Source of the DNA: Caballeronia sp. M1242
GTDB taxonomy: Bacteria > Pseudomonadota > Gammaproteobacteria > Burkholderiales > Burkholderiaceae
Length of the DNA stretch: 64,000 nt
Reading direction: 5' to 3'
Assembly (NCBI RefSeq): GCF_017220215.1
Contig: NZ_CP071130.1
Span: 682,001-746,000, forward strand
Below the pieces are notes generated by a model. That model worked only from the letters and a program-made list of their open reading frames with translations, searched no databases and was not told the origin of the DNA. Position 1 is the stretch's first letter. Every line of letters starts with the position of its first letter. The translations under genes and the position numbers were made by a program. Shown one piece after another: positions 1-64,000 of this stretch.

Positions 1-1250
1 GTCATCTTTTTGAAGCCTATCGCCGGGTCCGCTACCCACACGTCCGCCTTCGAAATGCCGTAGACGATAATGTAGTGATAGCCCTCCCAATGCGCGATGA
101 ACGGCAATTCGAACCCGCGCAACGATTCATAGGTGCACTGCACGCCGCGCGTGGTGAAGCCGAGCGCCTCGCCCGCGCGCGCGAGACTGTCGAGCGTCGC
201 GCCTTGGGTCGTCACGTTAGCCAGTTCGCGCAGTTTGCCGAGCGTCATGCCGATGCCGTAATGCCGGCAGATCATCGCAAGACACGCGGCCCCGCAATCC
301 ATCTCCTCGGCCTGCTGCACCCATGCAAAGCGTTTGATGACCCGTTCGCCGAGTTCAGGCTTGCTGTGCAAATCCAGCATCGCGGGAAGACTGCGACGTT
401 CGGCGAGCTTCTTTTGCCGCTGTAACTCCCGCTCGCTGAAGCGGATGCGTTCTTCAAGAACTTCGCGCAGCCTGACGTTGCGCTCGATGATGAAGTGCAC
501 TGTCTTCTCGGGGATGACGAGTAGGCGCGTATCGGCGTTCGCAATGGCCGAGGCCATCTGTTCCTGACGCATCACGCACGCCTTCTCGCCGAAAATTTCG
601 CCGGGGCCGAGCGTTGCCAGCACGTACTGATGCCCGCCTTCCTCACGCACGATGCGCACTTCCCCTTGACGCACGACATACAGGCGCCTGTCGTCGCGAG
701 CGTCCTGCCTGAGAATCTCCTTCCCTTCAGCGATACGCTTGACGCCGACGCTTCTCACGCATTCTTCGAGTTCCGCCTTGTCGAGCTTGCCGCGCAGATC
801 GAACAGCTTGGCGACGAAACCGCCTGCTGAAGCAATGGCGACATAGCTGGTCGCGAACGCAAGCGCCGCGGGATTCTTCGCGATGACGGGTTCGATCGCG
901 CGACGCGGAATGAACAAAAGTTCGGTCTTGCCCGATGACCGCACGGACGACTCATGCCGATAGTCGCGCAGCATCGCGATATCGGCGAATGTCTCGCGCT
1001 CCTTCTTCAGGCCCATGCTGATCTCTTTGCCATGCTCCTCGGTGAATATGCGCACGGAGCCTGCTCTCACGACATAGAGACCATCAGCCACGTCGCCGGC
1101 ATTGCACACGGTTTCGCCGAAGCCGTAGCGGCGCGACTCCGTGTGTTGAGCCAACTGCTCGATTTCATCGCGCGAAAGCGGTGACAATATCTCCACCGTC
1201 GTGAGGAAACTGGCGAGCGAGTCGAGGTTTGATGGTGCGTCCATGTCCAT
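1..1250 (-). CDS. C39 peptidase ABC exporter with two N-terminal cNMP-binding domains (5' part; cut by window edge)
   Basis: About 416 codons are visible; the gene continues beyond the left edge. The protein opens with two cyclic-nucleotide-binding-like beta-roll domains (about residues 12-125 and 140-255; FGETVCNAGD and GPGEIFGEKA are typical stretches). A C39 double-glycine peptidase domain follows, with a recognisable triad: Cys319 in DCGAACL, His392 in GYHYIIV and Asp408 in VADP. In this family a transmembrane domain and ATPase follow, but they lie outside the window. The expected role is cleavage of leaders after Gly-Gly and export of the core peptide with an HlyD adaptor and a TolC protein, all encoded just upstream. 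The start (MDMDAPS) lies 9 nt after the parvulin stop, so the genes are co-transcribed; ATG at 1244 is an alternative. The doubled sensor domain suggests ligand-gated export (inference). Confidence 0.9.
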   Translation of the reverse strand, partial: MDMDAPSNLDSLASFLTTVEILSPLSRDEIEQLAQHTESRRYGFGETVCNAGDVADGLYVVRAGSVRIFTEEHGKEISMGLKKERETFADIAMLRDYRHESSVRSSGKTELLFIPRRAIEPVIAKNPAALAFATSYVAIASAGGFVAKLFDLRGKLDKAELEECVRSVGVKRIAEGKEILRQDARDDRRLYVVRQGEVRIVREEGGHQYVLATLGPGEIFGEKACVMRQEQMASAIANADTRLLVIPEKTVHFIIERNVRLREVLEERIRFSERELQRQKKLAERRSLPAMLDLHSKPELGERVIKRFAWVQQAEEMDCGAACLAMICRHYGIGMTLGKLRELANVTTQGATLDSLARAGEALGFTTRGVQCTYESLRGFELPFIAHWEGYHYIIVYGISKADVWVADPAIGFKKM

Positions 1251-1259
1251 GTGCAATGT

Positions 1260-2012
1260 TTAGCGCGCCTGAATCACATGTTCCTGCGCTCTTGCGAAGA
1301 GCCATTCTTCTCGCAATAGCCGACGGATTTCCGCTGTCGTGTCTTCGTCCAGCTGTGCCGGAAACTTGGACGTCACCGCAAAGATCTCGTATGAGGCGCC
1401 GTCTGCGGAGACGAACGGACCCAGCAGGTCGCCCGGCTCGGCATTGAACACCTTGGCCTCGATATCCGCCCGCAACTGTCCGCGCATCACGCGGCCGATG
1501 AGTCCGCCTTCTTCGCGCGTATCAGCGAGGGAATGTTCGCGCGCCATGTCCGCGAAGCTGTCGGGATCGTCGTTGAGATAAGACATCATCTCTTTCGCGC
1601 TTCCTTCGGAATCGAGAACGATATGACGCACCTCGATGCCGTCGAATCGCGGCGAATTGAGTTGGAAATACTCTTCGATGGCGCGTTGCGTGCCTACCTG
1701 CTCCAGCATCTTCTCCTGGTACAGCGTATCGGTGATATAGGCCTCGAATTCGTCGAGGCTCACATTGAGCGCGTCGAGATAGTTGTTCATGTCCGCTGCG
1801 CGGTGCAGCCCGCGAATGCGCCGGAACTGATCGGCGCGGGTCTGTATCTCGTCCGCCGTGAGCGTGACGCCGGCCTTCTTTGCCGCGCGCACCGTGAGCT
1901 TGTCGCGAACCAGTTGCTCGACGAGTCCGTCGAACTGTCCATTGAGTTTCAGGAGCCTGAGAAATTCGTCGACATCGACCACTTCATCGTCGATTCGCAC
2001 AATCGCCGTCAT
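1260..2012 (-). CDS. Parvulin-type peptidyl-prolyl isomerase without signal peptide
   Basis: A 250-residue protein with a SurA/PpiC-like N-terminal helical half and a parvulin rotamase domain at about residues 120-215. The core motifs VRHIVLDSEG and EEGGLIGRV match the family. There is no signal peptide or membrane anchor: it begins MTAIVRIDDEVV. It is therefore predicted to be cytoplasmic, unlike SurA, PpiD or PrsA. It sits 25 nt after the HlyD stop and 9 nt before the exporter start, inside the export operon. A reasonable inference is a chaperone that holds the precursor peptides in an export-competent form. Parvulins accompany some cNMP/C39 exporters in other phyla (general knowledge, not tested here). 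Catalytic activity is not certain from sequence alone. Confidence 0.88.
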   Translation of the reverse strand: MTAIVRIDDEVVDVDEFLRLLKLNGQFDGLVEQLVRDKLTVRAAKKAGVTLTADEIQTRADQFRRIRGLHRAADMNNYLDALNVSLDEFEAYITDTLYQEKMLEQVGTQRAIEEYFQLNSPRFDGIEVRHIVLDSEGSAKEMMSYLNDDPDSFADMAREHSLADTREEGGLIGRVMRGQLRADIEAKVFNAEPGDLLGPFVSADGASYEIFAVTSKFPAQLDEDTTAEIRRLLREEWLFARAQEHVIQAR

Positions 2013-2037
2013 GTCGTTCTCCGTTCGGTTTAGCCCG

Positions 2038-3426
2038 CTAGCCTGCTACGCTTCGGAAGGGATCGAGCCCGAGGTCGATCAGTCGCCGCTCGCGCACCAC
2101 GATTTCTGCGGAAGCCGTCATGCCATAGCGAAGCGGATATCGCGTACCGGCAATCTGGTAGTAGTCGCGGTCCAGCGTCACTCGTCCTTCATAGACCGGC
2201 TGCTTGGCAATTGCGCCCGGCTTCGTCGCTGGCGAGATGAAGGCGAGCGTGCCGTCGATCACGCCATATCGTTGATAAGGAAACGCATTGAATTTGAGTT
2301 TCACGCGCTGTCCTTCGCGCAGGAACGCGCGATCATGCTCGGCGATCTCTATCTTCAGCACGGGCCGCGCATTTGCCGGCGCAATACCACCGAGCGGCGT
2401 GTTCGCCTGAATCTTGTCGCCCGGCTGAGTCGACGTTACGTCCGTGACCACGCCCGACACAGGGGCCAGAATCAGCAGAAAGTTGTCTTTGTCGATGCTC
2501 TCGAAGCGGATGCGCGCAGCGGCGTCCGCGACGAGACGCGCGGTCTGCAATTGCAACCGCAGCTTGTCTTCCGTGCTCGTCACCTCGCGCATGGCCGACT
2601 CGTATTGCAGCCTGAGGCTCGTTGCTTCCTGACCGCTCGTTTCGAGTTGCGCCTTCGCTTGCTTGAATTCATGGCTCAAGCGAAAGTCGAGTTCAGCGAG
2701 CTTCGCCTGTTCGACGCGATAAGCGCCATCCGCTTCGAGATAGACGTTGCGCTTCGCTTCCACTTGCGATTCCGACACGCCGCCGCCGCCCGGCAAAGCG
2801 AAGAGTCGCGCGAAGCGGTCGAGTTCGCTCTTCGCGGCGTCGCGGGCGCGGCGCGCATTCTCCAGCACGCTGCGCTGCTCCTGGAGTTGCGCCTTCTGCC
2901 CTTCGGCGAGCTTGCTCGTGCCTTCGCTCACTCGCTGCTGATGCTGATGTTCCTCCACTTCCATCTGGTCCTTGAGCGCGGCGATTCTGCGTTCCATCAG
3001 CAACTTCTTCTCGGGAAACTGCTTCCATTCGCGCTCGGCGTCGTCGAGCTTGAGTTGCGCTTCCAGTGCGTTCGTCGCGGCTTCGATTGCGCCACGTGCG
3101 TTCAAGCGCGCCACGACGTCGTCCTTGCGCACCGGTTGCCCTTCCGCGATATAGAGGTCGGCCAGTTCTCCGTCGATAGGCGCGTAGAAGCGCCGCACCT
3201 CGGATTCCGGCGCAAGCGTGCCTTGCGCGGTAACGAGGACGTCCGCGTGACCGATGAAGGACCACGCGAGCGCCGCCACGACGAGCGCGACCATGGCGAG
3301 CACCACGGCTTGCGTGAGCTTCAGCGGCTCAGCGGTCAGAATCGCGACGCCTTCCGCGCCGTGATCGCCGAGCGCCTCGGAGAATGGCCTAAGGGCCGCG
3401 TTGCGCTTCACCGCTCGTCCCTCCAA
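2038..3426 (-). CDS. HlyD-family periplasmic adaptor (membrane fusion protein)
   Basis: 462 residues. One membrane segment lies near residues 40-60 (VVLAMVALVVAALAWSFIG). A lipoyl-like half follows (FYAPIDGELADLYIAEGQPV), then a long heptad-rich coiled coil of about 170 residues, the second lipoyl half (LAPVSGVVTDV) and a beta-barrel region. This is the usual plan of type I secretion adaptors that join an inner-membrane ABC exporter to a TolC channel. The start overlaps the end of the FHA gene by 38 nt, indicating translational coupling. A GTG 15 nt downstream is a less likely start. With the NodT/TolC lipoprotein and the C39 exporter in the same transcription unit, the tripartite pump is complete. 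Confidence 0.93.
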   Translation of the reverse strand: MEGRAVKRNAALRPFSEALGDHGAEGVAILTAEPLKLTQAVVLAMVALVVAALAWSFIGHADVLVTAQGTLAPESEVRRFYAPIDGELADLYIAEGQPVRKDDVVARLNARGAIEAATNALEAQLKLDDAEREWKQFPEKKLLMERRIAALKDQMEVEEHQHQQRVSEGTSKLAEGQKAQLQEQRSVLENARRARDAAKSELDRFARLFALPGGGGVSESQVEAKRNVYLEADGAYRVEQAKLAELDFRLSHEFKQAKAQLETSGQEATSLRLQYESAMREVTSTEDKLRLQLQTARLVADAAARIRFESIDKDNFLLILAPVSGVVTDVTSTQPGDKIQANTPLGGIAPANARPVLKIEIAEHDRAFLREGQRVKLKFNAFPYQRYGVIDGTLAFISPATKPGAIAKQPVYEGRVTLDRDYYQIAGTRYPLRYGMTASAEIVVRERRLIDLGLDPFRSVAG

Positions 3427-5902
3427 TCAGGTTCAGTTTCGCTTGCAGCAGCGACGGATCCAGCACCATGCGAAGGTCTTGTAGAGAGCGCCGTTGCAGA
3501 GCCGCTTCGTCATCGATCTCTTTGCTCAGCGCATTCCATTTGCCTTGATCCGCCGCGCCGTTTTGCGACGCTTGCCTGAGCATGCGCATGCCGCGAACGG
3601 AAGCATCCCGCGCATCCGACAAGCGCTTGGCTTGCGTTCGAAAGCCATCCGACACATCCGACTCCAGCCGTTGCGACCCGCCTATTCCACCGTTCGTCCG
3701 GTACTGCTCCCAAAGCGTCTGCGCATGAGTCATCAACGCTTGTCCTCGCGCGGCTGCTTTACCGTTGAGCGCTGCAATGTCGGGCGCGATAGCCTTAGCG
3801 AAATAGCCGTCGCTCTGCGGGTCGAGCGATTCATAGAACGAAAGCAGTGCGTCTTCATAGCGTCCGGAGCCGCGTGTCTTTCGCAATTCGTCGAACTGGG
3901 CGGCCACCGCCTTTTTGTGAGCCAGTTCACTCTGCAAGGTCGGCGTCCAATTGCCCTGCGGAATCTTCGTCAAGAGGTCAATTGCCTGGGCACTGCGCCC
4001 ATTGCGCCAGGCGTCGGATACAGCGGCGTATTGCGCCATCACAGGTGCGGGCGGCAACTGGTGCGCGCTCAATTCCGCCCACTTGTCCTTGAAAGGGGGC
4101 GTCGAGAATGTCGTCGTTCCGATCCAGTCGGCGAGCGGTGCGAGGCTCTTCGCGGTCATCGCGTGCCTGAGGCTCGCGTAGGCATTCGCATCGGCGCGCA
4201 GGCGTTCGAGACCGCCCAGACGCGGATACCGGTCTGCATAGTCCTTCAACGCGGCATCGATCGCATCGAGGTCGTCCGTGGCGAGGCTCTTCACGACACT
4301 CGCATTCAATCGATCGATGGCGGCGAGATAGACCGAATCATCGCTTTGCAGCTTGCGCAGATGGCTGAGCGCGAGCGCGTAAGGATCGCGAAACTCGGGC
4401 ATGTAGCCCGCGATGCGGTCCAGATCGCGCTGATGGCTTCCTGCATCCGCTTCCCGATGCTTCAGGATGTCCGCGATGCGCGGTTCGTCTGCGTACATTC
4501 GAACGGGCGCGTCAGGGCCGCCACGGCTCATGACGAAACGTTCGAGCTTGCCGATCCAGCGCAATTCATCGAGCATGGAACGGACTTCCGCGTTGTGCTC
4601 GCTCAACGCGTCCATCTGCGCGATGATGCTGTCCGCCTGCGCATAATCGCCTTTGCGCAACGCGACCAGCCAACGCGGCACGTCGGCCTTCAGAACGGCC
4701 TCTGTGTTCATCGACGCGAACGGCGCGTCGTGCGGATGCATGCGGAGATAATCGTTGCTCAACACCGCAGCTTGCGCATAGTCGCCGCTTGCCATGAGCG
4801 ACTTCGCGCGGCGCTCGAGTGATCCGGCATGAAAAAGCGCGAAGCCTCCGGCTGCAAACGCCAACAACACGCAGACAGTGACGACGCGTGCCCGCCGCGT
4901 GACGCGCTGATCCTCGCCTATGAACGCCCGTTCCAACTCGCGAATGAAGAGAGCCCACTTGCCGCGTTTGAGTTTGACCTCGCCGCGCTGTTCCTTTTGA
5001 GCCGAGTCGGCCTGAGCGTCGGCGTTGATCTCATCATCGCCCGGCGCGGCATGATCCACGCAGAAGATGTCAAGAAACGAATGCGCAGAGCCGACGAAAG
5101 TCGTCTTGTCACTGTCGCGCTCGTCTTGGGCATCAGGCTGCGCTTGTACCGCCATTTCAGTCAACGTGGATTCGCTTTCGTCGCCATGCAGACTCACTCG
5201 ATAGACGAAATGCGTGCCGCCGAACGCCAGAGTGTCGCCGTCCTTGAGTGCGATAGCCGAGTCGCCTATGCGTTGGCCGTTGACGAAAGTGCCGTTGGTG
5301 CTGCCGAGATCTTCGACGAACGGCGCCCCGCCCTTTTCGAACACATGCGCATGACGGCGCGACACGTAGTTGACCTGATGCGGGTAACGCGGGCGATAAC
5401 GCGCGAAGATATTGTCGGTCTTGCTGACGAGAAATGGAAACTGCGTGAGTTCGATCGGTTCGAGACCGAGTTCTTCGCGCACCGGCACGAGCGTGAGCGC
5501 GACCTGCTTCGCTGCATGAATTCGACGACGACGGGGCACGAATTGCACGCGATACGCGAGCCGGCTACCGAACGCAATCTCGTCACCGTTTCTGACGCGA
5601 GCGGGGACATCACGCACGGGCGTGCCATTCAATGTCGTGCCGTTCTTGCTCCCCAAGTCCGCGACATAGACAGAGCCGTGCTCGATGAAGATGCGCGCAT
5701 GACGGCGCGACAGTTGCGCGACGGCCTCGGGCGGGCTCTCGTCGAACGGCGCTTCGCCGCGGCCGATTGCGAAGAGATCGTCCTCGATGCGAATCTCGCT
5801 CAACGCATGCGCCGGCGTGCCGCGCGACGCCGGCTGAAGGACGACATCGAATGCTTCGTCCACGCGCGGTTGCGGTTCGGCTATCGGTTCGCCTGGAGCC
5901 AT
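3389..5902 (-). CDS. Double-FHA, single-pass membrane protein of the peptide export locus
   Basis: 837 residues. Two forkhead-associated domains are clear: FHA1 at about residues 40-115 (LSRRHARIF, GSKNGTTLNG) and FHA2 at about 150-230 (VSRRHAHVF, GSTNGTFVNG). Both keep the Arg, Ser-Arg-Arg-His and Asn-Gly residues used for phosphothreonine binding. An acidic linker leads to one membrane helix near residues 338-360. The remaining 475 residues are helical, TPR-like and predicted to be periplasmic. No kinase or phosphatase gene lies in the window, so the phospho-ligand is unknown. The position between TolC and HlyD genes suggests a scaffold or regulator of the exporter, reading a cytoplasmic phospho-signal (inference). 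The C-terminal part has no family I recognise. Confidence 0.88.
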   Translation of the reverse strand: MAPGEPIAEPQPRVDEAFDVVLQPASRGTPAHALSEIRIEDDLFAIGRGEAPFDESPPEAVAQLSRRHARIFIEHGSVYVADLGSKNGTTLNGTPVRDVPARVRNGDEIAFGSRLAYRVQFVPRRRRIHAAKQVALTLVPVREELGLEPIELTQFPFLVSKTDNIFARYRPRYPHQVNYVSRRHAHVFEKGGAPFVEDLGSTNGTFVNGQRIGDSAIALKDGDTLAFGGTHFVYRVSLHGDESESTLTEMAVQAQPDAQDERDSDKTTFVGSAHSFLDIFCVDHAAPGDDEINADAQADSAQKEQRGEVKLKRGKWALFIRELERAFIGEDQRVTRRARVVTVCVLLAFAAGGFALFHAGSLERRAKSLMASGDYAQAAVLSNDYLRMHPHDAPFASMNTEAVLKADVPRWLVALRKGDYAQADSIIAQMDALSEHNAEVRSMLDELRWIGKLERFVMSRGGPDAPVRMYADEPRIADILKHREADAGSHQRDLDRIAGYMPEFRDPYALALSHLRKLQSDDSVYLAAIDRLNASVVKSLATDDLDAIDAALKDYADRYPRLGGLERLRADANAYASLRHAMTAKSLAPLADWIGTTTFSTPPFKDKWAELSAHQLPPAPVMAQYAAVSDAWRNGRSAQAIDLLTKIPQGNWTPTLQSELAHKKAVAAQFDELRKTRGSGRYEDALLSFYESLDPQSDGYFAKAIAPDIAALNGKAAARGQALMTHAQTLWEQYRTNGGIGGSQRLESDVSDGFRTQAKRLSDARDASVRGMRMLRQASQNGAADQGKWNALSKEIDDEAALQRRSLQDLRMVLDPSLLQAKLNLIGGTSGEAQRGP

Positions 5903-6050
5903 GTCAGTTCACAGGTTGCGTCGGACCGCTGCGAAGCGAGCGGCTGTTCGAAGTGTAAGACACGCATCCGCTTAGTCAATTGCGCATTAGGGTGAGCGAA
6001 CGCGATCGTGTGGACGTCGTGTATTCCGGTACGATCGTTAGCCATGCGAT

Positions 6051-7484
6051 TCACTCATTCTTTCCAATGGCGGCGCTCTGTACGTCGACCGCCGGCCATC
6101 CACCGCCGAGCGCCTTGTAGAGCGTGACCGTGTCCGACAAGATCTGCTGATGATTCGCGAGCAACGCGAGCTGCGCCGCGAGCAGCGTGCGTTCGGTCTC
6201 GAACACTTCGAGTTGTGAAATCACACCTTCTTTCAGTTGCGCATCGATCTGCGCGGCAACGATCGTCAGATGCGCGACTTCCTGCTGCAATTCTTCTCGC
6301 TGCTTCGTATGCGAATCAAGATTGACGAGCGCATTCTCCACTTCCTCGAACGCATTCATCACCGTGCTTCGATACTGCTGTTCCGCGACCGTGCTTTGCG
6401 CTTCGGTGGTCTTTACGTGCGCGCGCACGCTCGGGTCGAGAATCGGAATATTGATGCTGGGTAAGAAGCTGAACGTGAAGGACTTCAATAAGTCCGTCAA
6501 CGCAAAGCTCGCGGTGCCGCCACGCCCTGTCAGGCTAATCGTGGGTAACTGCGCGAGTTTCGCTTGTCCGACCAGATCGTAAGACTCGAGCACGCGATAC
6601 TCAGCGGCAATCAGATCGGGCCGCCGTGCAAGCAACTGCGACGGCAGTCCGGAAGGCACGGGCGGAACCTGCACGCGCTTCTGCAATTGGCCGTCGGGCA
6701 CTTTGAATTCGCCAGCAGGCACACCGGTCAACGTAGCCAGCGCATTGTCCGCAAGGTCACGAGCGCGGCGCAGTTCGAGCAGATCACGCGTAAGACGATT
6801 CAGTTCGGCGCGTTGATTCAGCACCTGAGTATGCGGCACAAGACCGTTCTTCTCCATGCCCTCGAATATCGTCAGTATTTTCTGGTTCGTCGCAATAGTC
6901 AGCATATGCTGCTGAATCTGGTCATCGAACTGGAGGATCTGAAAGTACGTCGTCGATACATTCGCGACGAGTTCGAGATAGCCGGCACGCCAGTCCGCTT
7001 CGCTCGCGCGATACTCGGCTTTTTGCGCCTGCACGCCCTTTTCCACGGCGCCCCAGATGTCGATGTCCCAGTTCACCTGCGTGCCGAGGTTGTATTGCTT
7101 CGTGAACGGCTGGCCCGTGGTCTTTTCGAAACTGGCGCCCGCGCCCACATCCATCGAAGGCAGCGCGCCCGCGCGCGCCTCGCCGATTTGCGCACCCGCT
7201 GCCTGAATTCGCGCTGCTAGCACCTTGATATCGAAGTTTCCGTTGATGGCCTTGTCGATCAGTCCGTCGAGATACGGATCCTGAAACTGCTTCCACCAAT
7301 CGGGCCGAATGGTCTCTGCGGGGGCGGCCTTGGGGACGCTTATCGTAGTGAACGCCGTCTTCTCCGGCGTATCGGGCCGCTTATAGACCGGCACGTTCAC
7401 ATCGATGCAGCCGGCGAGCAGCACGGCGGCAAAGAGAATCGCGCATGCGGTCATGAGGCGCGACGAGGGGATCAAAGCTCGCAC
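6051..7484 (-). CDS. NodT-family TolC-like outer membrane lipoprotein
   Basis: 477 residues with a lipoprotein signal ending LLAGC (lipid-anchored Cys26). A TolC-type repeat fold follows, with the usual family stretches such as YLELVANVSTTYFQI, VPSGLPSQLLARRPD and FEEVENAL. Proteins of this family trimerise into an outer membrane channel for efflux or type I secretion. Here it lies between the double-glycine peptide genes and the FHA/HlyD/C39 genes, so it most likely serves as the exit duct of that exporter rather than an RND pump; no RND gene is present. There is a 206-nt gap to the peptide gene upstream and 148 nt to the FHA gene downstream, so internal promoters are possible. Confidence 0.93.
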   Translation of the reverse strand: MRALIPSSRLMTACAILFAAVLLAGCIDVNVPVYKRPDTPEKTAFTTISVPKAAPAETIRPDWWKQFQDPYLDGLIDKAINGNFDIKVLAARIQAAGAQIGEARAGALPSMDVGAGASFEKTTGQPFTKQYNLGTQVNWDIDIWGAVEKGVQAQKAEYRASEADWRAGYLELVANVSTTYFQILQFDDQIQQHMLTIATNQKILTIFEGMEKNGLVPHTQVLNQRAELNRLTRDLLELRRARDLADNALATLTGVPAGEFKVPDGQLQKRVQVPPVPSGLPSQLLARRPDLIAAEYRVLESYDLVGQAKLAQLPTISLTGRGGTASFALTDLLKSFTFSFLPSINIPILDPSVRAHVKTTEAQSTVAEQQYRSTVMNAFEEVENALVNLDSHTKQREELQQEVAHLTIVAAQIDAQLKEGVISQLEVFETERTLLAAQLALLANHQQILSDTVTLYKALGGGWPAVDVQSAAIGKNE

Positions 7485-7690
7485 GATCTGCTCCGACGAT
7501 CAGGCTAGTACGAGGAATGCGCGTTTCTCCATCACCGCGCTCGGTTGCGGATCGCTCGGCGTCTCGGGAACGACGAGCGATCCGCGCCGCCTTGCGACAG
7601 GCGGTTTGATGCAGCGGAGCTCCCCGTGCTCCGCCTCTACTGCCAACAACATGAAACACCTACCCCGCCGTTATCCGGCGTGTTCCTGCT

Positions 7691-7969
7691 TCACACCGCA
7701 TACGGCCCATAGACGTTGATGTGGCTCGTGTTGTCCGCTTTCTGATGCGGCGCCACTTTCGCCGTGGTGTCATACGTGAATGCGTTGTTCACGCCGTTTG
7801 CGCTGAGCGTGTTCTGCGCCTGGTTAGTCAGTTGCTGCGTAGTGGCGCTCAGATCGAAGCTCGACTTGTAGCTCGGGAAATAGAAGGCGGTGCCGCCGCG
7901 CACCGCGGACATTTCATGACGGCCCAATTCGGCGTGATGGACGAGATCGTGGATAGTCAGCGTAGACAT
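7691..7969 (-). CDS. Double-glycine leader peptide precursor A
   Basis: A 92-residue precursor. The first 26 residues form a leader ending MSAVRGG, with hydrophobic residues spaced as in C39 substrates (TLTI, DLV, EL, M, V before GG). Cleavage after Gly26 would free a 66-residue core that begins TAFYFPSY and is rich in Asn, Gln, Thr and Ser, with no cysteine. The leader has the same length as that of precursor B and shares TLTI, Asp8, EL, Arg17 and MSAVRGG; the cores share T(A/S)FYFP, QNT, NGV and a NTS-x-x-NV ending. A C39 peptidase exporter is encoded in the same locus, which makes this a likely native substrate. No immunity protein or modification enzyme is adjacent, so function (bacteriocin, signal or structural peptide) is unknown. 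Confidence 0.82.
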   Translation of the reverse strand: MSTLTIHDLVHHAELGRHEMSAVRGGTAFYFPSYKSSFDLSATTQQLTNQAQNTLSANGVNNAFTYDTTAKVAPHQKADNTSHINVYGPYAV

Positions 7970-8008
7970 GATGTCGGTTCCTGGCTTGAGAGTGATGAAT
8001 GGTGGCGA

Positions 8009-8293
8009 TCAGCGGAGCTCGAAGCCCGATCCGACGTTGACGGTGCTCGTGTTGCTGGCCTGCTGCTTCGGCGCGATGTGGGCCGCGATATTGCCGCCGA
8101 ACGCCACGTTCACGCCGTTTTGGCTTTGCGTGTTCTGCGTCTGGCCGATGAACTGCTGCGTGTCGAACGAGAGCTCGACCTTCGAGACGTCATAGCCGGG
8201 AAAGTAGAACGAGGTGCCGCCGCGTACAGCCGACATCGCGCGGCGGTCGAGTTCTTCGGTGAGGGGAATGTCGAGGATCGTCAGCGTCTTCAT
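8009..8293 (-). CDS. Double-glycine leader peptide precursor B
   Basis: A 94-residue precursor starting at ATG 8293 behind a good ribosome binding site (AAGGAG, 8 nt). The frame is open further upstream, but only this start gives the double-glycine leader. The leader is 26 residues and ends MSAVRGG. The predicted core is 68 residues, starts TSFYFPGY, and is rich in Gln, Asn, Ser and Gly (TQNTQSQNG) with no cysteine. It is a paralogue of precursor A, 39 nt downstream, and the two probably share a transcript. The presence of two related cores suggests either a two-component peptide or diversification after duplication. The upstream 218 nt hold no gene and probably the promoter. Confidence 0.82.
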   Translation of the reverse strand: MKTLTILDIPLTEELDRRAMSAVRGGTSFYFPGYDVSKVELSFDTQQFIGQTQNTQSQNGVNVAFGGNIAAHIAPKQQASNTSTVNVGSGFELR

Positions 8294-8465
8294 GGTGGTT
8301 CTCCTTGGGTGCGCATTGCGCGTCGGGTGGGTTCGAGCAATCTGTTTGCTCGGGCCACTACAATGCACGGGGTATGCCATCTTTGCGCTGTTTCCCGCAA
8401 TGCTTTGCAGTACAAGGCTTTCCACTCCAACGGTCCAGTGCCGGTTTCCGTTCGCGATCGGTTCA

Positions 8466-8499
8466 AGACAAACACTTCGGAGTCCGACTGTTTGTCTTT
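8466..8499 (-). other. Hairpin between DUF4399 gene and peptide B gene
   Basis: A 10-nt perfect inverted repeat (AAGACAAACA / TGTTTGTCTT) encloses 14 nt, starting 13 nt after the stop of the DUF4399 gene on the minus strand. No T-run follows, so it is not a standard intrinsic terminator. It could weaken read-through into the peptide genes or stabilise the 3' end of the upstream message. Confidence 0.35.
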
Positions 8500-8511
8500 C
8501 ACCGACACTGG

Positions 8512-8970
8512 TCACCTGATATAGACCGTGATCTTCTTCGAATAGACGGGCGGATTGTGCGGAATATGCCGGTCGTCGCCCATCAAGAGTTGAAGCGTAT
8601 GCTTACCCGGCGGCAATTCGAGCATGGTCTCCGTTTCGCCTGCGCCGTAATGCAGATGATTACGGTCGGACGGAATCTCCTGATCCAATGGCGGCAAATC
8701 CGTATCGATCAATAGATGGTGATGTCCGGTGTTCGGAAACTTCACGCCGCGCGGAGCGACGCCCATGAACCGCAGCCCGAACCACACGCGGAAGGGTTTT
8801 CCCGCCGGAAGCGTCTGCCCGTCGTTGGGATAGCCGATATACGCGTGCGCGTTGGCGGGCGCGGGCGTCGGTCCGCCCGACGCGTGGCTCGCAGGGAATG
8901 GCGCGGCCAACGCCGCGGCGAGCAGAATCGAACGTGCGCACGAATGTGCGCCGGCAGTGCGTCGTTTCAT
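8512..8970 (-). CDS. DUF4399 periplasmic protein, copy 1
   Basis: 152 residues from ATG 8970 (MKRRTAG), which gives a signal peptide cleaved near ASHASGG. The body is one DUF4399 domain: an IGYPNDGQTL strand, then the invariant-looking TGHHHLLIDTDLPPLDQEIP block and the end PPVYSKKITVYIR. The His-rich segment could bind metal, but no activity is established for the family as far as I know. A close paralogue is directly upstream, and the double-glycine peptide genes follow in the same direction. The arrangement suggests a shared transcription unit and possibly a role at the cell surface with the exported peptides (inference). Confidence 0.85.
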   Translation of the reverse strand: MKRRTAGAHSCARSILLAAALAAPFPASHASGGPTPAPANAHAYIGYPNDGQTLPAGKPFRVWFGLRFMGVAPRGVKFPNTGHHHLLIDTDLPPLDQEIPSDRNHLHYGAGETETMLELPPGKHTLQLLMGDDRHIPHNPPVYSKKITVYIR

Positions 8971-9029
8971 GTCGTGTACCTTCAGGATGTGCGCCGGACG
9001 GTTTGCATCGGACGAAGCGACGGCCCGGC

Positions 9030-9467
9030 TCATTTCATCGTGATCGTGATCTTCTTCGAATAAACGGGCGGGTCATGCGGTACATGGTTGTAATCGCCCA
9101 TGAGCAGTTGCAGCGTGTGCTTTCCGGGCTGCAACTCAATGCGCGCATCCGTTTCGCCGGCGCCGTAGTGCAGATGATTGCGATCCGACGGAATCTCCTG
9201 ATCCAGCGGCGGAAGGTCCGTATCGATCAGCAGATGGTGGTGGCCCACGTTAGGCATATCGATGCCCTTCGGACACACGCCCATATTGCGCAGGCCCATG
9301 CGCACCCATAGCTTGCCGCCTGAAAGGACGGCGCCGTCGGGCGGCCAGATGATGTAAGCCTCTGCGTTCGCGGGTGCCGGGCTGCGGGTACGCCCGGCTG
9401 AAAACGACGCGTCCGCGGCCAGCGCCGCTATCGAAGCGAGCGCGCCGAGCACAGTTCTTCTCAGCAT
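9030..9467 (-). CDS. DUF4399 periplasmic protein, copy 2
   Basis: 145 residues with an N-terminal signal sequence (MLRRTVLGALASIAALAADA) and one DUF4399 domain. The stretch from GHHHLLIDTDLPPLDQEIP through the NHLHYGAGET motif is nearly identical to the downstream copy, also at DNA level, while the N-termini differ. This fits a tandem duplication with purifying selection or gene conversion on the core. It is the first gene of the minus-strand locus. Its start is 217 nt from the divergent caspase/FGE-like gene, and this gap should contain the divergent promoters. Confidence 0.85.
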   Translation of the reverse strand: MLRRTVLGALASIAALAADASFSAGRTRSPAPANAEAYIIWPPDGAVLSGGKLWVRMGLRNMGVCPKGIDMPNVGHHHLLIDTDLPPLDQEIPSDRNHLHYGAGETDARIELQPGKHTLQLLMGDYNHVPHDPPVYSKKITITMK

Positions 9468-9684
9468 GTTTCGGATGCCTCTTCAAAGAAAGGCCGTTCA
9501 CAGGCCAACGATCAAGCTCTGTGTTCAGATTAGGACGTAACGATTTGAAAAGATACATGCGTGCGAGGGGTCGCAGACGCTGCATGCGGATACCTACGTT
9601 TAGGGGATCAAAACGTGGCGGACAGCGTGCTATCGTTGTTTGTGCGGCACACGTGCGTCTCCCTCAACGCCATACGGACAGGGT

Positions 9685-11532
9685 ATGAATATGTGGCGGA
9701 TATTCTTCGTTGCGACTGTGTTCGTCGCCATGAACGCAGCCTTCGCGCAATCCGGAAAGTCGCCCGCTCCAGTACTCATCGATCACGACGGCTCAGCGCA
9801 TAGTGTCGCGCTCGTCATCGGCAACGACCGTTACGGCGAAGAGCCGCTGAGCAGCGCGGCCACGGACGCGAGAGACATGAGCGCCGCACTCTCCGCGATG
9901 GGATTCGACGTGACGCGCCGCACGAATCTCAGTGCCGATGCAATGCGGCAAGCCGTTCAGTCATTCATCGATCATCTTGGTCCGCGCGACACCGCGTTGG
10001 TGTATTTCGCCGGGCACGGCGTTGAGGCGCGCGGACAGGCGCTGCTCTTGCCGATCGATGCAAGCAACATCGAGAAAGGCATCGCAGCGCAGGATCTCGC
10101 GGCGCGCATGGCGCGTGCGAGGCCGCTTGCTACGAACATCGTCGTGCTCGACATGTGTCTCGGCTATTCATCGCCTCATGCTTCGGCCAGACCTGTTCAA
10201 CTTCCGCCGCGAACGCTGATCGCTTTCGCAACGCAGCTCAACGCAGGCGCAGCCGAAGACGGACGCAACGGTCGCTACACCGCGGCGCTTCTACGCGCCT
10301 TCGCGAAAGACAAGCAGATGACGTCCGCTTCATTCGATACTGCCGCGTCCGACATTGCCAATGCTTCCCGTGGCGCACAACGGCCGTGGGTGGCATCGAC
10401 ATTGACCGGGCCTGTCACGCTCGGACGCGCAACGGTGGCTCTGCCGGCGATGGCCGAATTTGCCGGCATCGATGGCGGACCGATCCGCATGCGCGGCATT
10501 CTGCCGAAAGACAGCAGCGAGCAATACGAACTGGCGTTCTGGGAATCGATCAAGGACAGCACGTATCCGAGCGATTACGAGGCGTACTTGAAGTCGTATC
10601 CGAATGGGCGTTTCGCGGCACTTGCGAAGGCGCGCATCGAGCGGCTCAAAGCGACCGCGAGCGCTAAGCCTTCTGTTGCGGCTCCGGCATCGGCTCAAGC
10701 ATCGGCTCCAACATCGGCTCAAGCATCGGCTCCGGCCAAGCCGGCCAGCCCCGTCGCGAGCGCCAAACCGATGGCACCGACGAACACCACGGCCAAGCCC
10801 ACGGGCAACGAGATCAAGGACTGCCCGCAGTGTCCGTTGCTCATTCCCATCGTGCCGGGCGCTTTCACGATGGGCAGCAACAACGATGATCCCGGCGAGA
10901 AGCCGTCGCATCGCGTGACGCTCGGGCGGCCGTTCGCCATCGGCAAATACGAAGTGACCGTCGAGCAGTGGAATGCGTGCGCCGATGCGGGCGCCTGCAC
11001 CCGCATCGCGCCGGACAGCAACGCAAGCGCCCCGCCGCCACCCAATTCGCCGATGCGCAACGTCAGTTGGGACGATGCGCAGGTCTACGTGAAGTGGTTG
11101 AGCAAGGTAGGCGGCAAGCCGTATCGTCTGCCGAGCGAAGCCGAATGGGAGTTCGCCGCGCGCGGCGGCACGCAAAGCACGTTCTGGTGGGGCGATCAGA
11201 TGAAAAAAGGCACGGCCGACTGCAAGGACTGCGGCGAGCCGTATCACGCGGATGCGCCGGTGCCCGTGGGTTCGTTCGCGCCGAACGGGTATGGCCTCTA
11301 CGACATGAACGGCAGCGTGTGGGAATGGGTCGCCGACTGCTGGCATAGCTCATACAAGGGCGCGCCCGTCGATGGCCGCGTGTGGGACGAGCCTTCCTGT
11401 TCGGTGCGCGTGATTCGCGGCGGCTCCTGGCGCGAAGGCGGCGACTATATGCAATCCGCCACGCGCTTCAAGTACAGCGCGAGCGTGCGTCAATCGCAGA
11501 ACGGCTTTCGCGTGGCGCGCGACACGCAGTGA
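9685..11532 (+). CDS. Secreted caspase-like / FGE-sulfatase-like fusion protein
   Basis: 615 residues from ATG 9685 (MNMWRIFF), with a Sec signal cleaved after AFA. A caspase-like (peptidase C14) domain follows at about residues 35-265, with the dyad His111 in YFAGHG and Cys158 in VLDMC. A linker at about 330-380 is rich in Ala, Pro and Ser (repeats of ASAQASAP). The C-terminal domain (about 387-615) has the formylglycine-generating enzyme/SUMF1 fold: FTMGS, YEVTVEQW, YRLPSEAEWEFAARGG, NVWEW-like GSVWEWVADCW and RVIRGGSW. The paired catalytic cysteines of true FGE are missing: the aligned segment reads YMQSATRFKYSAS. So the domain is probably a binding or structural module, not a sulfatase activator. 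It is divergent from the peptide-export locus and may process or bind its products (inference). Confidence 0.88.
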   Translation: MNMWRIFFVATVFVAMNAAFAQSGKSPAPVLIDHDGSAHSVALVIGNDRYGEEPLSSAATDARDMSAALSAMGFDVTRRTNLSADAMRQAVQSFIDHLGPRDTALVYFAGHGVEARGQALLLPIDASNIEKGIAAQDLAARMARARPLATNIVVLDMCLGYSSPHASARPVQLPPRTLIAFATQLNAGAAEDGRNGRYTAALLRAFAKDKQMTSASFDTAASDIANASRGAQRPWVASTLTGPVTLGRATVALPAMAEFAGIDGGPIRMRGILPKDSSEQYELAFWESIKDSTYPSDYEAYLKSYPNGRFAALAKARIERLKATASAKPSVAAPASAQASAPTSAQASAPAKPASPVASAKPMAPTNTTAKPTGNEIKDCPQCPLLIPIVPGAFTMGSNNDDPGEKPSHRVTLGRPFAIGKYEVTVEQWNACADAGACTRIAPDSNASAPPPPNSPMRNVSWDDAQVYVKWLSKVGGKPYRLPSEAEWEFAARGGTQSTFWWGDQMKKGTADCKDCGEPYHADAPVPVGSFAPNGYGLYDMNGSVWEWVADCWHSSYKGAPVDGRVWDEPSCSVRVIRGGSWREGGDYMQSATRFKYSASVRQSQNGFRVARDTQ

Positions 11533-11538
11533 CCGCGC

Positions 11539-13416
11539 TCACTGCGCCGATACCTTGACGATGATCTGCGCCTGCGTATCGCGTTCGATTCTTCGAAGCG
11601 CCGGCAACGATGCCTCGAAATCTTCGGGCGAACAAACCTGCTTGCCGAAACGCGCATCCAGCGTGCGCGATACCTGGATCACATTGCTCGCCGGATCGAA
11701 TACATAGCGCGAGCGATAGCGAAAGAAGCCGCTCGTCAGGTCGAGATCGTCGGGCACTTCGGCGACTCGCATGGTCTTCGGCAGCGCGATCTGCGATACC
11801 TCGTCGTATGCGCCGCCCACGCACAGATACGGCTGCGTGCGCGAGCGTTCCGCGAGCCAGTTGCGCGTCTGCGTGGCGATGCCGCCCGACAGGCTCGTGA
11901 GCGCGGGCAAGGCGGTCGTGCCGGTCGGCCAGACGACGTCGTCGAGCGTGCCGCGCAGCGTCGTCGCGAACGGGCCGCTGGTCGCGTCGACATCGGTGGT
12001 GGTCAGCGCGCCCGCGCCGCGCAGGTTCGTGAAACGCAGGCGGTCCGCGGCGATCTGGTCGCGCCGCTGCGCGCTCGCGAGCCGCAGATTCATACGCTCC
12101 AACTCGGCGCTCCATCCCGCGTCCTGCACCCAATACGCGAACGTCGCCTCGCCTTGAGGCGCGACGTCGATCTGAAGACGCGCGGTGCGCGACAACGGCT
12201 GCGTCGCGGGCGTGCGCGAAAGCGCGCCGCTATCGACGAGCAGCGTCGGTCGGTCCATGTCCGCGAGCGGCAAGAAGCCGAACTCCACGCTCGACGCCGT
12301 GCTGTCCGCGAACATCGCGAAGTCCGGCAGATACGTGATGATGTGATTGATCGCGCCCGCGCCGTAGCCCGGCACCGAAGGCAGCGAGTAAACCGAGCCG
12401 AGGCCGATCAACGCGGGCTCGTTGCGAATGCCCACCGCGTCGAGCAGCGCGCCGTACAGCGCGACATGGTCCTTGCAGTCGCCGTAGCGGTTCGCGAGCA
12501 CGTCCGTCACGCGATGCGGCACGGCCGGACTCTGCCCGATGAACATCGCCACGTAGCGAATGTTGCGGCGCACCCAGTCGTAAAGCGTGCGGGCCTTCGC
12601 GCGCGCGTCGGCGTCGTTGGCTGTCAGCGTTTGAGCGAGCGCCCGCACGGCAGGATCACGCGCGCTCGCATCGGCGGCGGACGCGCGATAGCTCGCCGCG
12701 AAGCTCGCGTAGTCGGGAAACGTGGAGACCATCAGCCGGTCGCCGTATTGCGCATAGCCGACGGAACCGCTTTCGATGCGCGCGATCTGCTCGCGACGGT
12801 AATCAAACACGTAGCGCGTGCGGCCGTTTGCGGTGACAGGCGCGCGCGCGACATAGCCGCGCGTATCGGCGTAGAGCGGCTTCGTCGCGGGAAGGTCGAA
12901 AACGAGTTGCTGATCCAGCACCGGCCGCTGTCCCGGCTCGACGTAATAGCCGAACTGGCCGGGAATGACCGGGCTCGCCTGACTCTTGCGCGAATGCAGG
13001 TGCACCGTCGAGCCGACGCCCACAGCCGGAAAGATCACCGCGCGCAGCTTCGCGTCCTGGAACGTCGGCGCGCCCGCCGAGCGCGGCTCCTGAATATCGC
13101 GGATCTGATCAGACGAGACGTCATGGCGCGCGCCGTTCGCATCGACGGAATAGGCCTCCACGATGTCCACCTTCGACACGCTGCGGTCGTACCAGACGTA
13201 ACGCTGCGCGATCTCGTCGACGCCCGCCGCCGTGTTCGCGCGCAGCACGGTGCGGTCGTCTTCGCTGACGGAGCCGTCGTCCGCGACGACGAACTCGTGC
13301 ACGTCGCTCACGACGGTGGACGGCTCGTCGGCGTCGGGCGCCGGCGCGGCCCAGGCGCCGGTCGCAGCCAGGCACAGCGCCAATGCGTACGGGATTTGCC
13401 TGAAGAACCGGCTCAT
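11539..13416 (-). CDS. DUF3857 / transglutaminase-like periplasmic protein
   Basis: 625 residues when started at ATG 13416 (MSRFFRQIPYALALCLAATG), which gives a clean Sec signal ending AWA. The frame is open further upstream, but that part lacks a signal. An N-terminal DUF3857 domain is followed by a transglutaminase-like core. The triad is visible: Cys in YGDCKDHVAL, His in AINHIITYL and Asp in MFADSTAS. A C-terminal DUF3858-like beta domain (SRTLDARFGKQVC) ends the protein. The stop is only 6 nt from the stop of the caspase/FGE-like gene, on the opposite strand. Substrate unknown; proteins of this type are usually linked to the cell envelope. Confidence 0.88.
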   Translation of the reverse strand: MSRFFRQIPYALALCLAATGAWAAPAPDADEPSTVVSDVHEFVVADDGSVSEDDRTVLRANTAAGVDEIAQRYVWYDRSVSKVDIVEAYSVDANGARHDVSSDQIRDIQEPRSAGAPTFQDAKLRAVIFPAVGVGSTVHLHSRKSQASPVIPGQFGYYVEPGQRPVLDQQLVFDLPATKPLYADTRGYVARAPVTANGRTRYVFDYRREQIARIESGSVGYAQYGDRLMVSTFPDYASFAASYRASAADASARDPAVRALAQTLTANDADARAKARTLYDWVRRNIRYVAMFIGQSPAVPHRVTDVLANRYGDCKDHVALYGALLDAVGIRNEPALIGLGSVYSLPSVPGYGAGAINHIITYLPDFAMFADSTASSVEFGFLPLADMDRPTLLVDSGALSRTPATQPLSRTARLQIDVAPQGEATFAYWVQDAGWSAELERMNLRLASAQRRDQIAADRLRFTNLRGAGALTTTDVDATSGPFATTLRGTLDDVVWPTGTTALPALTSLSGGIATQTRNWLAERSRTQPYLCVGGAYDEVSQIALPKTMRVAEVPDDLDLTSGFFRYRSRYVFDPASNVIQVSRTLDARFGKQVCSPEDFEASLPALRRIERDTQAQIIVKVSAQ

Positions 13417-13567
13417 GTTCGGCTCACGAGGAAACGCGCGAACGTTCATCGTACCCGAGCCGATGTCGCCGCGACAATCTGTATCACGTTGCGATAGAAT
13501 TTCACGCTTCGCCGCGGTCCCGACGCGCGATTCATTGACCCTCTCACAAGAACTCATCGCTGAAAAC

Positions 13568-14713
13568 GTGTCGCGCACCGTCCTCTTACGCTGGTTACAT
13601 GGCTTCCTTCCCGCACCCGTCACACTCAGATGGACCGAACGGCTGCGCGCGGGCGCGGGCGCGCTCATCGGCATTGCGCTGACGGGCGGCATCGCGCGTC
13701 TGCTCGTGGGCGATAGCGCGGCGATTCCGTTCCTGATCGCGCCGATGGGCGCGTCCGCCGTGCTGCTCTTCGCCGTGCCCGCGAGTCCGCTCGCGCAGCC
13801 GTGGTCGATCATCGGCGGCAATCTCGTGTCGGCGGTCGTCGGCGTGTCGTGCGCCGCGCTGATTCACGATCCCGTCGATGCCGCCGCGCTCGCCATCGCG
13901 CTCGCCATCTGCGGGATGTTCGCGCTGCGCTGCGTGCATCCGCCATCCGGCGCGGTGGCGCTGACCGCGGTGCTCGGCGGCCCGTCGATCCACGCGCTCG
14001 GCTACGGCTTCGTGCTCGCGCCGGTGGCCATCCAGTCGGCGGCGCTGCTGTGCTCGGCCATCGTCTATCACGCGCTGACGGGGCACCGTTATCCGCACGT
14101 CGCGCAGGCGTCGCCGAAAGCGCCGGACGGCGCGGCCTTCACGCGCGCCGATCTCGAAGCCGTGCTTGCGCGTCGCAGCGAAATGCTCGACGTCGATCCG
14201 GACGATCTCGAAGCGCTGCTGCGCGAAACGCAGTTGCAGGCCTACGCGCGCCGCTTCACCGAATTCAGTTGCGCGGACATCATGTCGCGCGGCGTCGTGT
14301 CCGTGACGCCCGACACGACGGTCGACGAGGCGCTCGCGCTGCTCGCTCGGCATCGCGTGAAGGCGCTGCCTGTGATCGACATGACGCGACGCATTCGGGG
14401 CATCGTCACGCGAGCGGACCTCGCGCCCGCGCACCGGTCCGCGCCCCGCGATGCCTTCGCGCGCGCCGTCGAGCGCATCATGCGCGGCCCGTCGCAAGCG
14501 CCGGCGCGCGTCGGCTCGCTGATGACCACCGATGTCTGCACGATCGACTCGCGCACGCCCATCGCGGAACTGGTGCCGATGTTCGCGGACTTCGGGCACC
14601 ACCACATTCCGGTGGTCGATCACAACGAGCGCCTGCTCGGCATGATCACCGAAACCGATCTGATCTCGGGGCTGTATCGCCAGAGCTTCGCGAGCGAGCG
14701 CAAGAGCGCCTGA
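13568..14713 (+). CDS. HPP-family membrane protein with two CBS domains
   Basis: 381 residues from GTG 13568 (VSRTVLLRWLHG); longer in-frame starts lie over the neighbouring promoter region and are not supported. The N-terminal half is an HPP-family domain of about five membrane helices with the namesake motif (LRCVHPPSGAVALTA). The C-terminal half carries two CBS domains (IMSRGVVSVTPDTTVDEALA; GSLMTTDVCTIDSRTPIAE), which normally bind adenine nucleotides. Plant and cyanobacterial HPP proteins have been linked to nitrite transport (general knowledge); the substrate here is unknown. It is followed after 7 nt by a MarR regulator and then a ClC-CBS channel, forming a three-gene operon. Confidence 0.88.
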   Translation: MSRTVLLRWLHGFLPAPVTLRWTERLRAGAGALIGIALTGGIARLLVGDSAAIPFLIAPMGASAVLLFAVPASPLAQPWSIIGGNLVSAVVGVSCAALIHDPVDAAALAIALAICGMFALRCVHPPSGAVALTAVLGGPSIHALGYGFVLAPVAIQSAALLCSAIVYHALTGHRYPHVAQASPKAPDGAAFTRADLEAVLARRSEMLDVDPDDLEALLRETQLQAYARRFTEFSCADIMSRGVVSVTPDTTVDEALALLARHRVKALPVIDMTRRIRGIVTRADLAPAHRSAPRDAFARAVERIMRGPSQAPARVGSLMTTDVCTIDSRTPIAELVPMFADFGHHHIPVVDHNERLLGMITETDLISGLYRQSFASERKSA

Positions 14714-14720
14714 AAAAACG

Positions 14721-15131
14721 ATGAAAAACGCACGCACCCTGACCAAGCCGGACTTCGAGCAGCTTTCCGAATTCCGCTATCAGATGCGCCGCTTCGAGCG
14801 GTTCTCGGAGCGCGCCGCGCAGGAAGAAGGCATTACGCCGCTGCAATATCTGCTGCTTCTGCACATCAAGGGCTTTCCGGGCCGCGCGTGGGCGACGGTC
14901 GGTGAGTTGGCCGAGCGATTGCAATCGCATCACCACGGCGTCGTGGCGCTCGTCACGCGCTGCGAAGCGCTCGGGCTCGTGCGACGCGAGCAGAGCGCGG
15001 AGGATCGCCGGCAAGTGCAAGTGCATCTCGAAGCGCGCGGCGAGCAGGTGCTCGCGCGCCTCGCGGCGCTGCATCGCGCGGAGTTGAAATCGCTCGACGG
15101 CGCGTTCCGCGTCCCGCAAATCGATCTTTGA
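14721..15131 (+). CDS. MarR-family transcriptional regulator
   Basis: 136 residues with a MarR-type winged helix. The recognition region is LAERLQSHHHGVVALVTRCEALGLVRRE, split here as VGELAERLQSHHHG and TRCEALGLVRRE, followed by the wing (QSAEDRRQVQVHLE). It lies 7 nt after the HPP-CBS gene and 29 nt before the ClC gene. It probably controls its own operon, in response to a small ligand or to redox state (inference). No operator could be identified with confidence. Confidence 0.9.
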   Translation: MKNARTLTKPDFEQLSEFRYQMRRFERFSERAAQEEGITPLQYLLLLHIKGFPGRAWATVGELAERLQSHHHGVVALVTRCEALGLVRREQSAEDRRQVQVHLEARGEQVLARLAALHRAELKSLDGAFRVPQIDL

Positions 15132-15160
15132 ATCTCGCGGAGTTTTCTGGAGTGACAGCC

Positions 15161-16936
15161 ATGAATCATCATAAACGCGACTTTTCCGTGAACGACCGGC
15201 TGCTGCGCATCTGCGCACTCGCGGCAGTCATCGGCGGCATCAGCACGCTTGCGGCGGTCGTCCTGCTCGCGCTCATTCATCTCTTCACGAATCTGTTTTT
15301 CTTCCAGACGTTCTCCATCGAGGATCGCTCGCCCGCGCTCCATACGCTTGGGGCCTGGGTCATCGTGATTCCGGTGATCGGCGGGCTGATCGTCGGACTG
15401 ATGGCGCGCTTCGGCTCCGAGAAGATTCGCGGCCACGGCATTCCCGAAGCGATCGAAGCGATTCTCTTCGGCAAGAGCCGCATGTCGCCGAAGGTGGCGG
15501 TGCTGAAGCCGCTGTCCTCGGGCATCGTGATCGGCAGCGGCGGGCCGTTCGGCGCGGAAGGTCCGATCATCATGACGGGCGGCGCACTCGGCTCGCTGAT
15601 CGCGCAGTGCATCGACGTGACGGCCGCCGAGCGCAAGACGCTGCTCGTGGCGGGCGCGGCGGCGGGCATGACCGCCGTGTTCGGCACGCCGGTCGCGGCG
15701 GTTCTGCTCGCGGTGGAACTGCTGCTTTTCGAATGGCGGCCGCGCAGCTTTCTGCCCGTGGCGCTAGCGTGCGCCGTGGCCGGCTTCGCGCGGGCGTTCG
15801 TGTTCGGCACCGGCGCGCTTTTCCCGATGCAGACGCAGCCCCCGCACATGATTTCGCTGCTGTCGTGCCTCGTCGCGGGGCTGTTGTCGGGCGTGCTCGC
15901 GTCGGGCCTGTCGGCGGCGCTCTACAAGCTCGAAGATGCGTTCGGCAAGCTCCCGCTGCACTGGATGTGGTGGCCGGCCATCGGCGGCGTCGTGGTCGGC
16001 ATCGGCGGATATCTGGAGCCGCGCGCGCTCGGCGTCGGCTATGACGTGATCGGCGATCTGCTGCATCAGCACATCGCCATTCAGGTGGCGCTCGCGATTC
16101 TGGCCGTGAAGGCGGTGATCTGGGTCGTGGCGCTCGCGTCCGGCACGTCGGGCGGCGTGCTCGCGCCGCTCTTGATGCTCGGCGCGGGTCTCGGCACCGT
16201 GCTCGGCGCGGTTCTGCCGGGCCACGACACCGCGCTCTGGCCGCTCGTCTGCATGGCCGCGACGCTCGGCGCGACACTCGGCGCGCCGCTCACGGCCATC
16301 GTCTTCGCGTTCGGCCTCACGCACGACAGCAACGCGCTTCTGCCTCTGCTGGCGGCGACACTCGTCGCCCACGGCTTCGCCACCGTGGTGATGCGTCGCT
16401 CGATCATGACGGAGAAGATCGCGCGGCGCGGGTATCACATCTATCGCGAATACGGGGTGGACCCGCTGGAGCGTCACCACGTCGATGAAGTCATGACGCG
16501 CGACGTGAACACGATCGACGCCGCGACGCCGCTCGCTGACGTGCTCGCGCGGCATTTCGGGCCGCAGCAGGCGCACCGGGCGTATCCGGTCGTGCGCGAC
16601 GGGGCGCTCGTCGGCATGCTGGATCGCGCGGCATTGGCGGCGCTCGGCGAGGCGTCGCAATCGGGCGGCATCACGATCGGGGAGGCGCTCGCGCAAAAAA
16701 ACGATGCCGCGCCTGCCGTCGCGCTGCCCGGCGAACCGTGTCGGCTTGCGGCCACGCGCCTTGCCGTGCATGACCTGGAACGCCTGCCGGTCGTGGCGGA
16801 CACGGCGTCGATGCGGCTTGTCGGCATCGTCTCGCGCAGCGATCTGGTGAAGCCGGCGCGCGCGCATTTCGACGAAGAACACCAGCGCGAACGCTTCCGC
16901 GGCTTTCGGCGAACTCAGGCGTTGCGCAAGCCGTAA
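15161..16936 (+). CDS. ClC-type chloride channel/antiporter with C-terminal CBS domains
   Basis: 591 residues from ATG 15161 (MNHHKRDFSV), preceded by GGAG at proper spacing; a TTG 33 nt upstream is a weaker start. The ClC signatures are present: GSGGPFGAEGP with the gating glutamate, an acidic residue in FEWRP at the position of the internal proton glutamate of ClC antiporters, and SGTSGGVLAPLLMLGAG. Two CBS domains follow from about residue 440 (VMTRDVNTIDAATPLADVLA; SRSDLVKPA). The function would be chloride/proton exchange or chloride conduction across the inner membrane, possibly regulated by nucleotides. It is the last gene of the HPP-MarR-ClC operon. Its end overlaps the convergent TPR/glycosyltransferase gene by 22 nt. 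Confidence 0.92.
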   Translation: MNHHKRDFSVNDRLLRICALAAVIGGISTLAAVVLLALIHLFTNLFFFQTFSIEDRSPALHTLGAWVIVIPVIGGLIVGLMARFGSEKIRGHGIPEAIEAILFGKSRMSPKVAVLKPLSSGIVIGSGGPFGAEGPIIMTGGALGSLIAQCIDVTAAERKTLLVAGAAAGMTAVFGTPVAAVLLAVELLLFEWRPRSFLPVALACAVAGFARAFVFGTGALFPMQTQPPHMISLLSCLVAGLLSGVLASGLSAALYKLEDAFGKLPLHWMWWPAIGGVVVGIGGYLEPRALGVGYDVIGDLLHQHIAIQVALAILAVKAVIWVVALASGTSGGVLAPLLMLGAGLGTVLGAVLPGHDTALWPLVCMAATLGATLGAPLTAIVFAFGLTHDSNALLPLLAATLVAHGFATVVMRRSIMTEKIARRGYHIYREYGVDPLERHHVDEVMTRDVNTIDAATPLADVLARHFGPQQAHRAYPVVRDGALVGMLDRAALAALGEASQSGGITIGEALAQKNDAAPAVALPGEPCRLAATRLAVHDLERLPVVADTASMRLVGIVSRSDLVKPARAHFDEEHQRERFRGFRRTQALRKP

Positions 16937-18180
16937 GCGTTATTCGACGTGGGGTAGCGATGCAGATCCGCGCGCAATTCCGCGAGCGGGCGCGACCAGT
17001 CGCCGAGTTGCGTCTGCCGGTAGAGACGCATGGACGGATACCACGGCGTGAAGCGCGCGCAGTCGTACCAGCGGCAATCGCAGGCCTGCGCAAGCAGCAC
17101 CCACACCGGGCGATTCAGCGCGGCGGCGAGATGCGCCGGACCGCTGTCGATCGAAATGATCAGATCGAGCGCCTCGAACGCGCGGCCCGTATCGCCGAAT
17201 GTATGCAGATACGGCGCCATGTCGACGACGCCGTGCGCGTTCATCAACGCGCGCTCGGCGTCCCCCGGTTCGCCCACTTGCAGCGAGTAGAAACGGCAGG
17301 TCGTATCGGCGAGCACGCTGGCAAGGTCGGCCAGCTGCATCGAACGATACGGCTCGTGGCGCGCGCCGCTCGCGCTGCGCCAGATCAAGCCGACTTTCGG
17401 CCGCGGGCCGTCCGCGTGCAACAGTGCGTTCGCTTCGGGCGCGAGAGGCTTGGCGGCATCGAGACCGATTAGCGCCGCCGGATCGGCTTGCGGCGCGTAG
17501 GGCGACGGCTGATAGCGCGCCCACAGATGGAACACGGAGGCGACGCGGTCGCACCGTTGGGCTTCCATTGAACGCGCTTCGACCGTCGGAACCGACAGGC
17601 GCACGCGCTCTCGCGGCCGCACGACGTCGCGCCAGGAATCGAACATTTCGATGACCACCTCGCGCGCGCCTTCGCGCAGCAGGGCATCGACATAGCGCGA
17701 GAAGAGCACGAAATCGCCGAAACCGCCTTCCATGAGCAGAAGAATCGACTTGCCGGCGACCGGCTCGTCCATCCCGAGCATCTTGGGCTCGAGCCACTCG
17801 ATCCACGTCCTGTCGCCGCAGAACAACGTATGAAGAAGCGCCTCCACGCATCCGGTGTCACGGTTCGCGCGGTGCAGTTCGTGCGCTTCGTGGTATTGGC
17901 CGAGGCTCAAGAGCACCATGATCAACTCTTCGGTGAGTTGATAGCGGCCCACGTTCGGCACTGGGTAATCAAGGCCGCGCCTCAGCCACGCCTGCGCTTC
18001 GGCGAACATGCCGAGATAGTTCATGTCGATGCCCATCTGCCCCGCCCACGCGCCGCCGGCATCCGGCAGTGCGGCGATCGCGCGCAGCATGGCTTGCGCT
18101 TCGGGCGCCCGCCCGGCCATGCGCAACGCGCGAACGCTGTCGATGGTGACCGGAAGTCGGGCGTCGGATTGAACGGGCAT
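16915..18180 (-). CDS. TPR protein with GT9/heptosyltransferase-like C-terminal domain
   Basis: 421 residues from ATG 18180 (MPVQSDARLPV); a GTG at 18210 would add 10 residues. The N-terminal 130 residues are TPR-like helical pairs (RMAGRAPEAQAMLRAIAALP). The C-terminal 290 residues resemble the GT-B fold of heptosyltransferase-like proteins, with KVGLIWRSASG and IISIDSGPAHLAAALNRPVW as landmarks. Such TPR-GT proteins are common in Burkholderia, and their acceptors are mostly unknown. The gene converges on the ClC gene with a 22-nt overlap of coding ends. Confidence 0.8.
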   Translation of the reverse strand: MPVQSDARLPVTIDSVRALRMAGRAPEAQAMLRAIAALPDAGGAWAGQMGIDMNYLGMFAEAQAWLRRGLDYPVPNVGRYQLTEELIMVLLSLGQYHEAHELHRANRDTGCVEALLHTLFCGDRTWIEWLEPKMLGMDEPVAGKSILLLMEGGFGDFVLFSRYVDALLREGAREVVIEMFDSWRDVVRPRERVRLSVPTVEARSMEAQRCDRVASVFHLWARYQPSPYAPQADPAALIGLDAAKPLAPEANALLHADGPRPKVGLIWRSASGARHEPYRSMQLADLASVLADTTCRFYSLQVGEPGDAERALMNAHGVVDMAPYLHTFGDTGRAFEALDLIISIDSGPAHLAAALNRPVWVLLAQACDCRWYDCARFTPWYPSMRLYRQTQLGDWSRPLAELRADLHRYPTSNNAYGLRNA

Positions 18181-18377
18181 ATGCTGAACGAGAGTGAAAT
18201 GACAGCGCACGATGCCAGATCGGCCGCTTCTTTCGATGTAATAAAAGGTGCCGACTTAAATGATAGGCATGTTGCGGCCGGAATCGATCAATAAAATATC
18301 GCTGCTTGTTTGCAGTTTGCGCATATCAGCCGCACGGCAACGCGACTCGCGCCGCTGCCTCACCGTTATCACATGTC

Positions 18378-18947
18378 ATGAACTATCTTCGTCAACGCGT
18401 GCCGATTATCGCGGGCACGGCCGCGCTTTTTCTCGTCACGCTTGTCGGAAACGAATTACTGTTTCCGCATTCCGAATACGTGCCTGGCGCTAACTGGATT
18501 TATCTGCCAGCCGGCATGCGCTTGCTTTGCACGCTGCTCTTCGGGGAAGCCGGCGCAATCGGCATGCTGTGCGCCGCCTGGGTCAGTTGTGTTTTCCTGT
18601 ATTTTCCCGACGATCCGGTGCGCTCGCTTTTCTACGGCACCATTTCCGCGCTTGCGCCTTATCTTATTTATCTATTCGCGACCGGCGCGCTCGGTTTGCG
18701 CACGTCGTTATCCAATCTGACGGCGAAGCGTCTTTTGCTGCTGATTCTGCTGTATTCGATCGCCAGTCCCGCCCTGCATCAGATCTGGCTCGCCATGCAT
18801 GGGGAAGCCGCGGGCGCGGGTAAGCGCTTCGTGGTGATGGTGGTGGGAGATTTATCCGGCAGTTTGATCATGATCTACGCGATCAAACTGGCGTTGTGGG
18901 TGATGGTGCGAGTCGCGCCGTTGCGGCGGCGTTTGGGTGATTCATGA
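18378..18947 (+). CDS. MASE1-like integral membrane protein
   Basis: 189 residues, almost entirely hydrophobic, with about five membrane helices. The stretch NWIYLPAGMRLLCTLLFGEAG resembles the MASE1 sensor domain found on diguanylate cyclases and histidine kinases, read here as WIYLPAGMRLL and GAIGMLCAAW. No output domain follows: the protein stops after RRRLGDS. It is therefore a stand-alone sensor-like membrane protein, or a family of its own. A strong hairpin 14 nt downstream closes the unit. Confidence 0.72.
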   Translation: MNYLRQRVPIIAGTAALFLVTLVGNELLFPHSEYVPGANWIYLPAGMRLLCTLLFGEAGAIGMLCAAWVSCVFLYFPDDPVRSLFYGTISALAPYLIYLFATGALGLRTSLSNLTAKRLLLLILLYSIASPALHQIWLAMHGEAAGAGKRFVVMVVGDLSGSLIMIYAIKLALWVMVRVAPLRRRLGDS

Positions 18948-18961
18948 ACCGGCCGAAGGAT

Positions 18962-18998
18962 GGCGCCGCCCGGCTTCGATGCCGGGCGGCGCCTGTTT
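18962..18998 (+). terminator. Probable intrinsic terminator after MASE1-like gene
   Basis: A perfect 13-bp GC-rich inverted repeat (GGCGCCGCCCGGC / GCCGGGCGGCGCC) with a 6-nt loop lies 14 nt past the stop. It is followed by TGTTTC, a short T-rich tail. Confidence 0.65.
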
Positions 18999-19193
18999 CA
19001 CCGCTTCTCTCATCTCTCTCAGGTTCTCGCGTAGCAATCAGCCATATTCAGCAATTCATTGCCAACTCGATTGTTTCGCATCATAGCATTTGCTTATCAG
19101 CTTGATAAGTTTTTTGTGCAAGGAGCGTCAGACGCGAACGAGTATGATTCACTGCACTACGATGTCTATTTCCCCAAGCGCTGGAGCAAGCGC

Positions 19194-19553
19194 ATGACAA
19201 TGACGAAGAAACCGCTCGTCGACGCTTACTTTCGCTTTCTGAATCTCGCGCAGGCCGTGCAGGCGCTGCCTTCCGTGCCGAAGTTGGACGCGGCCGAGGA
19301 GCGCCTTCTCGAAGCGCTGACGGCGGCCTGGCACGCGGGCCGCACGCTGACGGTCACCGAAACGATGGCGCTTTCCGTCGCCGGCGCGCCCGCCACCGTC
19401 CACCGCAAGCTCACGCGCCTCAAACAGCAAGGTCTCGTCACGCTCGATGAAACCGGCGCGGACTTGCGCACGAAATCGGTGGTGCCGACCGCCAAGGCGC
19501 TCGCCTACTTCGAAAAGCTGGCCGCGTGTCTGGAGGAAGCGAGAAAGAAGTAG
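19194..19553 (+). CDS. Small winged-helix transcriptional regulator
   Basis: 119 residues from ATG 19194 (MTMTKKPLVDAYF), with GGAG 8 nt upstream. An in-frame extension to 19059 lacks a ribosome binding site. The centre reads as a winged helix-turn-helix: LTVTETMALSVAGAPATVHRKLTRL split as TVTETMALS and APATVHRKLTRLKQQGLV, followed by a wing (TLDETGADLRTKSVVPT). It is closest to MarR-like or PadR-like regulators without a ligand-binding extension. Neighbours give no clear target; the aldo/keto reductase follows 65 nt later. Confidence 0.75.
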   Translation: MTMTKKPLVDAYFRFLNLAQAVQALPSVPKLDAAEERLLEALTAAWHAGRTLTVTETMALSVAGAPATVHRKLTRLKQQGLVTLDETGADLRTKSVVPTAKALAYFEKLAACLEEARKK

Positions 19554-19618
19554 CGCGCGGGTCCGCGCCGCGCGGTTTATTCTGTGGCTCCTGCACAACG
19601 AAAGCGGGAGTCGGAGTC

Positions 19619-20557
19619 ATGAAGCCTCTCAACACGCGGCGCTCGCCCGGCCGGCGCGACTTCCTGCGCGCGACCGCAGCCGCCGCGCTCGCCCTGCCCG
19701 GCGTTGGCGCATCCGCCGCGGACGCGGCCATCGAGCCGATGCACAAGCGCCCGATTCCCTCGACCGGCGAGGCATTGCCGGTCGTCGGATGCGGCACCTG
19801 GCGCACGTTCGATGTCGGCAACGACGCCGCCCGCCGCCGCGAACTCGCCGATGTGCTGCGCGTGCTGTTCGCGGCGGGCGGCTCGGTCATCGATTCCTCG
19901 CCGATGTACGGCAGCTCCGAAGCGGTCGCCGGCGCGCTGCTCACCGAACTGCACGCGCGCGACAAGGCGTTCGTCGCGACCAAGGTCTGGACCGAAGGCC
20001 GCGAGGAAGGCATCGCGCAGATGGAGCAGTCGATGCAGCGCCTCGCCGCGCCCCGCATCGACCTGATGCAGATTCACAATCTCCTCGACTGGCGCACGCA
20101 GCTTGCCACCCTGCGCGACTGGAAAGCCGCCGGACGCGTGCGCTATATCGGCATCACTCACTACACGTCGGGCGCGTTCCCGCAGGTCGAAGCCGTGTTG
20201 CGCGCCGAGCGCGTCGACTTCGTGCAGATCAATTACGCCGCCAACGACCGCGACGCCGAAGCGCGCCTGCTGCCGCTCGCGGCAGACCGTGGCGTCGCGG
20301 TGATCGTCAATCAGCCGTTCGGCGGCGGGTCGCTGCTGGCCGAGCTGCGCGGCAAGCCGCTGCCGCCTTTCGCGGCGGAGCTCGGCTGCGCGAGCTGGGC
20401 ACAGCTTCTGCTCAAGTTCGTGCTGGGCAATCGGGCTGTCACGTGCGTCATTCCGGGCACGGGCCGCCGCGAGTACATGATCGACAACGTTCACGCGGGC
20501 ATCGGCGTCTATCCGGATGCGGCGCTGAAACGGCGAATCCAGGAAGCCGTCGCGTGA
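19619..20557 (+). CDS. Tat-exported aldo/keto reductase
   Basis: 312 residues from ATG 19619, behind a GGAG site. The N-terminus has a twin-arginine signal (GRRDFLRATAAAALALPG). The AKR barrel keeps the usual residues: Asp and Tyr in IDSSPMYGSSE, Lys in VATKVWTEG and His in MQIHNLLDW, and an NADP-site-like VIPGTGR. NADPH-dependent carbonyl reduction is the family activity; the substrate is unknown. Tat export of an AKR implies folding with cofactor in the cytoplasm, which fits this family of periplasmic AKRs. Confidence 0.88.
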   Translation: MKPLNTRRSPGRRDFLRATAAAALALPGVGASAADAAIEPMHKRPIPSTGEALPVVGCGTWRTFDVGNDAARRRELADVLRVLFAAGGSVIDSSPMYGSSEAVAGALLTELHARDKAFVATKVWTEGREEGIAQMEQSMQRLAAPRIDLMQIHNLLDWRTQLATLRDWKAAGRVRYIGITHYTSGAFPQVEAVLRAERVDFVQINYAANDRDAEARLLPLAADRGVAVIVNQPFGGGSLLAELRGKPLPPFAAELGCASWAQLLLKFVLGNRAVTCVIPGTGRREYMIDNVHAGIGVYPDAALKRRIQEAVA

Positions 20558-20581
20558 CGTTCAACGGGAGAAAGACGATCG

Positions 20582-21004
20582 ATGGGCGATCCGTTCAACC
20601 TGCAACGCTTCGTGAGTGCGCAGGAAAGCATCATCGATGAAGCGCGCGCCGAGCTCTCAGCCGGCCGCAAACGCACGCATTGGATGTGGTTCGTGTTTCC
20701 GCAGATCGCCGGGCTCGGGCACAGCCCGATGGCGCAGCGTTACGCGATTCAGTCGCTTGCCGAGGCGCAGGCGTATCTCGCGCATCCGGTGCTGGGCGCT
20801 CGGCTCGTCGAACTGACGCGCATCGTCAATGGCGTCGAGGGGCGCAGCGTCGAGGACATTTTCGGCTATCCGGACCATATGAAATTCCATTCGTCGATGA
20901 CGCTCTTCGCGCGCGCCGCGCCCGACGAGCCGCTCTTCGAGGAAACGCTGCGCCGCCATTTCGACGGCCAGCCGGACGAAGCGACGCTCATGCGCCTGCG
21001 CTGA
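20582..21004 (+). CDS. DUF1810 family protein
   Basis: 140 residues matching DUF1810 throughout: FNLQRFVSAQE, RKRTHWMWFVFPQIAGLG, YAIQSLAEAQAYLAHPVLG, IFGYPDHMKFHSSMTLF. It is soluble, with no signal peptide. No biochemical function is known to me for the family. It lies 24 nt after the aldo/keto reductase and may be co-transcribed. Confidence 0.9.
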   Translation: MGDPFNLQRFVSAQESIIDEARAELSAGRKRTHWMWFVFPQIAGLGHSPMAQRYAIQSLAEAQAYLAHPVLGARLVELTRIVNGVEGRSVEDIFGYPDHMKFHSSMTLFARAAPDEPLFEETLRRHFDGQPDEATLMRLR

Positions 21005-21062
21005 TTCCGGCGACAGGCATGGCCGTTGCAGCATGCGCATGTCTACTTCAACGGAGCCCGAC

Positions 21063-21278
21063 ATGAGCCGATCGCTGAAAGTCCACGACCACGTAAGCTG
21101 GAATACGCCGCAGGGCGAAACCACGGGCCGCGTGGTGCGCGTCATTTCCGAGCGCACCACGCTCGACGGTCACACCGTCAACGCGTCGAAAGACGATCCC
21201 CACTACGAAGTCGAAAGCGACAAGAGCGGCAAGCGCGCGGTCCATAGAGGCAACGCGCTCAAGCACATATCGCACTAA
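21063..21278 (+). CDS. DUF2945 (hypervirulence-associated TUDOR-like) protein
   Basis: 71 residues from ATG 21063 (MSRSLKVHDHVSW). It shows the compact beta-fold typical of DUF2945: DHVSWNTPQGETTGRVVRVI, then DDPHYEVESDKSGKRAVHRG, ending ALKHISH. It is small, soluble and hydrophilic. The function is unknown; related small proteins are often general-stress or nucleic-acid-associated. Confidence 0.85.
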   Translation: MSRSLKVHDHVSWNTPQGETTGRVVRVISERTTLDGHTVNASKDDPHYEVESDKSGKRAVHRGNALKHISH

Positions 21279-21396
21279 CGGCACAATGGTGGCGGCGCGG
21301 TTCATGCAAAAGCCCCGGGAAACGGTCAAACTGCTACCGCGCTTTCCATTGCGCCTTTCCGCAGAACCGTTTTGCCAAATCTTTTGAGGAATCGAT

Positions 21397-21834
21397 ATGA
21401 ACTTGAAACTCGTGGCATCGCTCTTCGCTTCGTCGGCCATCGGCCTTGCTTCCACCCCTTCGTTCGCGCAGGTCGCGGGCGCGCAGCCGCTCGGCGTGTC
21501 CGTCCAGGTCTCGACCGCGATCATCGACGGATGGAGCGTCAAGAAGTCGATTCTGAACAAGCCTGTCGTCAATGACGAAGGCGCGCGCGTCGGCGTGATC
21601 CACGACATCATCATCGCGCCCGACCGTTCGGTCTCGTTCGCGATCATCGCGGCCAATCAGTTCCTCGGCGTCTCTCACCACGACGTGGCGATTCCGATCG
21701 AGCAGTTCGACGTGAAAAACGGCAAGCTCGTGCTGCCGGGCGCGACCAAGGACGCCATCAAGGCGCTGCCCGAATTCCAGTACTCGAAGGTGAAGTCCAC
21801 GCCGGCGCCGCGCGCCGACGCCGAACATCACTGA
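21397..21834 (+). CDS. Periplasmic PRC-barrel domain protein
   Basis: 145 residues with a Sec signal (MNLKLVASLFASSAIGLAS, cleaved near SFA). A PRC-barrel domain follows: VKKSILNKPVVNDEGARVG, DIIIAPDRSVSFAIIAANQF and VAIPIEQFDVKNGKLVLPGA. It is a single-domain periplasmic protein with no enzymatic motif. An AGGAA site precedes the start. Confidence 0.87.
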   Translation: MNLKLVASLFASSAIGLASTPSFAQVAGAQPLGVSVQVSTAIIDGWSVKKSILNKPVVNDEGARVGVIHDIIIAPDRSVSFAIIAANQFLGVSHHDVAIPIEQFDVKNGKLVLPGATKDAIKALPEFQYSKVKSTPAPRADAEHH

Positions 21835-21900
21835 CCTGGTGATTGAATGACGCAGCGGCGCGGTGGCCGCTGCATCCCTCTTACGTTCGACGGAACTCCT

Positions 21901-22881
21901 ATGTTCAACGCGCTGCTGCTCGACAAGGACGACCGCACGGTTGCGTCCATTCAGTCAATCGACGAGTCGCGTTTGCCGCCGGGCGACGTGCTCGTGCGCA
22001 TCGAATATTCGACACTCAATTACAAGGACGCGCTCGCAATCACGGGCAAGGGACCGGTCGTGCGGAGCTTTCCGATGGTGCCCGGCATCGACTTCGCGGG
22101 CGTCGTCGAGGAGAGTACGCACGCGGATTACAAGCCGGGCGACCGCGTCGTGATGAACGGCTGGGGCGCCGGCGAAACGCATTGGGGCGGTCTCGCGCAG
22201 AAGGCGCGCGTGCCGGCCGGGCATCTGATTCCGCTTGCTGCGGGCATCACGACGCGTCAGGCGATGGCCGTCGGCACGGCCGGCTATACGGCGATGCTCT
22301 GCGTGGAGGCTTTGGAGCAGCACGGCGTCACGCCCGGCGACGGCGACGTGCTCGTGACCGGCGCGAACGGCGGCGTCGGCAGCTTCGCGGTGGCGATTCT
22401 CGCGAAGCGCGGCTATCGCGTCTTGGCATCGACGGGCCGGCCCGAAGAAGCGGCGCGGCTTCGCGAACTCGGCGCGGCGGATGTCATCGACAGACAGACG
22501 TTGTCCGCGCCGGGCAAGCCGTTGCAGAAGGAGCGGTTCGCGGCGGCGGTCGATTGCGTCGGCAGCCACACGCTCGCCAACGTCTGTGCGAGCTTGCGAT
22601 ACGGCGGCGCGGTCGCGGCGTGCGGCCTCGCTCAGGGCATGGATTTTCCGGCGACGGTCGCGCCGTTCATTCTGCGCGGCGTCGCGTTGCTCGGCGTCGA
22701 TAGCGTCTACGTGCCGCGCGAACGGCGCATCGCGGCGTGGAACGCGATCGCTGCGGACGTGCCTGTGAAGACCATCGAGCGCGTCGCGAGCACCATCTCC
22801 CTCGCCGATGCGCCGGAAAGCGCGGCGAGCTTGCTGCGCGGCGAGATCAAAGGGCGCGTGATCGTGGATGTGAATGCGTGA
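21901..22881 (+). CDS. acuI: Acryloyl-CoA reductase / YhdH-YhfP-type quinone oxidoreductase
   Basis: 326 residues, a zinc-free medium-chain dehydrogenase/reductase. Hallmarks are the NYKDALAITGKGPVVRSFPM stretch, the PGIDFAGVV block and the nucleotide-binding VLVTGANGGVGSFAV. This matches the AcuI/YhdH subfamily, which reduces acryloyl-CoA to propionyl-CoA with NADPH. The exact substrate cannot be proven from sequence. The last 110 nt recur in decayed tandem copies directly downstream. Confidence 0.88.
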   Translation: MFNALLLDKDDRTVASIQSIDESRLPPGDVLVRIEYSTLNYKDALAITGKGPVVRSFPMVPGIDFAGVVEESTHADYKPGDRVVMNGWGAGETHWGGLAQKARVPAGHLIPLAAGITTRQAMAVGTAGYTAMLCVEALEQHGVTPGDGDVLVTGANGGVGSFAVAILAKRGYRVLASTGRPEEAARLRELGAADVIDRQTLSAPGKPLQKERFAAAVDCVGSHTLANVCASLRYGGAVAACGLAQGMDFPATVAPFILRGVALLGVDSVYVPRERRIAAWNAIAADVPVKTIERVASTISLADAPESAASLLRGEIKGRVIVDVNA

Positions 22882-23343
22882 GCGCGGCGGGGCGTTGGCG
22901 GCGAATTCGGCTGGTAGCACGTTACGACCATCCCACTGTGCGAGGCCGATTGCACGCGCCCCGACACACGCAGAGTCTGCTGCGGGTGAAACGAAGGGGC
23001 GTGCTCGTCGATTGCCATGGCGTGCGCGCGGCGCAGCGTGACTCGCAATCCGTGCTTCCGACGCCCGCAGCGATCCTCATCTCGCTCGCCGACGCGCTGA
23101 ATGCGGCGGGCGGGGCTTCTCGGCGAATCAAAGGGCACGGGTCCGTCAATGAGAACGTGGAGCGCTGCGCGGCGCGGCGTGGACCACCACTCGCGCCGTC
23201 GATCGACACTTCGCCATTTGAGTGCGTCGCCCGCCGACGCGCCGGAAAAGCCGTATGTCTGTTTCGCGGCGAGATGGACTGGCGCGCGATCGTGCATGCA
23301 AACGCGGAGTCCGACACAGCGGCTTGCCACGCTTCACTTCGCG
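22882..23343 (+). repeat. Decayed tandem copies of the acuI / chemoreceptor 3'-end junction
   Basis: No intact gene. Three blocks resemble the last 100 nt of acuI: about 22930-23030, 23071-23165 and 23205-23310. Shared words include CGCCGGAAA, CGGCGAGAT, ATCAAAGGG and CATCTC(C/G)CTCGCCGA. Between them, short stretches resemble the end of the convergent chemoreceptor gene (for example CGTGCTTCCGACGCCCGC against CGTGCTCCATCCGCTAGC). The unit is therefore acuI end plus chemoreceptor end, repeated about every 135-140 nt and diverged by substitutions and small indels. Confidence 0.72.
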
Positions 23344-25032
23344 TTAAAACGTGCTCCATCCGCTAGCATCAGCTTCAGCGCTCGCCGCTGCCTTGCGCAC
23401 CGGCGCGGGCCGCGTTGCCTTGCGCGCGACGACCGGCGCAGGCGCCGCAATCGCTGCAATCACCGAACCGCCCGCCTCCACGCTAAAGAACGCCATCGCT
23501 TCGTTCAGCTTGCGCCCCTGTTCTTCCAGCGCCTGCGACGCGGCCGCCGCTTCCTCCACGAGCGACGCGTTCTGTTGCGTCACTTCGTCCATCTGCGTGA
23601 TGGCCTGATTGATCTGCTCGATGCCGCGTCCCTGCTCCACCGACGCCGCCGCGATTTCCTCCATGATGTCGGTCACGCGCGCAACCGCCTGCGTGACTTC
23701 GCTCATCGTCGAGCCCGCTTCGCCCGCGAGCGCCGAGCCGTCGCGCACCTTGTCGACCGACTCCGCGATCAGTTCCTTGATCTCCTTCGCCGCCGTCGCG
23801 GACCGCTGCGCCAGGCTGCGCACTTCCGTTGCGACCACCGCGAAGCCGCGTCCCTGCTCGCCCGCGCGCGCCGCCTCGACCGCCGCGTTGAGCGCCAGGA
23901 TATTCGTCTGAAACGCGATGCCCTCGATCATTCCGGTGATCTCGGCGATGCGCGCGGAGCTATCGCTGATGCCTTGCATCGTCGACACGACGCGGCCGAC
24001 GACATCGTTGCCCTTGCGCGCGACTTCCGACGCATTCGATGCCAGCGAGCTCGCCTGCTGCGCGTTGTCCGCGTTCTGACGGACCGTCGACGTGAGCTGC
24101 TCCATGCTCGCTGCAGTCTCCTGTAGGGATGCGGCCTGTTCTTCGGTGCGCTGGCTCAGGTCGGTGTTGCCCATCGCGAGTTCTTTCGCCGCGCTGCCGA
24201 CGGCACCGCCGCTTTCACGCACGAGGCTCACGGTATCGGTCAGGCGCGCGTTCATGTCGGCGAGTGCGCGCAGCAGATCGCCGGTTTCGTCCTTCGTCTC
24301 GGCGACGATCCGGCTGCGCAGATCGCCGCGCGCCACGGTCTGCGCGATCCCGACCGCTTCCGCGATCGGCGCGGTGATCGACCGCGTGACGGTGATGCCC
24401 GCGATCACGGCGAACAGTCCGCCGAACACGCACAGCGCGAGCAGCACGTTGCGCTGCGCCTGATAGTTCGCCTCGAATTCGCGCACCATTTCGTCGCGGC
24501 GCACATTTGTATAAGTCGCGTAGTCTTCGGTGGCCTTCACAAGGCGCGCGAGCAGCGGGCGGCAATCGTCGTCGAGCTTCACGATGGCTTCGTCGTGACG
24601 GCCCGCGAGCGCGAGCGCTTCGATGGCGGTCGCCACCGGCCCGTACAGCGCCTCGACGCGCGTCATTTCGGCAACGAGGCTGCGCGCCTTGTCGCTCGTG
24701 TCGTTCGCGGACGCGACCATGTCCTGTAACTGTTTGAGGCGCGCCTGCACGTCCGCGTGCGCGCGCTCGACATCGGCCTTCTCCAGTTCGAGATCGGCGG
24801 GCTTCGTGACCAGCACGAGATTGCGCGCCGCGATGGCGCGGCGGTCCACGGCGGCGCGGACCTGCGCGGCGACGTCGGCGCGCGCGTTGATGCCGTGCAC
24901 GTAATGCGCGAAGCCGTCGGTGGCCGTGGACAGCGCCCGCAGCGACATGCCCGCGACCAGCACGAGCAGCACGGCGAGCAATCCGAAGCCGGCAATCAGT
25001 TTGTTCTTGATGGTGATATTGCGGAGATTCAC
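23344..25032 (-). CDS. Methyl-accepting chemotaxis protein
   Basis: 562 residues from GTG 25032. A first membrane helix lies at about residues 11-30 ([20 protein letters not shown]). A periplasmic four-helix-bundle-type sensor follows, then a second helix near 190-212, a HAMP domain ([20 protein letters not shown]) and the conserved signalling hairpin (EIAGMI-like [20 protein letters not shown] and [19 protein letters not shown]). The C-terminus ends GWSTF, a variant of the NWETF-type pentapeptide that tethers CheR and CheB. The ligand is unknown. The 3' end borders the decayed repeat block. Confidence 0.95.
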
Positions 25033-25242
25033 GCTTGGGCTCTCTCAGGTCCGGAAAATCGTTGTTTGCATGACGCCCGCGCTCTTCGGCGCGAAAAAAG
25101 GACGCGAACGTTTGCTGTCCGCGCGTCGCGTCGCTCTAGATTTGATTACGGCGCGGCGGGCGCGCGTCTGAAGGGCTGCACGTGTCATCGTCGATATTCT
25201 GTTCGTCGACGATAATGACGGCTTTCCGCCTCCACTTTGCTC

Positions 25243-26505
25243 ATGACCGATCCGCTCGATATCCGCACGCCCGAATTCGACGCCGCGTTGCGCGCGCTGC
25301 CGCCCTCGCCTGCTTCGTCCGCCGACGTCGCCACCGACGAGACGTACTGGGACGCCGTGCGCGCGCTGTATCGGCAGACGGATGCCGTCGTCAATCTGGA
25401 GAACGGCTACTGGGGCGCGATGGCGGAGCCGGTGAAGTCGGTGTTTCATCACTGGATCGACCGCCTCAATTACGAGACGACGACGCTCGTGCGTCCGCAC
25501 TGGGGCGCGATCCACGACGGCCTGCGCGAGCGCGTCGCGGCGGCGATGGGCTGCGGCGTCGACGAAATCGAACTGACCCGAAACGCGACGGAGGCGCTGC
25601 TCGCGCTCATCAGCGGCTACAACCGCCTGTCGCCGGGCGACACCGTGCTGTACAGCGATCTGGACTATCCGTGCGGCAAGGACGCGATGGAATGGCTGCG
25701 CGAGCGGCGCGGCGTGACGCCGGTGCGGATCACGATTCCCGAACCGCGCGCGAAGGAGGATTTCCGCCGCGCGGTCATCGACACTTATGCCGAGGCGCTG
25801 CGGGCGCATCCGCGAACGCGGCTCGTACTGGTTTCGCACGTCTGCTTCGCCACCGGCCTCGTGATGCCGGTCGCGGAACTGTCGGCCCTGGCGAAAGAAG
25901 CAGGCGCGGACGTGATCGCCGATGCCGCGCATTCCTGGGGCGCGCTCGATTTCGACGTGCCCGCGCTCGACGCGCCCTTCGCCGCGCTGAATCTGCACAA
26001 GTGGATCGGCGCGCCGCTCGGCTGCGGCGCGATCTTCATCCGCCGTGGAGATCTCGACAACATCGATCCGTATCTCGGCGACCGCGCCTGGCCCGCCGAC
26101 GACATCCGCTCGCGCGTGCATACCGGCTCGCCGAACTTCGCCGCGTGGCTCGCGGTGCCGGCGGCGCTGGAGTTTCACGCGCGCATCGGCGCGCATGCGA
26201 AGGAAGCGCGTCTGCGGGCGCTGCGCGATGCGTGGGTGAAGCCGGCGCGCGCGCTGCCGGGCGTGCGCATTCTGACGCCGGACGATCCGTCGATGGCGGT
26301 CGGCATCACCGCTTTCCGGCTCGACGGCCAGAGCGCCCGCGCGACGTGCGATGCGCTGCGCGAACGCTTCGGCATCTTCACGGTGACGCGGCCCGGCCCC
26401 GACACGGGAGACGTGGTCCGCGTGACGCCCGCGCTGTTCTCGCGGATGTCGGATGCGGAGCGGCTGGCCGAGGCGCTCGGCGTGTTGTCGCGCGAGGCGA
26501 GCTAG
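25243..26505 (+). CDS. Class V aminotransferase (PLP-dependent)
   Basis: 420 residues from ATG 25243 (MTDPLDIRTPEF). Fold-type I landmarks: LENGYWGAMAEPV, ELTRNATEALLALI, VADAAHSWGALDF-like IADAAHSWGALDF with the PLP-contacting Asp and His, and the Schiff-base lysine in NLHKWIGAPLG. It belongs to the class V / isopenicillin N epimerase-like branch, whose members act as transaminases, lyases or epimerases; the substrate is not evident. The stop is TAG within a CTAG palindrome. The 3' end recurs in decayed copies downstream. Confidence 0.9.
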   Translation: MTDPLDIRTPEFDAALRALPPSPASSADVATDETYWDAVRALYRQTDAVVNLENGYWGAMAEPVKSVFHHWIDRLNYETTTLVRPHWGAIHDGLRERVAAAMGCGVDEIELTRNATEALLALISGYNRLSPGDTVLYSDLDYPCGKDAMEWLRERRGVTPVRITIPEPRAKEDFRRAVIDTYAEALRAHPRTRLVLVSHVCFATGLVMPVAELSALAKEAGADVIADAAHSWGALDFDVPALDAPFAALNLHKWIGAPLGCGAIFIRRGDLDNIDPYLGDRAWPADDIRSRVHTGSPNFAAWLAVPAALEFHARIGAHAKEARLRALRDAWVKPARALPGVRILTPDDPSMAVGITAFRLDGQSARATCDALRERFGIFTVTRPGPDTGDVVRVTPALFSRMSDAERLAEALGVLSREAS

Positions 26506-26510
26506 GAGCG

Positions 26511-27009
26511 CTAGGCGGGCGCGGCCTTGCTGATTGCGGATGATGCATCGAGCCGCGCAATGAGGTCGCGTAGGCCTTCAGCGCGGGCGACAAAGATTCA
26601 ACATCTTCACAGTGACCGGGCCCGCGACGCCCGCGTTATTCTCGCGGATGTCCGATGCCGAGCGGCTCGCCAAGACGCTTGGCGTGTTGTCGAACCAAGC
26701 GAACTAGGCGGGCGGGGCTTCGCCGTCCACGCGCCTCACGTCGACCCGCGCGATCAACATGCCCAGCCGCTCCGAGCTTGGCGCTTCCCCGTCAGCGCGC
26801 GAGGCAAGCTAGGCGGGCGCCGCTTCCGCTGCCTGCTGATCGCGCGTCGAGCCGCGCGATCAGTTCGCCGAGCGCCTCGGAGCACGGTGCTTTAACCTTC
26901 GCGCGCGCAGCGAAGGTCGACGTCTTCACCGCAACGCGGCCCGCTGTTATAGCGGAGGTCGGATGCCGAGCGGCAGGCGCAGATGCTCAGGGTGTTGTCG
27001 AATAAGAAG
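26511..27009. repeat. Decayed tandem copies of the aminotransferase / sirtuin 3'-end junction
   Basis: No intact gene in 499 nt. Sirtuin-tail copies start at the word CTAGGCGGGC at 26511, 26704 and 26809; the genuine sirtuin stop is at 27010. Aminotransferase-tail copies lie at about 26599-26706, 26796-26811 (fragment) and 26919-27013, with words such as ATCTTCAC, CTCGCGGATGTC, GATGCCGAGCGG and GGTGTTGTCG. Spacings are 193, 105 and 201 nt. Two aminotransferase copies share a deletion and the change to GTTAT, which suggests that one copy was made from another. Confidence 0.85.
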
Positions 27010-27855
27010 CTAGGCGGGCGCGGCTTCGCTGCCTGCGGATCGCGCATCGAGCCGCGCGATCAGTTCGCCCAGCGCCTCGGAGCACGGTGCTTCCACCTTC
27101 AGCGCGAGCAGCGCATCGGCGCGCGTCTTGCCGATGTTGATCGCCGCGATCGGCTTGCCGCTTTTCGCGGCCCACTCGCAGAAGCGGTAGCCGGAATACA
27201 CCATCAAGGACGAGCCGATCACGAGCATCGCGTCCGCGCCGTCGAGCGCGCTCGCCGCGTCCTGCACGATCTCGCGCGGCACGCCTTCGCCGAAGAAGAC
27301 CACGTCCGGCTTCAATAGCCCGCCGCAACGCGTGCAGCCGGGCACGTCGAAGGCGCTGAAGTCCAGGTCTTCGATCAGCGCGTCGCCGTCCGGCACGGCG
27401 GGCGCCGTGTAGCCCACGAAGTCGGGATTCGCCGCTTCCAGCAGGCGTTGCACGTCGGCGCGCTCGTGCCGCGCGCCGCAGTCCATGCAGCGCACGCGGC
27501 CGATGTTCCCGTGCAGTTCGATCACGTCCGGATTTCCGGCGCGCGTGTGCAGGCCATCGACGTTCTGCGTCACCAGCCGATGCACGCGCGAGCGCGCCGC
27601 GAGCGCCCGCACCGCGTGATGCGCCGCGTTGGGCCGAGCGCTCGCCACCACCGGCCAGCCGATCAGGCTGCGCGCCCAGTAGCGCCGCCGCGCGTAATCG
27701 GAGCCGAGAAAGTCTTTGAGGAGAATCGGCGCGCGGCCGGTGCGCTGGCCTTCGCGATCGCGATAACAGGGAATGCCGGACTCGGTGCTGATGCCCGCGC
27801 CGGAAAGTACGAAGAGCCGCGGATGCCGCTCGACAAAGTCATGAAGTGAAAGCAC
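27010..27855 (-). CDS. SIR2-family NAD-dependent protein deacylase (sirtuin)
   Basis: 281 residues from GTG 27855, with GAGGA 7 nt upstream. Sirtuin motifs are complete: FVLSGAGISTESGIP (NAD site), VTQNVDGLHTRAG, the catalytic His in VIELHGN, two zinc Cys pairs (CMDCGA and CTRCGG), LKPDVVFFGE and GSSLMVYSGY. The catalytic role is NAD-dependent removal of acyl groups from protein lysines in the cytoplasm. The TAG stop is part of a CTAG palindrome that recurs in the neighbouring repeat block. The divergent zinc dehydrogenase starts 180 nt away. Confidence 0.93.
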   Translation of the reverse strand: MLSLHDFVERHPRLFVLSGAGISTESGIPCYRDREGQRTGRAPILLKDFLGSDYARRRYWARSLIGWPVVASARPNAAHHAVRALAARSRVHRLVTQNVDGLHTRAGNPDVIELHGNIGRVRCMDCGARHERADVQRLLEAANPDFVGYTAPAVPDGDALIEDLDFSAFDVPGCTRCGGLLKPDVVFFGEGVPREIVQDAASALDGADAMLVIGSSLMVYSGYRFCEWAAKSGKPIAAINIGKTRADALLALKVEAPCSEALGELIARLDARSAGSEAAPA

Positions 27856-28035
27856 GTGCCGTCCTCGAGGCGCAAAAAACGCGCGGTAGTTGCCGGTGCG
27901 GTATCTTGAATATAAGGCGAAATGCCCACCGATGCACCGGCCTTACCACTTCGTCGATTTCGGAATTGGCTTGACCAAAGCGCGGCGCGCCGATAGATTG
28001 ATGCGCTGCCCCACCTCATTCGAACGAGAGACACG

Positions 28036-29046
28036 ATGCTGACCGTCATCTGCGAAACCCCCGGCACCCTCAAGGCCGAAGAACGCGCGAAGCCGCAGCG
28101 CGCCGAGAACGAAGTGCTGCTGCGCGTGAAGCGCGTCGGCGTGTGCGGCACGGACCTGCACATCTTCACCGGGAACCAGCCGTATCTGTCGTATCCGCGC
28201 GTGATGGGCCACGAGTTGTCCGGCGTGATCGAGGAAGCCGACGCCGCGAGCGGCTTGAAAGCGGGCGATACGGTCTATGTGATGCCGTATCTGTCGTGCG
28301 GCAAGTGCATTGCCTGCCGTCAGGGCAAGACGAACTGCTGCGTCAACATTCAGGTGCTCGGCGTGCATCGCGACGGCGCGTTCACGGAATATCTGAATCT
28401 GCCCGCGCAATTCGTCCACAAGGCCGAAGGCGTCACGCTCGATCAGGCGGCGATGGTCGAATTTCTCGCGATCGGCGCGCATGCCGTGCGCCGCGCCGAC
28501 GTGCAGCCGGGCCAGCGCGTGCTGGTGGTCGGCACGGGACCGATCGGCATGGCGGCGATCACGTTCTCGCGCCTGCGCGGCGCGAACGTCACCGCGCTGG
28601 ATACGCGCGAAGACCGCCTCGCGTTCTGCAAGCGCGAACTCAAGGTGAACGCCACCGTGCAGATCGGCGAGCGCGACAAGGAGGAGTTGTCGCAACTGAC
28701 GAACGGCGAGTTCTTCGACGTGGTGTTCGACGCGACCGGCAATTCGCGCGCGATGGAGCGCGGCTTCGAGTTCATCGCGCATGGCGGCAAGTACGTGCTC
28801 GTGTCGATCGTGCCGGACCGCATCTCCTTCGCCGATCCCGAGTTCCACAAGCGCGAGGCGACGCTGCTCGCGAGCCGCAATGCGACGCCCGAGGACTTCG
28901 AGACGGTGCTCGCCGCGATGCGCCGCGGCGACGTGCCGACGGATGCGCTCAACACGCATCGCATGGCGCTCAATGATGTGCCCGCGCAGTTTTCGTCGTT
29001 GCTTGACCCGAAGGCGGGCGTCGTGAAGGCGATTGTGGAGTGTTGA
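28036..29046 (+). CDS. Zinc-binding alcohol dehydrogenase family protein
   Basis: 336 residues of the zinc-containing medium-chain dehydrogenase family. Catalytic zinc ligands are in GVCGTDLHIF and VMGHELSG. The structural zinc site is the four-cysteine lobe CGKCIACRQGKTNC. The Rossmann motif is VVGTGPIGMAA, with an acidic residue after strand 2 (LDTRED), which suggests NAD preference. It most resembles sugar-acid or polyol dehydrogenases such as the L-galactonate 5-dehydrogenase branch; the substrate is not proven. No pathway genes are adjacent. Confidence 0.88.
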   Translation: MLTVICETPGTLKAEERAKPQRAENEVLLRVKRVGVCGTDLHIFTGNQPYLSYPRVMGHELSGVIEEADAASGLKAGDTVYVMPYLSCGKCIACRQGKTNCCVNIQVLGVHRDGAFTEYLNLPAQFVHKAEGVTLDQAAMVEFLAIGAHAVRRADVQPGQRVLVVGTGPIGMAAITFSRLRGANVTALDTREDRLAFCKRELKVNATVQIGERDKEELSQLTNGEFFDVVFDATGNSRAMERGFEFIAHGGKYVLVSIVPDRISFADPEFHKREATLLASRNATPEDFETVLAAMRRGDVPTDALNTHRMALNDVPAQFSSLLDPKAGVVKAIVEC

Positions 29047-29184
29047 GGCGCTGATCTGTTCGGCTGCGCGTAGCGCGGCTGGCATTGGGGGTGGCACATC
29101 GATCTTGAAGAATTGCCCGCTACTGAGGCCGCGCCGTTTGCGCTGAAGCGGACGACGCGAACCCGATCGTGGACTGCCTCGCTG
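29047..29184. repeat. Probable decayed copy of the alcohol dehydrogenase / GFA 3'-end junction
   Basis: Directly after the dehydrogenase stop, CGGCTGCGCGTAGCGCG resembles the genuine GFA tail CGGCTGCGCACATAACGCG. Further on, CTACTGAGGCCG resembles CTATTGAGGCCG at the GFA end. GAAGCGGACGACGCG followed by CGATCGTGGACTG resembles the dehydrogenase tail (GAAGGCGGGCGTCGTG, CGATTGTGGAGTG). This is the same layout as the two larger junction arrays, but shorter and more diverged. Confidence 0.5.
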
Positions 29185-29586
29185 CTATTGAGGCCGGCTG
29201 CGCACATAACGCGCCCTGCCTTGAGCGTCGTGCCACGGCTCGGCGGTATCGCGCCAGATCTCATACTCGGGCGGATACAGCCCGATCTCATCGAAGATGC
29301 CGGTCGGCACTTCGATCTCCGGCACGCCATCGAACGCGAGATAGACCGGCGAACCGCACGTCGGACAGTGATGGCGGCGGCCCGTCGCGGAGCTTTGCCA
29401 CGCGATGGTATCGCCGGACACCTCCACCGCGTCGCGCGCGAAAATCGCGTACACGCCGAACGGCGCGCCGTGGATGCGGCGGCACGTCATGCAGTGACAG
29501 AGATTGACCTCGTTCGGCTCCGCGAACACGCGCACCCGAACCGCGCCACAGGCGCAATGTCCTTCGTGAATGAAATGGCGGCTCAT
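29185..29586 (-). CDS. GFA-family (formaldehyde-activating enzyme-like) zinc protein
   Basis: 133 residues from ATG 29586 (MSRHFIHEGHC), behind GGGAG. The zinc-binding pattern of the GFA/CENP-V fold is complete: HCACGAVRV, LCHCMTCRR and HCPTCGSP. The family includes glutathione-dependent formaldehyde-activating enzyme, but most members have no proven activity. A cytoplasmic single-domain protein. Confidence 0.9.
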   Translation of the reverse strand: MSRHFIHEGHCACGAVRVRVFAEPNEVNLCHCMTCRRIHGAPFGVYAIFARDAVEVSGDTIAWQSSATGRRHHCPTCGSPVYLAFDGVPEIEVPTGIFDEIGLYPPEYEIWRDTAEPWHDAQGRARYVRSRPQ

Positions 29587-29651
29587 GCATCGCTCCCGGC
29601 GTTGCCTGCTTCGCCGCAATCTCGCGACGAAGCACGAGCGCGCTCAGGCGC

Positions 29652-30230
29652 TCATCGCACGAAGTATCCGCGGTTTTGCATGCACTCGCCGTACGCGCGC
29701 CAGTAGCGGACCATCGGCGGCTCGGGCGGCGGAAGCGGCGGCATCTTCATGTCGCCGCTATAGAGCGCATCCGATGCGCCGCTCGCCATGCCCGGCATCG
29801 CTGGCATGCCTGCCATGCCCGTGCCTGCGGTGCCGGACGCCGCAATCGCCGCCGACGCGCCGCGCGGCGCCGATGCGCCCGCGACGACCGCCGCCGATGC
29901 CCCCGACGCCGCCACGGCGGCCGATGCCCCCGAAGCCGGCGACGCAGCCGATGCCGCGAGCGCACCCGATGCGGTCGGCGGCAGCGGCGGTTCGACGGCA
30001 CGCGGCGGGCTTATCGTGCGCGTGTCGGCTGTGCTCTGTTTCGGCGCGGCCTGCGACTCGCGCGCCATGTTGACCTTCGTCGTCTGATTGGCGTACGCAT
30101 AGCAGGCGGCGTTGTCCACGGCCTGTTGTCCGGCGCTCTGGCTGCGGCCGGGCAAGGTCATCGGCTGCTGCGCGAGAGCGGCGCAAGAGCCGGCGAGCAA
30201 GGCGATTCCCGCGAGATGTGAAGGTTTCAT
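29652..30230 (-). CDS. Hypothetical exported protein with Ala/Ser/Gly-rich repeats
   Basis: 192 residues from ATG 30230 with a Sec signal (MKPSHLAGIALLAGSCAALA). After a short conserved-looking part (QAVDNAACYAYANQTTKVNM) there is a low-complexity stretch of about 70 residues built from ASGASAA and related units. The end (YSGDMKMPPLPPPEPPMVRYWRAYGECMQNRGYFVR, quoted here only by its landmarks PPLPPPEPP and YGECMQNRGYFVR) has two cysteines spaced for a disulfide. I do not recognise the family. The repeat is not a Gly-X-Y collagen pattern. An exported, disordered envelope protein is the best guess. Confidence 0.65.
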   Translation of the reverse strand: MKPSHLAGIALLAGSCAALAQQPMTLPGRSQSAGQQAVDNAACYAYANQTTKVNMARESQAAPKQSTADTRTISPPRAVEPPLPPTASGALAASAASPASGASAAVAASGASAAVVAGASAPRGASAAIAASGTAGTGMAGMPAMPGMASGASDALYSGDMKMPPLPPPEPPMVRYWRAYGECMQNRGYFVR

Positions 30231-30414
30231 TGACTGCGTTCCCCGATGCGGTGTTTTTAGTCGTTGCAGTTCGCTCGCCACCGCGTCGCTCGCGCGTATG
30301 GCCGCGAGTCTGCGCCGGGCCTGCTGTCAAGGATACCGCGCTCACGCACCGCGCCACGCCAGAAACACCGGTATCTTCCGCCAAAATCCGCATCCGGCGC
30401 GCCCCGCCGCCGCG

Positions 30415-31044
30415 TCAGAACTTCATGCCGACGCCCACGCCGAGCACCCACGGATCGATCTTGAGCGACCCCAGATCCGCCCCGCCCGCCGACGCGCTGG
30501 TGCGCATCCAGATCTTCTTCACGTCCGCGTTGATGAAGACGTTCTTTGCGACGTCGACATCCACGCCCGCCTGCAACGCCGGGCCGAAGCTGCTTCGCTT
30601 GATGGACACGGGCGTATCGCCGGCTTCGAGCTTGTCGTTGTAGAAGTACGTGTAGTTCAGTCCCGCGCCGACGTACGGCCGCACATGGCCCTGATGATTG
30701 AAGTGATATTGCAGCAGAACGGTCGGCGGCAGCACGCCCACGCCACCCAGTCCGCCGATGTTCGATGTCACCTGATGCCGCGACGTCGCGAGAATCAGTT
30801 CGACGCCGATCTGATCGCGGATCATGTACGTGAAGTCGAGCTCCGGCACGATCGCATTGTTCACATCGACGCCCAGCGAGCCGAGCGTGCCGCCCGCCGA
30901 CACCTGCGGCTGTATGCTGATCGCCCGCAAGCGCACCAGCACGTCGCCCGCGTGAATGCCGGTCATCGTTTCATCACCGGCATGTGCCGTCCCTGCAAAG
31001 AAAGCCGCGCTTGCCAGCAGCATCGCCCGAAGTTTCGTTCTCAT
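30415..31044 (-). CDS. OmpW-family outer membrane protein
   Basis: 209 residues from ATG 31044 (MRTKLRAMLL), which has GGGA at 9 nt; an ATG 9 nt further upstream is possible. The Sec signal ends TAHA. The body is an eight-strand OmpW-type barrel: HAGDVLVRLRAISIQP at the N-terminus, YMIRDQIGVELILAT, LPPTVLLQYHFN, VRPYVGAGLNYTYFY and a terminal aromatic residue (GVGVGMKF). OmpW proteins are thought to pass small hydrophobic compounds. Confidence 0.92.
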   Translation of the reverse strand: MRTKLRAMLLASAAFFAGTAHAGDETMTGIHAGDVLVRLRAISIQPQVSAGGTLGSLGVDVNNAIVPELDFTYMIRDQIGVELILATSRHQVTSNIGGLGGVGVLPPTVLLQYHFNHQGHVRPYVGAGLNYTYFYNDKLEAGDTPVSIKRSSFGPALQAGVDVDVAKNVFINADVKKIWMRTSASAGGADLGSLKIDPWVLGVGVGMKF

Positions 31045-31227
31045 CTTTCGCATTCCCGGTTGAAAGCTCGATTGTCCCGGCGAGCGGCGAGCGTCTACTT
31101 GACGGCGAACAACGGAATTCAGCGTGTGCTTATCCCGCGACGCGACACCTTGCGCATCGACAAGGAAAACGGCCGGGTCCGCTGCTTGCTTTTACAGAAG
31201 CAAAGGACAGAACATTGGGAGAACGAG

Positions 31228-31572
31228 ATGAGACCCACTTTTGGAGCAGCGGCTCGACTGGCGGCGATGCTGGCGGGTGCCACATTCGCAATGGCGGCGA
31301 ACGCGCAAAATCCGACGTCGAGGCCGGAAGGCCATCCGAGCGGTCAGCAGACCACGCAGCCGAACCAGACGAAGCCGAGCCGGCTCGACAACGACAGCAC
31401 GCCCGCGTATCAGGAACAGAACGTCACGCCGCCGGCCGTCGCGGCCGAGCACGCAAGCGGCGTGCTGAGAACGCAGCCGGGCAAGACGTCGGCGGGAAAA
31501 GCGCCGCCGCCGAAGCGCCCAAACGGCCTCGGCTTCGATACCGACGCGGGCAGCATGGGAAAGAAGCCTTGA
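31228..31572 (+). CDS. Hypothetical small exported protein, Pro/Gln/Thr-rich
   Basis: 114 residues from ATG 31228, with GGGAG 7 nt upstream. A signal peptide (MRPTFGAAARLAAMLAGATF, cleaved at ANA) precedes a polar disordered region (GQQTTQPNQTKPSR, PPPKRPNGLGF). No cysteines and no recognised domain. The stop is 24 nt from the convergent repeat-containing gene. Confidence 0.6.
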   Translation: MRPTFGAAARLAAMLAGATFAMAANAQNPTSRPEGHPSGQQTTQPNQTKPSRLDNDSTPAYQEQNVTPPAVAAEHASGVLRTQPGKTSAGKAPPPKRPNGLGFDTDAGSMGKKP

Positions 31573-31596
31573 TCGTTTAAAGGACGCGAGCCGCGT

Positions 31597-32175
31597 TCAC
31601 GTCGTCTTGTTCGGCCAGGGCCACGTGAGATAGCGAGACGGCTTTTGGGTCTCGCTCTTTTGCTTCGGCGCGTCCTCGCTCTTCTGCTTCGGCGCGTCCT
31701 CGCTCTTTGGCTCCGGCGCGTCCTCGCTCTTTGGCTTCGGCGCGTCCTCGCGGGCTGCATGCGCGGGCGCCGCGCTTTCGGCGATCTCGGGCAAGTCCTC
31801 GCCGAACCACGGCACTTCGCCGCGCCTCTCCTCCACATACGCGCGCCAGCCGGTCGGGTTGTCCTCGAAGAGATCGTGCTTCACGGTGTTCGCGAGCATC
31901 GGACGATTCAGCGATTCGTCGAGCAGCGCCTTCGGCCACACGAAGAATGCGCCCGATGCGCGCCGGATGAACTCGCGCGGCGTCATGCGCGCATCGACGA
32001 AACCGAGCAGCGTGAAGCCCGCGAGCGCGTCGTTGCCGCGCACCGCGTCGCCGATGCTCGCGTACTCGTCGGCGCATTGGCTCAGGCAAAACACCGTCTC
32101 CAGCACATCGCCGAGATGCAGCAGCAAGGCGCGTCGTTCGTAGGGTTCCTGTATCGGGGCCGCTTGGTTCGTCAT
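31597..32175 (-). CDS. Hypothetical soluble protein with four SEDAPK-type tandem repeats
   Basis: 192 residues from ATG 32175 (MTNQAAPIQEPY). The N-terminal 125 residues look folded (LLLHLGDVLETVFCLSQCAD, LAGFTLLGFVDARMTPREF). They are followed by a charged linker of 8-residue repeats (SEDAPKPK, SEDAPEPK, SEDAPKQK, SEDAPKQK) and a C-terminal tag-like RYLTWPWPNKTT. No signal peptide. The 24-bp DNA repeat at about 31651-31750 is prone to slippage. Family not recognised. Confidence 0.68.
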   Translation of the reverse strand: MTNQAAPIQEPYERRALLLHLGDVLETVFCLSQCADEYASIGDAVRGNDALAGFTLLGFVDARMTPREFIRRASGAFFVWPKALLDESLNRPMLANTVKHDLFEDNPTGWRAYVEERRGEVPWFGEDLPEIAESAAPAHAAREDAPKPKSEDAPEPKSEDAPKQKSEDAPKQKSETQKPSRYLTWPWPNKTT

Positions 32176-32288
32176 GCGCGCTTTCCTTCCGGTAGGAGAT
32201 GAGATGCGGACGGCGCGCATCGCATGACACACGCCGCGTTCACCCCGATTCTAGCGAACCTCGCGTTGGATTCCGACTCGCGCGTGCA

Positions 32289-33002
32289 TTAGCGGCAGAT
32301 GCGATACGGGCCCATGTCGACGTGAAAGTGCGTCCTGTGCAGCGCGTTGTAGTCGGGCCCCAGCGTGGTGTCGAACGAACGGCACGCGCCGTCGTGAATG
32401 CGGCGCAGAAACACGGCGTCCGGCGACGCTGCGTCGTCGTCCCAGCGCGCGAGCGTGATGCGCCGACCGTTTGCGAGCACGAAGCCGGTCAGGTCGATGG
32501 CGTTCGCGCTCGCATGCTGACTCAGCCCCGCGTCCTTCTGATGATTCACGTTGCGGCACGCGTAGCTGCCGACATGCTCGATGCGCGTCACGCGCTCGCC
32601 GAACACGTCGATGGCGGCACGCTGGAGATACTGATGCTCGAAGAACGCGATGCCGAGCGCGAGCGGACAGGTCGCGAGAAACGGCGCGCTGAAGCGCACG
32701 TCGCCCGATTGCGTGACGCGCACGACGTTCGTCAGTTCGCAGCCGCCCGGCCCGGACGTGTCCGCGATCGGCCGATACTGAAGGCCCGATTGCGCGAGCG
32801 CGGCATCGCAGAGTTGCGGGTCGTGGGTCGTGCGCCAAAGCTTGAATTCGGTCAGCGGGCCGGGCGGCGCGCGCACGTCGAGCGGCGCGAACGGATCATA
32901 GCGTTCCGGCACGGCGATGCGTCGCGTGTACACGCCATACGCCAGCGCCAGCGCCGCGACGAACGCGAGCAGCAACAGCCAGCGGATGATTCGCCCGATC
33001 AC
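32289..33002 (-). CDS. Extensin-like C-terminal domain protein
   Basis: 237 residues. An N-terminal membrane anchor (IIRWLLLLAFVAALALAYGV) places the rest in the periplasm. The extensin-like domain shows paired cysteines (LCDAAL, GCELTN, YACRN, GACRSF) and the metal-site-like motifs SQHASANAIDLTGF and THFHVDMGPYRICR. It resembles D-Ala-D-Ala carboxypeptidase/LAS-type folds, so a cell-wall role is possible but not shown. It starts 30 nt after the end of the flavoprotein gene. Confidence 0.85.
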   Translation of the reverse strand: MIGRIIRWLLLLAFVAALALAYGVYTRRIAVPERYDPFAPLDVRAPPGPLTEFKLWRTTHDPQLCDAALAQSGLQYRPIADTSGPGGCELTNVVRVTQSGDVRFSAPFLATCPLALGIAFFEHQYLQRAAIDVFGERVTRIEHVGSYACRNVNHQKDAGLSQHASANAIDLTGFVLANGRRITLARWDDDAASPDAVFLRRIHDGACRSFDTTLGPDYNALHRTHFHVDMGPYRICR

Positions 33003-33032
33003 CCTGCTCTCCGCGTTCCGGCGCGCTTGCCG

Positions 33033-34094
33033 TCAGCCCGCGGGATGCGAGGCGTCCGTTGCACTGGCCTGCACGCGCTCGGCGAGCTTCGCGTCGTAGC
33101 TCGAATGGATGTGCGTGCGCTTCTTGTCCGGATACGCGTATGAATATGCCTTTCGTAAAGCGAGCGACGCTTCGTGGAAGCCAGAGAGAATGAGCTTCTG
33201 CTTGTTCGGATAGTTCGCGATATCGCCGACCGCGAAAATGCCCGGCCGCGACGATTCGTAGTTCGACGTATCGACTTCGATGCGCCCGCCGCGCACGTCG
33301 AGATTCCAGCCGGCGATCGGCCCGAGATCCGCAACGAGTCCATACAGCACGATGAGCTTGTCCGCCGCGATATCCGTCGTGCCTTCCACATGCTTGATGC
33401 GCACGCCGCGCAGCGCGCCATTGGGCGCATCGAGCGAATCGATCGTGCCGACGACGAAGCTCATCTCGCCCGCCTCGACCTTCGCCTTCATCGCCGCGAC
33501 GGAGGCCGCCGCCGCCGAGAAGCCGTTGCGCCGATGCACGAGCGTCAATTTGCGGGCGACGCCCGCGAGCGCGTTCGCCCAATCCAGCGCCGAATCGCCG
33601 CCGCCCGCGATCACGACCTCTCGGTCCTGAAAATCCGCGATACGCGCGACGCTATAGAGCACGTCGCGTCCTTCGAGCGCCGCCGCTTCCGGCAATTGCA
33701 AACGCTGCGGCACGAACGCGCCGTTGCCCGCCGCGATCAAGATGGCGGCGACATCGAAAGTCATGCCTTGTTCGGTGCGCACCGTCCAGCGTTGATCGTC
33801 ACGCTGCTCGACGGCCTGCACGCGCTGGTCGAGATGAATCGGCACGTCGAACGGACGGATCTGCGTGAGGAGCCGGTCGACCAGTTCCCGCGCGGTGCAC
33901 GAGGGAATGGCGGGAATGTCGTAGATCGGCTTGTCGGGATACAGCTCGATACATTGGCCGCCGATGCGCCCGAGCGCATCCACGATATGACACGAGAGCC
34001 CGAGGACGCCCGCCTCGAACGCGGCGAACAGGCCCACGGGACCGGCGCCGATGATCAATACATCCGTCTGAATGGTGCTGCTCGATGCGTTCAT
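33033..34094 (-). CDS. Thioredoxin reductase-like ferredoxin-NADP+ reductase
   Basis: 353 residues from ATG 34094 (MNASSSTIQTDVLIIGAGP). The open frame extends upstream, but that part is the shadow of the cytochrome gene. FAD site: VLIIGAGPVGLFAAFEAG. NADP site: EVVIAGGGDSALDWA. The C-terminal FAD motif is GIFAVGDIANYPNKQKLI. The redox CxxC of thioredoxin reductase is absent, which fits the type 2 ferredoxin/flavodoxin-NADP reductase group. It follows the ba3 oxidase operon by 122 nt and may be a separate unit. Confidence 0.9.
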   Translation of the reverse strand: MNASSSTIQTDVLIIGAGPVGLFAAFEAGVLGLSCHIVDALGRIGGQCIELYPDKPIYDIPAIPSCTARELVDRLLTQIRPFDVPIHLDQRVQAVEQRDDQRWTVRTEQGMTFDVAAILIAAGNGAFVPQRLQLPEAAALEGRDVLYSVARIADFQDREVVIAGGGDSALDWANALAGVARKLTLVHRRNGFSAAAASVAAMKAKVEAGEMSFVVGTIDSLDAPNGALRGVRIKHVEGTTDIAADKLIVLYGLVADLGPIAGWNLDVRGGRIEVDTSNYESSRPGIFAVGDIANYPNKQKLILSGFHEASLALRKAYSYAYPDKKRTHIHSSYDAKLAERVQASATDASHPAG

Positions 34095-34216
34095 GTAGTC
34101 GTCTTCCGTTGTGCCGGCTGTCCTGCGTTGCCAGCATTCAACGGTCCACGATACAGAAAGCATCCGGGCGCGGCAACGAAGCCCCTGCGCCCAGGGCGGC
34201 GATTCCGCGCTGCGGC

Positions 34217-35020
34217 CTACTGCTTGTTCAACTCGCGCGCGTAGTACGCGGACGCGGCATCGATCTCTTCCGGCGTCATGTTGCGCGCGACGTTGCGCAT
34301 GACTCCGTTGATGTCGTTCGTGCGCGTGCCTTTCGCGAACGCGATCAGTTGCGCCTTCGTGTACGCCGCCGGCAAGCCGTCGATCCACGGACTGCCCGCC
34401 TTGTTGTCGATACCGCCGTGACACGCCGCGCACGGCGCGACATTGCGCATCGGCGCGCCGTGGGAGACGATGCCCGGCGCGAGCGAATCGCTGACCTTGC
34501 GCTGCGCGGGCGGCCTCGGCAGGCTCGCATAGTAGGCGGCGAGATCGCGCATGTCCTGATCGCTCAGGTTGGCGGCCATCGGCGACATCACGGCATTGTT
34601 GCGCGCGCCCGTCTGAAAATCCATCAACTGCTTGTAGATGACCGACGCATACTGCCCCGCGAGATTCGGCGAATTCGCCTGGCTCATGCCGCGTTCGCCG
34701 TGACACATCGTGCATCGCAGGGCGAGCGTCGCGCCGCGCCCGATGGAGTTTGCGCTCGCGTGCGCGAGCATTTGCGGCGTGACTTCGACGGCGGACAGCC
34801 TGCTTGTCGGCTGGACGGTCGTGTCACCGCTGTGCCACACGCGCGGCACGCCCGCCGCGCTGCAGATGGCGTTCCATACGCCGGTGAACGAGGCATCGCG
34901 CTGCGCGGACGGCAGCCACACGAAGCCGATCAGCGCCGATACCGCCGCGACGCCGACCGTGGCGAATACGCTCGTCGCGAACCAGCGGTTGCGCAAGGTG
35001 AAGAGGCGTTCGTCACTCAT
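34217..35020 (-). CDS. Diheme cytochrome c (membrane-anchored)
   Basis: 267 residues from ATG 35020, overlapping the end of subunit I by 4 nt, which implies translational coupling. One N-terminal membrane helix (ATSVFATVGVAAVSALIGFV) is followed by two class I cytochrome c domains with heme motifs CTMCH and CAACH and likely axial Met residues (MSPMAANL, MRNVARNMTP). It probably passes electrons to the ba3-type oxidase encoded just upstream. Confidence 0.92.
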   Translation of the reverse strand: MSDERLFTLRNRWFATSVFATVGVAAVSALIGFVWLPSAQRDASFTGVWNAICSAAGVPRVWHSGDTTVQPTSRLSAVEVTPQMLAHASANSIGRGATLALRCTMCHGERGMSQANSPNLAGQYASVIYKQLMDFQTGARNNAVMSPMAANLSDQDMRDLAAYYASLPRPPAQRKVSDSLAPGIVSHGAPMRNVAPCAACHGGIDNKAGSPWIDGLPAAYTKAQLIAFAKGTRTNDINGVMRNVARNMTPEEIDAASAYYARELNKQ

Positions 35021-36642
35021 CGCTGCGCTCCGATGGGAACGGCCGGCACCGACGTATCGGAGCGCGCCACGAGCTGCGCGATCGGATAGCCGTAGTTGAC
35101 GAGCGTGAGGCCGATCATCAGCGCGATCCACAGCCCGAAGCTGTTCAGCGCGACGGGGATGGTGCGCGGCTCATGGATCGCGCGACTGAAGCGGAACTCT
35201 TCGACGCTCACGCGCGGCGCGCGGTGCGCACGTATCAGCACGACAAAGAACAGAATGGCGGACATGACCAGAATGAACCCGCCGATGGTCGATGTCACGA
35301 CAGAGGCCGCCTGCGCCGCGATTTGCGGATCGCTGTAATCGTAGAACGCCATGCGTCGCGGCATGCCGAGCACGCCGACGTAATGCCACGGGAACGTCAG
35401 CACGATCATGCCGATGAACCACAGCCACAACTGCCAGCGCATGAGCTTCACGTCACGCAGCGCGCGGCCGGTGAGATGCGGCCACAGGTCGTAAGCGATC
35501 GCGAAGTACATGATGACGATCGCGCCCGCGAAAATCAGATGGAAATGGCCCGTGACCCATTGCGTGTTATGGACGGTCGAATCGAGCTGATAGCTCATGT
35601 TGATGATGCCGCCCGCCCCGCCGAAGCCGAGCATCACGAACGAAAACGCGACGGCGAGCATCATCGGGTTGTCCCACGGCAGCGCGCGAATCCAGCCGAG
35701 CGCGCCGCGGCCGCCGCGCAGCCGCGCCGCGATCTCCACCGACGCGCAGATGGTGAACACGGTCAGAAGCGTCGGCACGGCGACGAGCGCCGTGAACACC
35801 GAATGCATGAACTTGAAGCCCGAGCCCACTTGCGGATCGGCGAACAAATGGTGAATGCCGATCGGCATCGACACCACGAGGAACAGGATGAACGAGATAC
35901 GTGCCATCGCGTCGCTATACAGACGCCCGCCGATGGCGCGCGGGATGATCGTGTAATACGCGATGTACGCGGGCATCAGCCAGAAGTAGACGATGGCGTG
36001 CAGCGTCCACGAGAAGAAGACGCGGGCGAGACCTGCGTCGATGGTGCTCTTCCAGCCGATCGCCACCGGCAGGATCATGAACAGCACTTCGATGGCCGCG
36101 CCGACTGCCGTCCAGCCCCACAGATACGCGCCCGCGACGGTCGCGAACATCGGCAGCGGCACGGTCTTGCCGGGGTTGTCGCGCTTCCATGCGTGCAGAT
36201 TCACCGACATCAGCGCGACCCAGATCCACGATCCGACCACCACCAGCACCACGCCGAGATAGTAGAACGCGTTGCCGATCATCGGCGGATAGAAGGTGTA
36301 GAGCACGGAGGCCAGACCCATCGCGACCGGAATCATCGCCATGACGGAGCCGACCGCGACCAACCAGAAGCCGAGCCACGCCCAGCGCACGCCGACGAGC
36401 GCGCGCTTGAGCGCGAGCTCGCTCACCGCGTAGCCGAAGCCCATCGCGATGAGCGTCGGGAACACGTAGCCCATCGCGGAGCCGTGCGCCGTCACGGACC
36501 GGTAATAGATCTCGGGATTTTGCAGTCCGATGAAGAGCGGACTGCGCGCGAACATCTGCCAGGCGCCGAGCAACAGCGCGACGCCGAAGGCCGCGAACGC
36601 GAGCCAAAAGTGCGCGAGGATAAGGCGCTTGCTATTTAACAC
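35017..36642 (-). CDS. Heme-copper oxidase subunit I (ba3/B-type)
   Basis: 541 residues with about 13 membrane helices. Ligands are visible: the low-spin heme His in SVTAHGSAMGY and in VTGHFHL, the CuB His-Tyr pair in LHAIVYFWLMPAYIAYY, and the His pair in IGIHHLFADP. The VYFWLMPAY signature marks the B family (ba3-like) rather than aa3 or cbb3. The enzyme reduces O2 to water at the inner membrane and pumps protons. The start overlaps the end of subunit II by 11 nt, and the gene is followed by a coupled cytochrome c gene. Confidence 0.93.
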   Translation of the reverse strand: MLNSKRLILAHFWLAFAAFGVALLLGAWQMFARSPLFIGLQNPEIYYRSVTAHGSAMGYVFPTLIAMGFGYAVSELALKRALVGVRWAWLGFWLVAVGSVMAMIPVAMGLASVLYTFYPPMIGNAFYYLGVVLVVVGSWIWVALMSVNLHAWKRDNPGKTVPLPMFATVAGAYLWGWTAVGAAIEVLFMILPVAIGWKSTIDAGLARVFFSWTLHAIVYFWLMPAYIAYYTIIPRAIGGRLYSDAMARISFILFLVVSMPIGIHHLFADPQVGSGFKFMHSVFTALVAVPTLLTVFTICASVEIAARLRGGRGALGWIRALPWDNPMMLAVAFSFVMLGFGGAGGIINMSYQLDSTVHNTQWVTGHFHLIFAGAIVIMYFAIAYDLWPHLTGRALRDVKLMRWQLWLWFIGMIVLTFPWHYVGVLGMPRRMAFYDYSDPQIAAQAASVVTSTIGGFILVMSAILFFVVLIRAHRAPRVSVEEFRFSRAIHEPRTIPVALNSFGLWIALMIGLTLVNYGYPIAQLVARSDTSVPAVPIGAQR

Positions 36643-37198
36643 AGGACAGTCTCCGCGAATGGGCCGGCAACTTGTCGGCCATCTGCATGAATTCGGCGCG
36701 ATCGATCACCTTCACATGCGCCCACATGCCGTGATGCCCGACGCCGCAGAACTCGTGGCACGGCATCAGATGGTCGCCGGGTTCGTCGAACGTGGTCTTG
36801 AAGGTCGAGACATAGCCCGGTTCCAGCATCGAGTTGATATTGGTCTTCGTGATCAAAAAGCCATGCACGACGTCCGAACTCGTCGCGCGGAACGTGACAG
36901 GCACGCCTGCCGGCACGAGCAGGCATTGCGGCGTGAACGAGTACTGTTGCGCGACGACGCGCACCGTCACCGAGCCGTCGGCCTCGGGCGCCGTGCCGAG
37001 ATTGCTTTCGACGAATTCGCCGGACACGTGCAGCGTTTCGGGCCGCACGGTCTCGACGCGCGAAGGCGGCATCATCGCCCAATGCAGGCCGGTGTAGACC
37101 ACCATCGCGACCAGCACGGCGACGATGGCGAGCACGAGCATCGCCCAGCGTTTCTCGACGCGCTCCGCGACTTCATGTGAACCTGGATGAATGGCCAT
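36632..37198 (-). CDS. Heme-copper oxidase subunit II (CuA)
   Basis: 188 residues with one N-terminal membrane helix (MLVLAIVAVLVAMVVYTGLH) and a periplasmic cupredoxin domain. The CuA ligands are present: His in DVVHGFLITK and the cluster CHEFCGVGHHGM. The single helix is typical of ba3-type oxidases. It lies between the small membrane subunit and subunit I in the operon. Confidence 0.93.
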   Translation of the reverse strand: MAIHPGSHEVAERVEKRWAMLVLAIVAVLVAMVVYTGLHWAMMPPSRVETVRPETLHVSGEFVESNLGTAPEADGSVTVRVVAQQYSFTPQCLLVPAGVPVTFRATSSDVVHGFLITKTNINSMLEPGYVSTFKTTFDEPGDHLMPCHEFCGVGHHGMWAHVKVIDRAEFMQMADKLPAHSRRLSCVK

Positions 37199-37236
37199 AT
37201 ATCGCTGCTGTATCGATCAATGAGTGGGTCAATGCG

Positions 37237-37395
37237 TCACTGAATCACGCCGCGAGGCAGAAACACGGCGAAGTAAAAGACAAACCAGATGCCGATGACA
37301 ATGGCCGTCGCGATGCCCGCGAGCGCGAGCGCACCGCCCGGCCCGCTGCGCACGATTTCGTCGAGTCTTGCGTCTTCGTTCGGATCGTCGTTCAT
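37237..37395 (-). CDS. Small single-helix oxidase-associated membrane protein
   Basis: 52 residues beginning MNDDPNEDARLDEIVRSGP, then one membrane helix (LALAGIATAIVIGIWFVFYF) and a short tail FLPRGVIQ. It sits 13 nt after the triheme cytochrome gene and 38 nt before subunit II. The size, topology and position fit the IIa-type small subunit seen with ba3 oxidases. The role is inferred from context only. Confidence 0.72.
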   Translation of the reverse strand: MNDDPNEDARLDEIVRSGPGGALALAGIATAIVIGIWFVFYFAVFLPRGVIQ

Positions 37396-37408
37396 GGTCG
37401 TGTCGAGA

Positions 37409-38677
37409 CTAGTAAAGAGGCGCCGAGCGCAGTTCGTTGACTTCCTTCACGGAGACCGGCGTGCCGTTATTGCCCCACGTCGTGCGGATATACGTGACCA
37501 CGGCCGCGACCTCTACGTCCGACAGCGATTGCGCGAACGGCGGCATGCCATAGGGCTTCGGATTCTTGAACGTACCGGGCGGGTAGCCGCCGTTGAGCAC
37601 CATGCGAATCGGGTTGACCGCGGAACTCATCACGATCGACTGGTTGTTCGCGAGCGGCGGAAAATGCGGCGGCTTGCCCTGGCCTTGCGCGGCGTGACAG
37701 ACGGCGCATTGCGCGTCGTAGATCTTCTTGCCGAGCGGCGAAAGACTCGTGCGTTGCTCGACCACGGCCTGCGTCGGCGGCTCCGACTTGTCGCCGGTGC
37801 GCGCGGGCAGCGCCTTGAGATAGACGGCCATCGCGCGAACGTCGTCTTCGCTCAGATACTGCAAGCTGTCGTAGACCACTTCGGCCATCGGCCCGTACAC
37901 CGCGCCGCGGTCGGAGACGCCTGCATGCAGCAAGCCGACGATGTCGTCCATGCCCCAGTTGCCGAGACCCGCTTCCTTGTTCGACGTGAGCGACGGCGCG
38001 TACCAATTCTGAATCGGAATGAGGCCGCCTTCGAACGCCTTCGAGCTGACGTTGCCGCCGAGCGCGTTGATCGCGGTATGGCACATCGAGCAATGGCCGA
38101 GACCTTCGACCAGATACGCGCCACGATTCCATTCGACGGACTGCTTCGGATCGGGCTGATACTCGCCCTGCCTGAAGAACAGCGACCGCCAGCCGATCAG
38201 CAGTTCGCGCCGGTTGAACGGGAAACGCAACTCATGCTGACGGTTCGGCTGATGCACGGGCGGCGTGGACATCAGAAATGCGTAGATGGCATCCGAATCG
38301 GCGCGCGTGACCTTTGTGTACGACGCGAAAGGCATGGCCGGATAGAGCAGCGAGCCGTCGCGCGAGCGGCCCGTGTGCATCATGTTGTAGAACTCGTCGG
38401 CGGTCCATGAGCCCAGGCCCGTCTCCTTGTCCGACGAGATATTCGGCGTGTAGAGCGTGCCGAACGGCGTGTCCATCGGACGGCCGCCGCCGAAGGTCTT
38501 GCCCGCCGGCAGCGTGTGACACGCGATGCAATCGCCCGCGCGCGCCAGATACTCGCCGCGCTTGACCGTGTCGGCATCGGCGGGCTTCGCCTGCGCCATC
38601 GCGTTGCCGGCCGGCACGGCGCACGCCGCGAAGAAGACCGCTACGGCAAGCGCCCGAAGTTGTCTGAAACGAAGCAC
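37409..38677 (-). CDS. Triheme cytochrome c, exported
   Basis: 422 residues from GTG 38677, with GAGAGGG 5 nt upstream, 11 nt after the previous stop. The signal peptide ends AMA. Three heme motifs (CIACH, CSMCH, CAVCH) define three cytochrome c domains, as in the cytochrome subunits of membrane-bound dehydrogenases (alcohol/gluconate dehydrogenase type). Here it is embedded in an oxidase operon without a dehydrogenase gene, so it probably feeds the ba3 oxidase. Confidence 0.9.
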   Translation of the reverse strand: MLRFRQLRALAVAVFFAACAVPAGNAMAQAKPADADTVKRGEYLARAGDCIACHTLPAGKTFGGGRPMDTPFGTLYTPNISSDKETGLGSWTADEFYNMMHTGRSRDGSLLYPAMPFASYTKVTRADSDAIYAFLMSTPPVHQPNRQHELRFPFNRRELLIGWRSLFFRQGEYQPDPKQSVEWNRGAYLVEGLGHCSMCHTAINALGGNVSSKAFEGGLIPIQNWYAPSLTSNKEAGLGNWGMDDIVGLLHAGVSDRGAVYGPMAEVVYDSLQYLSEDDVRAMAVYLKALPARTGDKSEPPTQAVVEQRTSLSPLGKKIYDAQCAVCHAAQGQGKPPHFPPLANNQSIVMSSAVNPIRMVLNGGYPPGTFKNPKPYGMPPFAQSLSDVEVAAVVTYIRTTWGNNGTPVSVKEVNELRSAPLY

Positions 38678-38688
38678 GTCGGCCCTCT

Positions 38689-39411
38689 CTAGTGTTGGAC
38701 GCTGCCGCACGCGAGCGGCATCTTCAGCGAGCCGGCGGCGACGGGCGTCGGATTGGCCGGCGCGGGCAGCGAAGCCAGATAGGCGGAGATCGCGGTGATG
38801 TCCCGCTCGCTCAGAAGCTGGGCGATCTGCCGCATGCAGTCCGGCGCGACGGTCGAACGCGTGCCGTAACGCCAGGCGCCGAGTTGCGCGCTGATGTAGT
38901 CGGCATGCAGGCCGAGCAGCCCGGGGATCGCCGGCTCCATGCCGGTCATCGACGCCCCGTGGCAACTGACGCACGCCGGCACCTTGCCCGACGCATCGCC
39001 CTTCATGACGAGCGTCCTGCCGAGATCGAGCGTCTTCGGATCGACGGTGACGGCGGACGGCGGCGGGAACGGCGGGCGCTCGGCGGCGAAATAATCGGCG
39101 ATCTGTTTCAGATACGCGTCGGGCAAGTACGCAAGCAGGTAGTTCATCGGCGGGTACTTGCGCCGGCCGTCGCGAAACGCGAGCAGTTGGTTGTACAGAT
39201 AACCGGCGGGCTTGCCGGAGAGGCGCGGAAAGTAGTCGTTATCCGTGCCCTCGCCGTGCGCGCCGTGGCACGCGGCGCAACCCATGACGCGCGCCTGCAT
39301 GGTGTCGGGCGCGCGTTCGAGAGGCGCGTCCGCGGCGTACGCATCGAAGCCGCAAAACGTGCAGAGCGCCGAAATTAGCAACAAGGCGCTGCGCTGAGCC
39401 ACGTTTCCCAC
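38689..39411 (-). CDS. Diheme cytochrome c (c4-like), exported
   Basis: 240 residues with a signal peptide (ending DAYA) and two cytochrome c domains, heme motifs CAACH and CVSCH. This is the layout of cytochrome c4. It is the first gene of the oxidase operon. Upstream are 339 non-coding nt with two palindromes, the likely promoter/operator region. Confidence 0.9.
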   Translation of the reverse strand: MGNVAQRSALLLISALCTFCGFDAYAADAPLERAPDTMQARVMGCAACHGAHGEGTDNDYFPRLSGKPAGYLYNQLLAFRDGRRKYPPMNYLLAYLPDAYLKQIADYFAAERPPFPPPSAVTVDPKTLDLGRTLVMKGDASGKVPACVSCHGASMTGMEPAIPGLLGLHADYISAQLGAWRYGTRSTVAPDCMRQIAQLLSERDITAISAYLASLPAPANPTPVAAGSLKMPLACGSVQH

Positions 39412-39452
39412 GTATCCCCCGTTTCAGGTTGCCGTTTTCGTTTGGACGCGCG

Positions 39453-39486
39453 GCCCATCGCATGCAACGGGTTGCATGCGATGGGC
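39453..39486. repeat. 34-nt near-perfect palindrome (16-bp arms)
   Basis: The arms GCCCATCGCATGCAAC and GTTGCATGCGATGGGC are perfect complements separated by GG. It lies 42 nt upstream of the first cytochrome gene of the oxidase operon. No T-run follows on either strand, so a terminator is unlikely. It could be an operator or an mRNA 5' hairpin. Confidence 0.7.
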
Positions 39487-39621
39487 GGCGACGCTGTACT
39501 TAAAGCTAAAGGTCTTGCCGGTGGCGGGCTGTGCTTGGCTCTTCAGATGGTAGGAGACGCGCTTCGTTTCCTCCAGTCCTCAGATTGTCTCAATACATGC
39601 GATCGCTGCGCGTGACAAGAC

Positions 39622-39650
39622 AACGCAAAACTTTGCGTTTGATCAAACGC
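39622..39650. promoter_or_regulatory. Overlapping inverted repeats, candidate operator
   Basis: AACGCAAA-AC-TTTGCGTT overlaps the perfect palindrome GCGTTTGATCAAACGC. The half-site AACGC therefore occurs three times in alternating orientation within 29 nt. This is typical of a repressor or activator binding two sites. The bound protein is unknown. Confidence 0.5.
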
Positions 39651-39750
39651 GCGCATTATTTCGAGATGCCCAACCAAGCGGTTGACGGTCTCTGTGGTGC
39701 TTATGGATTGGCTCTGCGGAGATGGCGATTTTTTTTGAGATTCGCACTCT

Positions 39751-41340
39751 TCATTTGAGCCCGAGCCGTCGCGCGAGCCGGTTAAGGTTCGCCCGGTCGA
39801 TGCCCAACTCGCGCGCCGTCGATGCCCAGTTCTGCTGATTGCGCGCGAGCGCATCGAGAACCAGCGTGCGCTCGTATGCCGTGACCGCTTCGCGCAAGCC
39901 GACAGCAGCGGGCGCATTTGACGCCGGCGATGCGGGCGGCGCGACGCTCGCCGTATCGCCGATGCCGAAGTCGGCGGCGGTGAGCGTCAGAATGCGCGGC
40001 CGTTCGCGATGCCCCGCGAGCGCCTTCAACGCGCTTCGCCCGATGAGGTGCTCCAGTTCGCGCACGTTGCCCGGCCAACGATAGGCAAGCAGCGCGGCCT
40101 GCGCATCGGCGGAGAGCCGCAGGCCCGACAGGCCGAGCCGCGACCGGTTCTCCTCCAGAAAGTAGCCTGCGAGCAGCAAGATGTCGCGACCACGCTCGCG
40201 CAGCGGCGGCACGACGAGCGGATACACCGACAGGCGGTGATACAGGTCCGCGCGGAAACGTCCGCCGCGCACTTCTTCGGCCAAGTCGCGGTTGGTTGCC
40301 GCAATCAGCCTCACATCCACGCGATGCTCGCTGTCCGAGCCGATGCGCTGCAACTGGCCGTTCTGCAACACGCGCAGCAGCTTGGCCTGCACGGCAAGCG
40401 GCAGTTCGCCGACTTCATCGAGGAAGAGCGTGCCGCCGTCCGCGAGTTCGAACTTGCCGCGCCGGTCCGACGATGCGCCCGAGAACGCGCCGCGCACATG
40501 TCCGAAGAGTTCGCTTTCGACGAGCGTGTCCGGCAGCGCCGCGCAGTTGAGGCTCACGAGCGGCTTGTCCGCCCGGGGCGAACGCGCGTGAATCTCGGAG
40601 GCGACCAGTTCCTTGCCGACGCCCGTTTCGCCGGTAATCAGCACGGTCAGATCGCTCGACGCCACGATTCCGATCTCTTCCAGCAAATGCTTCTGCGGCG
40701 CGCTGCTGCCGATCATCTCGCGGCGGCGCGGGCCACTCGCCTGCCGATACACCTCGGCCCGCTGGCGCTCCGCCTCGCTCGTGCGCGCCAGCCGGTCGAT
40801 GCGTTCAGCGACGCTCACGGTCGCCGCCGTGAGACTCAGAAATGCCTGGAGCGAAGCCATGTCGATGCCGTCGAAACGCGCGGGATCGAGCGCATCGAGC
40901 GTCAGCACGCCCCACGGACGTCCGCCGATGAACAGCGGGCTGCCGAGGCAATCGTGTACTTCGAGATGCGCGCCGGCGTGCTTGACGAGGCCGTCGTAGG
41001 GATCGGGGAGACTGGAATGCGCGGGAAAACGCGTCGGCTCGGGGCGCGCAAGGATGCGCGCAAACCGCGGATGGTCTCGCACGAGGAAGCGCCTGCCGAG
41101 CGTATCGCTCGATAGGCCGTCGATGGCGAGCGGCACCAGCGTTTCGCCGTCTAGCCGCAACAGCGCAGCGGCGTCGCTCGGGAAAAGCGCGCGTAGCGTG
41201 CTCAGCAATCGGCGATAGCGCTCGGTATCTGGAATGTCGTGCGATAGGTCTTCGATCAGCGGCACAAGGGCGTCTAAGACGACGCGCGAAGTCATCGCGA
41301 CTACGTCGGCAGTCTTTTGGACTAGGGTCGAAGTGACCAT
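39751..41340 (-). CDS. norR: NO-responsive sigma-54-dependent activator NorR
   Basis: 529 residues from ATG 41340 (MVTSTLVQ). The order is GAF domain (about 20-175, where NorR binds NO at a non-heme iron), AAA+ domain (about 205-430) with GETGVGKEL (Walker A), the sigma-54 contact GAFSGA and GGTLFLDEVGEL (Walker B), and a C-terminal Fis-type HTH (TARELGIDRANLNRLARRLG). Divergent transcription from hmp, with starts 119 nt apart, is the classic NorR target arrangement in betaproteobacteria. The ba3 oxidase operon downstream may also be part of the NO/low-oxygen response (inference). Confidence 0.93.
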   Translation of the reverse strand: MVTSTLVQKTADVVAMTSRVVLDALVPLIEDLSHDIPDTERYRRLLSTLRALFPSDAAALLRLDGETLVPLAIDGLSSDTLGRRFLVRDHPRFARILARPEPTRFPAHSSLPDPYDGLVKHAGAHLEVHDCLGSPLFIGGRPWGVLTLDALDPARFDGIDMASLQAFLSLTAATVSVAERIDRLARTSEAERQRAEVYRQASGPRRREMIGSSAPQKHLLEEIGIVASSDLTVLITGETGVGKELVASEIHARSPRADKPLVSLNCAALPDTLVESELFGHVRGAFSGASSDRRGKFELADGGTLFLDEVGELPLAVQAKLLRVLQNGQLQRIGSDSEHRVDVRLIAATNRDLAEEVRGGRFRADLYHRLSVYPLVVPPLRERGRDILLLAGYFLEENRSRLGLSGLRLSADAQAALLAYRWPGNVRELEHLIGRSALKALAGHRERPRILTLTAADFGIGDTASVAPPASPASNAPAAVGLREAVTAYERTLVLDALARNQQNWASTARELGIDRANLNRLARRLGLK

Positions 41341-41459
41341 GCTTCCCCACAAGTCGTTGAATCTACGAGGATTCTACACTGGCATAGAAGCTGTATGAGG
41401 TGACGGCACAAATCGCTCGCGGGGCTTTCCGGCTCCGCCCTTGTCACTAGGACTACACC

Positions 41460-42644
41460 ATGCTGTCAGCAGAACACCGTTCCATCATCAAAGCCACCGT
41501 GCCGCTTCTGGAAAGCGGCGGCGAAGCGCTCACGCGCCACTTCTACGCCACCATGCTGAACGAACACCCCGAAGTGCGCCCGATGTTTAATCAAGCGCAT
41601 CAGGCAAGCGGCGCCCAGCAACGCGCGCTCGCCAACGGCGTGTTGATGTACGCGCGGCATATCGACGAGCTCGACAAGCTCGGCGGGCTCGTCGGGCAGA
41701 TCATCAACAAGCACGTCGCGCTCAATATTCAGCCGGAGCATTATCCGATCGTCGGAAGTTGCCTGCTCCGCTCGATCCGCGAAGTGCTCGGCGCAGACAT
41801 CGCCACCGACGCCGTCATCGAGGCGTGGGCCGCTGCTTATGGCCAGCTAGCGGATCTGCTCATCGGCCTGGAGGAAGGGATCTACAGCGAGCGCGAACAC
41901 GCGCCGGGCGGATGGCGCGGCACGCGGCGCTTCGTCGTCGCGCGCAAGGTCGCTGAAAGTGACGAGATCACGTCGTTCTATCTCGTGCCCGAGGACGGCG
42001 GCAGTCTCCTCGATTTTCATCCGGGACAGTACATCGGGCTGCGTGTGTTCGTCGACGGCGAGGAACTGCGTCGCAACTACTCGCTGTCGGCGGCGCCCAA
42101 CGGCCGCGAATATCGCATCAGCGTCAAGCGCGAGAAGGAAGGCAAGGTGTCGAGCTTCCTGCACGACCGCATTCACGAACGCGACACGATCGACCTGTAT
42201 CCGCCCGCCGGTGACTTCAGGCTCGAACACGGCGACAAGCCGCTCGTTCTGATCAGCGGCGGCGTGGGCATCACGCCGACGCTCGCGATGCTCGACGCCG
42301 CGCTCGCCACGACGAAGCGCCCGATCCATTTCATCCACGCGGCGCGGCACGGCGGCGCGCACGCGTTCCGCGAGACGATCGACGAACTGGCCGCGCGTTA
42401 TCCGCAACTCAAACGCTTCTATTGCTATGAGAATCGGCGCGACGGCGACAGCGAGCCGCACGGCGTCGGCTTCGTGAACGAAACGCTGCTCGACCAGTGG
42501 CTGCCTGCGAACCGCGACGTCGATGCTTACTTCCTCGGGCCGATGTCGTTCATGAAGGCGGTGAAGAAGCATCTCAAGGCGCTCGGCGTGCCGGAAGCGC
42601 AGAGCCGCTATGAGTTCTTCGGGCCGGCTGCTGCGCTTGATTGA
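41460..42644 (+). CDS. hmp: Flavohemoprotein, nitric oxide dioxygenase
   Basis: 394 residues. The globin domain (1-140) has the distal Tyr in LTRHFYATML and the proximal His in NKHVALNI. The FAD domain has RRNYSLSAAP and the NAD domain GGVGITPTLAML. The protein oxidises NO to nitrate with O2 and NAD(P)H in the cytoplasm. It is divergent from norR, which should activate it with sigma-54. I could not find a well-spaced -24/-12 promoter by eye. Confidence 0.96.
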   Translation: MLSAEHRSIIKATVPLLESGGEALTRHFYATMLNEHPEVRPMFNQAHQASGAQQRALANGVLMYARHIDELDKLGGLVGQIINKHVALNIQPEHYPIVGSCLLRSIREVLGADIATDAVIEAWAAAYGQLADLLIGLEEGIYSEREHAPGGWRGTRRFVVARKVAESDEITSFYLVPEDGGSLLDFHPGQYIGLRVFVDGEELRRNYSLSAAPNGREYRISVKREKEGKVSSFLHDRIHERDTIDLYPPAGDFRLEHGDKPLVLISGGVGITPTLAMLDAALATTKRPIHFIHAARHGGAHAFRETIDELAARYPQLKRFYCYENRRDGDSEPHGVGFVNETLLDQWLPANRDVDAYFLGPMSFMKAVKKHLKALGVPEAQSRYEFFGPAAALD

Positions 42645-42733
42645 GCGTTCATTTGCGTCGAGAAGACGGACGCGCGCTGGACATGGCAATCCGCTGCACG
42701 CACTCTCTTTATAGATGAAAGCGTATCGTAATG

Positions 42734-42749
42734 CAAAGAGCGCTCTTTG
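42734..42749. repeat. 16-bp perfect palindrome between hmp and oprD-like gene
   Basis: CAAAGAGCGCTCTTTG lies in the 135-nt gap between two convergent genes. It could form a short hairpin serving both mRNA 3' ends, but no T-run follows. Confidence 0.4.
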
Positions 42750-42779
42750 TAGGGTAAACGCTTGCGACGGATGGCTCAG

Positions 42780-44177
42780 TTAGAACACATTAAACGGCAC
42801 ATTCACCATCAGCCGATATATGTCGCTCGTCCCGTCGGAATAATACTTACTGCCTTGGTGATGCATGTAATAGAACTTGACCGACGTGTTCTTGAACTTG
42901 CCCTCCGGCACGGTGTAACTCGGAATAATGCCGAATTCGTGATGCGTGCCGTGCACGGGTTCCCCGTTCACGATATAGCTGCTCGCGTTGACCGTGCCGC
43001 TATTGGCCATGGCACTGCCGTCTGCGCCCCACCCATATGCGACCCACGTCGTCACCTTGAACCCGGGCATGCCGTAGTCCTTAAGATTCAGCGAATAAGA
43101 AAGACTGACTGACTTTTCGTGCGGCTGGTTGTAGTCGACATCCAGCGAGTTCGAAAGATAATCGCCGCCCGACTCGTGCATGTAGTCGAACATCTGATCG
43201 CCGAGAATCTGCTGGAAGGCGAACTGCAGCGTATGCGCGCCATGCGTGCCGGCGAGCGCGAGGCTATACGCGTTGTTATTGATCGGCCCCTGACGCTTGT
43301 CGCCGATTGCGCCCGTGTAGTAATAGTTGAGCGCGCCGGTCCAGCGGACGGATTTCGCGTCGCCGATGCTTTGAGTCGCCGAAAGATAGTACTGCTGCCA
43401 GACGTTATTCGCGATGCTGCCGTACAGCGTGACCGCCGTATCGTCGCCGCGCGTCCAGTCGCCGCCGAAGTACGTGAATTGTGAGACGTGCTTGCCGCCG
43501 TATTCGGTTGAAAGCCCGGTTACGGTCGTCATGCCGCGCGAGATCACGCCATCCACCGTGCCGGCTTTCAGCGTCAGGTTCTTGAACTCGTCGCTGGCGA
43601 GCGAGAAGCCGCGATACGTCGGGGGCAGCGCGCGATTGTCGTGCGGCACGAGGAACGGGTTGTCGAAGAGTTGCTGGCCGTATTTGAGCACCGTGTTCGA
43701 CACGCGCGCCTTCACGTCCCACACGCCCGGATACGCCCACGCAAGCTGGTTCGCGCCGCCGCCGTCCGTGCCCACGTGTACGCGGGTGCCCGCGCCGTTG
43801 CCGCCGTTCAGCTTGAACGCGCCGAACATCGACACGTCGCCGCCGAGCCCGATGAGCCCGCGCGTGAAGCCGGATTCGAACACGGCCTGTGCGCCGAGCA
43901 CCCACGCGTCTTTGTCCTTTGCGCCCTTCGGTTCGAAATGTTCCGAGAAAGAGCGGCCGAGCAAATTCAAATGCGAGTCTTCAATGAAGCCCTTCGACTT
44001 CGCCTGATTGCTCACGGGCGCGTCGGCTTCGGTATTAGGCGGCGAACTCGGGACGGTTTCGGTATGGCGAGAAAGCGGCTCGGTATCGGCTTCCTGGCCA
44101 TATGCGGCCACGGTCGCGGCCATCACGCCGCTAAACAGCAAAATCGAAAGTGCGACTGAAAGTTTTTCTTTTTTCAC
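42780..44177 (-). CDS. OprD-family outer membrane porin
   Basis: 465 residues from GTG 44177, with GGAG 9 nt upstream; the signal peptide is VKKEKLSVALSILLFSGVMA. The barrel shows OprD features: FIEDSHLNLLGRSFSEHF, a plug-like GFTRGLIGLGGDVSMFGA, and a C-terminal Phe (VPFNVF). OprD porins admit amino acids and small peptides. It follows the oppABCDF genes in the same direction, so it likely forms the outer membrane entry for the same peptides. Confidence 0.88.
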   Translation of the reverse strand: MKKEKLSVALSILLFSGVMAATVAAYGQEADTEPLSRHTETVPSSPPNTEADAPVSNQAKSKGFIEDSHLNLLGRSFSEHFEPKGAKDKDAWVLGAQAVFESGFTRGLIGLGGDVSMFGAFKLNGGNGAGTRVHVGTDGGGANQLAWAYPGVWDVKARVSNTVLKYGQQLFDNPFLVPHDNRALPPTYRGFSLASDEFKNLTLKAGTVDGVISRGMTTVTGLSTEYGGKHVSQFTYFGGDWTRGDDTAVTLYGSIANNVWQQYYLSATQSIGDAKSVRWTGALNYYYTGAIGDKRQGPINNNAYSLALAGTHGAHTLQFAFQQILGDQMFDYMHESGGDYLSNSLDVDYNQPHEKSVSLSYSLNLKDYGMPGFKVTTWVAYGWGADGSAMANSGTVNASSYIVNGEPVHGTHHEFGIIPSYTVPEGKFKNTSVKFYYMHHQGSKYYSDGTSDIYRLMVNVPFNVF

Positions 44178-44339
44178 GAAAAGTATCTCCAACGACTGAC
44201 TCAACCTGCGGACTGCACAAACCAACTCTCAAAATCGACGGCTGCAACGAGCCGCGCCCGGCGACCGAAGCAGTCGGGACGAGCGACGCGTGCTTAGGGC
44301 TACTACGCGTGCATGTCGTGAGCTATGGAAACTTGCGCA

Positions 44340-45329
44340 TCAGGCGAAAAAGCACGCGGCCGACGCGCCGTTATCGAGCACGCGCAATTCGGGCATTTCC
44401 AACGCGCATCGCGCTTCTGCCATCGGGCAACGCGTATGGAACACGCAGCCGGAAGGCGGACTGATAGGGCTCGGGATATCACCGGACAAGATCTGCACGG
44501 TCTTGCCGCGCTCGACAGCCGGATCAGGCACCGGCACCGCCGAAAGCAGCGCGCGCGTGTACGGATGCCGCGGCGTTTCGTAAAGCGCCTGCTTGTCGGC
44601 GAGCTCCATCACGCGGCCGAGATACATCACCATCACGCGGTCCGAGATATGGCGCACCACCGCGAGATCATGCGCGATGAAGATGAGCGACAGCCCCATC
44701 TCCGACTGCAACGACTTCAGCAGATTGACGATCTGCGCCTGAATGGAGACGTCGAGCGCGGAAACGGGTTCGTCGCAGATCACGAGCTTCGGCTCCACGA
44801 TCAGCGCACGCGCGATGCCGATACGCTGGCACTGACCGCCCGAAAACTCGTGCGGATAGCGGTTGATCATCTGCTCGCGCAGGCCGACTTTCGCCATCAT
44901 CGCGCGCACGCGTGCCTGACTTTCCTCTTTGCCGATACCCGGCCGATGCTCGGTCAACGGCTCCGCGATGATCTGCCCGACCGTCATGCGCGGATCGAGC
45001 GATGCGAGCGGGTCCTGAAAGATCATCTGCACGTCGGCGCGCGCCGCATGCCATTCGCGCGGCGAGGCCCGCGTGAGATTCGTGCCCATCCACACGATGT
45101 CGCCGCTCGTCGCCGGGATCAGGTTCAGAATGGCGCGCGAAAGCGTCGACTTCCCGCAGCCAGATTCGCCCACCACGCCGAGCGTCTCGCCCGCGCGAAG
45201 ATCGAAGCTCACGCCGTCGACGGCCTTCAGCGTGCGCGCGGGCGCCCACGGCAGGCGGCTCTTCGCCTTCACCTGGAAATGCACGCGCATGTCGCGCACG
45301 GAAAGAATGGTCGATGCCGCGTCAGACAT
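44340..45329 (-). CDS. oppF: Oligopeptide ABC transporter ATPase (OppF/DppF-type)
   Basis: 329 residues from ATG 45329, overlapping oppD by 8 nt. Walker A GESGCGKST, signature EFSGGQCQRIGIARAL, Walker B LVICDEPVSALD and H-loop FIAHDLAV. The C-terminal oligopeptide-transporter extension has Cys residues (GCVFHTRCPMAEARC) that may hold a 4Fe-4S cluster, as in related transporters. It is one of two ATPases of the pump. Confidence 0.92.
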   Translation of the reverse strand: MSDAASTILSVRDMRVHFQVKAKSRLPWAPARTLKAVDGVSFDLRAGETLGVVGESGCGKSTLSRAILNLIPATSGDIVWMGTNLTRASPREWHAARADVQMIFQDPLASLDPRMTVGQIIAEPLTEHRPGIGKEESQARVRAMMAKVGLREQMINRYPHEFSGGQCQRIGIARALIVEPKLVICDEPVSALDVSIQAQIVNLLKSLQSEMGLSLIFIAHDLAVVRHISDRVMVMYLGRVMELADKQALYETPRHPYTRALLSAVPVPDPAVERGKTVQILSGDIPSPISPPSGCVFHTRCPMAEARCALEMPELRVLDNGASAACFFA

Positions 45330-46320
45330 GGCTCGCCTCCCGATAACGCGTCGCCAGCGCATCCACGGGCCGATGGCACGCGCGCAGCCAGTGCGCGCCG
45401 TCGACCGCCGCAAGCGCGGGCGCGCGCTCGGCGCATTCTGCGGCGGCATCCGCGCAACGTTCGTGGAACGGGCAGCCCGCCGGCGGATGCGCCATGTTCG
45501 GCGGATTGCCGGGAATGCCGGTGAGCTCGCCGCCTTGCTGGTCGAGGCGCGGCAACGCGCGCAGCAAGCCGATGGTGTACGGATGCGAAGGTTTCGCGAA
45601 CAGCGTGGCGGCGTCGCATTGCTCCATCACGCGGCCGCCGTACATCACCATGACCTTTTCGCACAAACCGGCGACGACGCCGAGATCATGCGTGATCAAC
45701 ACGATGGACGTGCCGAAATCGCGCTGCAAGTCCCGCAGCAGTTGCAGCACCTGCGCCTGCACGGTGACGTCGAGCGCGGTGGTCGGCTCGTCGGCGAACA
45801 GCACTTCGGGCTCGCAGAGCAGCGCCATCGCGATCATCACGCGCTGCCGCATGCCGCCCGACAACTCGTGCGGATACTGTCCGATGCGATGCGCCGCCTC
45901 GGGAATGCGCACGGCTTCCAGCATGGCGATGGCCCGCTTCTTCGCCTCGCGGCGCGTCATGTTCTTGTGCAGTTCCAGCACTTCGGTCATTTGCCGCTCG
46001 ATGGTCAGGTACGGATTGAGCGAGCTCATCGGGTCCTGAAAGATCATCGAGAGGCGGTTGCCGCGAATCCGGTTCAGCGCCTTCGCGGACATGCCGAGCA
46101 GGTTCTCGCCGCGATACATCGCGTGGCCGCTTGCGCGCCCGTTCGACGCCAGCAGCCCGAGCATGGCGAGCACCGTCTGGCTTTTGCCTGAGCCCGATTC
46201 GCCGACGATGCCGAGCGTTTCGCCCTCTTCCAGCGTGAAGCTCACGCCGTTGACCGCGCGAACGGTGGCGTCGTGTGTCGCGAACTCGACGCGCAGATCG
46301 TTGATTTCGACTAGCGGCAT
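45322..46320 (-). CDS. oppD: Oligopeptide ABC transporter ATPase (OppD/DppD-type)
   Basis: 332 residues. Walker A GESGSGKSQ (Gln replaces the usual Thr after Ser-Lys, as often in OppD), signature ELSGGMRQRVMIAMAL, Walker B VLFADEPTTALD and H-loop LITHDLGV. The C-terminal Cys-containing extension is present (GCPFHERCADAAAEC). It overlaps oppF and starts 3 nt after oppC. Confidence 0.92.
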   Translation of the reverse strand: MPLVEINDLRVEFATHDATVRAVNGVSFTLEEGETLGIVGESGSGKSQTVLAMLGLLASNGRASGHAMYRGENLLGMSAKALNRIRGNRLSMIFQDPMSSLNPYLTIERQMTEVLELHKNMTRREAKKRAIAMLEAVRIPEAAHRIGQYPHELSGGMRQRVMIAMALLCEPEVLFADEPTTALDVTVQAQVLQLLRDLQRDFGTSIVLITHDLGVVAGLCEKVMVMYGGRVMEQCDAATLFAKPSHPYTIGLLRALPRLDQQGGELTGIPGNPPNMAHPPAGCPFHERCADAAAECAERAPALAAVDGAHWLRACHRPVDALATRYREASHV

Positions 46321-46323
46321 GGC

Positions 46324-47214
46324 TCACCTGTCCTTCGGATCGAGCGCATCGCGCAGCCCGTCGCCGACAAAATTGATGCAATAGAGCGTCACCGACAGCA
46401 GCCCGGCCGGAAACAGCAGAATCCACGGCGACGCTTCCATCACGCCGACGCCGTCCTGAATCAGCACGCCCCAACTGGTCATCGGCTCCTGCACGCCGAG
46501 ACCGAGGAACGACAGCACCGACTCCGTGAGAATCACGCCCGGCACAGTGACGGTCGTATAGATCGCGACGATGCCGAGCAGATTCGGCACCACATGCCGC
46601 GCGATAATGCGCCGCGTCGGCACGCCGATGGCACGCGCCGCCTCCACGTATTCCTTCGAGCGGATGGCGAGCGTCTGGCCGCGCACCACGCGCGCCATGT
46701 CCATCCACGAGAAGACGGTGATGGTCAGCACGACGAGATAGAACTCGCGGCCGAGCAGCGTCACCATCAGAATGGCGATGAGCAGGTACGGAATGGCGTA
46801 CATCATGTCGACGAAGCGCATCATTGCGTTGTCGACGCGTCCGCCGACGAAGCCCGCAATCGCGCCCCACACGATGCCGAGCGTCACGGACGTGAGCGTG
46901 GCGAGCGCGCCGATCATCAGCGAGACGCGTCCGCCGACGAGACAGCGCACGAGCAAATCGCGGCCGGTTTCGTCCGTGCCGAAGAGATGCCAGCGAGCGA
47001 ACGTGGGCGGCGCGCTCATCGCGTTCCAGTCGGCGGAATCGAACGCGTTCGGCAATACCCAAGGTCCGACGATGCACGCAAGCGTGATGAAGGCGAGCAG
47101 CGCCAGACTCACGACCGCCGCCTTGTTGCGCAGAAAGCGCGCGCGGGCGTCCTGCCACGGACTGCGGCACGCAATCGCCTGTTCGAGCATTGGCGCCAGA
47201 GAAGCAGATTTCAT
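46324..47214 (-). CDS. oppC: Oligopeptide ABC transporter permease (OppC/DppC-type)
   Basis: 296 residues from ATG 47214. Six predicted membrane helices, the OppC N-terminal domain (FLRNKAAVVSLALLAFITLA) and the permease EAA motif (EYVEAARAIGVPTRRIIARH). The stretch HLFGTDETGRDLLVR is typical of the DppC/OppC subfamily. It starts 11 nt after oppB. Confidence 0.93.
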   Translation of the reverse strand: MKSASLAPMLEQAIACRSPWQDARARFLRNKAAVVSLALLAFITLACIVGPWVLPNAFDSADWNAMSAPPTFARWHLFGTDETGRDLLVRCLVGGRVSLMIGALATLTSVTLGIVWGAIAGFVGGRVDNAMMRFVDMMYAIPYLLIAILMVTLLGREFYLVVLTITVFSWMDMARVVRGQTLAIRSKEYVEAARAIGVPTRRIIARHVVPNLLGIVAIYTTVTVPGVILTESVLSFLGLGVQEPMTSWGVLIQDGVGVMEASPWILLFPAGLLSVTLYCINFVGDGLRDALDPKDR

Positions 47215-47225
47215 CGCGCGGCCTT

Positions 47226-48146
47226 TCAGTAACGGATCTTCGGATCGAGCCACGCGTACGCGAGATCGACCAGCAAGTTGAGCAGCACGGCCACGACCGT
47301 GACCAGCACGACGAGGCCGAGCACGAGCGTGTAATCGCGATTGGCCGCGCCGTTCACGATCAGCTTGCCGATGCCGGGCAGCGAGAACACGGACTCCGTG
47401 ACGACCGCCGCCGTGATCGACGAGATCGCGAGCGGCCCGATCACGGAGACGACCGGGATCAGCGTCGGCTTGAGCGCATGACGCAGCACGATGGCGCGCA
47501 TCGGCAAGCCTTTCGCGCGGGCGGTGCGAATGTACGGCGTGTTCATCACTTCGATCAGGCTCGCGCGCGTGACGCGGCCGACCGTCGCGACGTTGATCAT
47601 CACGAGGAGCGCGACCGGCAGGACCATGTAGCGCGCGTCCGCCCCGTTCCAGCCGCCCGCGGGCAGCCACTTGAGGCCGATGGCGAAGACGAGAATCAGC
47701 ACCGGCCCGATGACGAACGACGGGAACGCATTGCCCGCGTTGCTGATGAGCATCAGCGCGTAGTCCGCGATGCTATTGCGCCGCAGCGCCGCGCCCGCGC
47801 CGAGCAGCACGCCGACGACGATGGCCAGCGCCATCGACACGCCGCCGATGGTGAGCGATACCGGCAGCGCGCGCAGCACGAGTTCGTTCACGCTCCAGTC
47901 GGCGTAACGGAACGACGCGCCGAGGTCGCCGTGCAGCAGGCCGTCGAGGTAAAGCAGATACTGCTTCCACAACGGCTCGCCGAGGTGATACTTCGCCTGC
48001 AGGTTCGCGAGCACTTCGGCGGAGACCTTGCGCTCGCCGTCGAACGGACCGCCGGGCGTGGCGTGCAGCAGCAGATAGCAGACCGTCACGACGATCAGGA
48101 GCGTCGGCAGCGTGAGCAGCACGCGACGCAGAGCATATGACCACAT
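47226..48146 (-). CDS. oppB: Oligopeptide ABC transporter permease (OppB/DppB-type)
   Basis: 306 residues with six membrane helices. N-terminal signature YALRRVLLTLPTLLIVVTVC, DppB-type KYHLGEPLWKQYLLYL, and EAA motif (TPYIRTARAKGLPMRAIVLRH, landmarks IRTARAKGLP). It pairs with OppC to form the channel. 18 nt downstream of oppA. Confidence 0.93.
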   Translation of the reverse strand: MWSYALRRVLLTLPTLLIVVTVCYLLLHATPGGPFDGERKVSAEVLANLQAKYHLGEPLWKQYLLYLDGLLHGDLGASFRYADWSVNELVLRALPVSLTIGGVSMALAIVVGVLLGAGAALRRNSIADYALMLISNAGNAFPSFVIGPVLILVFAIGLKWLPAGGWNGADARYMVLPVALLVMINVATVGRVTRASLIEVMNTPYIRTARAKGLPMRAIVLRHALKPTLIPVVSVIGPLAISSITAAVVTESVFSLPGIGKLIVNGAANRDYTLVLGLVVLVTVVAVLLNLLVDLAYAWLDPKIRY

Positions 48147-48164
48147 GAGAGCGCGTCCTTGGCG

Positions 48165-49799
48165 TCAATGCTTGACGATGTAGAGGTCCTTGCTGCCGTA
48201 GTGGTCCGCCGGATTCTTCAGCGAATAGCCGCCGACCGTGCTGCGCACGAGGCGCGGCAAGCCGTATTGCAGAAGCGGCAGCATCGGATAGTCGTCCATC
48301 ACGAGCTTGGCCGCCTCGGTCAGCAGTTGCTTGCGTTTGACGAGATCCGTGGTTTCGCTTGCTTGTTTGACGAGCGCGTCGGCCTTCGGATTGCAGTTGA
48401 AGTTGTCGTTCTGCTCCGACTTGCACTGCACGAGCGTGAGGAAGGTCGTCGCGTCGTTGTAGTCCGCCACCCAGCCGTTGCGCGCGATCTGGTAGTCGCC
48501 GTCATGGCGCTTCTTCAAGAGCACCTTGAATTCCATCGACTCGATGTCGGTCGCGAGGCCCAGCTTCGTTTTCCACTCGGACGCCGCGAAGATCGCCATC
48601 TTCTTGTTGTAGTCGCTCGTGTTCATCGCGAAACGCAGCGTCGTGCCCGGCTTCACGCCCGCCTGTTCGAGCAGCTTCTTCGCTTCGGCGACGCGCTTGT
48701 CCATCGGCCAGTTCGCCCATTCATAGGCCGATACGTCCGCGCCGCTCACGCCCTTCGGCAGCAGGCCGTAGCTCGGCGTCTGGCCGTCGGCGGTTACGCG
48801 TTGCGCGAGCAGATCGCGGTCGATCACCATGGAAAGCGCCTTGCGCACGCGCACGTCCTTCAGGAGCAGATCGCGGTTGTTGAAGCTGTAGTAGCGCGTG
48901 CCGAGAATCAGCGAGTTGCGGATATCGTTGGGAAATTGCTGACGGTACTTGGCGTACGTGCCGGTGGGCAGTTGATACGTCATGTCGTTCTCGCCCGACT
49001 GGAACAGTTTGACGTCCGTGTTCTCGTCCTCGACCGGCAAGTATGTAACTTTCGTCAACTGGACGTGTTCCTTGTCCCAGTAATTCGGGTTCTTCGCGAG
49101 CACGAGCTTGCTGTTGACCTGCCAGTCCTTCAACTGGAACGGGCCGTTGCTGACGATATTGCCCGGCTTCGTCCACTCCTTGCCGAACTTCTCCACCGTC
49201 GCGCGATGCACCGGCCCGAGGTTCGCGTTCGACATCAACTCGGGCAAGAACGGCACGGGACCCGAAGTCTTCACTTCGAGCGTGGTCGCGTCGATGGCGC
49301 GCACGCCGAGCGCGCTCGCCGGCTTCTTGCCCGCGACGATCTCCGCGCCGTTCAGAAGGAACGGGCCGAACACGCTCGCGTACGACGACGCCGTTTTCGG
49401 ATCGATGAAGCGCTGGCAGCCGTACACAAAGTCGTTCGCGGTCACCGTGTCGCCGTTGGACCAGCGCGCGTTCTTGCGCAAGTGAAAAATCCACGTCGTG
49501 GGGTCCTTCTGCTCCCACTTCTCCGCGACGCCGGGAACGACTGCGCCGTCGCCGTTGGTCGCCGTGAGCCCTTCGAAGAGGTCGCGCGCCAGATTCGCCG
49601 CGCCGACCGATTCGACCAGCGCCGGATCGAGCGTCTCCACTTCCGAGCCGTTGTTGCGCACCAGTTCCTGCTTGGCGGCAAGCGTCACGCCGGGCGGGAC
49701 GATGGCGGCTGCGGCAGGCATCGCCACGAACACGAAGGCGGCGCTGGCGGCCGCAATTGCTGTGCGGTGGAAGCAGCTTAGAACGGCGAATGACTTCAT
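48165..49799 (-). CDS. oppA: Periplasmic oligopeptide-binding protein (OppA/MppA-type)
   Basis: 544 residues from ATG 49799, with AGAGGAA upstream. The signal peptide ends near MPAAAA. Family 5 solute-binding signatures: VETLDPALVES, ARDLFEGLTATNGDGAVVPG, NDFVYGCQRFIDPKTASSYA and SNGPFQLKDW. First gene of the opp-oprD operon. OppA-type proteins bind peptides of about 2-5 residues; the cell-wall peptide binder MppA belongs to the same group, so recycling of murein peptides is an alternative role. Confidence 0.93.
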   Translation of the reverse strand: MKSFAVLSCFHRTAIAAASAAFVFVAMPAAAAIVPPGVTLAAKQELVRNNGSEVETLDPALVESVGAANLARDLFEGLTATNGDGAVVPGVAEKWEQKDPTTWIFHLRKNARWSNGDTVTANDFVYGCQRFIDPKTASSYASVFGPFLLNGAEIVAGKKPASALGVRAIDATTLEVKTSGPVPFLPELMSNANLGPVHRATVEKFGKEWTKPGNIVSNGPFQLKDWQVNSKLVLAKNPNYWDKEHVQLTKVTYLPVEDENTDVKLFQSGENDMTYQLPTGTYAKYRQQFPNDIRNSLILGTRYYSFNNRDLLLKDVRVRKALSMVIDRDLLAQRVTADGQTPSYGLLPKGVSGADVSAYEWANWPMDKRVAEAKKLLEQAGVKPGTTLRFAMNTSDYNKKMAIFAASEWKTKLGLATDIESMEFKVLLKKRHDGDYQIARNGWVADYNDATTFLTLVQCKSEQNDNFNCNPKADALVKQASETTDLVKRKQLLTEAAKLVMDDYPMLPLLQYGLPRLVRSTVGGYSLKNPADHYGSKDLYIVKH

Positions 49800-50147
49800 C
49801 GGATTCCTCTTTGTCTCGTTGTCGTGTTTCTTCTGGAAGCGGCGCGTGCGGCAACGTTTAGCGCATATTCGCTAAACCAACGAACGATCGCGCTTAGTAC
49901 GTCTAATGAGTCGAAACCATGCGTCGCGTTCGGAACATTTCCGAGCGGCGCTCGATTTGCTTGATGACTGCCGGCGAGTATTTCGCATCGGTCATGCGGA
50001 TGCCACCCGCAATCGCGCTTGATGACGAAATTTTTCGAAATATTGCCCGAATGAGCGACTAGGACCGGAGCGAGCCTGCGCCGGCTCCACCGAACGGACC
50101 GCAGCGTATCGTCGCAAAAATCGCGCGACGACACGCTCACTGCAAAA
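49800..50147. other. Intergenic region upstream of oppA (no gene seen)
   Basis: 348 nt between the oppA start and the stop of the VOC gene, which is read in the same direction. Expected to hold the oppA promoter and the VOC 3' end. I saw no convincing ORF, hairpin terminator or repeat. Confidence 0.5.
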
Positions 50148-50618
50148 TCAGGCTCCGCCGAAGAGGCGCTCCGCGCGAACGCGCAATTCCTCGGGCGATA
50201 CGTCTTCCTTGTGCGTCGCGATCCACCAGACATGGCCGAACGGATCGCGCACCTTGCCGCCGCGGTCGCCGTAGAACTGGTCTTCGACCGGACGCAGAAT
50301 GGTGGCGCCCTCGTCGACGGCGCGCTGCACCACGGCATCGACGTCTTCCACGTACAGATGCAGCATCACCGGCGTGCCGCCGATCGCAAGCGGACCTCTC
50401 ACCTCCATTTCGGGGAATTCGTCGCTCAGATAAAACGGATTGCCGCCGATCAGCAGCTCCGCATGTCCGACACGCCCGCCCGGCTCCTGCATGGTGAAGA
50501 CTTCGGTCGCGCCGAACGCTTTCTTGTAGAAGTCGATGGCCGCGACGCCGCCCGCCACCGCGATATACGGAATCACGCCATGACGGCCTTCGGGAATAGG
50601 ATCGACTGGTGCACTCAT
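50148..50618 (-). CDS. VOC-family (glyoxalase/PhnB-like) protein
   Basis: 156 residues from ATG 50618, behind a strong AGGAGG site. Two beta-alpha-beta-beta-beta modules of the vicinal oxygen chelate fold: IPYIAVAGGVAAIDFYKKAF with GHAELLIGGNPFYLSDE, and LHLYVEDVDAVVQRAVDEGA with VRDPFGHVWWIATHKED. It is closest to the PhnB/YdcN-like group, where metal ligands are often incomplete, so enzymatic activity is unclear. Divergent from the SDR gene. Confidence 0.88.
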   Translation of the reverse strand: MSAPVDPIPEGRHGVIPYIAVAGGVAAIDFYKKAFGATEVFTMQEPGGRVGHAELLIGGNPFYLSDEFPEMEVRGPLAIGGTPVMLHLYVEDVDAVVQRAVDEGATILRPVEDQFYGDRGGKVRDPFGHVWWIATHKEDVSPEELRVRAERLFGGA

Positions 50619-50800
50619 GAATGCCTCCTGGAATCGGCTAAGGTTAGCGGACGCCGCATTCGCCACCGGCGGCGCACATCAAATGGTGCCGGTTTTGGCG
50701 AGCGCCGCAAAGCACGGCCACGCGCGCTTAACAAGTTTTCACTATTCGCTTCATACTCTCGGTCGGAGCACGTCCCACTTCCCCATCAAACGGAGCACTC

Positions 50801-51562
50801 ATGCACGATCTGAAAGGCAAGTCGATCCTCATCACGGGCGCGAGCACGGGCATCGGCGCGGCGGCGGCCCGCGCGTTCGGACGTTACGGCGCGAATGTCG
50901 CGGTGCATTACAACAGTTCGAAGGACCAGGCCGAGGAAGTCGCGAAAGACGTGCGCGCGCTCGGCGTGAGCGCGATCACCGTCGGCGCGGACGTGCGCGA
51001 TTCGAAGGCGATCGTGGCCGCCGTCGCGCAAACGGTCGATGCGTTCGGGAAGATCGACGTGCTCATCAACAACGCGGGCAGCCTCGTTAAGCGCGAGCCG
51101 CTCGAAAGCGCGACCGACGAACTCTTCGACGACGTCATCAACATCAATGCGCGCTCGGTCGTCGTGTTCACGCGCGCGGCGCTGCCTTCGCTGCGCTCGG
51201 GCGGCGGCGGCTCGATCATCAACGTGACGTCGGTGGCGGCGCGCAATGGCGGCGGTCCGGGCGCGCTGCTGTACGCGGCGTCGAAAGGCTTCGTCAGCAC
51301 CATCACGAAGGGCATGGCGAAGGAATTCGCCGCCGACCGCATCCGCGTGAACGCCGTCGCGCCGGGCGTGATCGGCACGCCGTTTCACGACCGCTTCTCG
51401 ACGCCCGAGCAACTCGAAGGCTTCCGCAAGTCGATCCCGATGGGTTATATCGGCGAAGCGGACGATTGCAGCGGCGCGTTCCTGTATCTTGCGTCGGAGG
51501 CGATGTCGCGCTACGTGACCGGCCAGATCATCGACGTCAACGGCGGCCAGTTGATGCCGTGA
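50801..51562 (+). CDS. Short-chain dehydrogenase/reductase
   Basis: 253 residues, classical SDR. Cofactor motif LITGASTGIGAAA, NNAG motif LINNAGSL, catalytic Tyr-Lys in LLYAASKGFV, and PG motif VAPGVIGTPF. There is no acidic residue at the end of strand 2 (HYNSSKD), which favours NADP. The substrate is unknown. A ribosome binding site (CGGAG) precedes the start. Confidence 0.92.
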   Translation: MHDLKGKSILITGASTGIGAAAARAFGRYGANVAVHYNSSKDQAEEVAKDVRALGVSAITVGADVRDSKAIVAAVAQTVDAFGKIDVLINNAGSLVKREPLESATDELFDDVININARSVVVFTRAALPSLRSGGGGSIINVTSVAARNGGGPGALLYAASKGFVSTITKGMAKEFAADRIRVNAVAPGVIGTPFHDRFSTPEQLEGFRKSIPMGYIGEADDCSGAFLYLASEAMSRYVTGQIIDVNGGQLMP

Positions 51563-51620
51563 GGCGCGCCGGCCGTGTTATAAGGCGCAAGTCGTTACCG
51601 AAAAAAGGAGAATGCAGGAG

Positions 51621-53354
51621 ATGCCGTTGAAACAGCAACATCGCTTTCGGTCCCTCGCGCTGACGGCCGCGGCCGTCGCCGCGTTCAGCGTCGCCGGCTT
51701 CGTCGAAACGTCGCCCGCGTATGCGAAGACAGCGGACACGCAGCCGCAAGTCCTGACCGCCTCCGCCGTCGCCGTCGCGGACAAGTACGCCGCCGACACC
51801 GCCGAGCAAATCTTCAAGCAGGGCGGCAATGCGGTCGACGCGGCCGTCGCCATCGCGTTCACGCTCGCGGTCACGTATCCGGAAGCGGGCAACATCGGCG
51901 GCGGCGGGTTCATGACGCTTTACGTGGACCATCGGCCGTACTTCCTCGACTACCGCGAGCGCGCGCCGATTTCCGCCACGCGCAACATGTACCTCGACGA
52001 CAAGGGCGAGGTCATCAAGGGCATGAGCCTGTACGGGCATCGCGCGGTCGGCGTGCCGGGCACGGTGGAAGGCATGTGGGAAGCGCAGAAGCGTTTCGGC
52101 AGGCTGAAATGGAAGCAGGTGCTCGCGCCGGCGATTCAGTACGCGCAGGACGGTTTCGTCGTCGACGATCAACTGATCGAGCGGCGCGATCGCGCGTCGA
52201 AAGACTTCGCCGGCAAGACGAACTTCGACCTGTACTTCGGCGGCATGAAAGCGGGCGAAGTGTTCAAGCAGCCGGATCTCGCGCAGACGTTGCAGCGCAT
52301 CTCGGACAAGGGCGCCAAGGGCTTCTATCAGGGCAAGACCGCAGAGCTGATCGCCACGTCGATGACCGGACACGGACTCATCACCGCGCGCGATCTGAAG
52401 GAGTACAAGGCGGTCTGGCGGCAGCCGGTGGTGGCGAGCTGGAACGGCTATCGCGTGATCACCGCCCCGCCGCCGAGCTCGGGCGGCGTCGGCCTCGTGC
52501 AGTTGCTGAAGATGAAGGCCGACCTGAAGGACAAGTTCGAAGGCGTGCCGCTGGATTCCGCGCAGTACATCCACCTCGTCGCGGAGATCGAGAAGCGCGT
52601 GTTCGCCGACCGCGCGCAGTATCTCGGCGATCCCGACTTCTACAAGGTGCCGGTCGCGCAACTGATCGACGACGACTACATTCTGAAGCGCGCGCAGGAA
52701 GTGAATCCGGAGACGCCGTCCGATACCAAGAGCGTGCAGCCGGGGCTCGGCACGTCGATGCCCGAGAAGGCCGAGACGACGCACTTTTCGGTCGTCGACA
52801 AGTGGGGCAACGCGGTGTCGAACACGTACACGATCAACGGTTACTTCGGCGCAGGCGTCGTCGCGGAAGGCACGGGCGTCGTGCTGAACGACGAGATGGA
52901 CGACTTCTCCGCGAAACCGGGCGTGGCAAACATGTTCGGCGTGGTTGGCAGCGACGCGAACGCCATCGCGCCGCGCAAGCGCCCGCTTTCGTCGATGACG
53001 CCGACCATTCTCACGAAAGAAGACCAGGTCGCGATGGTGATCGGCACGCCGGGCGGATCGCGCATTTTCACGTCGATCTTTCAGGTGCTGTCGAACGTGT
53101 ACGACTTCCAGATGCCGCTCGCGGAAGCGGTGGGCGCCACGCGCTTTCACCATCAGCTGCTGCCGCCCAACACGATCTATCAGGAGCCGTTCCATCAGCT
53201 CGATCCGGAGGTCGTGAAGCAACTGGAGGCGAAGGGCTATACGTTCTCGATGCAAGGCTTCAACGGCGACATTCAGGCGATCCGCATCAACGGCGAAACG
53301 CCTGAGCCGATGTCCGATCCGCGCGGGCGTGGCGTGTCGCGCGTCATTCAGTAA
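51621..53354 (+). CDS. ggt: Gamma-glutamyltransferase
   Basis: 577 residues from ATG 51621, with GGAG 10 nt upstream; an ATG 9 nt earlier has no room for a site. The signal peptide ends AYA. The proenzyme is cut before the nucleophile Thr386 in the KAETTHFSVVD motif, giving large and small subunits. Other hallmarks: GGNAVDAAVA, AGNIGGGGFM, the substrate-binding YRERAP, PPPSSGGVGL and the oxyanion-site PLSSMTPT. It hydrolyses glutathione and gamma-glutamyl compounds in the periplasm. The opp/oprD peptide-uptake system nearby could take up the released Cys-Gly (inference). Confidence 0.95.
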   Translation: MPLKQQHRFRSLALTAAAVAAFSVAGFVETSPAYAKTADTQPQVLTASAVAVADKYAADTAEQIFKQGGNAVDAAVAIAFTLAVTYPEAGNIGGGGFMTLYVDHRPYFLDYRERAPISATRNMYLDDKGEVIKGMSLYGHRAVGVPGTVEGMWEAQKRFGRLKWKQVLAPAIQYAQDGFVVDDQLIERRDRASKDFAGKTNFDLYFGGMKAGEVFKQPDLAQTLQRISDKGAKGFYQGKTAELIATSMTGHGLITARDLKEYKAVWRQPVVASWNGYRVITAPPPSSGGVGLVQLLKMKADLKDKFEGVPLDSAQYIHLVAEIEKRVFADRAQYLGDPDFYKVPVAQLIDDDYILKRAQEVNPETPSDTKSVQPGLGTSMPEKAETTHFSVVDKWGNAVSNTYTINGYFGAGVVAEGTGVVLNDEMDDFSAKPGVANMFGVVGSDANAIAPRKRPLSSMTPTILTKEDQVAMVIGTPGGSRIFTSIFQVLSNVYDFQMPLAEAVGATRFHHQLLPPNTIYQEPFHQLDPEVVKQLEAKGYTFSMQGFNGDIQAIRINGETPEPMSDPRGRGVSRVIQ

Positions 53355-53395
53355 CGCGGCTTTGGCGCTTTCAAGATGAAAGCGTCACACTCGGT

Positions 53396-53422
53396 CCGGA
53401 CTAGGCATTTGCCCTAGTCCGG
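53396..53422. repeat. 10-bp perfect inverted repeat with CTAGG/CCTAG core
   Basis: CCGGACTAGG and CCTAGTCCGG enclose a 7-nt loop, 42 nt after the ggt stop. The hairpin is strong but lacks a T-run, so it may act as a weak terminator or as an operator. A smaller TAGGG/CCCTA palindrome lies at 55362, on the other side of the NCS2 gene. Confidence 0.5.
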
Positions 53423-53688
53423 CTTTCGCTGGTCGCGCTCCTACGCCCGTCCTAGGCGGGATTCTCAGAAATATAAGAATGCTGGCATGAGCGGCATGTT
53501 TCGCGCGGGATTGGACCGCGCGTTTCGTTCCCCTAGTCTCTGTCCTGACCGAGTGCACCATGCGCCGCTGTGCGCGACGCACCCGGCATATCCAGAACTA
53601 CATACGAGACGACCCTGACGACGGAACCGCAGTGCGCATCGACGCGCGCACGGGCATTCGTTTCAGCGTGCTGATAAAGGAGCAGCTC

Positions 53689-55089
53689 ATGTTGGAATCC
53701 CCCGCCCAGCAGCTTGGTGATATCACGCCCGTCAATCGGGAACAGGATGTTCAGACGGCCAGCGGCGGCGCGCTCGACCGCTACTTCGGCATCTCGCGAG
53801 CCGGCAGCACGCCTAAACGCGAAGTCGTGGCCGGCGTCACGACTTTCCTCGCGATGGTCTATTCCGTGTTCGTCGTGCCGGGCATGCTCGGCAAGGCGGG
53901 CTTCGATACGAGCGCGGTGTTCGTGGCCGTGTGCCTCACCACTGCGTTCGGCTCGCTGCTGATGGGCGTGTGGGCGCGCCTGCCGATCGCCATCGGCTGC
54001 GCCATTTCGCTGACCGCGTTCACCGCGTTCGGCCTCGTGCTCGGCAAGGGGCTCTCGCCCGCCATCGCGCTCGGCGCGGTGTTCCTGATGGGCGTCGTGT
54101 TCACGGCGATTTCCGTGACCGGCGTGCGCTCGTGGATTTTGCGCAATCTGCCGACGGGCGTCGCGCATGGCACGGGCATCGGCATCGGGCTGTTTCTGCT
54201 TCTGATCGCATCCAACGATGTCGGCCTGATCGTGAAGAACCCCGCGCCCGGCATGCCGGTCTCGCTGGGTCACATCACGGCGCTGCCCGTGCTGATGTCC
54301 GTGGCTGGGCTCGCGGCGATCTTCGGTCTGGAGCGCCGGCGCGTGCCGGGCGGCATTCTGCTGGTGGTGATCGGGCTCTCGGCGATCGGTCTCGTGATCG
54401 ATCCGGCCGTGCGCTTTCATGGCGTGTTCGCGCTGCCGTCGCTGTCCGCGCCGGGTCATGCGTCGCTGATCGGCGCGATGGATATCAAAGGCGCGCTCTC
54501 GATGGCCGTGCTGCCGAGCGTGCTCGCCCTCGTGATGACGGCGGTATTCGACGCCACCGGCACGATCCGCGCGGTCGCGGGCCAGGCGGGCCAGATCGAC
54601 GCGAACGGACGCATCGTGAACGGCGGCCGCGCGCTGACGGCGGATTCCATCAGCTCGATTTTCTCCGCGTGTTTCGGCGGCGCGCCGGCGGCGGCGTATA
54701 TCGAATCGTCGGTCGGCGTGGCGGCGGGCGCGAAAACGGGGCTCGCGGCGAGCGTCGTCGGCGCGCTCTTTCTCGCGGTGATGTTCCTCTCGCCGCTCGC
54801 GAGCCTCGTGCCCTCTTACGCGACCGCGCCCGCGCTGATGTACGTCGGCTTGCTGATGCTCGGCAACGTCGCGAAGCTGCACATGGACGACACGGTCGAC
54901 ACGATGTCGGGACTCGTCTGCGCGGTGTTTATCGTGCTGACGGCGAACATCGTGACCGGCATCATGCTCGGCTTCTGCACGCTGGTGATCGGGCGCGTCG
55001 TCGCGGGCGAAATCCGCAAGCTGAACGTGGGAACGGTGGCGATCGCAGCGGCGCTCGCGGTGTTCTATCTCGGCGGCTGGGCGATCTAG
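53689..55089 (+). CDS. NCS2-family purine permease (guanine/hypoxanthine type)
   Basis: 466 residues from ATG 53689, with AAAGGAG 7 nt upstream. About 12-14 membrane helices. NCS2 AzgA/PbuG-type signatures: [53 protein letters not shown] and [20 protein letters not shown]. Expected to bring guanine, hypoxanthine or adenine in with protons. The 334-nt leader from the ggt stop holds a hairpin at 53396, but no purine riboswitch is apparent. Confidence 0.92.
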
Positions 55090-55107
55090 ACGCGGTGCGT
55101 TGAAACG

Positions 55108-55143
55108 ACAAAGCCCCGGAAGCGTTGGCTTCCGGGGCTTTGT
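55108..55143. terminator. Bidirectional intrinsic terminator
   Basis: A perfect 16-bp stem (ACAAAGCCCCGGAAGC / GCTTCCGGGGCTTTGT) with loop GTTG lies 19 nt after the NCS2 stop. On the other strand it is 48 nt after the stop of the small gene. The T-rich ends of both arms allow termination in both directions. Confidence 0.88.
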
Positions 55144-55191
55144 CGAATGCTGATGCGCTTGACCGGGCGTCAGGCCGAGGCGGACTCGGAC

Positions 55192-55338
55192 TTACTTGCG
55201 ATACGCTTCGACGAGGATCTCGCAGTTCTGCAGATGCAATTGCAGCGCGCGATTCCACTCGCGACGCACCGCAGCCTTCGCCGCGCGCATCCACGAACCG
55301 AACGAAACGAGCACAGATTGTTGAGCGGTGGTTTTCAT
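55192..55338 (-). CDS. Small conserved-looking 48-residue protein
   Basis: A short gene encoding 48 residues: begins MKTTAQQSVLVSFGSWMRAA, then KAAVRREWNRALQLHLQN, ending CEILVEAYRK. It is basic, helical and has one Cys. Support that it is real: GAGAG before the ATG, a good sigma-70 promoter 39 nt upstream and a strong terminator 48 nt downstream. It lacks the DUF1127 signature. I do not recognise a function; the whole is an independent one-gene transcription unit. Confidence 0.62.
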   Translation of the reverse strand: MKTTAQQSVLVSFGSWMRAAKAAVRREWNRALQLHLQNCEILVEAYRK

Positions 55339-55361
55339 GGAAAGCTCTCAGGGTAAGTAGC

Positions 55362-55376
55362 TAGGGGATAACCCTA
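55362..55376. promoter_or_regulatory. TAGGG-N5-CCCTA palindrome at the start of the small gene's transcript
   Basis: TAGGG GATAA CCCTA lies directly downstream of the -10 element, covering the expected transcription start. The position suits an operator or a stable 5' mRNA end. Confidence 0.45.
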
Positions 55377-55404
55377 ACTATACGCTTTTCATGCTGCATT
55401 GCAA
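55377..55404 (-). promoter_or_regulatory. Sigma-70-like promoter of the small 48-residue gene
   Basis: Read on the minus strand: -35 TTGCAA (4/6 match), 16-nt spacer, -10 TATAGT (5/6 match). The -10 ends 39 nt before the ATG of the small gene. Confidence 0.6.
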
Positions 55405-55464
55405 CCAATTCTCAAAAAAGCTACACCGTCTCTCGCCAGTCTCCCGGTCGCATTTTCCGATTCA

Positions 55465-56586
55465 TCACTTCGCCAGCAGTTCGCCGTGACGCGCAGGCCC
55501 GTTGCCCGCGATCCGCGCGACCAGCATTCCCGTCGTCGCAAAGCGCGTCCAGTGGCGCGCGTAGAGCACGCCTTCCGTTTGCGCGACGAGCGGAACGAGC
55601 CGGTCTTCTAACGGATCGAGGATGTCGGCGATCGTCTCGCCGGCACGCACGCGCTCGCCGACCTCGCGCCGATGCAGGATCACGCCCGATTGCGGCGCAT
55701 ACAGATACTCGCAGCCGGCAAGCGGCGTAGCGGGACGGCGCAACGCCGGCGGCTCGGTCGCGCGACCGGCGACGAAACCCGCGTGGATCAGATAATCGAC
55801 GATCGCCTGAGCGTCGTGCGCCGCCGTCTCGTGCGACACATCGCGCACGCCGCGCAGTTCGAGCGTCACCGGCGTGACGCCCATCGGAATGGGAAAACGC
55901 GCGCCGAACGCATCGCGCAAGAAGCGCCACGCCGCCGTGCATGCTTCGTCAAACGGCTCGCCGCCCGACACGTCCGCCAGCAATTGCGCCTCGCTGCCGA
56001 TAATGCGCGCGAGCGGCTCGATGGCGGCCCACGCATCCGGCGTCGTGTAGAGATGCGCGACGGCCTCCCAGTCGCAATGCAGATCGATGACGAGATGCGC
56101 GTCGCAGGCAAGACACATCAGCGCGATGCGTTGCGACTCCAGTTCCGTCGCGCCTTCCCTCGCGGCGAAATGCCGGCGCAACGCGGCGCGGATCAGGTCT
56201 GCGTTGCGCGTGGCGTCGTCGGTCAGGCGGTCTTCGAGTTGCGTCGCCAGCGCCGGGCCGGGATCGGGAAAGCGCCGGTTGAAGTCGTGTCCCGACTGCA
56301 TGTCGAAGCGGCCCATGTGCGTGCCGAACCAATGCTGATTCAGCCCGGCGGGATTCGCCACCGGCACGAGCACGATCCGCGCGTTGAGCAGCCCCGCGGC
56401 TTCGAGCTCGGCGAACCGGCGCTTGAGCATCCACGCGACCACCATGCCGGGCAACTCGTCGGCATGCAGCGAGGCCTGGATATAGACCTTCGGCGCGGCG
56501 TCGTCGCCCGGTCCGAACGAATAACTTCTGATCGCGCGCCGGGTACCGAGCGCGGCGCCGACGAGCGGATGATCGTGAATCTGCAT
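55465..56586 (-). CDS. M14-family succinylglutamate desuccinylase/aspartoacylase-like protein
   Basis: 373 residues from ATG 56586 (MQIHDHP); a GTG at 56604 would add 6. Zinc ligands are visible: HxxE in LHADELPGMV and His in LVIDLHCDW. Substrate-side Arg residues are in HDFNRRFPD. The C-terminal beta domain (YAPQSGVILHRREVGERVRAGE) is typical of the AstE/AspA-like deacylase group. The likely reaction is hydrolysis of an N-acyl amino acid. The amino-acid binding protein gene upstream fits a role in amino-acid use, but a terminator separates them. Confidence 0.87.
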   Translation of the reverse strand: MQIHDHPLVGAALGTRRAIRSYSFGPGDDAAPKVYIQASLHADELPGMVVAWMLKRRFAELEAAGLLNARIVLVPVANPAGLNQHWFGTHMGRFDMQSGHDFNRRFPDPGPALATQLEDRLTDDATRNADLIRAALRRHFAAREGATELESQRIALMCLACDAHLVIDLHCDWEAVAHLYTTPDAWAAIEPLARIIGSEAQLLADVSGGEPFDEACTAAWRFLRDAFGARFPIPMGVTPVTLELRGVRDVSHETAAHDAQAIVDYLIHAGFVAGRATEPPALRRPATPLAGCEYLYAPQSGVILHRREVGERVRAGETIADILDPLEDRLVPLVAQTEGVLYARHWTRFATTGMLVARIAGNGPARHGELLAK

Positions 56587-56612
56587 GGCCCTGACCTTCG
56601 ACACTGCCGCCT

Positions 56613-56646
56613 AAAAAAAGCAAAAGGCACCGCGAGCGATGCCTTT
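56613..56646 (-). terminator. Intrinsic terminator after the amino-acid binding protein gene
   Basis: On the minus strand, AAAGGCA and TGCCTTT form a stem with a 10-nt loop, followed by TGCTTTTTTT. It lies 25 nt after the stop of the binding-protein gene. Confidence 0.75.
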
Positions 56647-56671
56647 CGACCGGATGCGCGACGCTTGGCGC

Positions 56672-57481
56672 TTACTGGATAGAAACGTCGGTCGCGAAGT
56701 ACTTCGCCATGATGCGCTTGAACGTGCCGTCCTTCTTGATCGCGTCGAACGCCTGATTCAGACCCTTCTGCAGATCGGCGTCGCCCTTGCGCAGGCCGAT
56801 GGCCGTGCCCGGACCGATGAGCGCCTTGTCCTCCACGATCGGCCCGACGAGCGCGAACGGCTTGCCCTGCGGCTTCTTCAGAAAGCCGATGGCCGCCTGC
56901 GCCGCGTCCGTGAACATGGCGTCGATTCGGCCCGCGACGAGGTCGCCTTCGACCTGTTCCTGATCGCCGTACGCGACAACCGTCACGCCTTGCGGCTCCC
57001 ACTTCGCCTTCGCGTAGCGTTCCTGCACGGTGCCCTGCTCGACGCCGACGCGCTTGCCTTTGAGCGCCTGCGGCGTCGGCAGAATGCCCGAGCCGGCGCG
57101 CGCGACGAGTTGCGCGTGCGTGTCGTAGAGCGGTTCGGTGAAGTCGATCTGCTTCAGACGCTCTTCGGTGATGCCCATGTCGGAGAGCACGGCGTCGAAC
57201 TTGCGCGCTTTCAGGCCGGGAATCATGCCGTCGAAATTATTTTCGACCCAGACGCACTTGACCTTCATCTGCGCGCACAAGGCGTTGCCGAGGTCGATGT
57301 CGAACCCGACGAGCTTGCCGTCAGGCTGCTTCGATTCGAACGGCGGATACGACGGGTCCACGGCGAAGCGAATTTGCGTGATGTCCTTCGCGTGCGCGGA
57401 GAACGAGCTGATGGCGAGTGCGGCGAGCATCGCGCGCAGAGCGAACGATGCGGACTTGCTGACGAACTTCTTCTGCGACAT
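56672..57481 (-). CDS. Periplasmic amino-acid-binding protein (HisJ/ArgT-like), orphan
   Basis: 269 residues from ATG 57481, with signal peptide ending SAHA. Family 3 solute-binding signatures: IRFAVDPSYPPFESKQPDG, GFDIDLGNALCAQM, FDAVLSDMGITEERLKQIDF and GTAIGLRKGDADLQ. It resembles binding proteins for basic amino acids or opines. No permease or ATPase gene is adjacent, and a terminator follows, so it must use a transporter encoded elsewhere. Confidence 0.9.
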   Translation of the reverse strand: MSQKKFVSKSASFALRAMLAALAISSFSAHAKDITQIRFAVDPSYPPFESKQPDGKLVGFDIDLGNALCAQMKVKCVWVENNFDGMIPGLKARKFDAVLSDMGITEERLKQIDFTEPLYDTHAQLVARAGSGILPTPQALKGKRVGVEQGTVQERYAKAKWEPQGVTVVAYGDQEQVEGDLVAGRIDAMFTDAAQAAIGFLKKPQGKPFALVGPIVEDKALIGPGTAIGLRKGDADLQKGLNQAFDAIKKDGTFKRIMAKYFATDVSIQ

Positions 57482-57596
57482 TCCAATCCTTCGAGACTTG
57501 CGGTGATTGCTGGCGCGCTGCGTTCCTCTACGACGGAACACGCGGCGCGCGTTGGACCCTTTCGGGAAAACCCTGAATGGTAGCAAACGCGATGCG

Positions 57597-58691
57597 TCAC
57601 GGCACGACAGAAAGGAACAGAAACGCCGCGAAAATGACGAGATGCACGACGCCTTGCAGCACCGTCGAGCGGCCCGTGCCGAGCGTGATGACGGAAACGA
57701 CGAGCGTCAGCGCGAGCATCGTGATTTCCTTTGGCGCGAGGCCGAGCGCGATCGGCTGGCCGATAGCGATCGACACGATCGCCACCGCCGGAATCGTCAA
57801 TCCGATGCTGGCGAGCGCCGACCCGAGCGCAAGGTTGAGGCTCGTCTGCAAGCGGTCGAGCCGCGCCGCGCGCAGCGCAGCGAAGCCTTCGGGAAGCAGC
57901 ACGAGCGCGGCGATCACGACGCCGACGACCGCCTCGGGCGCGCCCGCCGCCGCCACGCCCGCCTCGACGGCCGGCGAAAGCAGCTTGGCGAGCCCGACCA
58001 CCGCGACGAGCGACAGCATCAGAAATGCAAGCGCGATCCACGCTTGCGCGTTACTCGGCGGCGGCGCGTGCGGGCCGTCGTCGGCGGCATCGGGCGAAGT
58101 CGCGGCCTTCGGCGCGAACGGGAGAAAATAATCGCGATGGCGGATGGTCTGCACGAACACGAACATCATGTACAGCACGAGCGACACCACGCCGACGAAA
58201 ATCAGTTGCGACGTCGAAAGCGCCGGGCCGACCACCGTGCTCGTGAAGTTCGGCAGCACGAGCGTCAGCACGGAAAGCGCGCAGAGAATGGCGAGCGCCG
58301 CGCTCGCGCCTTGCAGCTGGAAGTCCTGCACGTGATGCCGCAGGCCGCCCATCAGCAGGCACAGCCCGACGATGCCGTTGCCGCAGATCATGATGGCGGC
58401 GAACACGGTATCGCGCGGCAATGCCGCCTTCTCGGGACCGCCGGACAGCATCACGGAGACGATCAGCGCCACTTCGATCACCGTCACCGCCACCGCGAGC
58501 ACCAGCGTGCCGAACGGCTCCCCGACGCGATGCGCGACCACCTCGGCGTGATGCACCGCCGCGAACACGGCGAACGCCAGCGCGACCGCGGCCAGCGCGG
58601 TCAGCACGGCACCGTGAATGAGCGCGGCCGCGCCGAGCACGACGAGCGCGAGAATCGGCGCAACGAGGGTCCAGTCGAGCTTGAGTTTCAT
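57597..58691 (-). CDS. chaA: Calcium/sodium:proton antiporter, ChaA-like (CaCA family)
   Basis: 364 residues from ATG 58691 with about 11 membrane helices in two inverted halves. Conserved acidic motifs: GEPFGTLVLAVAVTVIEVAL in the first half and VVIAALVLLPEGFAALRAAR in the second. A hydrophilic Asp/His-containing loop (SPDAADDGPHAPPPS) joins the halves. The predicted role is cation/proton exchange at the inner membrane; ion selectivity is not determined by sequence. Confidence 0.87.
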   Translation of the reverse strand: MKLKLDWTLVAPILALVVLGAAALIHGAVLTALAAVALAFAVFAAVHHAEVVAHRVGEPFGTLVLAVAVTVIEVALIVSVMLSGGPEKAALPRDTVFAAIMICGNGIVGLCLLMGGLRHHVQDFQLQGASAALAILCALSVLTLVLPNFTSTVVGPALSTSQLIFVGVVSLVLYMMFVFVQTIRHRDYFLPFAPKAATSPDAADDGPHAPPPSNAQAWIALAFLMLSLVAVVGLAKLLSPAVEAGVAAAGAPEAVVGVVIAALVLLPEGFAALRAARLDRLQTSLNLALGSALASIGLTIPAVAIVSIAIGQPIALGLAPKEITMLALTLVVSVITLGTGRSTVLQGVVHLVIFAAFLFLSVVP

Positions 58692-58796
58692 CGGCGCTCC
58701 GGGCTTGTCGGGTGAATGGGATCGTCGGCACGCGGCGACGAGCCATCGGCATGATAGCGGGCGGACCGCGCGCCGACGACAACGCAAAAAGCGCGA

Positions 58797-58828
58797 CACA
58801 AAACAAAACGGACGGCCTGAGCCGTCCG
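58797..58828 (-). terminator. Intrinsic terminator after osmC-like gene
   Basis: On the minus strand, CGGACGGC and GCCGTCCG form an 8-bp stem with a 4-nt loop, followed by TTTTGTTTTGTG. It lies about 22 nt after the OsmC stop. Confidence 0.8.
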
Positions 58829-58850
58829 CGATGCGCCGTTCGGTGGCGAA

Positions 58851-59282
58851 TTACGACTCCAGTTCGGCGTTCAGCGTAATCTTCGCATTGCCGGCGAAGA
58901 GCTTCGACACCGGGCAGCCTTCTTTCGCCGCCTGAGCGGCCTTGTCGAACGCGGCCTTGTCCGCGCCCGGAATCTTCGCCTTCAGGTCGAGCTGGCACGA
59001 CGTGATCGTGAAGCCTTCGCCGTCTTTCTCCAGCGTGACCGTCGACTTCGTTTCGAGGCTTTCCGCCTTCATGCCCGCCTGTTCGAGTTGCAGCGAAAGC
59101 GCCATCGTGAAGCAGCCGGCGTGCGCCGCGCCGATCAGTTCTTCCGGGTTCGTGCCCGGACCTTCCTCGAAGCGCGACTTGAATCCATACGGCGCTTCGT
59201 TGAGCACGCCGGTTTGCGTCGAGATGAAACCCTTGCCGTCCTTGATGCCGCCGCTCCATTTAGCCGATGCAGTCTTTTGCAC
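58851..59282 (-). CDS. OsmC-family peroxiredoxin
   Basis: 143 residues from GTG 59282, with GGAG upstream. OsmC features: the catalytic Cys in AHAGCFTMALS and the second Cys in AKEGCPVSKLF, with GTNPEELIGA before them. The N-terminal strand region (ASAKWSGGIKDGKG) matches OsmC rather than Ohr. It reduces organic hydroperoxides in the cytoplasm. Single-gene unit with its own terminator. Confidence 0.92.
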   Translation of the reverse strand: MQKTASAKWSGGIKDGKGFISTQTGVLNEAPYGFKSRFEEGPGTNPEELIGAAHAGCFTMALSLQLEQAGMKAESLETKSTVTLEKDGEGFTITSCQLDLKAKIPGADKAAFDKAAQAAKEGCPVSKLFAGNAKITLNAELES

Positions 59283-59593
59283 GAGAGTTCTCCGTGAAGA
59301 TGGTTTCAGTTGCGTTCGACCGGGCGCGCTGGCCTCGCTTCGATCAATGCGCACGACGTCCGGTCTCGATGACGCTTGTCGATGAACGCGTCGCGCCGAA
59401 GCAATGCGCGAAGCGTCGGGTCCATCGTAGCGGATCGCTGCTCGCGGCGCAGGAAGCGCGCTGCCGCACGACTTTTGTCCAGATGGCGAAGCACCGCCGA
59501 TTCACTTACGATGCGTGGGCTCGTTCAACTCTCTGCATGCTTAATACATGATTCCACTCGCACGACGCGCCGCGACCCACGGAGCGGCCTAGC
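59283..59593. other. Divergent intergenic region (no gene seen)
   Basis: 311 nt between the divergent OsmC and DAO-family genes. It must contain both promoters. Open frames here lack ribosome binding sites and are not supported. No palindrome stood out. Confidence 0.5.
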
Positions 59594-60934
59594 ATGGGAC
59601 CGCCGACCGAACGCATTGCCGAAGATGTCGTGCTGCCCGAGCGCGTCGACGTAGTCGTCGTGGGCGGCGGCGTGATCGGTATCAGCACCGCCCGCTTTCT
59701 CGCAGAGAAAGGGCTTTCGGTCGCGGTGTGCGAGAAGGGCCACGTCGCGGGCGAGCAGTCGAGCCGCAACTGGGGCTGGTGCCGCGCGACGCACCGCGAC
59801 TTGCGGGAGCTCGAACTCAGCCTCGAAAGCCTGAAGCTGTGGCGTCGCATGGACGCGGATCTGGGGATCGACAGCGGCTATCGCGAATGCGGCATTTTGT
59901 ATGCCGCCGATGACGCCGACGCCCTCGCCGATCATGAAGCGTGGCTCGCGCGCGCCGTCGCGAAGGTCGGACGCGGCGCGCTGGATTCGCGCATCGTGTC
60001 GCCCGAAGAAACCGCCGCGCTCATGCCGGGCACGGCGCGACGCTTCGCGGGCGGCATTTACACGCCGAGCGACGGCCGTGCCGAACCGCAACGTGCCGTG
60101 CCCGCGATGGCCGCCGCGCTGCGCGAGCGCGGCGTCAAGATCGCGATGCCCTGCGCCGTGCGCGGCGTCGAAACGAGCGGCGGCGCGGTGAGCGGCGTCG
60201 TGACGGAACACGGGCGAATTCGCTGCGACAGCGTGGTGATCGCGGGCGGCGCGTGGACGCGGCTCTTCGCCGGCAATCTCGGCGTGGACGTGCCGCAATT
60301 GATGGTGCGCTCGTCGGTCGTGCGCACCGCGCCGCTGCCCGGCGGCCCGGAGGTGAGCGCGTGCAATCAGTCGGTCGGCTATCGCAGGCGGCTGGACGGC
60401 GGCTATTCGATTGCAAACGCGTTTCGCAGCTACAGCGACATCACCCCTGACAGCTTTCGCCTGTTCGGCAAGTTCCTGCCCGCGCTCAAGAGCCAGTTCG
60501 GTTCCATCAAGCTCGGCTTCAACGGGCGTTTCTTCGAGGAGTTGCGCCGCCCCCGCCGCTGGCCGCTCGACCGCGAAACCGTCTTCGAGCGCGTGCGCAT
60601 CCTCGACCCCGCGCCCGTCGAAGCCTTCAACGAAACCGCGCTCGCCGAGTTTCGCGCAATCTTCCCTTCGCTCGCGCATGTGACTGTGGAGCAGTCGTGG
60701 GCCGGCTATATCGACGTGACGCCGGATGCAGTGCCCGTCATCTCAGGCGTCGAGCGCGTGCCGGGGCTTTTCATCGGCACGGGGTTCTCGGGGCACGGCT
60801 TCGGCATCGGACCGGGCGCGGGCAAGTTGATGGCCGATATCGTCGCGAACGACGCACCGCTGGTCGATCCCCATGCGTTCCGTCTGTCGCGTTTCTTCGA
60901 CGGCAGCAAGATCGAGATCGACGGCGGCTTCTGA
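59594..60934 (+). CDS. DAO-family FAD-dependent oxidoreductase
   Basis: 446 residues. FAD-binding VVVVGGGVIGISTARFLAEKG, seen as GGGVIGISTA, then SSRNWGWCRATHRD, a mid-chain IAGGAWTRLF and a C-terminal FIGTGFSGHGFGIGPGAG. This is the D-amino acid dehydrogenase / glycine oxidase / sarcosine oxidase-like group. The substrate is unknown. The next gene, a FrnE-like DsbA protein, starts 92 nt downstream. Confidence 0.9.
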   Translation: MGPPTERIAEDVVLPERVDVVVVGGGVIGISTARFLAEKGLSVAVCEKGHVAGEQSSRNWGWCRATHRDLRELELSLESLKLWRRMDADLGIDSGYRECGILYAADDADALADHEAWLARAVAKVGRGALDSRIVSPEETAALMPGTARRFAGGIYTPSDGRAEPQRAVPAMAAALRERGVKIAMPCAVRGVETSGGAVSGVVTEHGRIRCDSVVIAGGAWTRLFAGNLGVDVPQLMVRSSVVRTAPLPGGPEVSACNQSVGYRRRLDGGYSIANAFRSYSDITPDSFRLFGKFLPALKSQFGSIKLGFNGRFFEELRRPRRWPLDRETVFERVRILDPAPVEAFNETALAEFRAIFPSLAHVTVEQSWAGYIDVTPDAVPVISGVERVPGLFIGTGFSGHGFGIGPGAGKLMADIVANDAPLVDPHAFRLSRFFDGSKIEIDGGF

Positions 60935-61026
60935 CGAACCGGGCGCCTTCGCGGCGCGCGGCGGCACGCGCTAACATACCGGATTCGCTGGCGACGCCGC
61001 CGCACTTCATTCGTTTTGAGGCTTTC

Positions 61027-61680
61027 ATGGCATCCACGCCCCTTTTGTTCATCGACGTCTGGTCGGACTTCGTCTGTCCGTTCTGTTATCTGGAAACGCC
61101 GGTGCTCGACCAGTTGCGCAACGCCTACGGGGACGCGGTCGAGATTCGCTGGCACGCGTTCGAACTGCGTCCGGAGCCCGCGCCGCTGCTTGATCCGAAT
61201 AGCGAACACATCGCGGAGTCGTGGGAGAAGTCGGTGCGCCCGCTCGCCGACGAGCGCGCTTTGCTCATGCGCATGCCGCCCGTCGCGCCGCGCAGCCGCA
61301 AGGCGTTCGAGACGGCGCTTTTCGCGCGTGAGTCCGGCCGCTACGACGTCGTGCATCGCGCGATCTTCAAGGCGTACTTCGAGGAAGGAATCGATATCGG
61401 CGACACCGACGCGCTGCTGGACATCGCCGCGACCTGTGGCGTCGATCCGGAGCTTCTGGAAGAAGCGCTCGATGAAGGCACGTACACAGATCTCGTCGTC
61501 GAAGACGAGGAATTCGCGAAGAAAATCGGCGTGACCGGCGTTCCGTTCGCGGTGCTGTCGCGCGAGCCGGCACCCGGAAAAGAGCCGCCGCCGCCCATCG
61601 CCCTGCGCGGCGCCGCGCCGGTCCAGCATTTCGAAGCGGCTATCGAGCGGCTCTTTCCCGACGGTTTTCCCGGCAGCTGA
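61027..61680 (+). CDS. FrnE-like DsbA-family thioredoxin-fold protein
   Basis: 217 residues, with no signal peptide, so cytoplasmic. The active site is CPFC in WSDFVCPFCYLETP. The cis-Pro loop is GVTGVPFAVL. The helical insertion matches the FrnE/2-hydroxychromene-2-carboxylate isomerase-like branch. Expected to act in thiol-disulfide exchange or polyketide-type isomerisation; the former is more usual for a CPxC motif. Confidence 0.9.
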   Translation: MASTPLLFIDVWSDFVCPFCYLETPVLDQLRNAYGDAVEIRWHAFELRPEPAPLLDPNSEHIAESWEKSVRPLADERALLMRMPPVAPRSRKAFETALFARESGRYDVVHRAIFKAYFEEGIDIGDTDALLDIAATCGVDPELLEEALDEGTYTDLVVEDEEFAKKIGVTGVPFAVLSREPAPGKEPPPPIALRGAAPVQHFEAAIERLFPDGFPGS

Positions 61681-61704
61681 GCCGATACGCTTGCTGGAAG
61701 TCGG

Positions 61705-62610
61705 CTAGCAGTGGTGCTCCGCCATGAACGACTTCAGCGCGATACGCTGCGACGGTTCCAGCGCTTCGAATTCGAGTCCGTATGCGATGCCCGCGTCGCC
61801 GGATTCCGCCGCGCCGACGTGGCGCACCAACGCCGATGTATCGATCTCCACGTCGATGCCATCCGTGCTGAAGCGAAACGACAGGCGCAGGCGGTCGCCT
61901 GCCTGCGCGCTCGGCGCGGGCACGGTCAACGACATGCCGTACGGACTGATGTCGCTCACGCGGCCGAGTTGCGGTGATGCGCTCGGCTGACTTTCGATCG
62001 AATAAAGCGCTGCAAGCCGCGTCGGCATGCGGGCGAACTTGCGCGTGCGCAGGCGGCGGATGGCGCCGGGCGCGGACAGCACGACATAGCTGAACGGCTC
62101 GCGGCTCGTCGCATCGACCGTGCAGGCGAAGCGAAACACGCCGCGGCCCGTGAGCGCGACGAGTTCCACCGTCTCTCCGCGCGTGAGTTCGAGCGGTGCG
62201 ACGCCGGTCATCACCGGCTGCGTGACGAAGAGCGACCGCTCACCGTTGCGCCGCACAGCCGAGAAACCGATGACTCGGCTCGCGTACATCGAGGACGCAG
62301 ACCACCCGCTGCCGCGCAGGCCGACACGCCCGCCGATCGCTAGGCCCATGTCGTCGAGTGTCAGCGGCGCTTCGCGGCTGGCATCCGTGGTCGATTCCGC
62401 GGTCGCGGGCGCCCCCGCCGCGCGGTGCGGCTCGAAATGTCGAAACAGGAAATCGCGCGTGGTTTCGTCGGGGATGACGACGTCTGCTTCGAAAAGCAGC
62501 GCGCCGTCGGGTCCGAGGAGCGGCGTTCCGAGGGGCGCGTTCAGCGGGATGTCGCTTGCGGCGAGGCGGACAAGAGTCGGAGAAACTTCGGAAGCGGATT
62601 GTGCGGTCAT
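61705..62610 (-). CDS. PilZ-domain (c-di-GMP-binding, YcgR-like) protein
   Basis: 301 residues. The N-terminal half (ARGxLLGPDG-type start and VGLRGSGWSASSMYASRVIG) looks like a YcgR-type beta domain. The C-terminal PilZ domain keeps the c-di-GMP residues: Arg-rich RRLRTRKFARMP (RxxxR) and DISPYGMSL (DxSxxG). It probably links c-di-GMP to motility or envelope functions, as YcgR does. Its stop is 24 nt from the convergent FrnE-like gene. Confidence 0.87.
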   Translation of the reverse strand: MTAQSASEVSPTLVRLAASDIPLNAPLGTPLLGPDGALLFEADVVIPDETTRDFLFRHFEPHRAAGAPATAESTTDASREAPLTLDDMGLAIGGRVGLRGSGWSASSMYASRVIGFSAVRRNGERSLFVTQPVMTGVAPLELTRGETVELVALTGRGVFRFACTVDATSREPFSYVVLSAPGAIRRLRTRKFARMPTRLAALYSIESQPSASPQLGRVSDISPYGMSLTVPAPSAQAGDRLRLSFRFSTDGIDVEIDTSALVRHVGAAESGDAGIAYGLEFEALEPSQRIALKSFMAEHHC

Positions 62611-63456
62611 TGGCCAGACGATTCTTATTGATTTTAAGAATCGTCGCCGTTGATTAAATTGGCGTCAAGCGGATTTCGGAATAAGTTACGCAATCCCGGC
62701 GCAATGACCCAGCCGACCGGTCACTTATTCGCCCAGATGTTATGCGCATAAATTTTTAGAGGTTTGCGCCGCTGCCCACGCTGAGCCGCCAGGCGTCCAA
62801 TGGAGATGCCACTGATACATCGGACGCTTTCTCCCCACAACGGCTGCAAGAGAAGGCTGACGCTGACGCAGAGTGCAGTCGCGAGCGGTCCGGTTGCACC
62901 TACCCTCGCATTAGCGCGCGAAAGTCTGACCTTTCATCCCTACGACGAGAATCTACGATTAGGACAGCCTACTAACCGGGAACGTGTCTAGCTCGCTCCA
63001 TGTCCCTCCGCTTCCTCATGCTGAGCATCGGTGCCGCTGCGATCGCTTTAGCGGTAAGCCATAGCCATGAACCCGCTCTTTCTCGTCAGTACCTGGAGCA
63101 ACTGCGCTATACCGAAGCAGGCGCCGATGAATTCGCGCCACGATTACTCGAGATCGGTCGACGGCTGAACATCGACAGAACGGACATCGCCGGTTCTTTC
63201 ATTCACAGGCTGCTTGCGTCTTTCGCTATCGTCATGGCGCGTAGAGGCAGTGCGTTCCTGCCTTTATTCCGCCGTTGTCGGCGGTAACGTAACGCAACAA
63301 CTTACGCGTTACAGCGGTTCGCCACCGTTTCGCGCAGGTGTTCGCAAATTCCCATCCGACGAGGGGAACACCGGACTGACGGCGAAGTCGGCGCGTACCT
63401 GTAGCTCTAGCGTGCGATGAATGAACATAGCGATCCCGCACGCATACTTACCGTTG
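62611..63456. other. Gene-poor region with lower coding signal
   Basis: 846 nt with no confidently coding frame and AT-richer than the surroundings (for example around 62640-62770). One possible exported small ORF (63000-63287) is listed separately. The rest may be promoter of the PilZ gene and remnants. Confidence 0.45.
63000..63287 (+). CDS. Doubtful small ORF with a signal-like N-terminus
   Basis: 95 codons; the N-terminus (MSLRFLMLSIGAAAIALAVS) looks like a membrane or signal segment, followed by a polar part (EPALSRQYLEQLRYTEAGAD). There is no clear ribosome binding site, and codon use is less biased than in the neighbours. It ends in a basic LFRRCRR tail that may be frameshifted. It may be a decayed gene. 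Confidence 0.22.
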   Translation: MSLRFLMLSIGAAAIALAVSHSHEPALSRQYLEQLRYTEAGADEFAPRLLEIGRRLNIDRTDIAGSFIHRLLASFAIVMARRGSAFLPLFRRCRR

Positions 63457-63774
63457 CTACAAAGCCCGGCACGCCTCCGCGCACTTCCGGCACGCGTCAC
63501 TGCACGCCTGACAATGGCTCGCAGTATGCCGGCTGCACTCGTCCGCGCATGCATCGCAGATCCGCGCGCACAGGTCGAGGAAATCGCGCATGAACTGCGT
63601 GTCCCGCGCCAGCGATTCCGACGTGAAGCGGCACAGCGCCGCGCAGTCGAGGTCCAGACGAATGCACTTCTCCATGTCCGGCAGATGGCCTTCCGCAATG
63701 CAGGCCGAAGCGCAGTTGTCGCAAGCGGCGGCGCATCGGTCGAGCGCGGCAATGCAGTCGATATAGTCGCTCAT
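63457..63774 (-). CDS. Cys-rich four-helix bundle copper-binding protein (DUF326/Csp-like)
   Basis: 105 residues with 17 cysteines, mostly as CxxC or CxxxC along helices (CAAACDNCASAC, CARICDACADEC, CQACSDACRKC). This is the pattern of DUF326 / Csp-type copper storage proteins, whose helical bundle is lined with Cys thiolates that bind Cu(I). There is no signal peptide, so a cytosolic Csp3-like role is likely. It begins 27 nt after the stop of the truncated ORF upstream and is probably co-transcribed. Confidence 0.88.
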   Translation of the reverse strand: MSDYIDCIAALDRCAAACDNCASACIAEGHLPDMEKCIRLDLDCAALCRFTSESLARDTQFMRDFLDLCARICDACADECSRHTASHCQACSDACRKCAEACRAL

Positions 63775-63801
63775 TCGGCAAATCCTCGTTAGATTGGTGG
63801 A

Positions 63802-64000
63802 CTAGTCGCGCGTCGATTGCGGCGGCACGGGGTTGTTGTCTTGCGCGGTCGGCAGCGCGTTCTCGCTCGCGGGATGGTGCTGCTTTTCGCGCTCATCCAG
63901 CTTCTCTTGCCGCGTATCGCCAGTGGCGGGGGCGCCCACCGGTTCGTCCATGTCGTCGGCCGTTGTGCGCGAGCCGTCGTTATCGCCTGAGACCTGGGTC
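63802..64000 (-). CDS. Hydrophilic hypothetical protein (3' part; cut by window edge)
   Basis: 65 codons are visible, ending NPVPPQSTRD. The sequence is polar and charged (TRQEKLDEREKQHHPASEN) with no hydrophobic segment, and looks disordered. It is open to the right edge. An internal ATG (MDEPVGAPATG) could be a start. No family recognised. Confidence 0.5.
   Translation of the reverse strand, partial: TQVSGDNDGSRTTADDMDEPVGAPATGDTRQEKLDEREKQHHPASENALPTAQDNNPVPPQSTRD

Follow-up and report, generated by a model that had tools for sequence, protein, structure and literature searches.

Among the closest described systems, a class II microcin set consists of a precursor, an immunity protein, a C39 ABC exporter, an adaptor and a channel, and its precursors are small, poor in Cys and carry a leader ending in GG or sometimes in GA (PMC9746304). 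The Cdz system of Caulobacter exports more than one small peptide together by the type I route; its cores consist to 75% of Gly and small hydrophobic residues, contain glycine zippers and are accompanied by the immunity protein CdzI (PMC5380434). Curli (CsgA/CsgB) and Fap have homologous, Q/N-rich major and minor subunits (PMC3521004, PMC5557850), and Fap includes a C39 peptidase, FapD (PMC5557850). HetC of Nostoc is a C39 ABC exporter with a cyclic-nucleotide-binding domain at its N-terminus; HetC function requires this domain, and in vitro the domain binds ppGpp (PMC10986499). The NHLP/Nif11 groups, finally, combine GG leaders with a related exporter, an HlyD protein and a parvulin-like maturation protein (PMC2887384; TIGR03793-TIGR03798, TIGR04500).

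The locus that we describe here lies in a 64,000-nucleotide stretch of DNA from Caballeronia sp. M1242 (the window) and includes two adjacent genes, pepA and pepB (Table 1), whose products are strongly predicted to be substrates of a dedicated type I export system and to be cut after GG. Whereas double-glycine peptides and their type I export are known as such, the peptide superfamily is new and absent from Pfam and NCBIfam. An earlier note on this DNA had proposed the pair for a new family of Cys-free, Asn/Gln-rich cores; both open reading frames have indeed been found on the minus strand where it had placed them, the motifs QNT, NGV and NTS-x-x-NV that it had named occur in both cores, and a new family of this composition with a double-glycine leader is supported. 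The two genes are separated by 39 bases. A longer frame of pepB begins at an upstream GTG, and the start has been placed at the ATG at 8293, which opens the conserved part and is preceded by AAGGAG. Both leaders end in MSAVRGG, the cores begin with TAFYFPSY (pepA) and TSFYFPGY (pepB), and neither contains Cys.

Table 1. Features of the peptide export locus within the window.
Feature	Position	Strand	Description
Exporter, N-terminal part	3..1259	-	two cyclic-nucleotide-binding domains and C39 peptidase
Parvulin-type peptidyl-prolyl isomerase	1260..2012	-	Pfam Rotamase 4e-11; without obvious signal peptide
HlyD-type membrane fusion protein	2038..3426	-	Pfam HlyD_3; TIGR01843 2e-44
Two-FHA-domain protein	3389..5902	-	837 aa; hydrophobic, probably membrane-spanning segment; Pfam FHA 5e-31
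Outer-membrane efflux channel (NodT/OEP family)	6051..7484	-	Pfam OEP 8e-51; TIGR01845 above cutoff
pepA	7691..7969	-	double-glycine-leader precursor, 92 aa; leader MSTLTIHDLVHHAELGRHEMSAVRGG, 26 residues; core 66 aa
pepB	8009..8293	-	double-glycine-leader precursor, 94 aa; leader MKTLTILDIPLTEELDRRAMSAVRGG, 26 residues; core 68 aa
Predicted sigma-54 (-24/-12) promoter	8364..8379	-	TGGCATACCCCGTGCA; 70 bp upstream of pepB; 9/12 consensus positions
DUF4399 protein a	8512..8970	-	Pfam DUF4399 1e-35; secretory-type N-terminus; adjoins pepB in relatives
DUF4399 protein b	9030..9467	-	Pfam DUF4399 4e-36; secretory-type N-terminus; position conserved
Caspase (peptidase C14) and FGE-sulfatase domain protein	9640..11532	+	Pfam FGE-sulfatase 1e-58, Peptidase_C14 2e-28

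Both genes thus encode small proteins with a short N-terminal leader of the GG/GA-ending kind, in which MSAV and GG have been found invariant among 40 homologues. This leader is common to four families, P1 (pepA, pepB and pepC), P2 (pepD), P3 (pepE) and P4 (pepF), which have been assigned by simple patterns in scripts, the per-family counts being approximate. The pair that the earlier note had described belongs to a cassette in which four or more families have this leader and which has its own exporter and regulators. When the cores alone are compared by hhalign, P1-P2, P1-P4 and P2-P4 score 30.4, 27.1 and 26.1, in each case higher than any of 100 controls with shuffled columns, so that P1, P2 and P4 probably go back to one ancestral core containing Q-x3-Q-x-Q. 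The cores of these three families are near neutral and contain 20-24% Asn+Gln, and that of P4 opens with APWV[FY]GWI; the P3 core, which is basic and about 46 residues long, has not been found related to the other three by the same test. Several Caballeronia genomes encode, far from the exporter locus, yet another peptide type, the fifth, in which this leader precedes a Pro-rich core opening IAY(L/V/I)T (L052:9266-9505, minus strand; L053:9394-9633, plus; L054:4930-5172, minus; L056:3679-3915, plus); it is possibly exported by the same machine. Outside the family but within the class, one genome encodes a double-glycine peptide whose leader is followed by WVFGWINPY (L144:1402-1749, plus strand); it is likely a distant relative of pepF, which suggests a wider spread of the pepF-type peptide than of the locus. 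Multiple copies of the peptide cassette occur in Massilia (L124:3397-6409; L125:6878-10213), and in the former stretch copies of the same peptide genes, encoding identical precursors, lie about 1.9 kb apart.

Homologues of pepB have been retrieved from 28 of 61 relatives, and the family profile matches 159 of 398 family genomes and 8 of 25 genera. Core homologues number 100 or more in Caballeronia, Paraburkholderia, Trinickia, Burkholderia, Noviherbaspirillum and Massilia, the genera of the 74 loci that a scan of named genomes has yielded, where the closest orthologue of pepB, from Caballeronia sp. GAFFF1, is 97% identical. Outside these groups there are essentially no homologues in the genomes sampled at order, class and phylum level, such searches being samples of species that may miss diverged members. 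The family profile finds homologues across genera and not the unrelated low-complexity sequence that the earlier note had seen as a possible outcome. Neither Pfam nor NCBIfam has a model that fits pepA or pepB better than expected by chance, pepC-pepF are likewise without a Pfam match, and profile searches of the PDB have given chance-level matches only (haemoglobin, VgrG), so that no solved structure fits. In the plasmid collection, two Caballeronia megaplasmid/chromid records alone match, the peptides being unannotated there; no phage record matches, and a phage origin has been rejected on that ground. The leader motif MSAVRGG has not been found in the text of the searched literature, nor is the locus described in the literature on DUF4399 and matrix proteomes.

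The start T(A/S)FYFP, which had been put forward as defining for the family, has turned out to be a local variant that opens 8 of 103 family cores, while an aromatic or Leu residue directly before Pro near the core start is found in 99/103. The family signature lies in the middle of the core (Q-x3-Q-x-Q-N ... N-G-x-N-x-A-F ... V-x-P-x-Q-x-x-x-N), where conservation is strong, with several Q, P and N positions invariant in 40 precursors and with Q21, A38 and N55 invariant among 66 diverse cores. The comparison of synonymous and non-synonymous change that the earlier note had proposed has given a median pairwise dN/dS of 0.40 for the core (333 pairs with dS 0.15-1.2, which are not independent of each other), and amino-acid changes are fewer in leaders than in cores by pairwise comparison. 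As judged from these codon comparisons, the pepA/B-type core is under purifying selection, and its conservation extends beyond the leader, the failure of which would have spoken against the family.

The full exporter is a protein of 1023 aa that runs past the window (L007:14186-17257); the part listed in Table 1 is followed by the ABC membrane domain and the ATPase domain. The protein matches Pfam C39 (3e-39) and ABC domains, and the catalytic Cys, His and Asp of its C39 domain are present by inspection. The parvulin matches TIGR04500 (putative peptide maturation system) at 5e-26, below the cutoff. The caspase-FGE gene, whose start may be the ATG near 9685, is divergent and belongs to the locus in relatives too. 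Beyond the exporter gene follow a sigma-54 activator, a PP2C phosphatase, pepF and an LRAT-domain protein; the last of these (L007:10848-11390) is divergent from pepF and has a sigma-54-like site (10/12) upstream. A Ser/Thr kinase gene together with pepC, pepD and pepE lies about 134 kb from the rest in this genome (L008:5513-8987 as against 7691-9467 of the window), and the two parts are contiguous in many relatives. Within Caballeronia, the order LRAT-pepF-PP2C / s54-ABC-parvulin-HlyD-FHA-channel-pepA/B-DUF4399x2 / caspase-FGE / kinase-pepC-pepD-pepE is kept, and Paraburkholderia, Trinickia and Massilia have the same gene set in partly rearranged form. Of 61 genomes, 28 contain the peptides, and precisely these 28 contain the FHA gene; the cores diverge faster than the exporter. 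It is the leader, the intact catalytic residues of the linked C39-ABC exporter and the strict co-occurrence on which the prediction of export is based. Further along the window, at 39.7-46.3 kb, another sigma-54 activator and further ABC genes have been considered as parts of the system and set aside as unrelated: an ordinary stretch (39754-46323) carries a NorR-type sigma-54 activator beside a flavohaemoglobin-like gene, followed by an OprD porin and the ATPases of an oligopeptide importer. Anti-phage defence has likewise been considered; PADLOC matches only generic kinase, phosphatase and caspase models, and no defence function is therefore claimed.

Upstream of the first peptide gene, a -24/-12 type site recurs in relatives, mostly at a distance of 61-75 bp. 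Sites with at least 10/12 consensus positions precede 69 of 91 first peptide genes, as compared with 50 of 3000 stretches taken at random from these loci, and the downstream peptide genes are without a site of this type. Taken together with the sigma-54 activator encoded in the locus, the conserved site makes sigma-54 control of the peptide genes likely. The gene content further suggests, through kinase, phosphatase and FHA proteins, a phospho-threonine control, and the nucleotide-binding domains of the exporter recall HetC, by analogy with which a nucleotide control may be considered. One might suppose that the peptides are chance reading frames or decaying genes without function, whose common leader stems from recent duplication, as the reading frames are short and some genomes of the genus are without the genes. 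Yet this supposition, the probability of which we regard as negligible, is already refuted by a core kept across genera at a dN/dS of 0.4, by the exact co-occurrence with the FHA gene and by the conserved promoter.

Compared with class II microcins, the locus has the same kind of small Cys-poor precursors with a GG leader, the C39-peptidase ABC exporter with Cys, His and Asp, the HlyD-type adaptor and the outer-membrane channel. It differs from them in that no immunity gene is recognisable, the other members of the set being so, in its polar cores without a membrane-active stretch, in its four peptide families per locus, and in the parvulin, FHA protein, kinase, phosphatase, caspase-FGE protein and probable sigma-54 control, none of which belongs to the microcin set. 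The exporter has a HetC-like layout outside the cyanobacteria; it contains two cyclic-nucleotide-binding domains, unlike HetC, and candidate substrates adjoin it in the same locus, whereas the substrate of HetC is not known (PMC10986499).

The cores might also be modified as in RiPPs, e.g., by two proteins encoded in the locus, the caspase-FGE protein or the LRAT-like one. The layout resembles that of RiPP precursors with their leader, the cores are rich in Ser, Thr and Asn, and the locus encodes a protein of the FGE fold, members of which can be oxidases. However, the leader of 26 residues is neither nitrile-hydratase- nor Nif11-like, with no NCBIfam match of pepA or pepB to such leaders up to E = 1, and exporter, HlyD protein and parvulin all score below the cutoffs of the NHLP/Nif11 models. 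Lanthionine synthetase, YcaO, radical SAM and ATP-grasp genes have not been seen in the conserved locus, which thus offers no modification enzyme of these kinds for its Cys-free cores, so that the earlier argument against lanthipeptides is supported and modified peptides in general appear very improbable.

A more serious competitor is antagonism, in which several class II microcin-like peptides would be exported by the type I route and perhaps be held at the surface for contact-dependent, Cdz-like killing. Leader, C39 ABC exporter, HlyD protein, channel and peptide size all fit, and the joint export of several different peptides, the local duplications of pepA/B and the divergence of the peptides, faster than that of the exporter, would suit antagonistic peptides as well; Cdz itself is type I-secreted and forms surface aggregates (PMC5380434), the surface retention being an analogy as far as our locus is concerned. 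But the immunity protein of class II microcins, defined as a protein of 51-216 aa near the peptide gene and usually membrane-bound, has no evident counterpart: a conserved separate small gene has not been recognised in the gaps next to pepA and pepB, although sequence alone identifies immunity proteins poorly. The DUF4399 genes are the only small neighbours and have the size of immunity candidates, but they encode secretory N-termini, are about 80-90% identical, far above the peptides, and show no co-divergence with them, which is unlike cognate immunity. Nor does any of 173 cores contain a hydrophobic segment (no 19-residue Kyte-Doolittle window above 1.6), glycine zippers (GxxxGxxxG) are absent from all 104 pepA/B-type cores, pepA and pepB included, and a core dN/dS of 0.4 gives no sign of overall diversifying selection. 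With Q/N/S/T-rich cores, no zippers and no recognised immunity gene, the locus stands apart from Cdz, and we consider bacteriocins unlikely, though to be taken seriously.

The cores look more like building blocks of a surface coat than like bacteriocins or signals. This assignment has been given the most weight because the locus encodes several polar cores that are homologous to each other, because neither a recognisable immunity gene nor a membrane-active segment has been found, and because no modification enzyme is present; we would give about even chances to the cores being extracellular surface or matrix subunits of a dedicated type I system. Surface attachment or self-assembly, which the earlier note had suggested from the composition, is plausible from composition and family structure and from the lack of immunity or membrane-active features. 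The Q/N-rich homologous major and minor subunits of curli and Fap, to which FapD adds a C39 peptidase, provide an analogy. In contrast to them, the QxGx2N repeat is absent here as a repeat, with one motif per peptide and no tandem repeats, the locus contains no Csg or Fap genes, and GG leader and ABC export take the place of the Sec route. The minimal curli repeat occurs in 1 of 104 pepA/B-type and 6 of 35 pepD-type cores, pepA-pepF do not match Pfam curlin up to E = 1, and both curli-type and glycine-zipper peptides have been rejected since their motifs are absent. Strand-type alternation, measured as hydrophobic moment, is no better than in shuffled sequence for pepA/B-type cores (z 0.12) and weak for pepD-type cores (z 1.7), and AlphaFold2 has given no confident fold for two core alignments (pLDDT 61.5 for the pepB core and 52.7 for a pepD-type core). 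The lack of a usable fold and of curli and glycine-zipper motifs speaks against the surface assignment.

The elaborate regulation, with kinase, phosphatase, FHA protein, sigma-54 activator and nucleotide-binding domains on the exporter, would also suit exported cores or core fragments that act as signals sensed by other cells, and HetC, likewise a nucleotide-binding C39 exporter, has been proposed to export a signal (PMC10986499). It is, however, the entire core of 60-75 aa that is conserved and not a short stretch, the locus is without a receptor-like histidine kinase or dedicated importer, and the co-export of several homologous cores would be unusual, all of which renders signalling peptides improbable.

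For surface or matrix subunits, the following sequence of events may be proposed. The sigma-54 promoter, which is backed by sequence conservation, would switch the peptide genes on, probably via the sigma-54 activator of the locus, and the kinase / PP2C / FHA phospho-threonine module may tune this step. The 26-residue leader would then bring the precursors, perhaps held unfolded by the parvulin, to the C39 domain of the exporter for cleavage after GG, which is strongly indicated. Through the ABC exporter, the HlyD protein and the outer-membrane channel the cores would leave the cell, perhaps gated by nucleotide on the two N-terminal domains of the exporter, as has been proposed for HetC. Least certain is the last step, in which the Q/N/S/T-rich cores and the homologous pepD and pepF cores would act as major and minor subunits outside, assisted in the periplasm by the DUF4399 proteins. 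That all this amounts to an undescribed beta-proteobacterial extracellular structure of homologous Q/N-rich peptides, served by one type I exporter and gated in expression and export by kinase-phosphatase-FHA proteins, sigma-54 and a nucleotide-sensing exporter, is a tentative proposal that we hold to be rather doubtful as a whole.

A peptide superfamily without a name has now been tied to an exporter, a promoter and likely regulators in many environmental and host-associated bacteria, and for a nucleotide-binding C39 exporter linked genes now point to candidate substrates, which is not the case for HetC (PMC10986499). In Gram-negative bacteria, the known double-glycine peptides have been studied mostly as bacteriocins; a use at the surface or in the matrix under phospho-threonine and nucleotide control would, if true, widen the purpose of type I peptide export.
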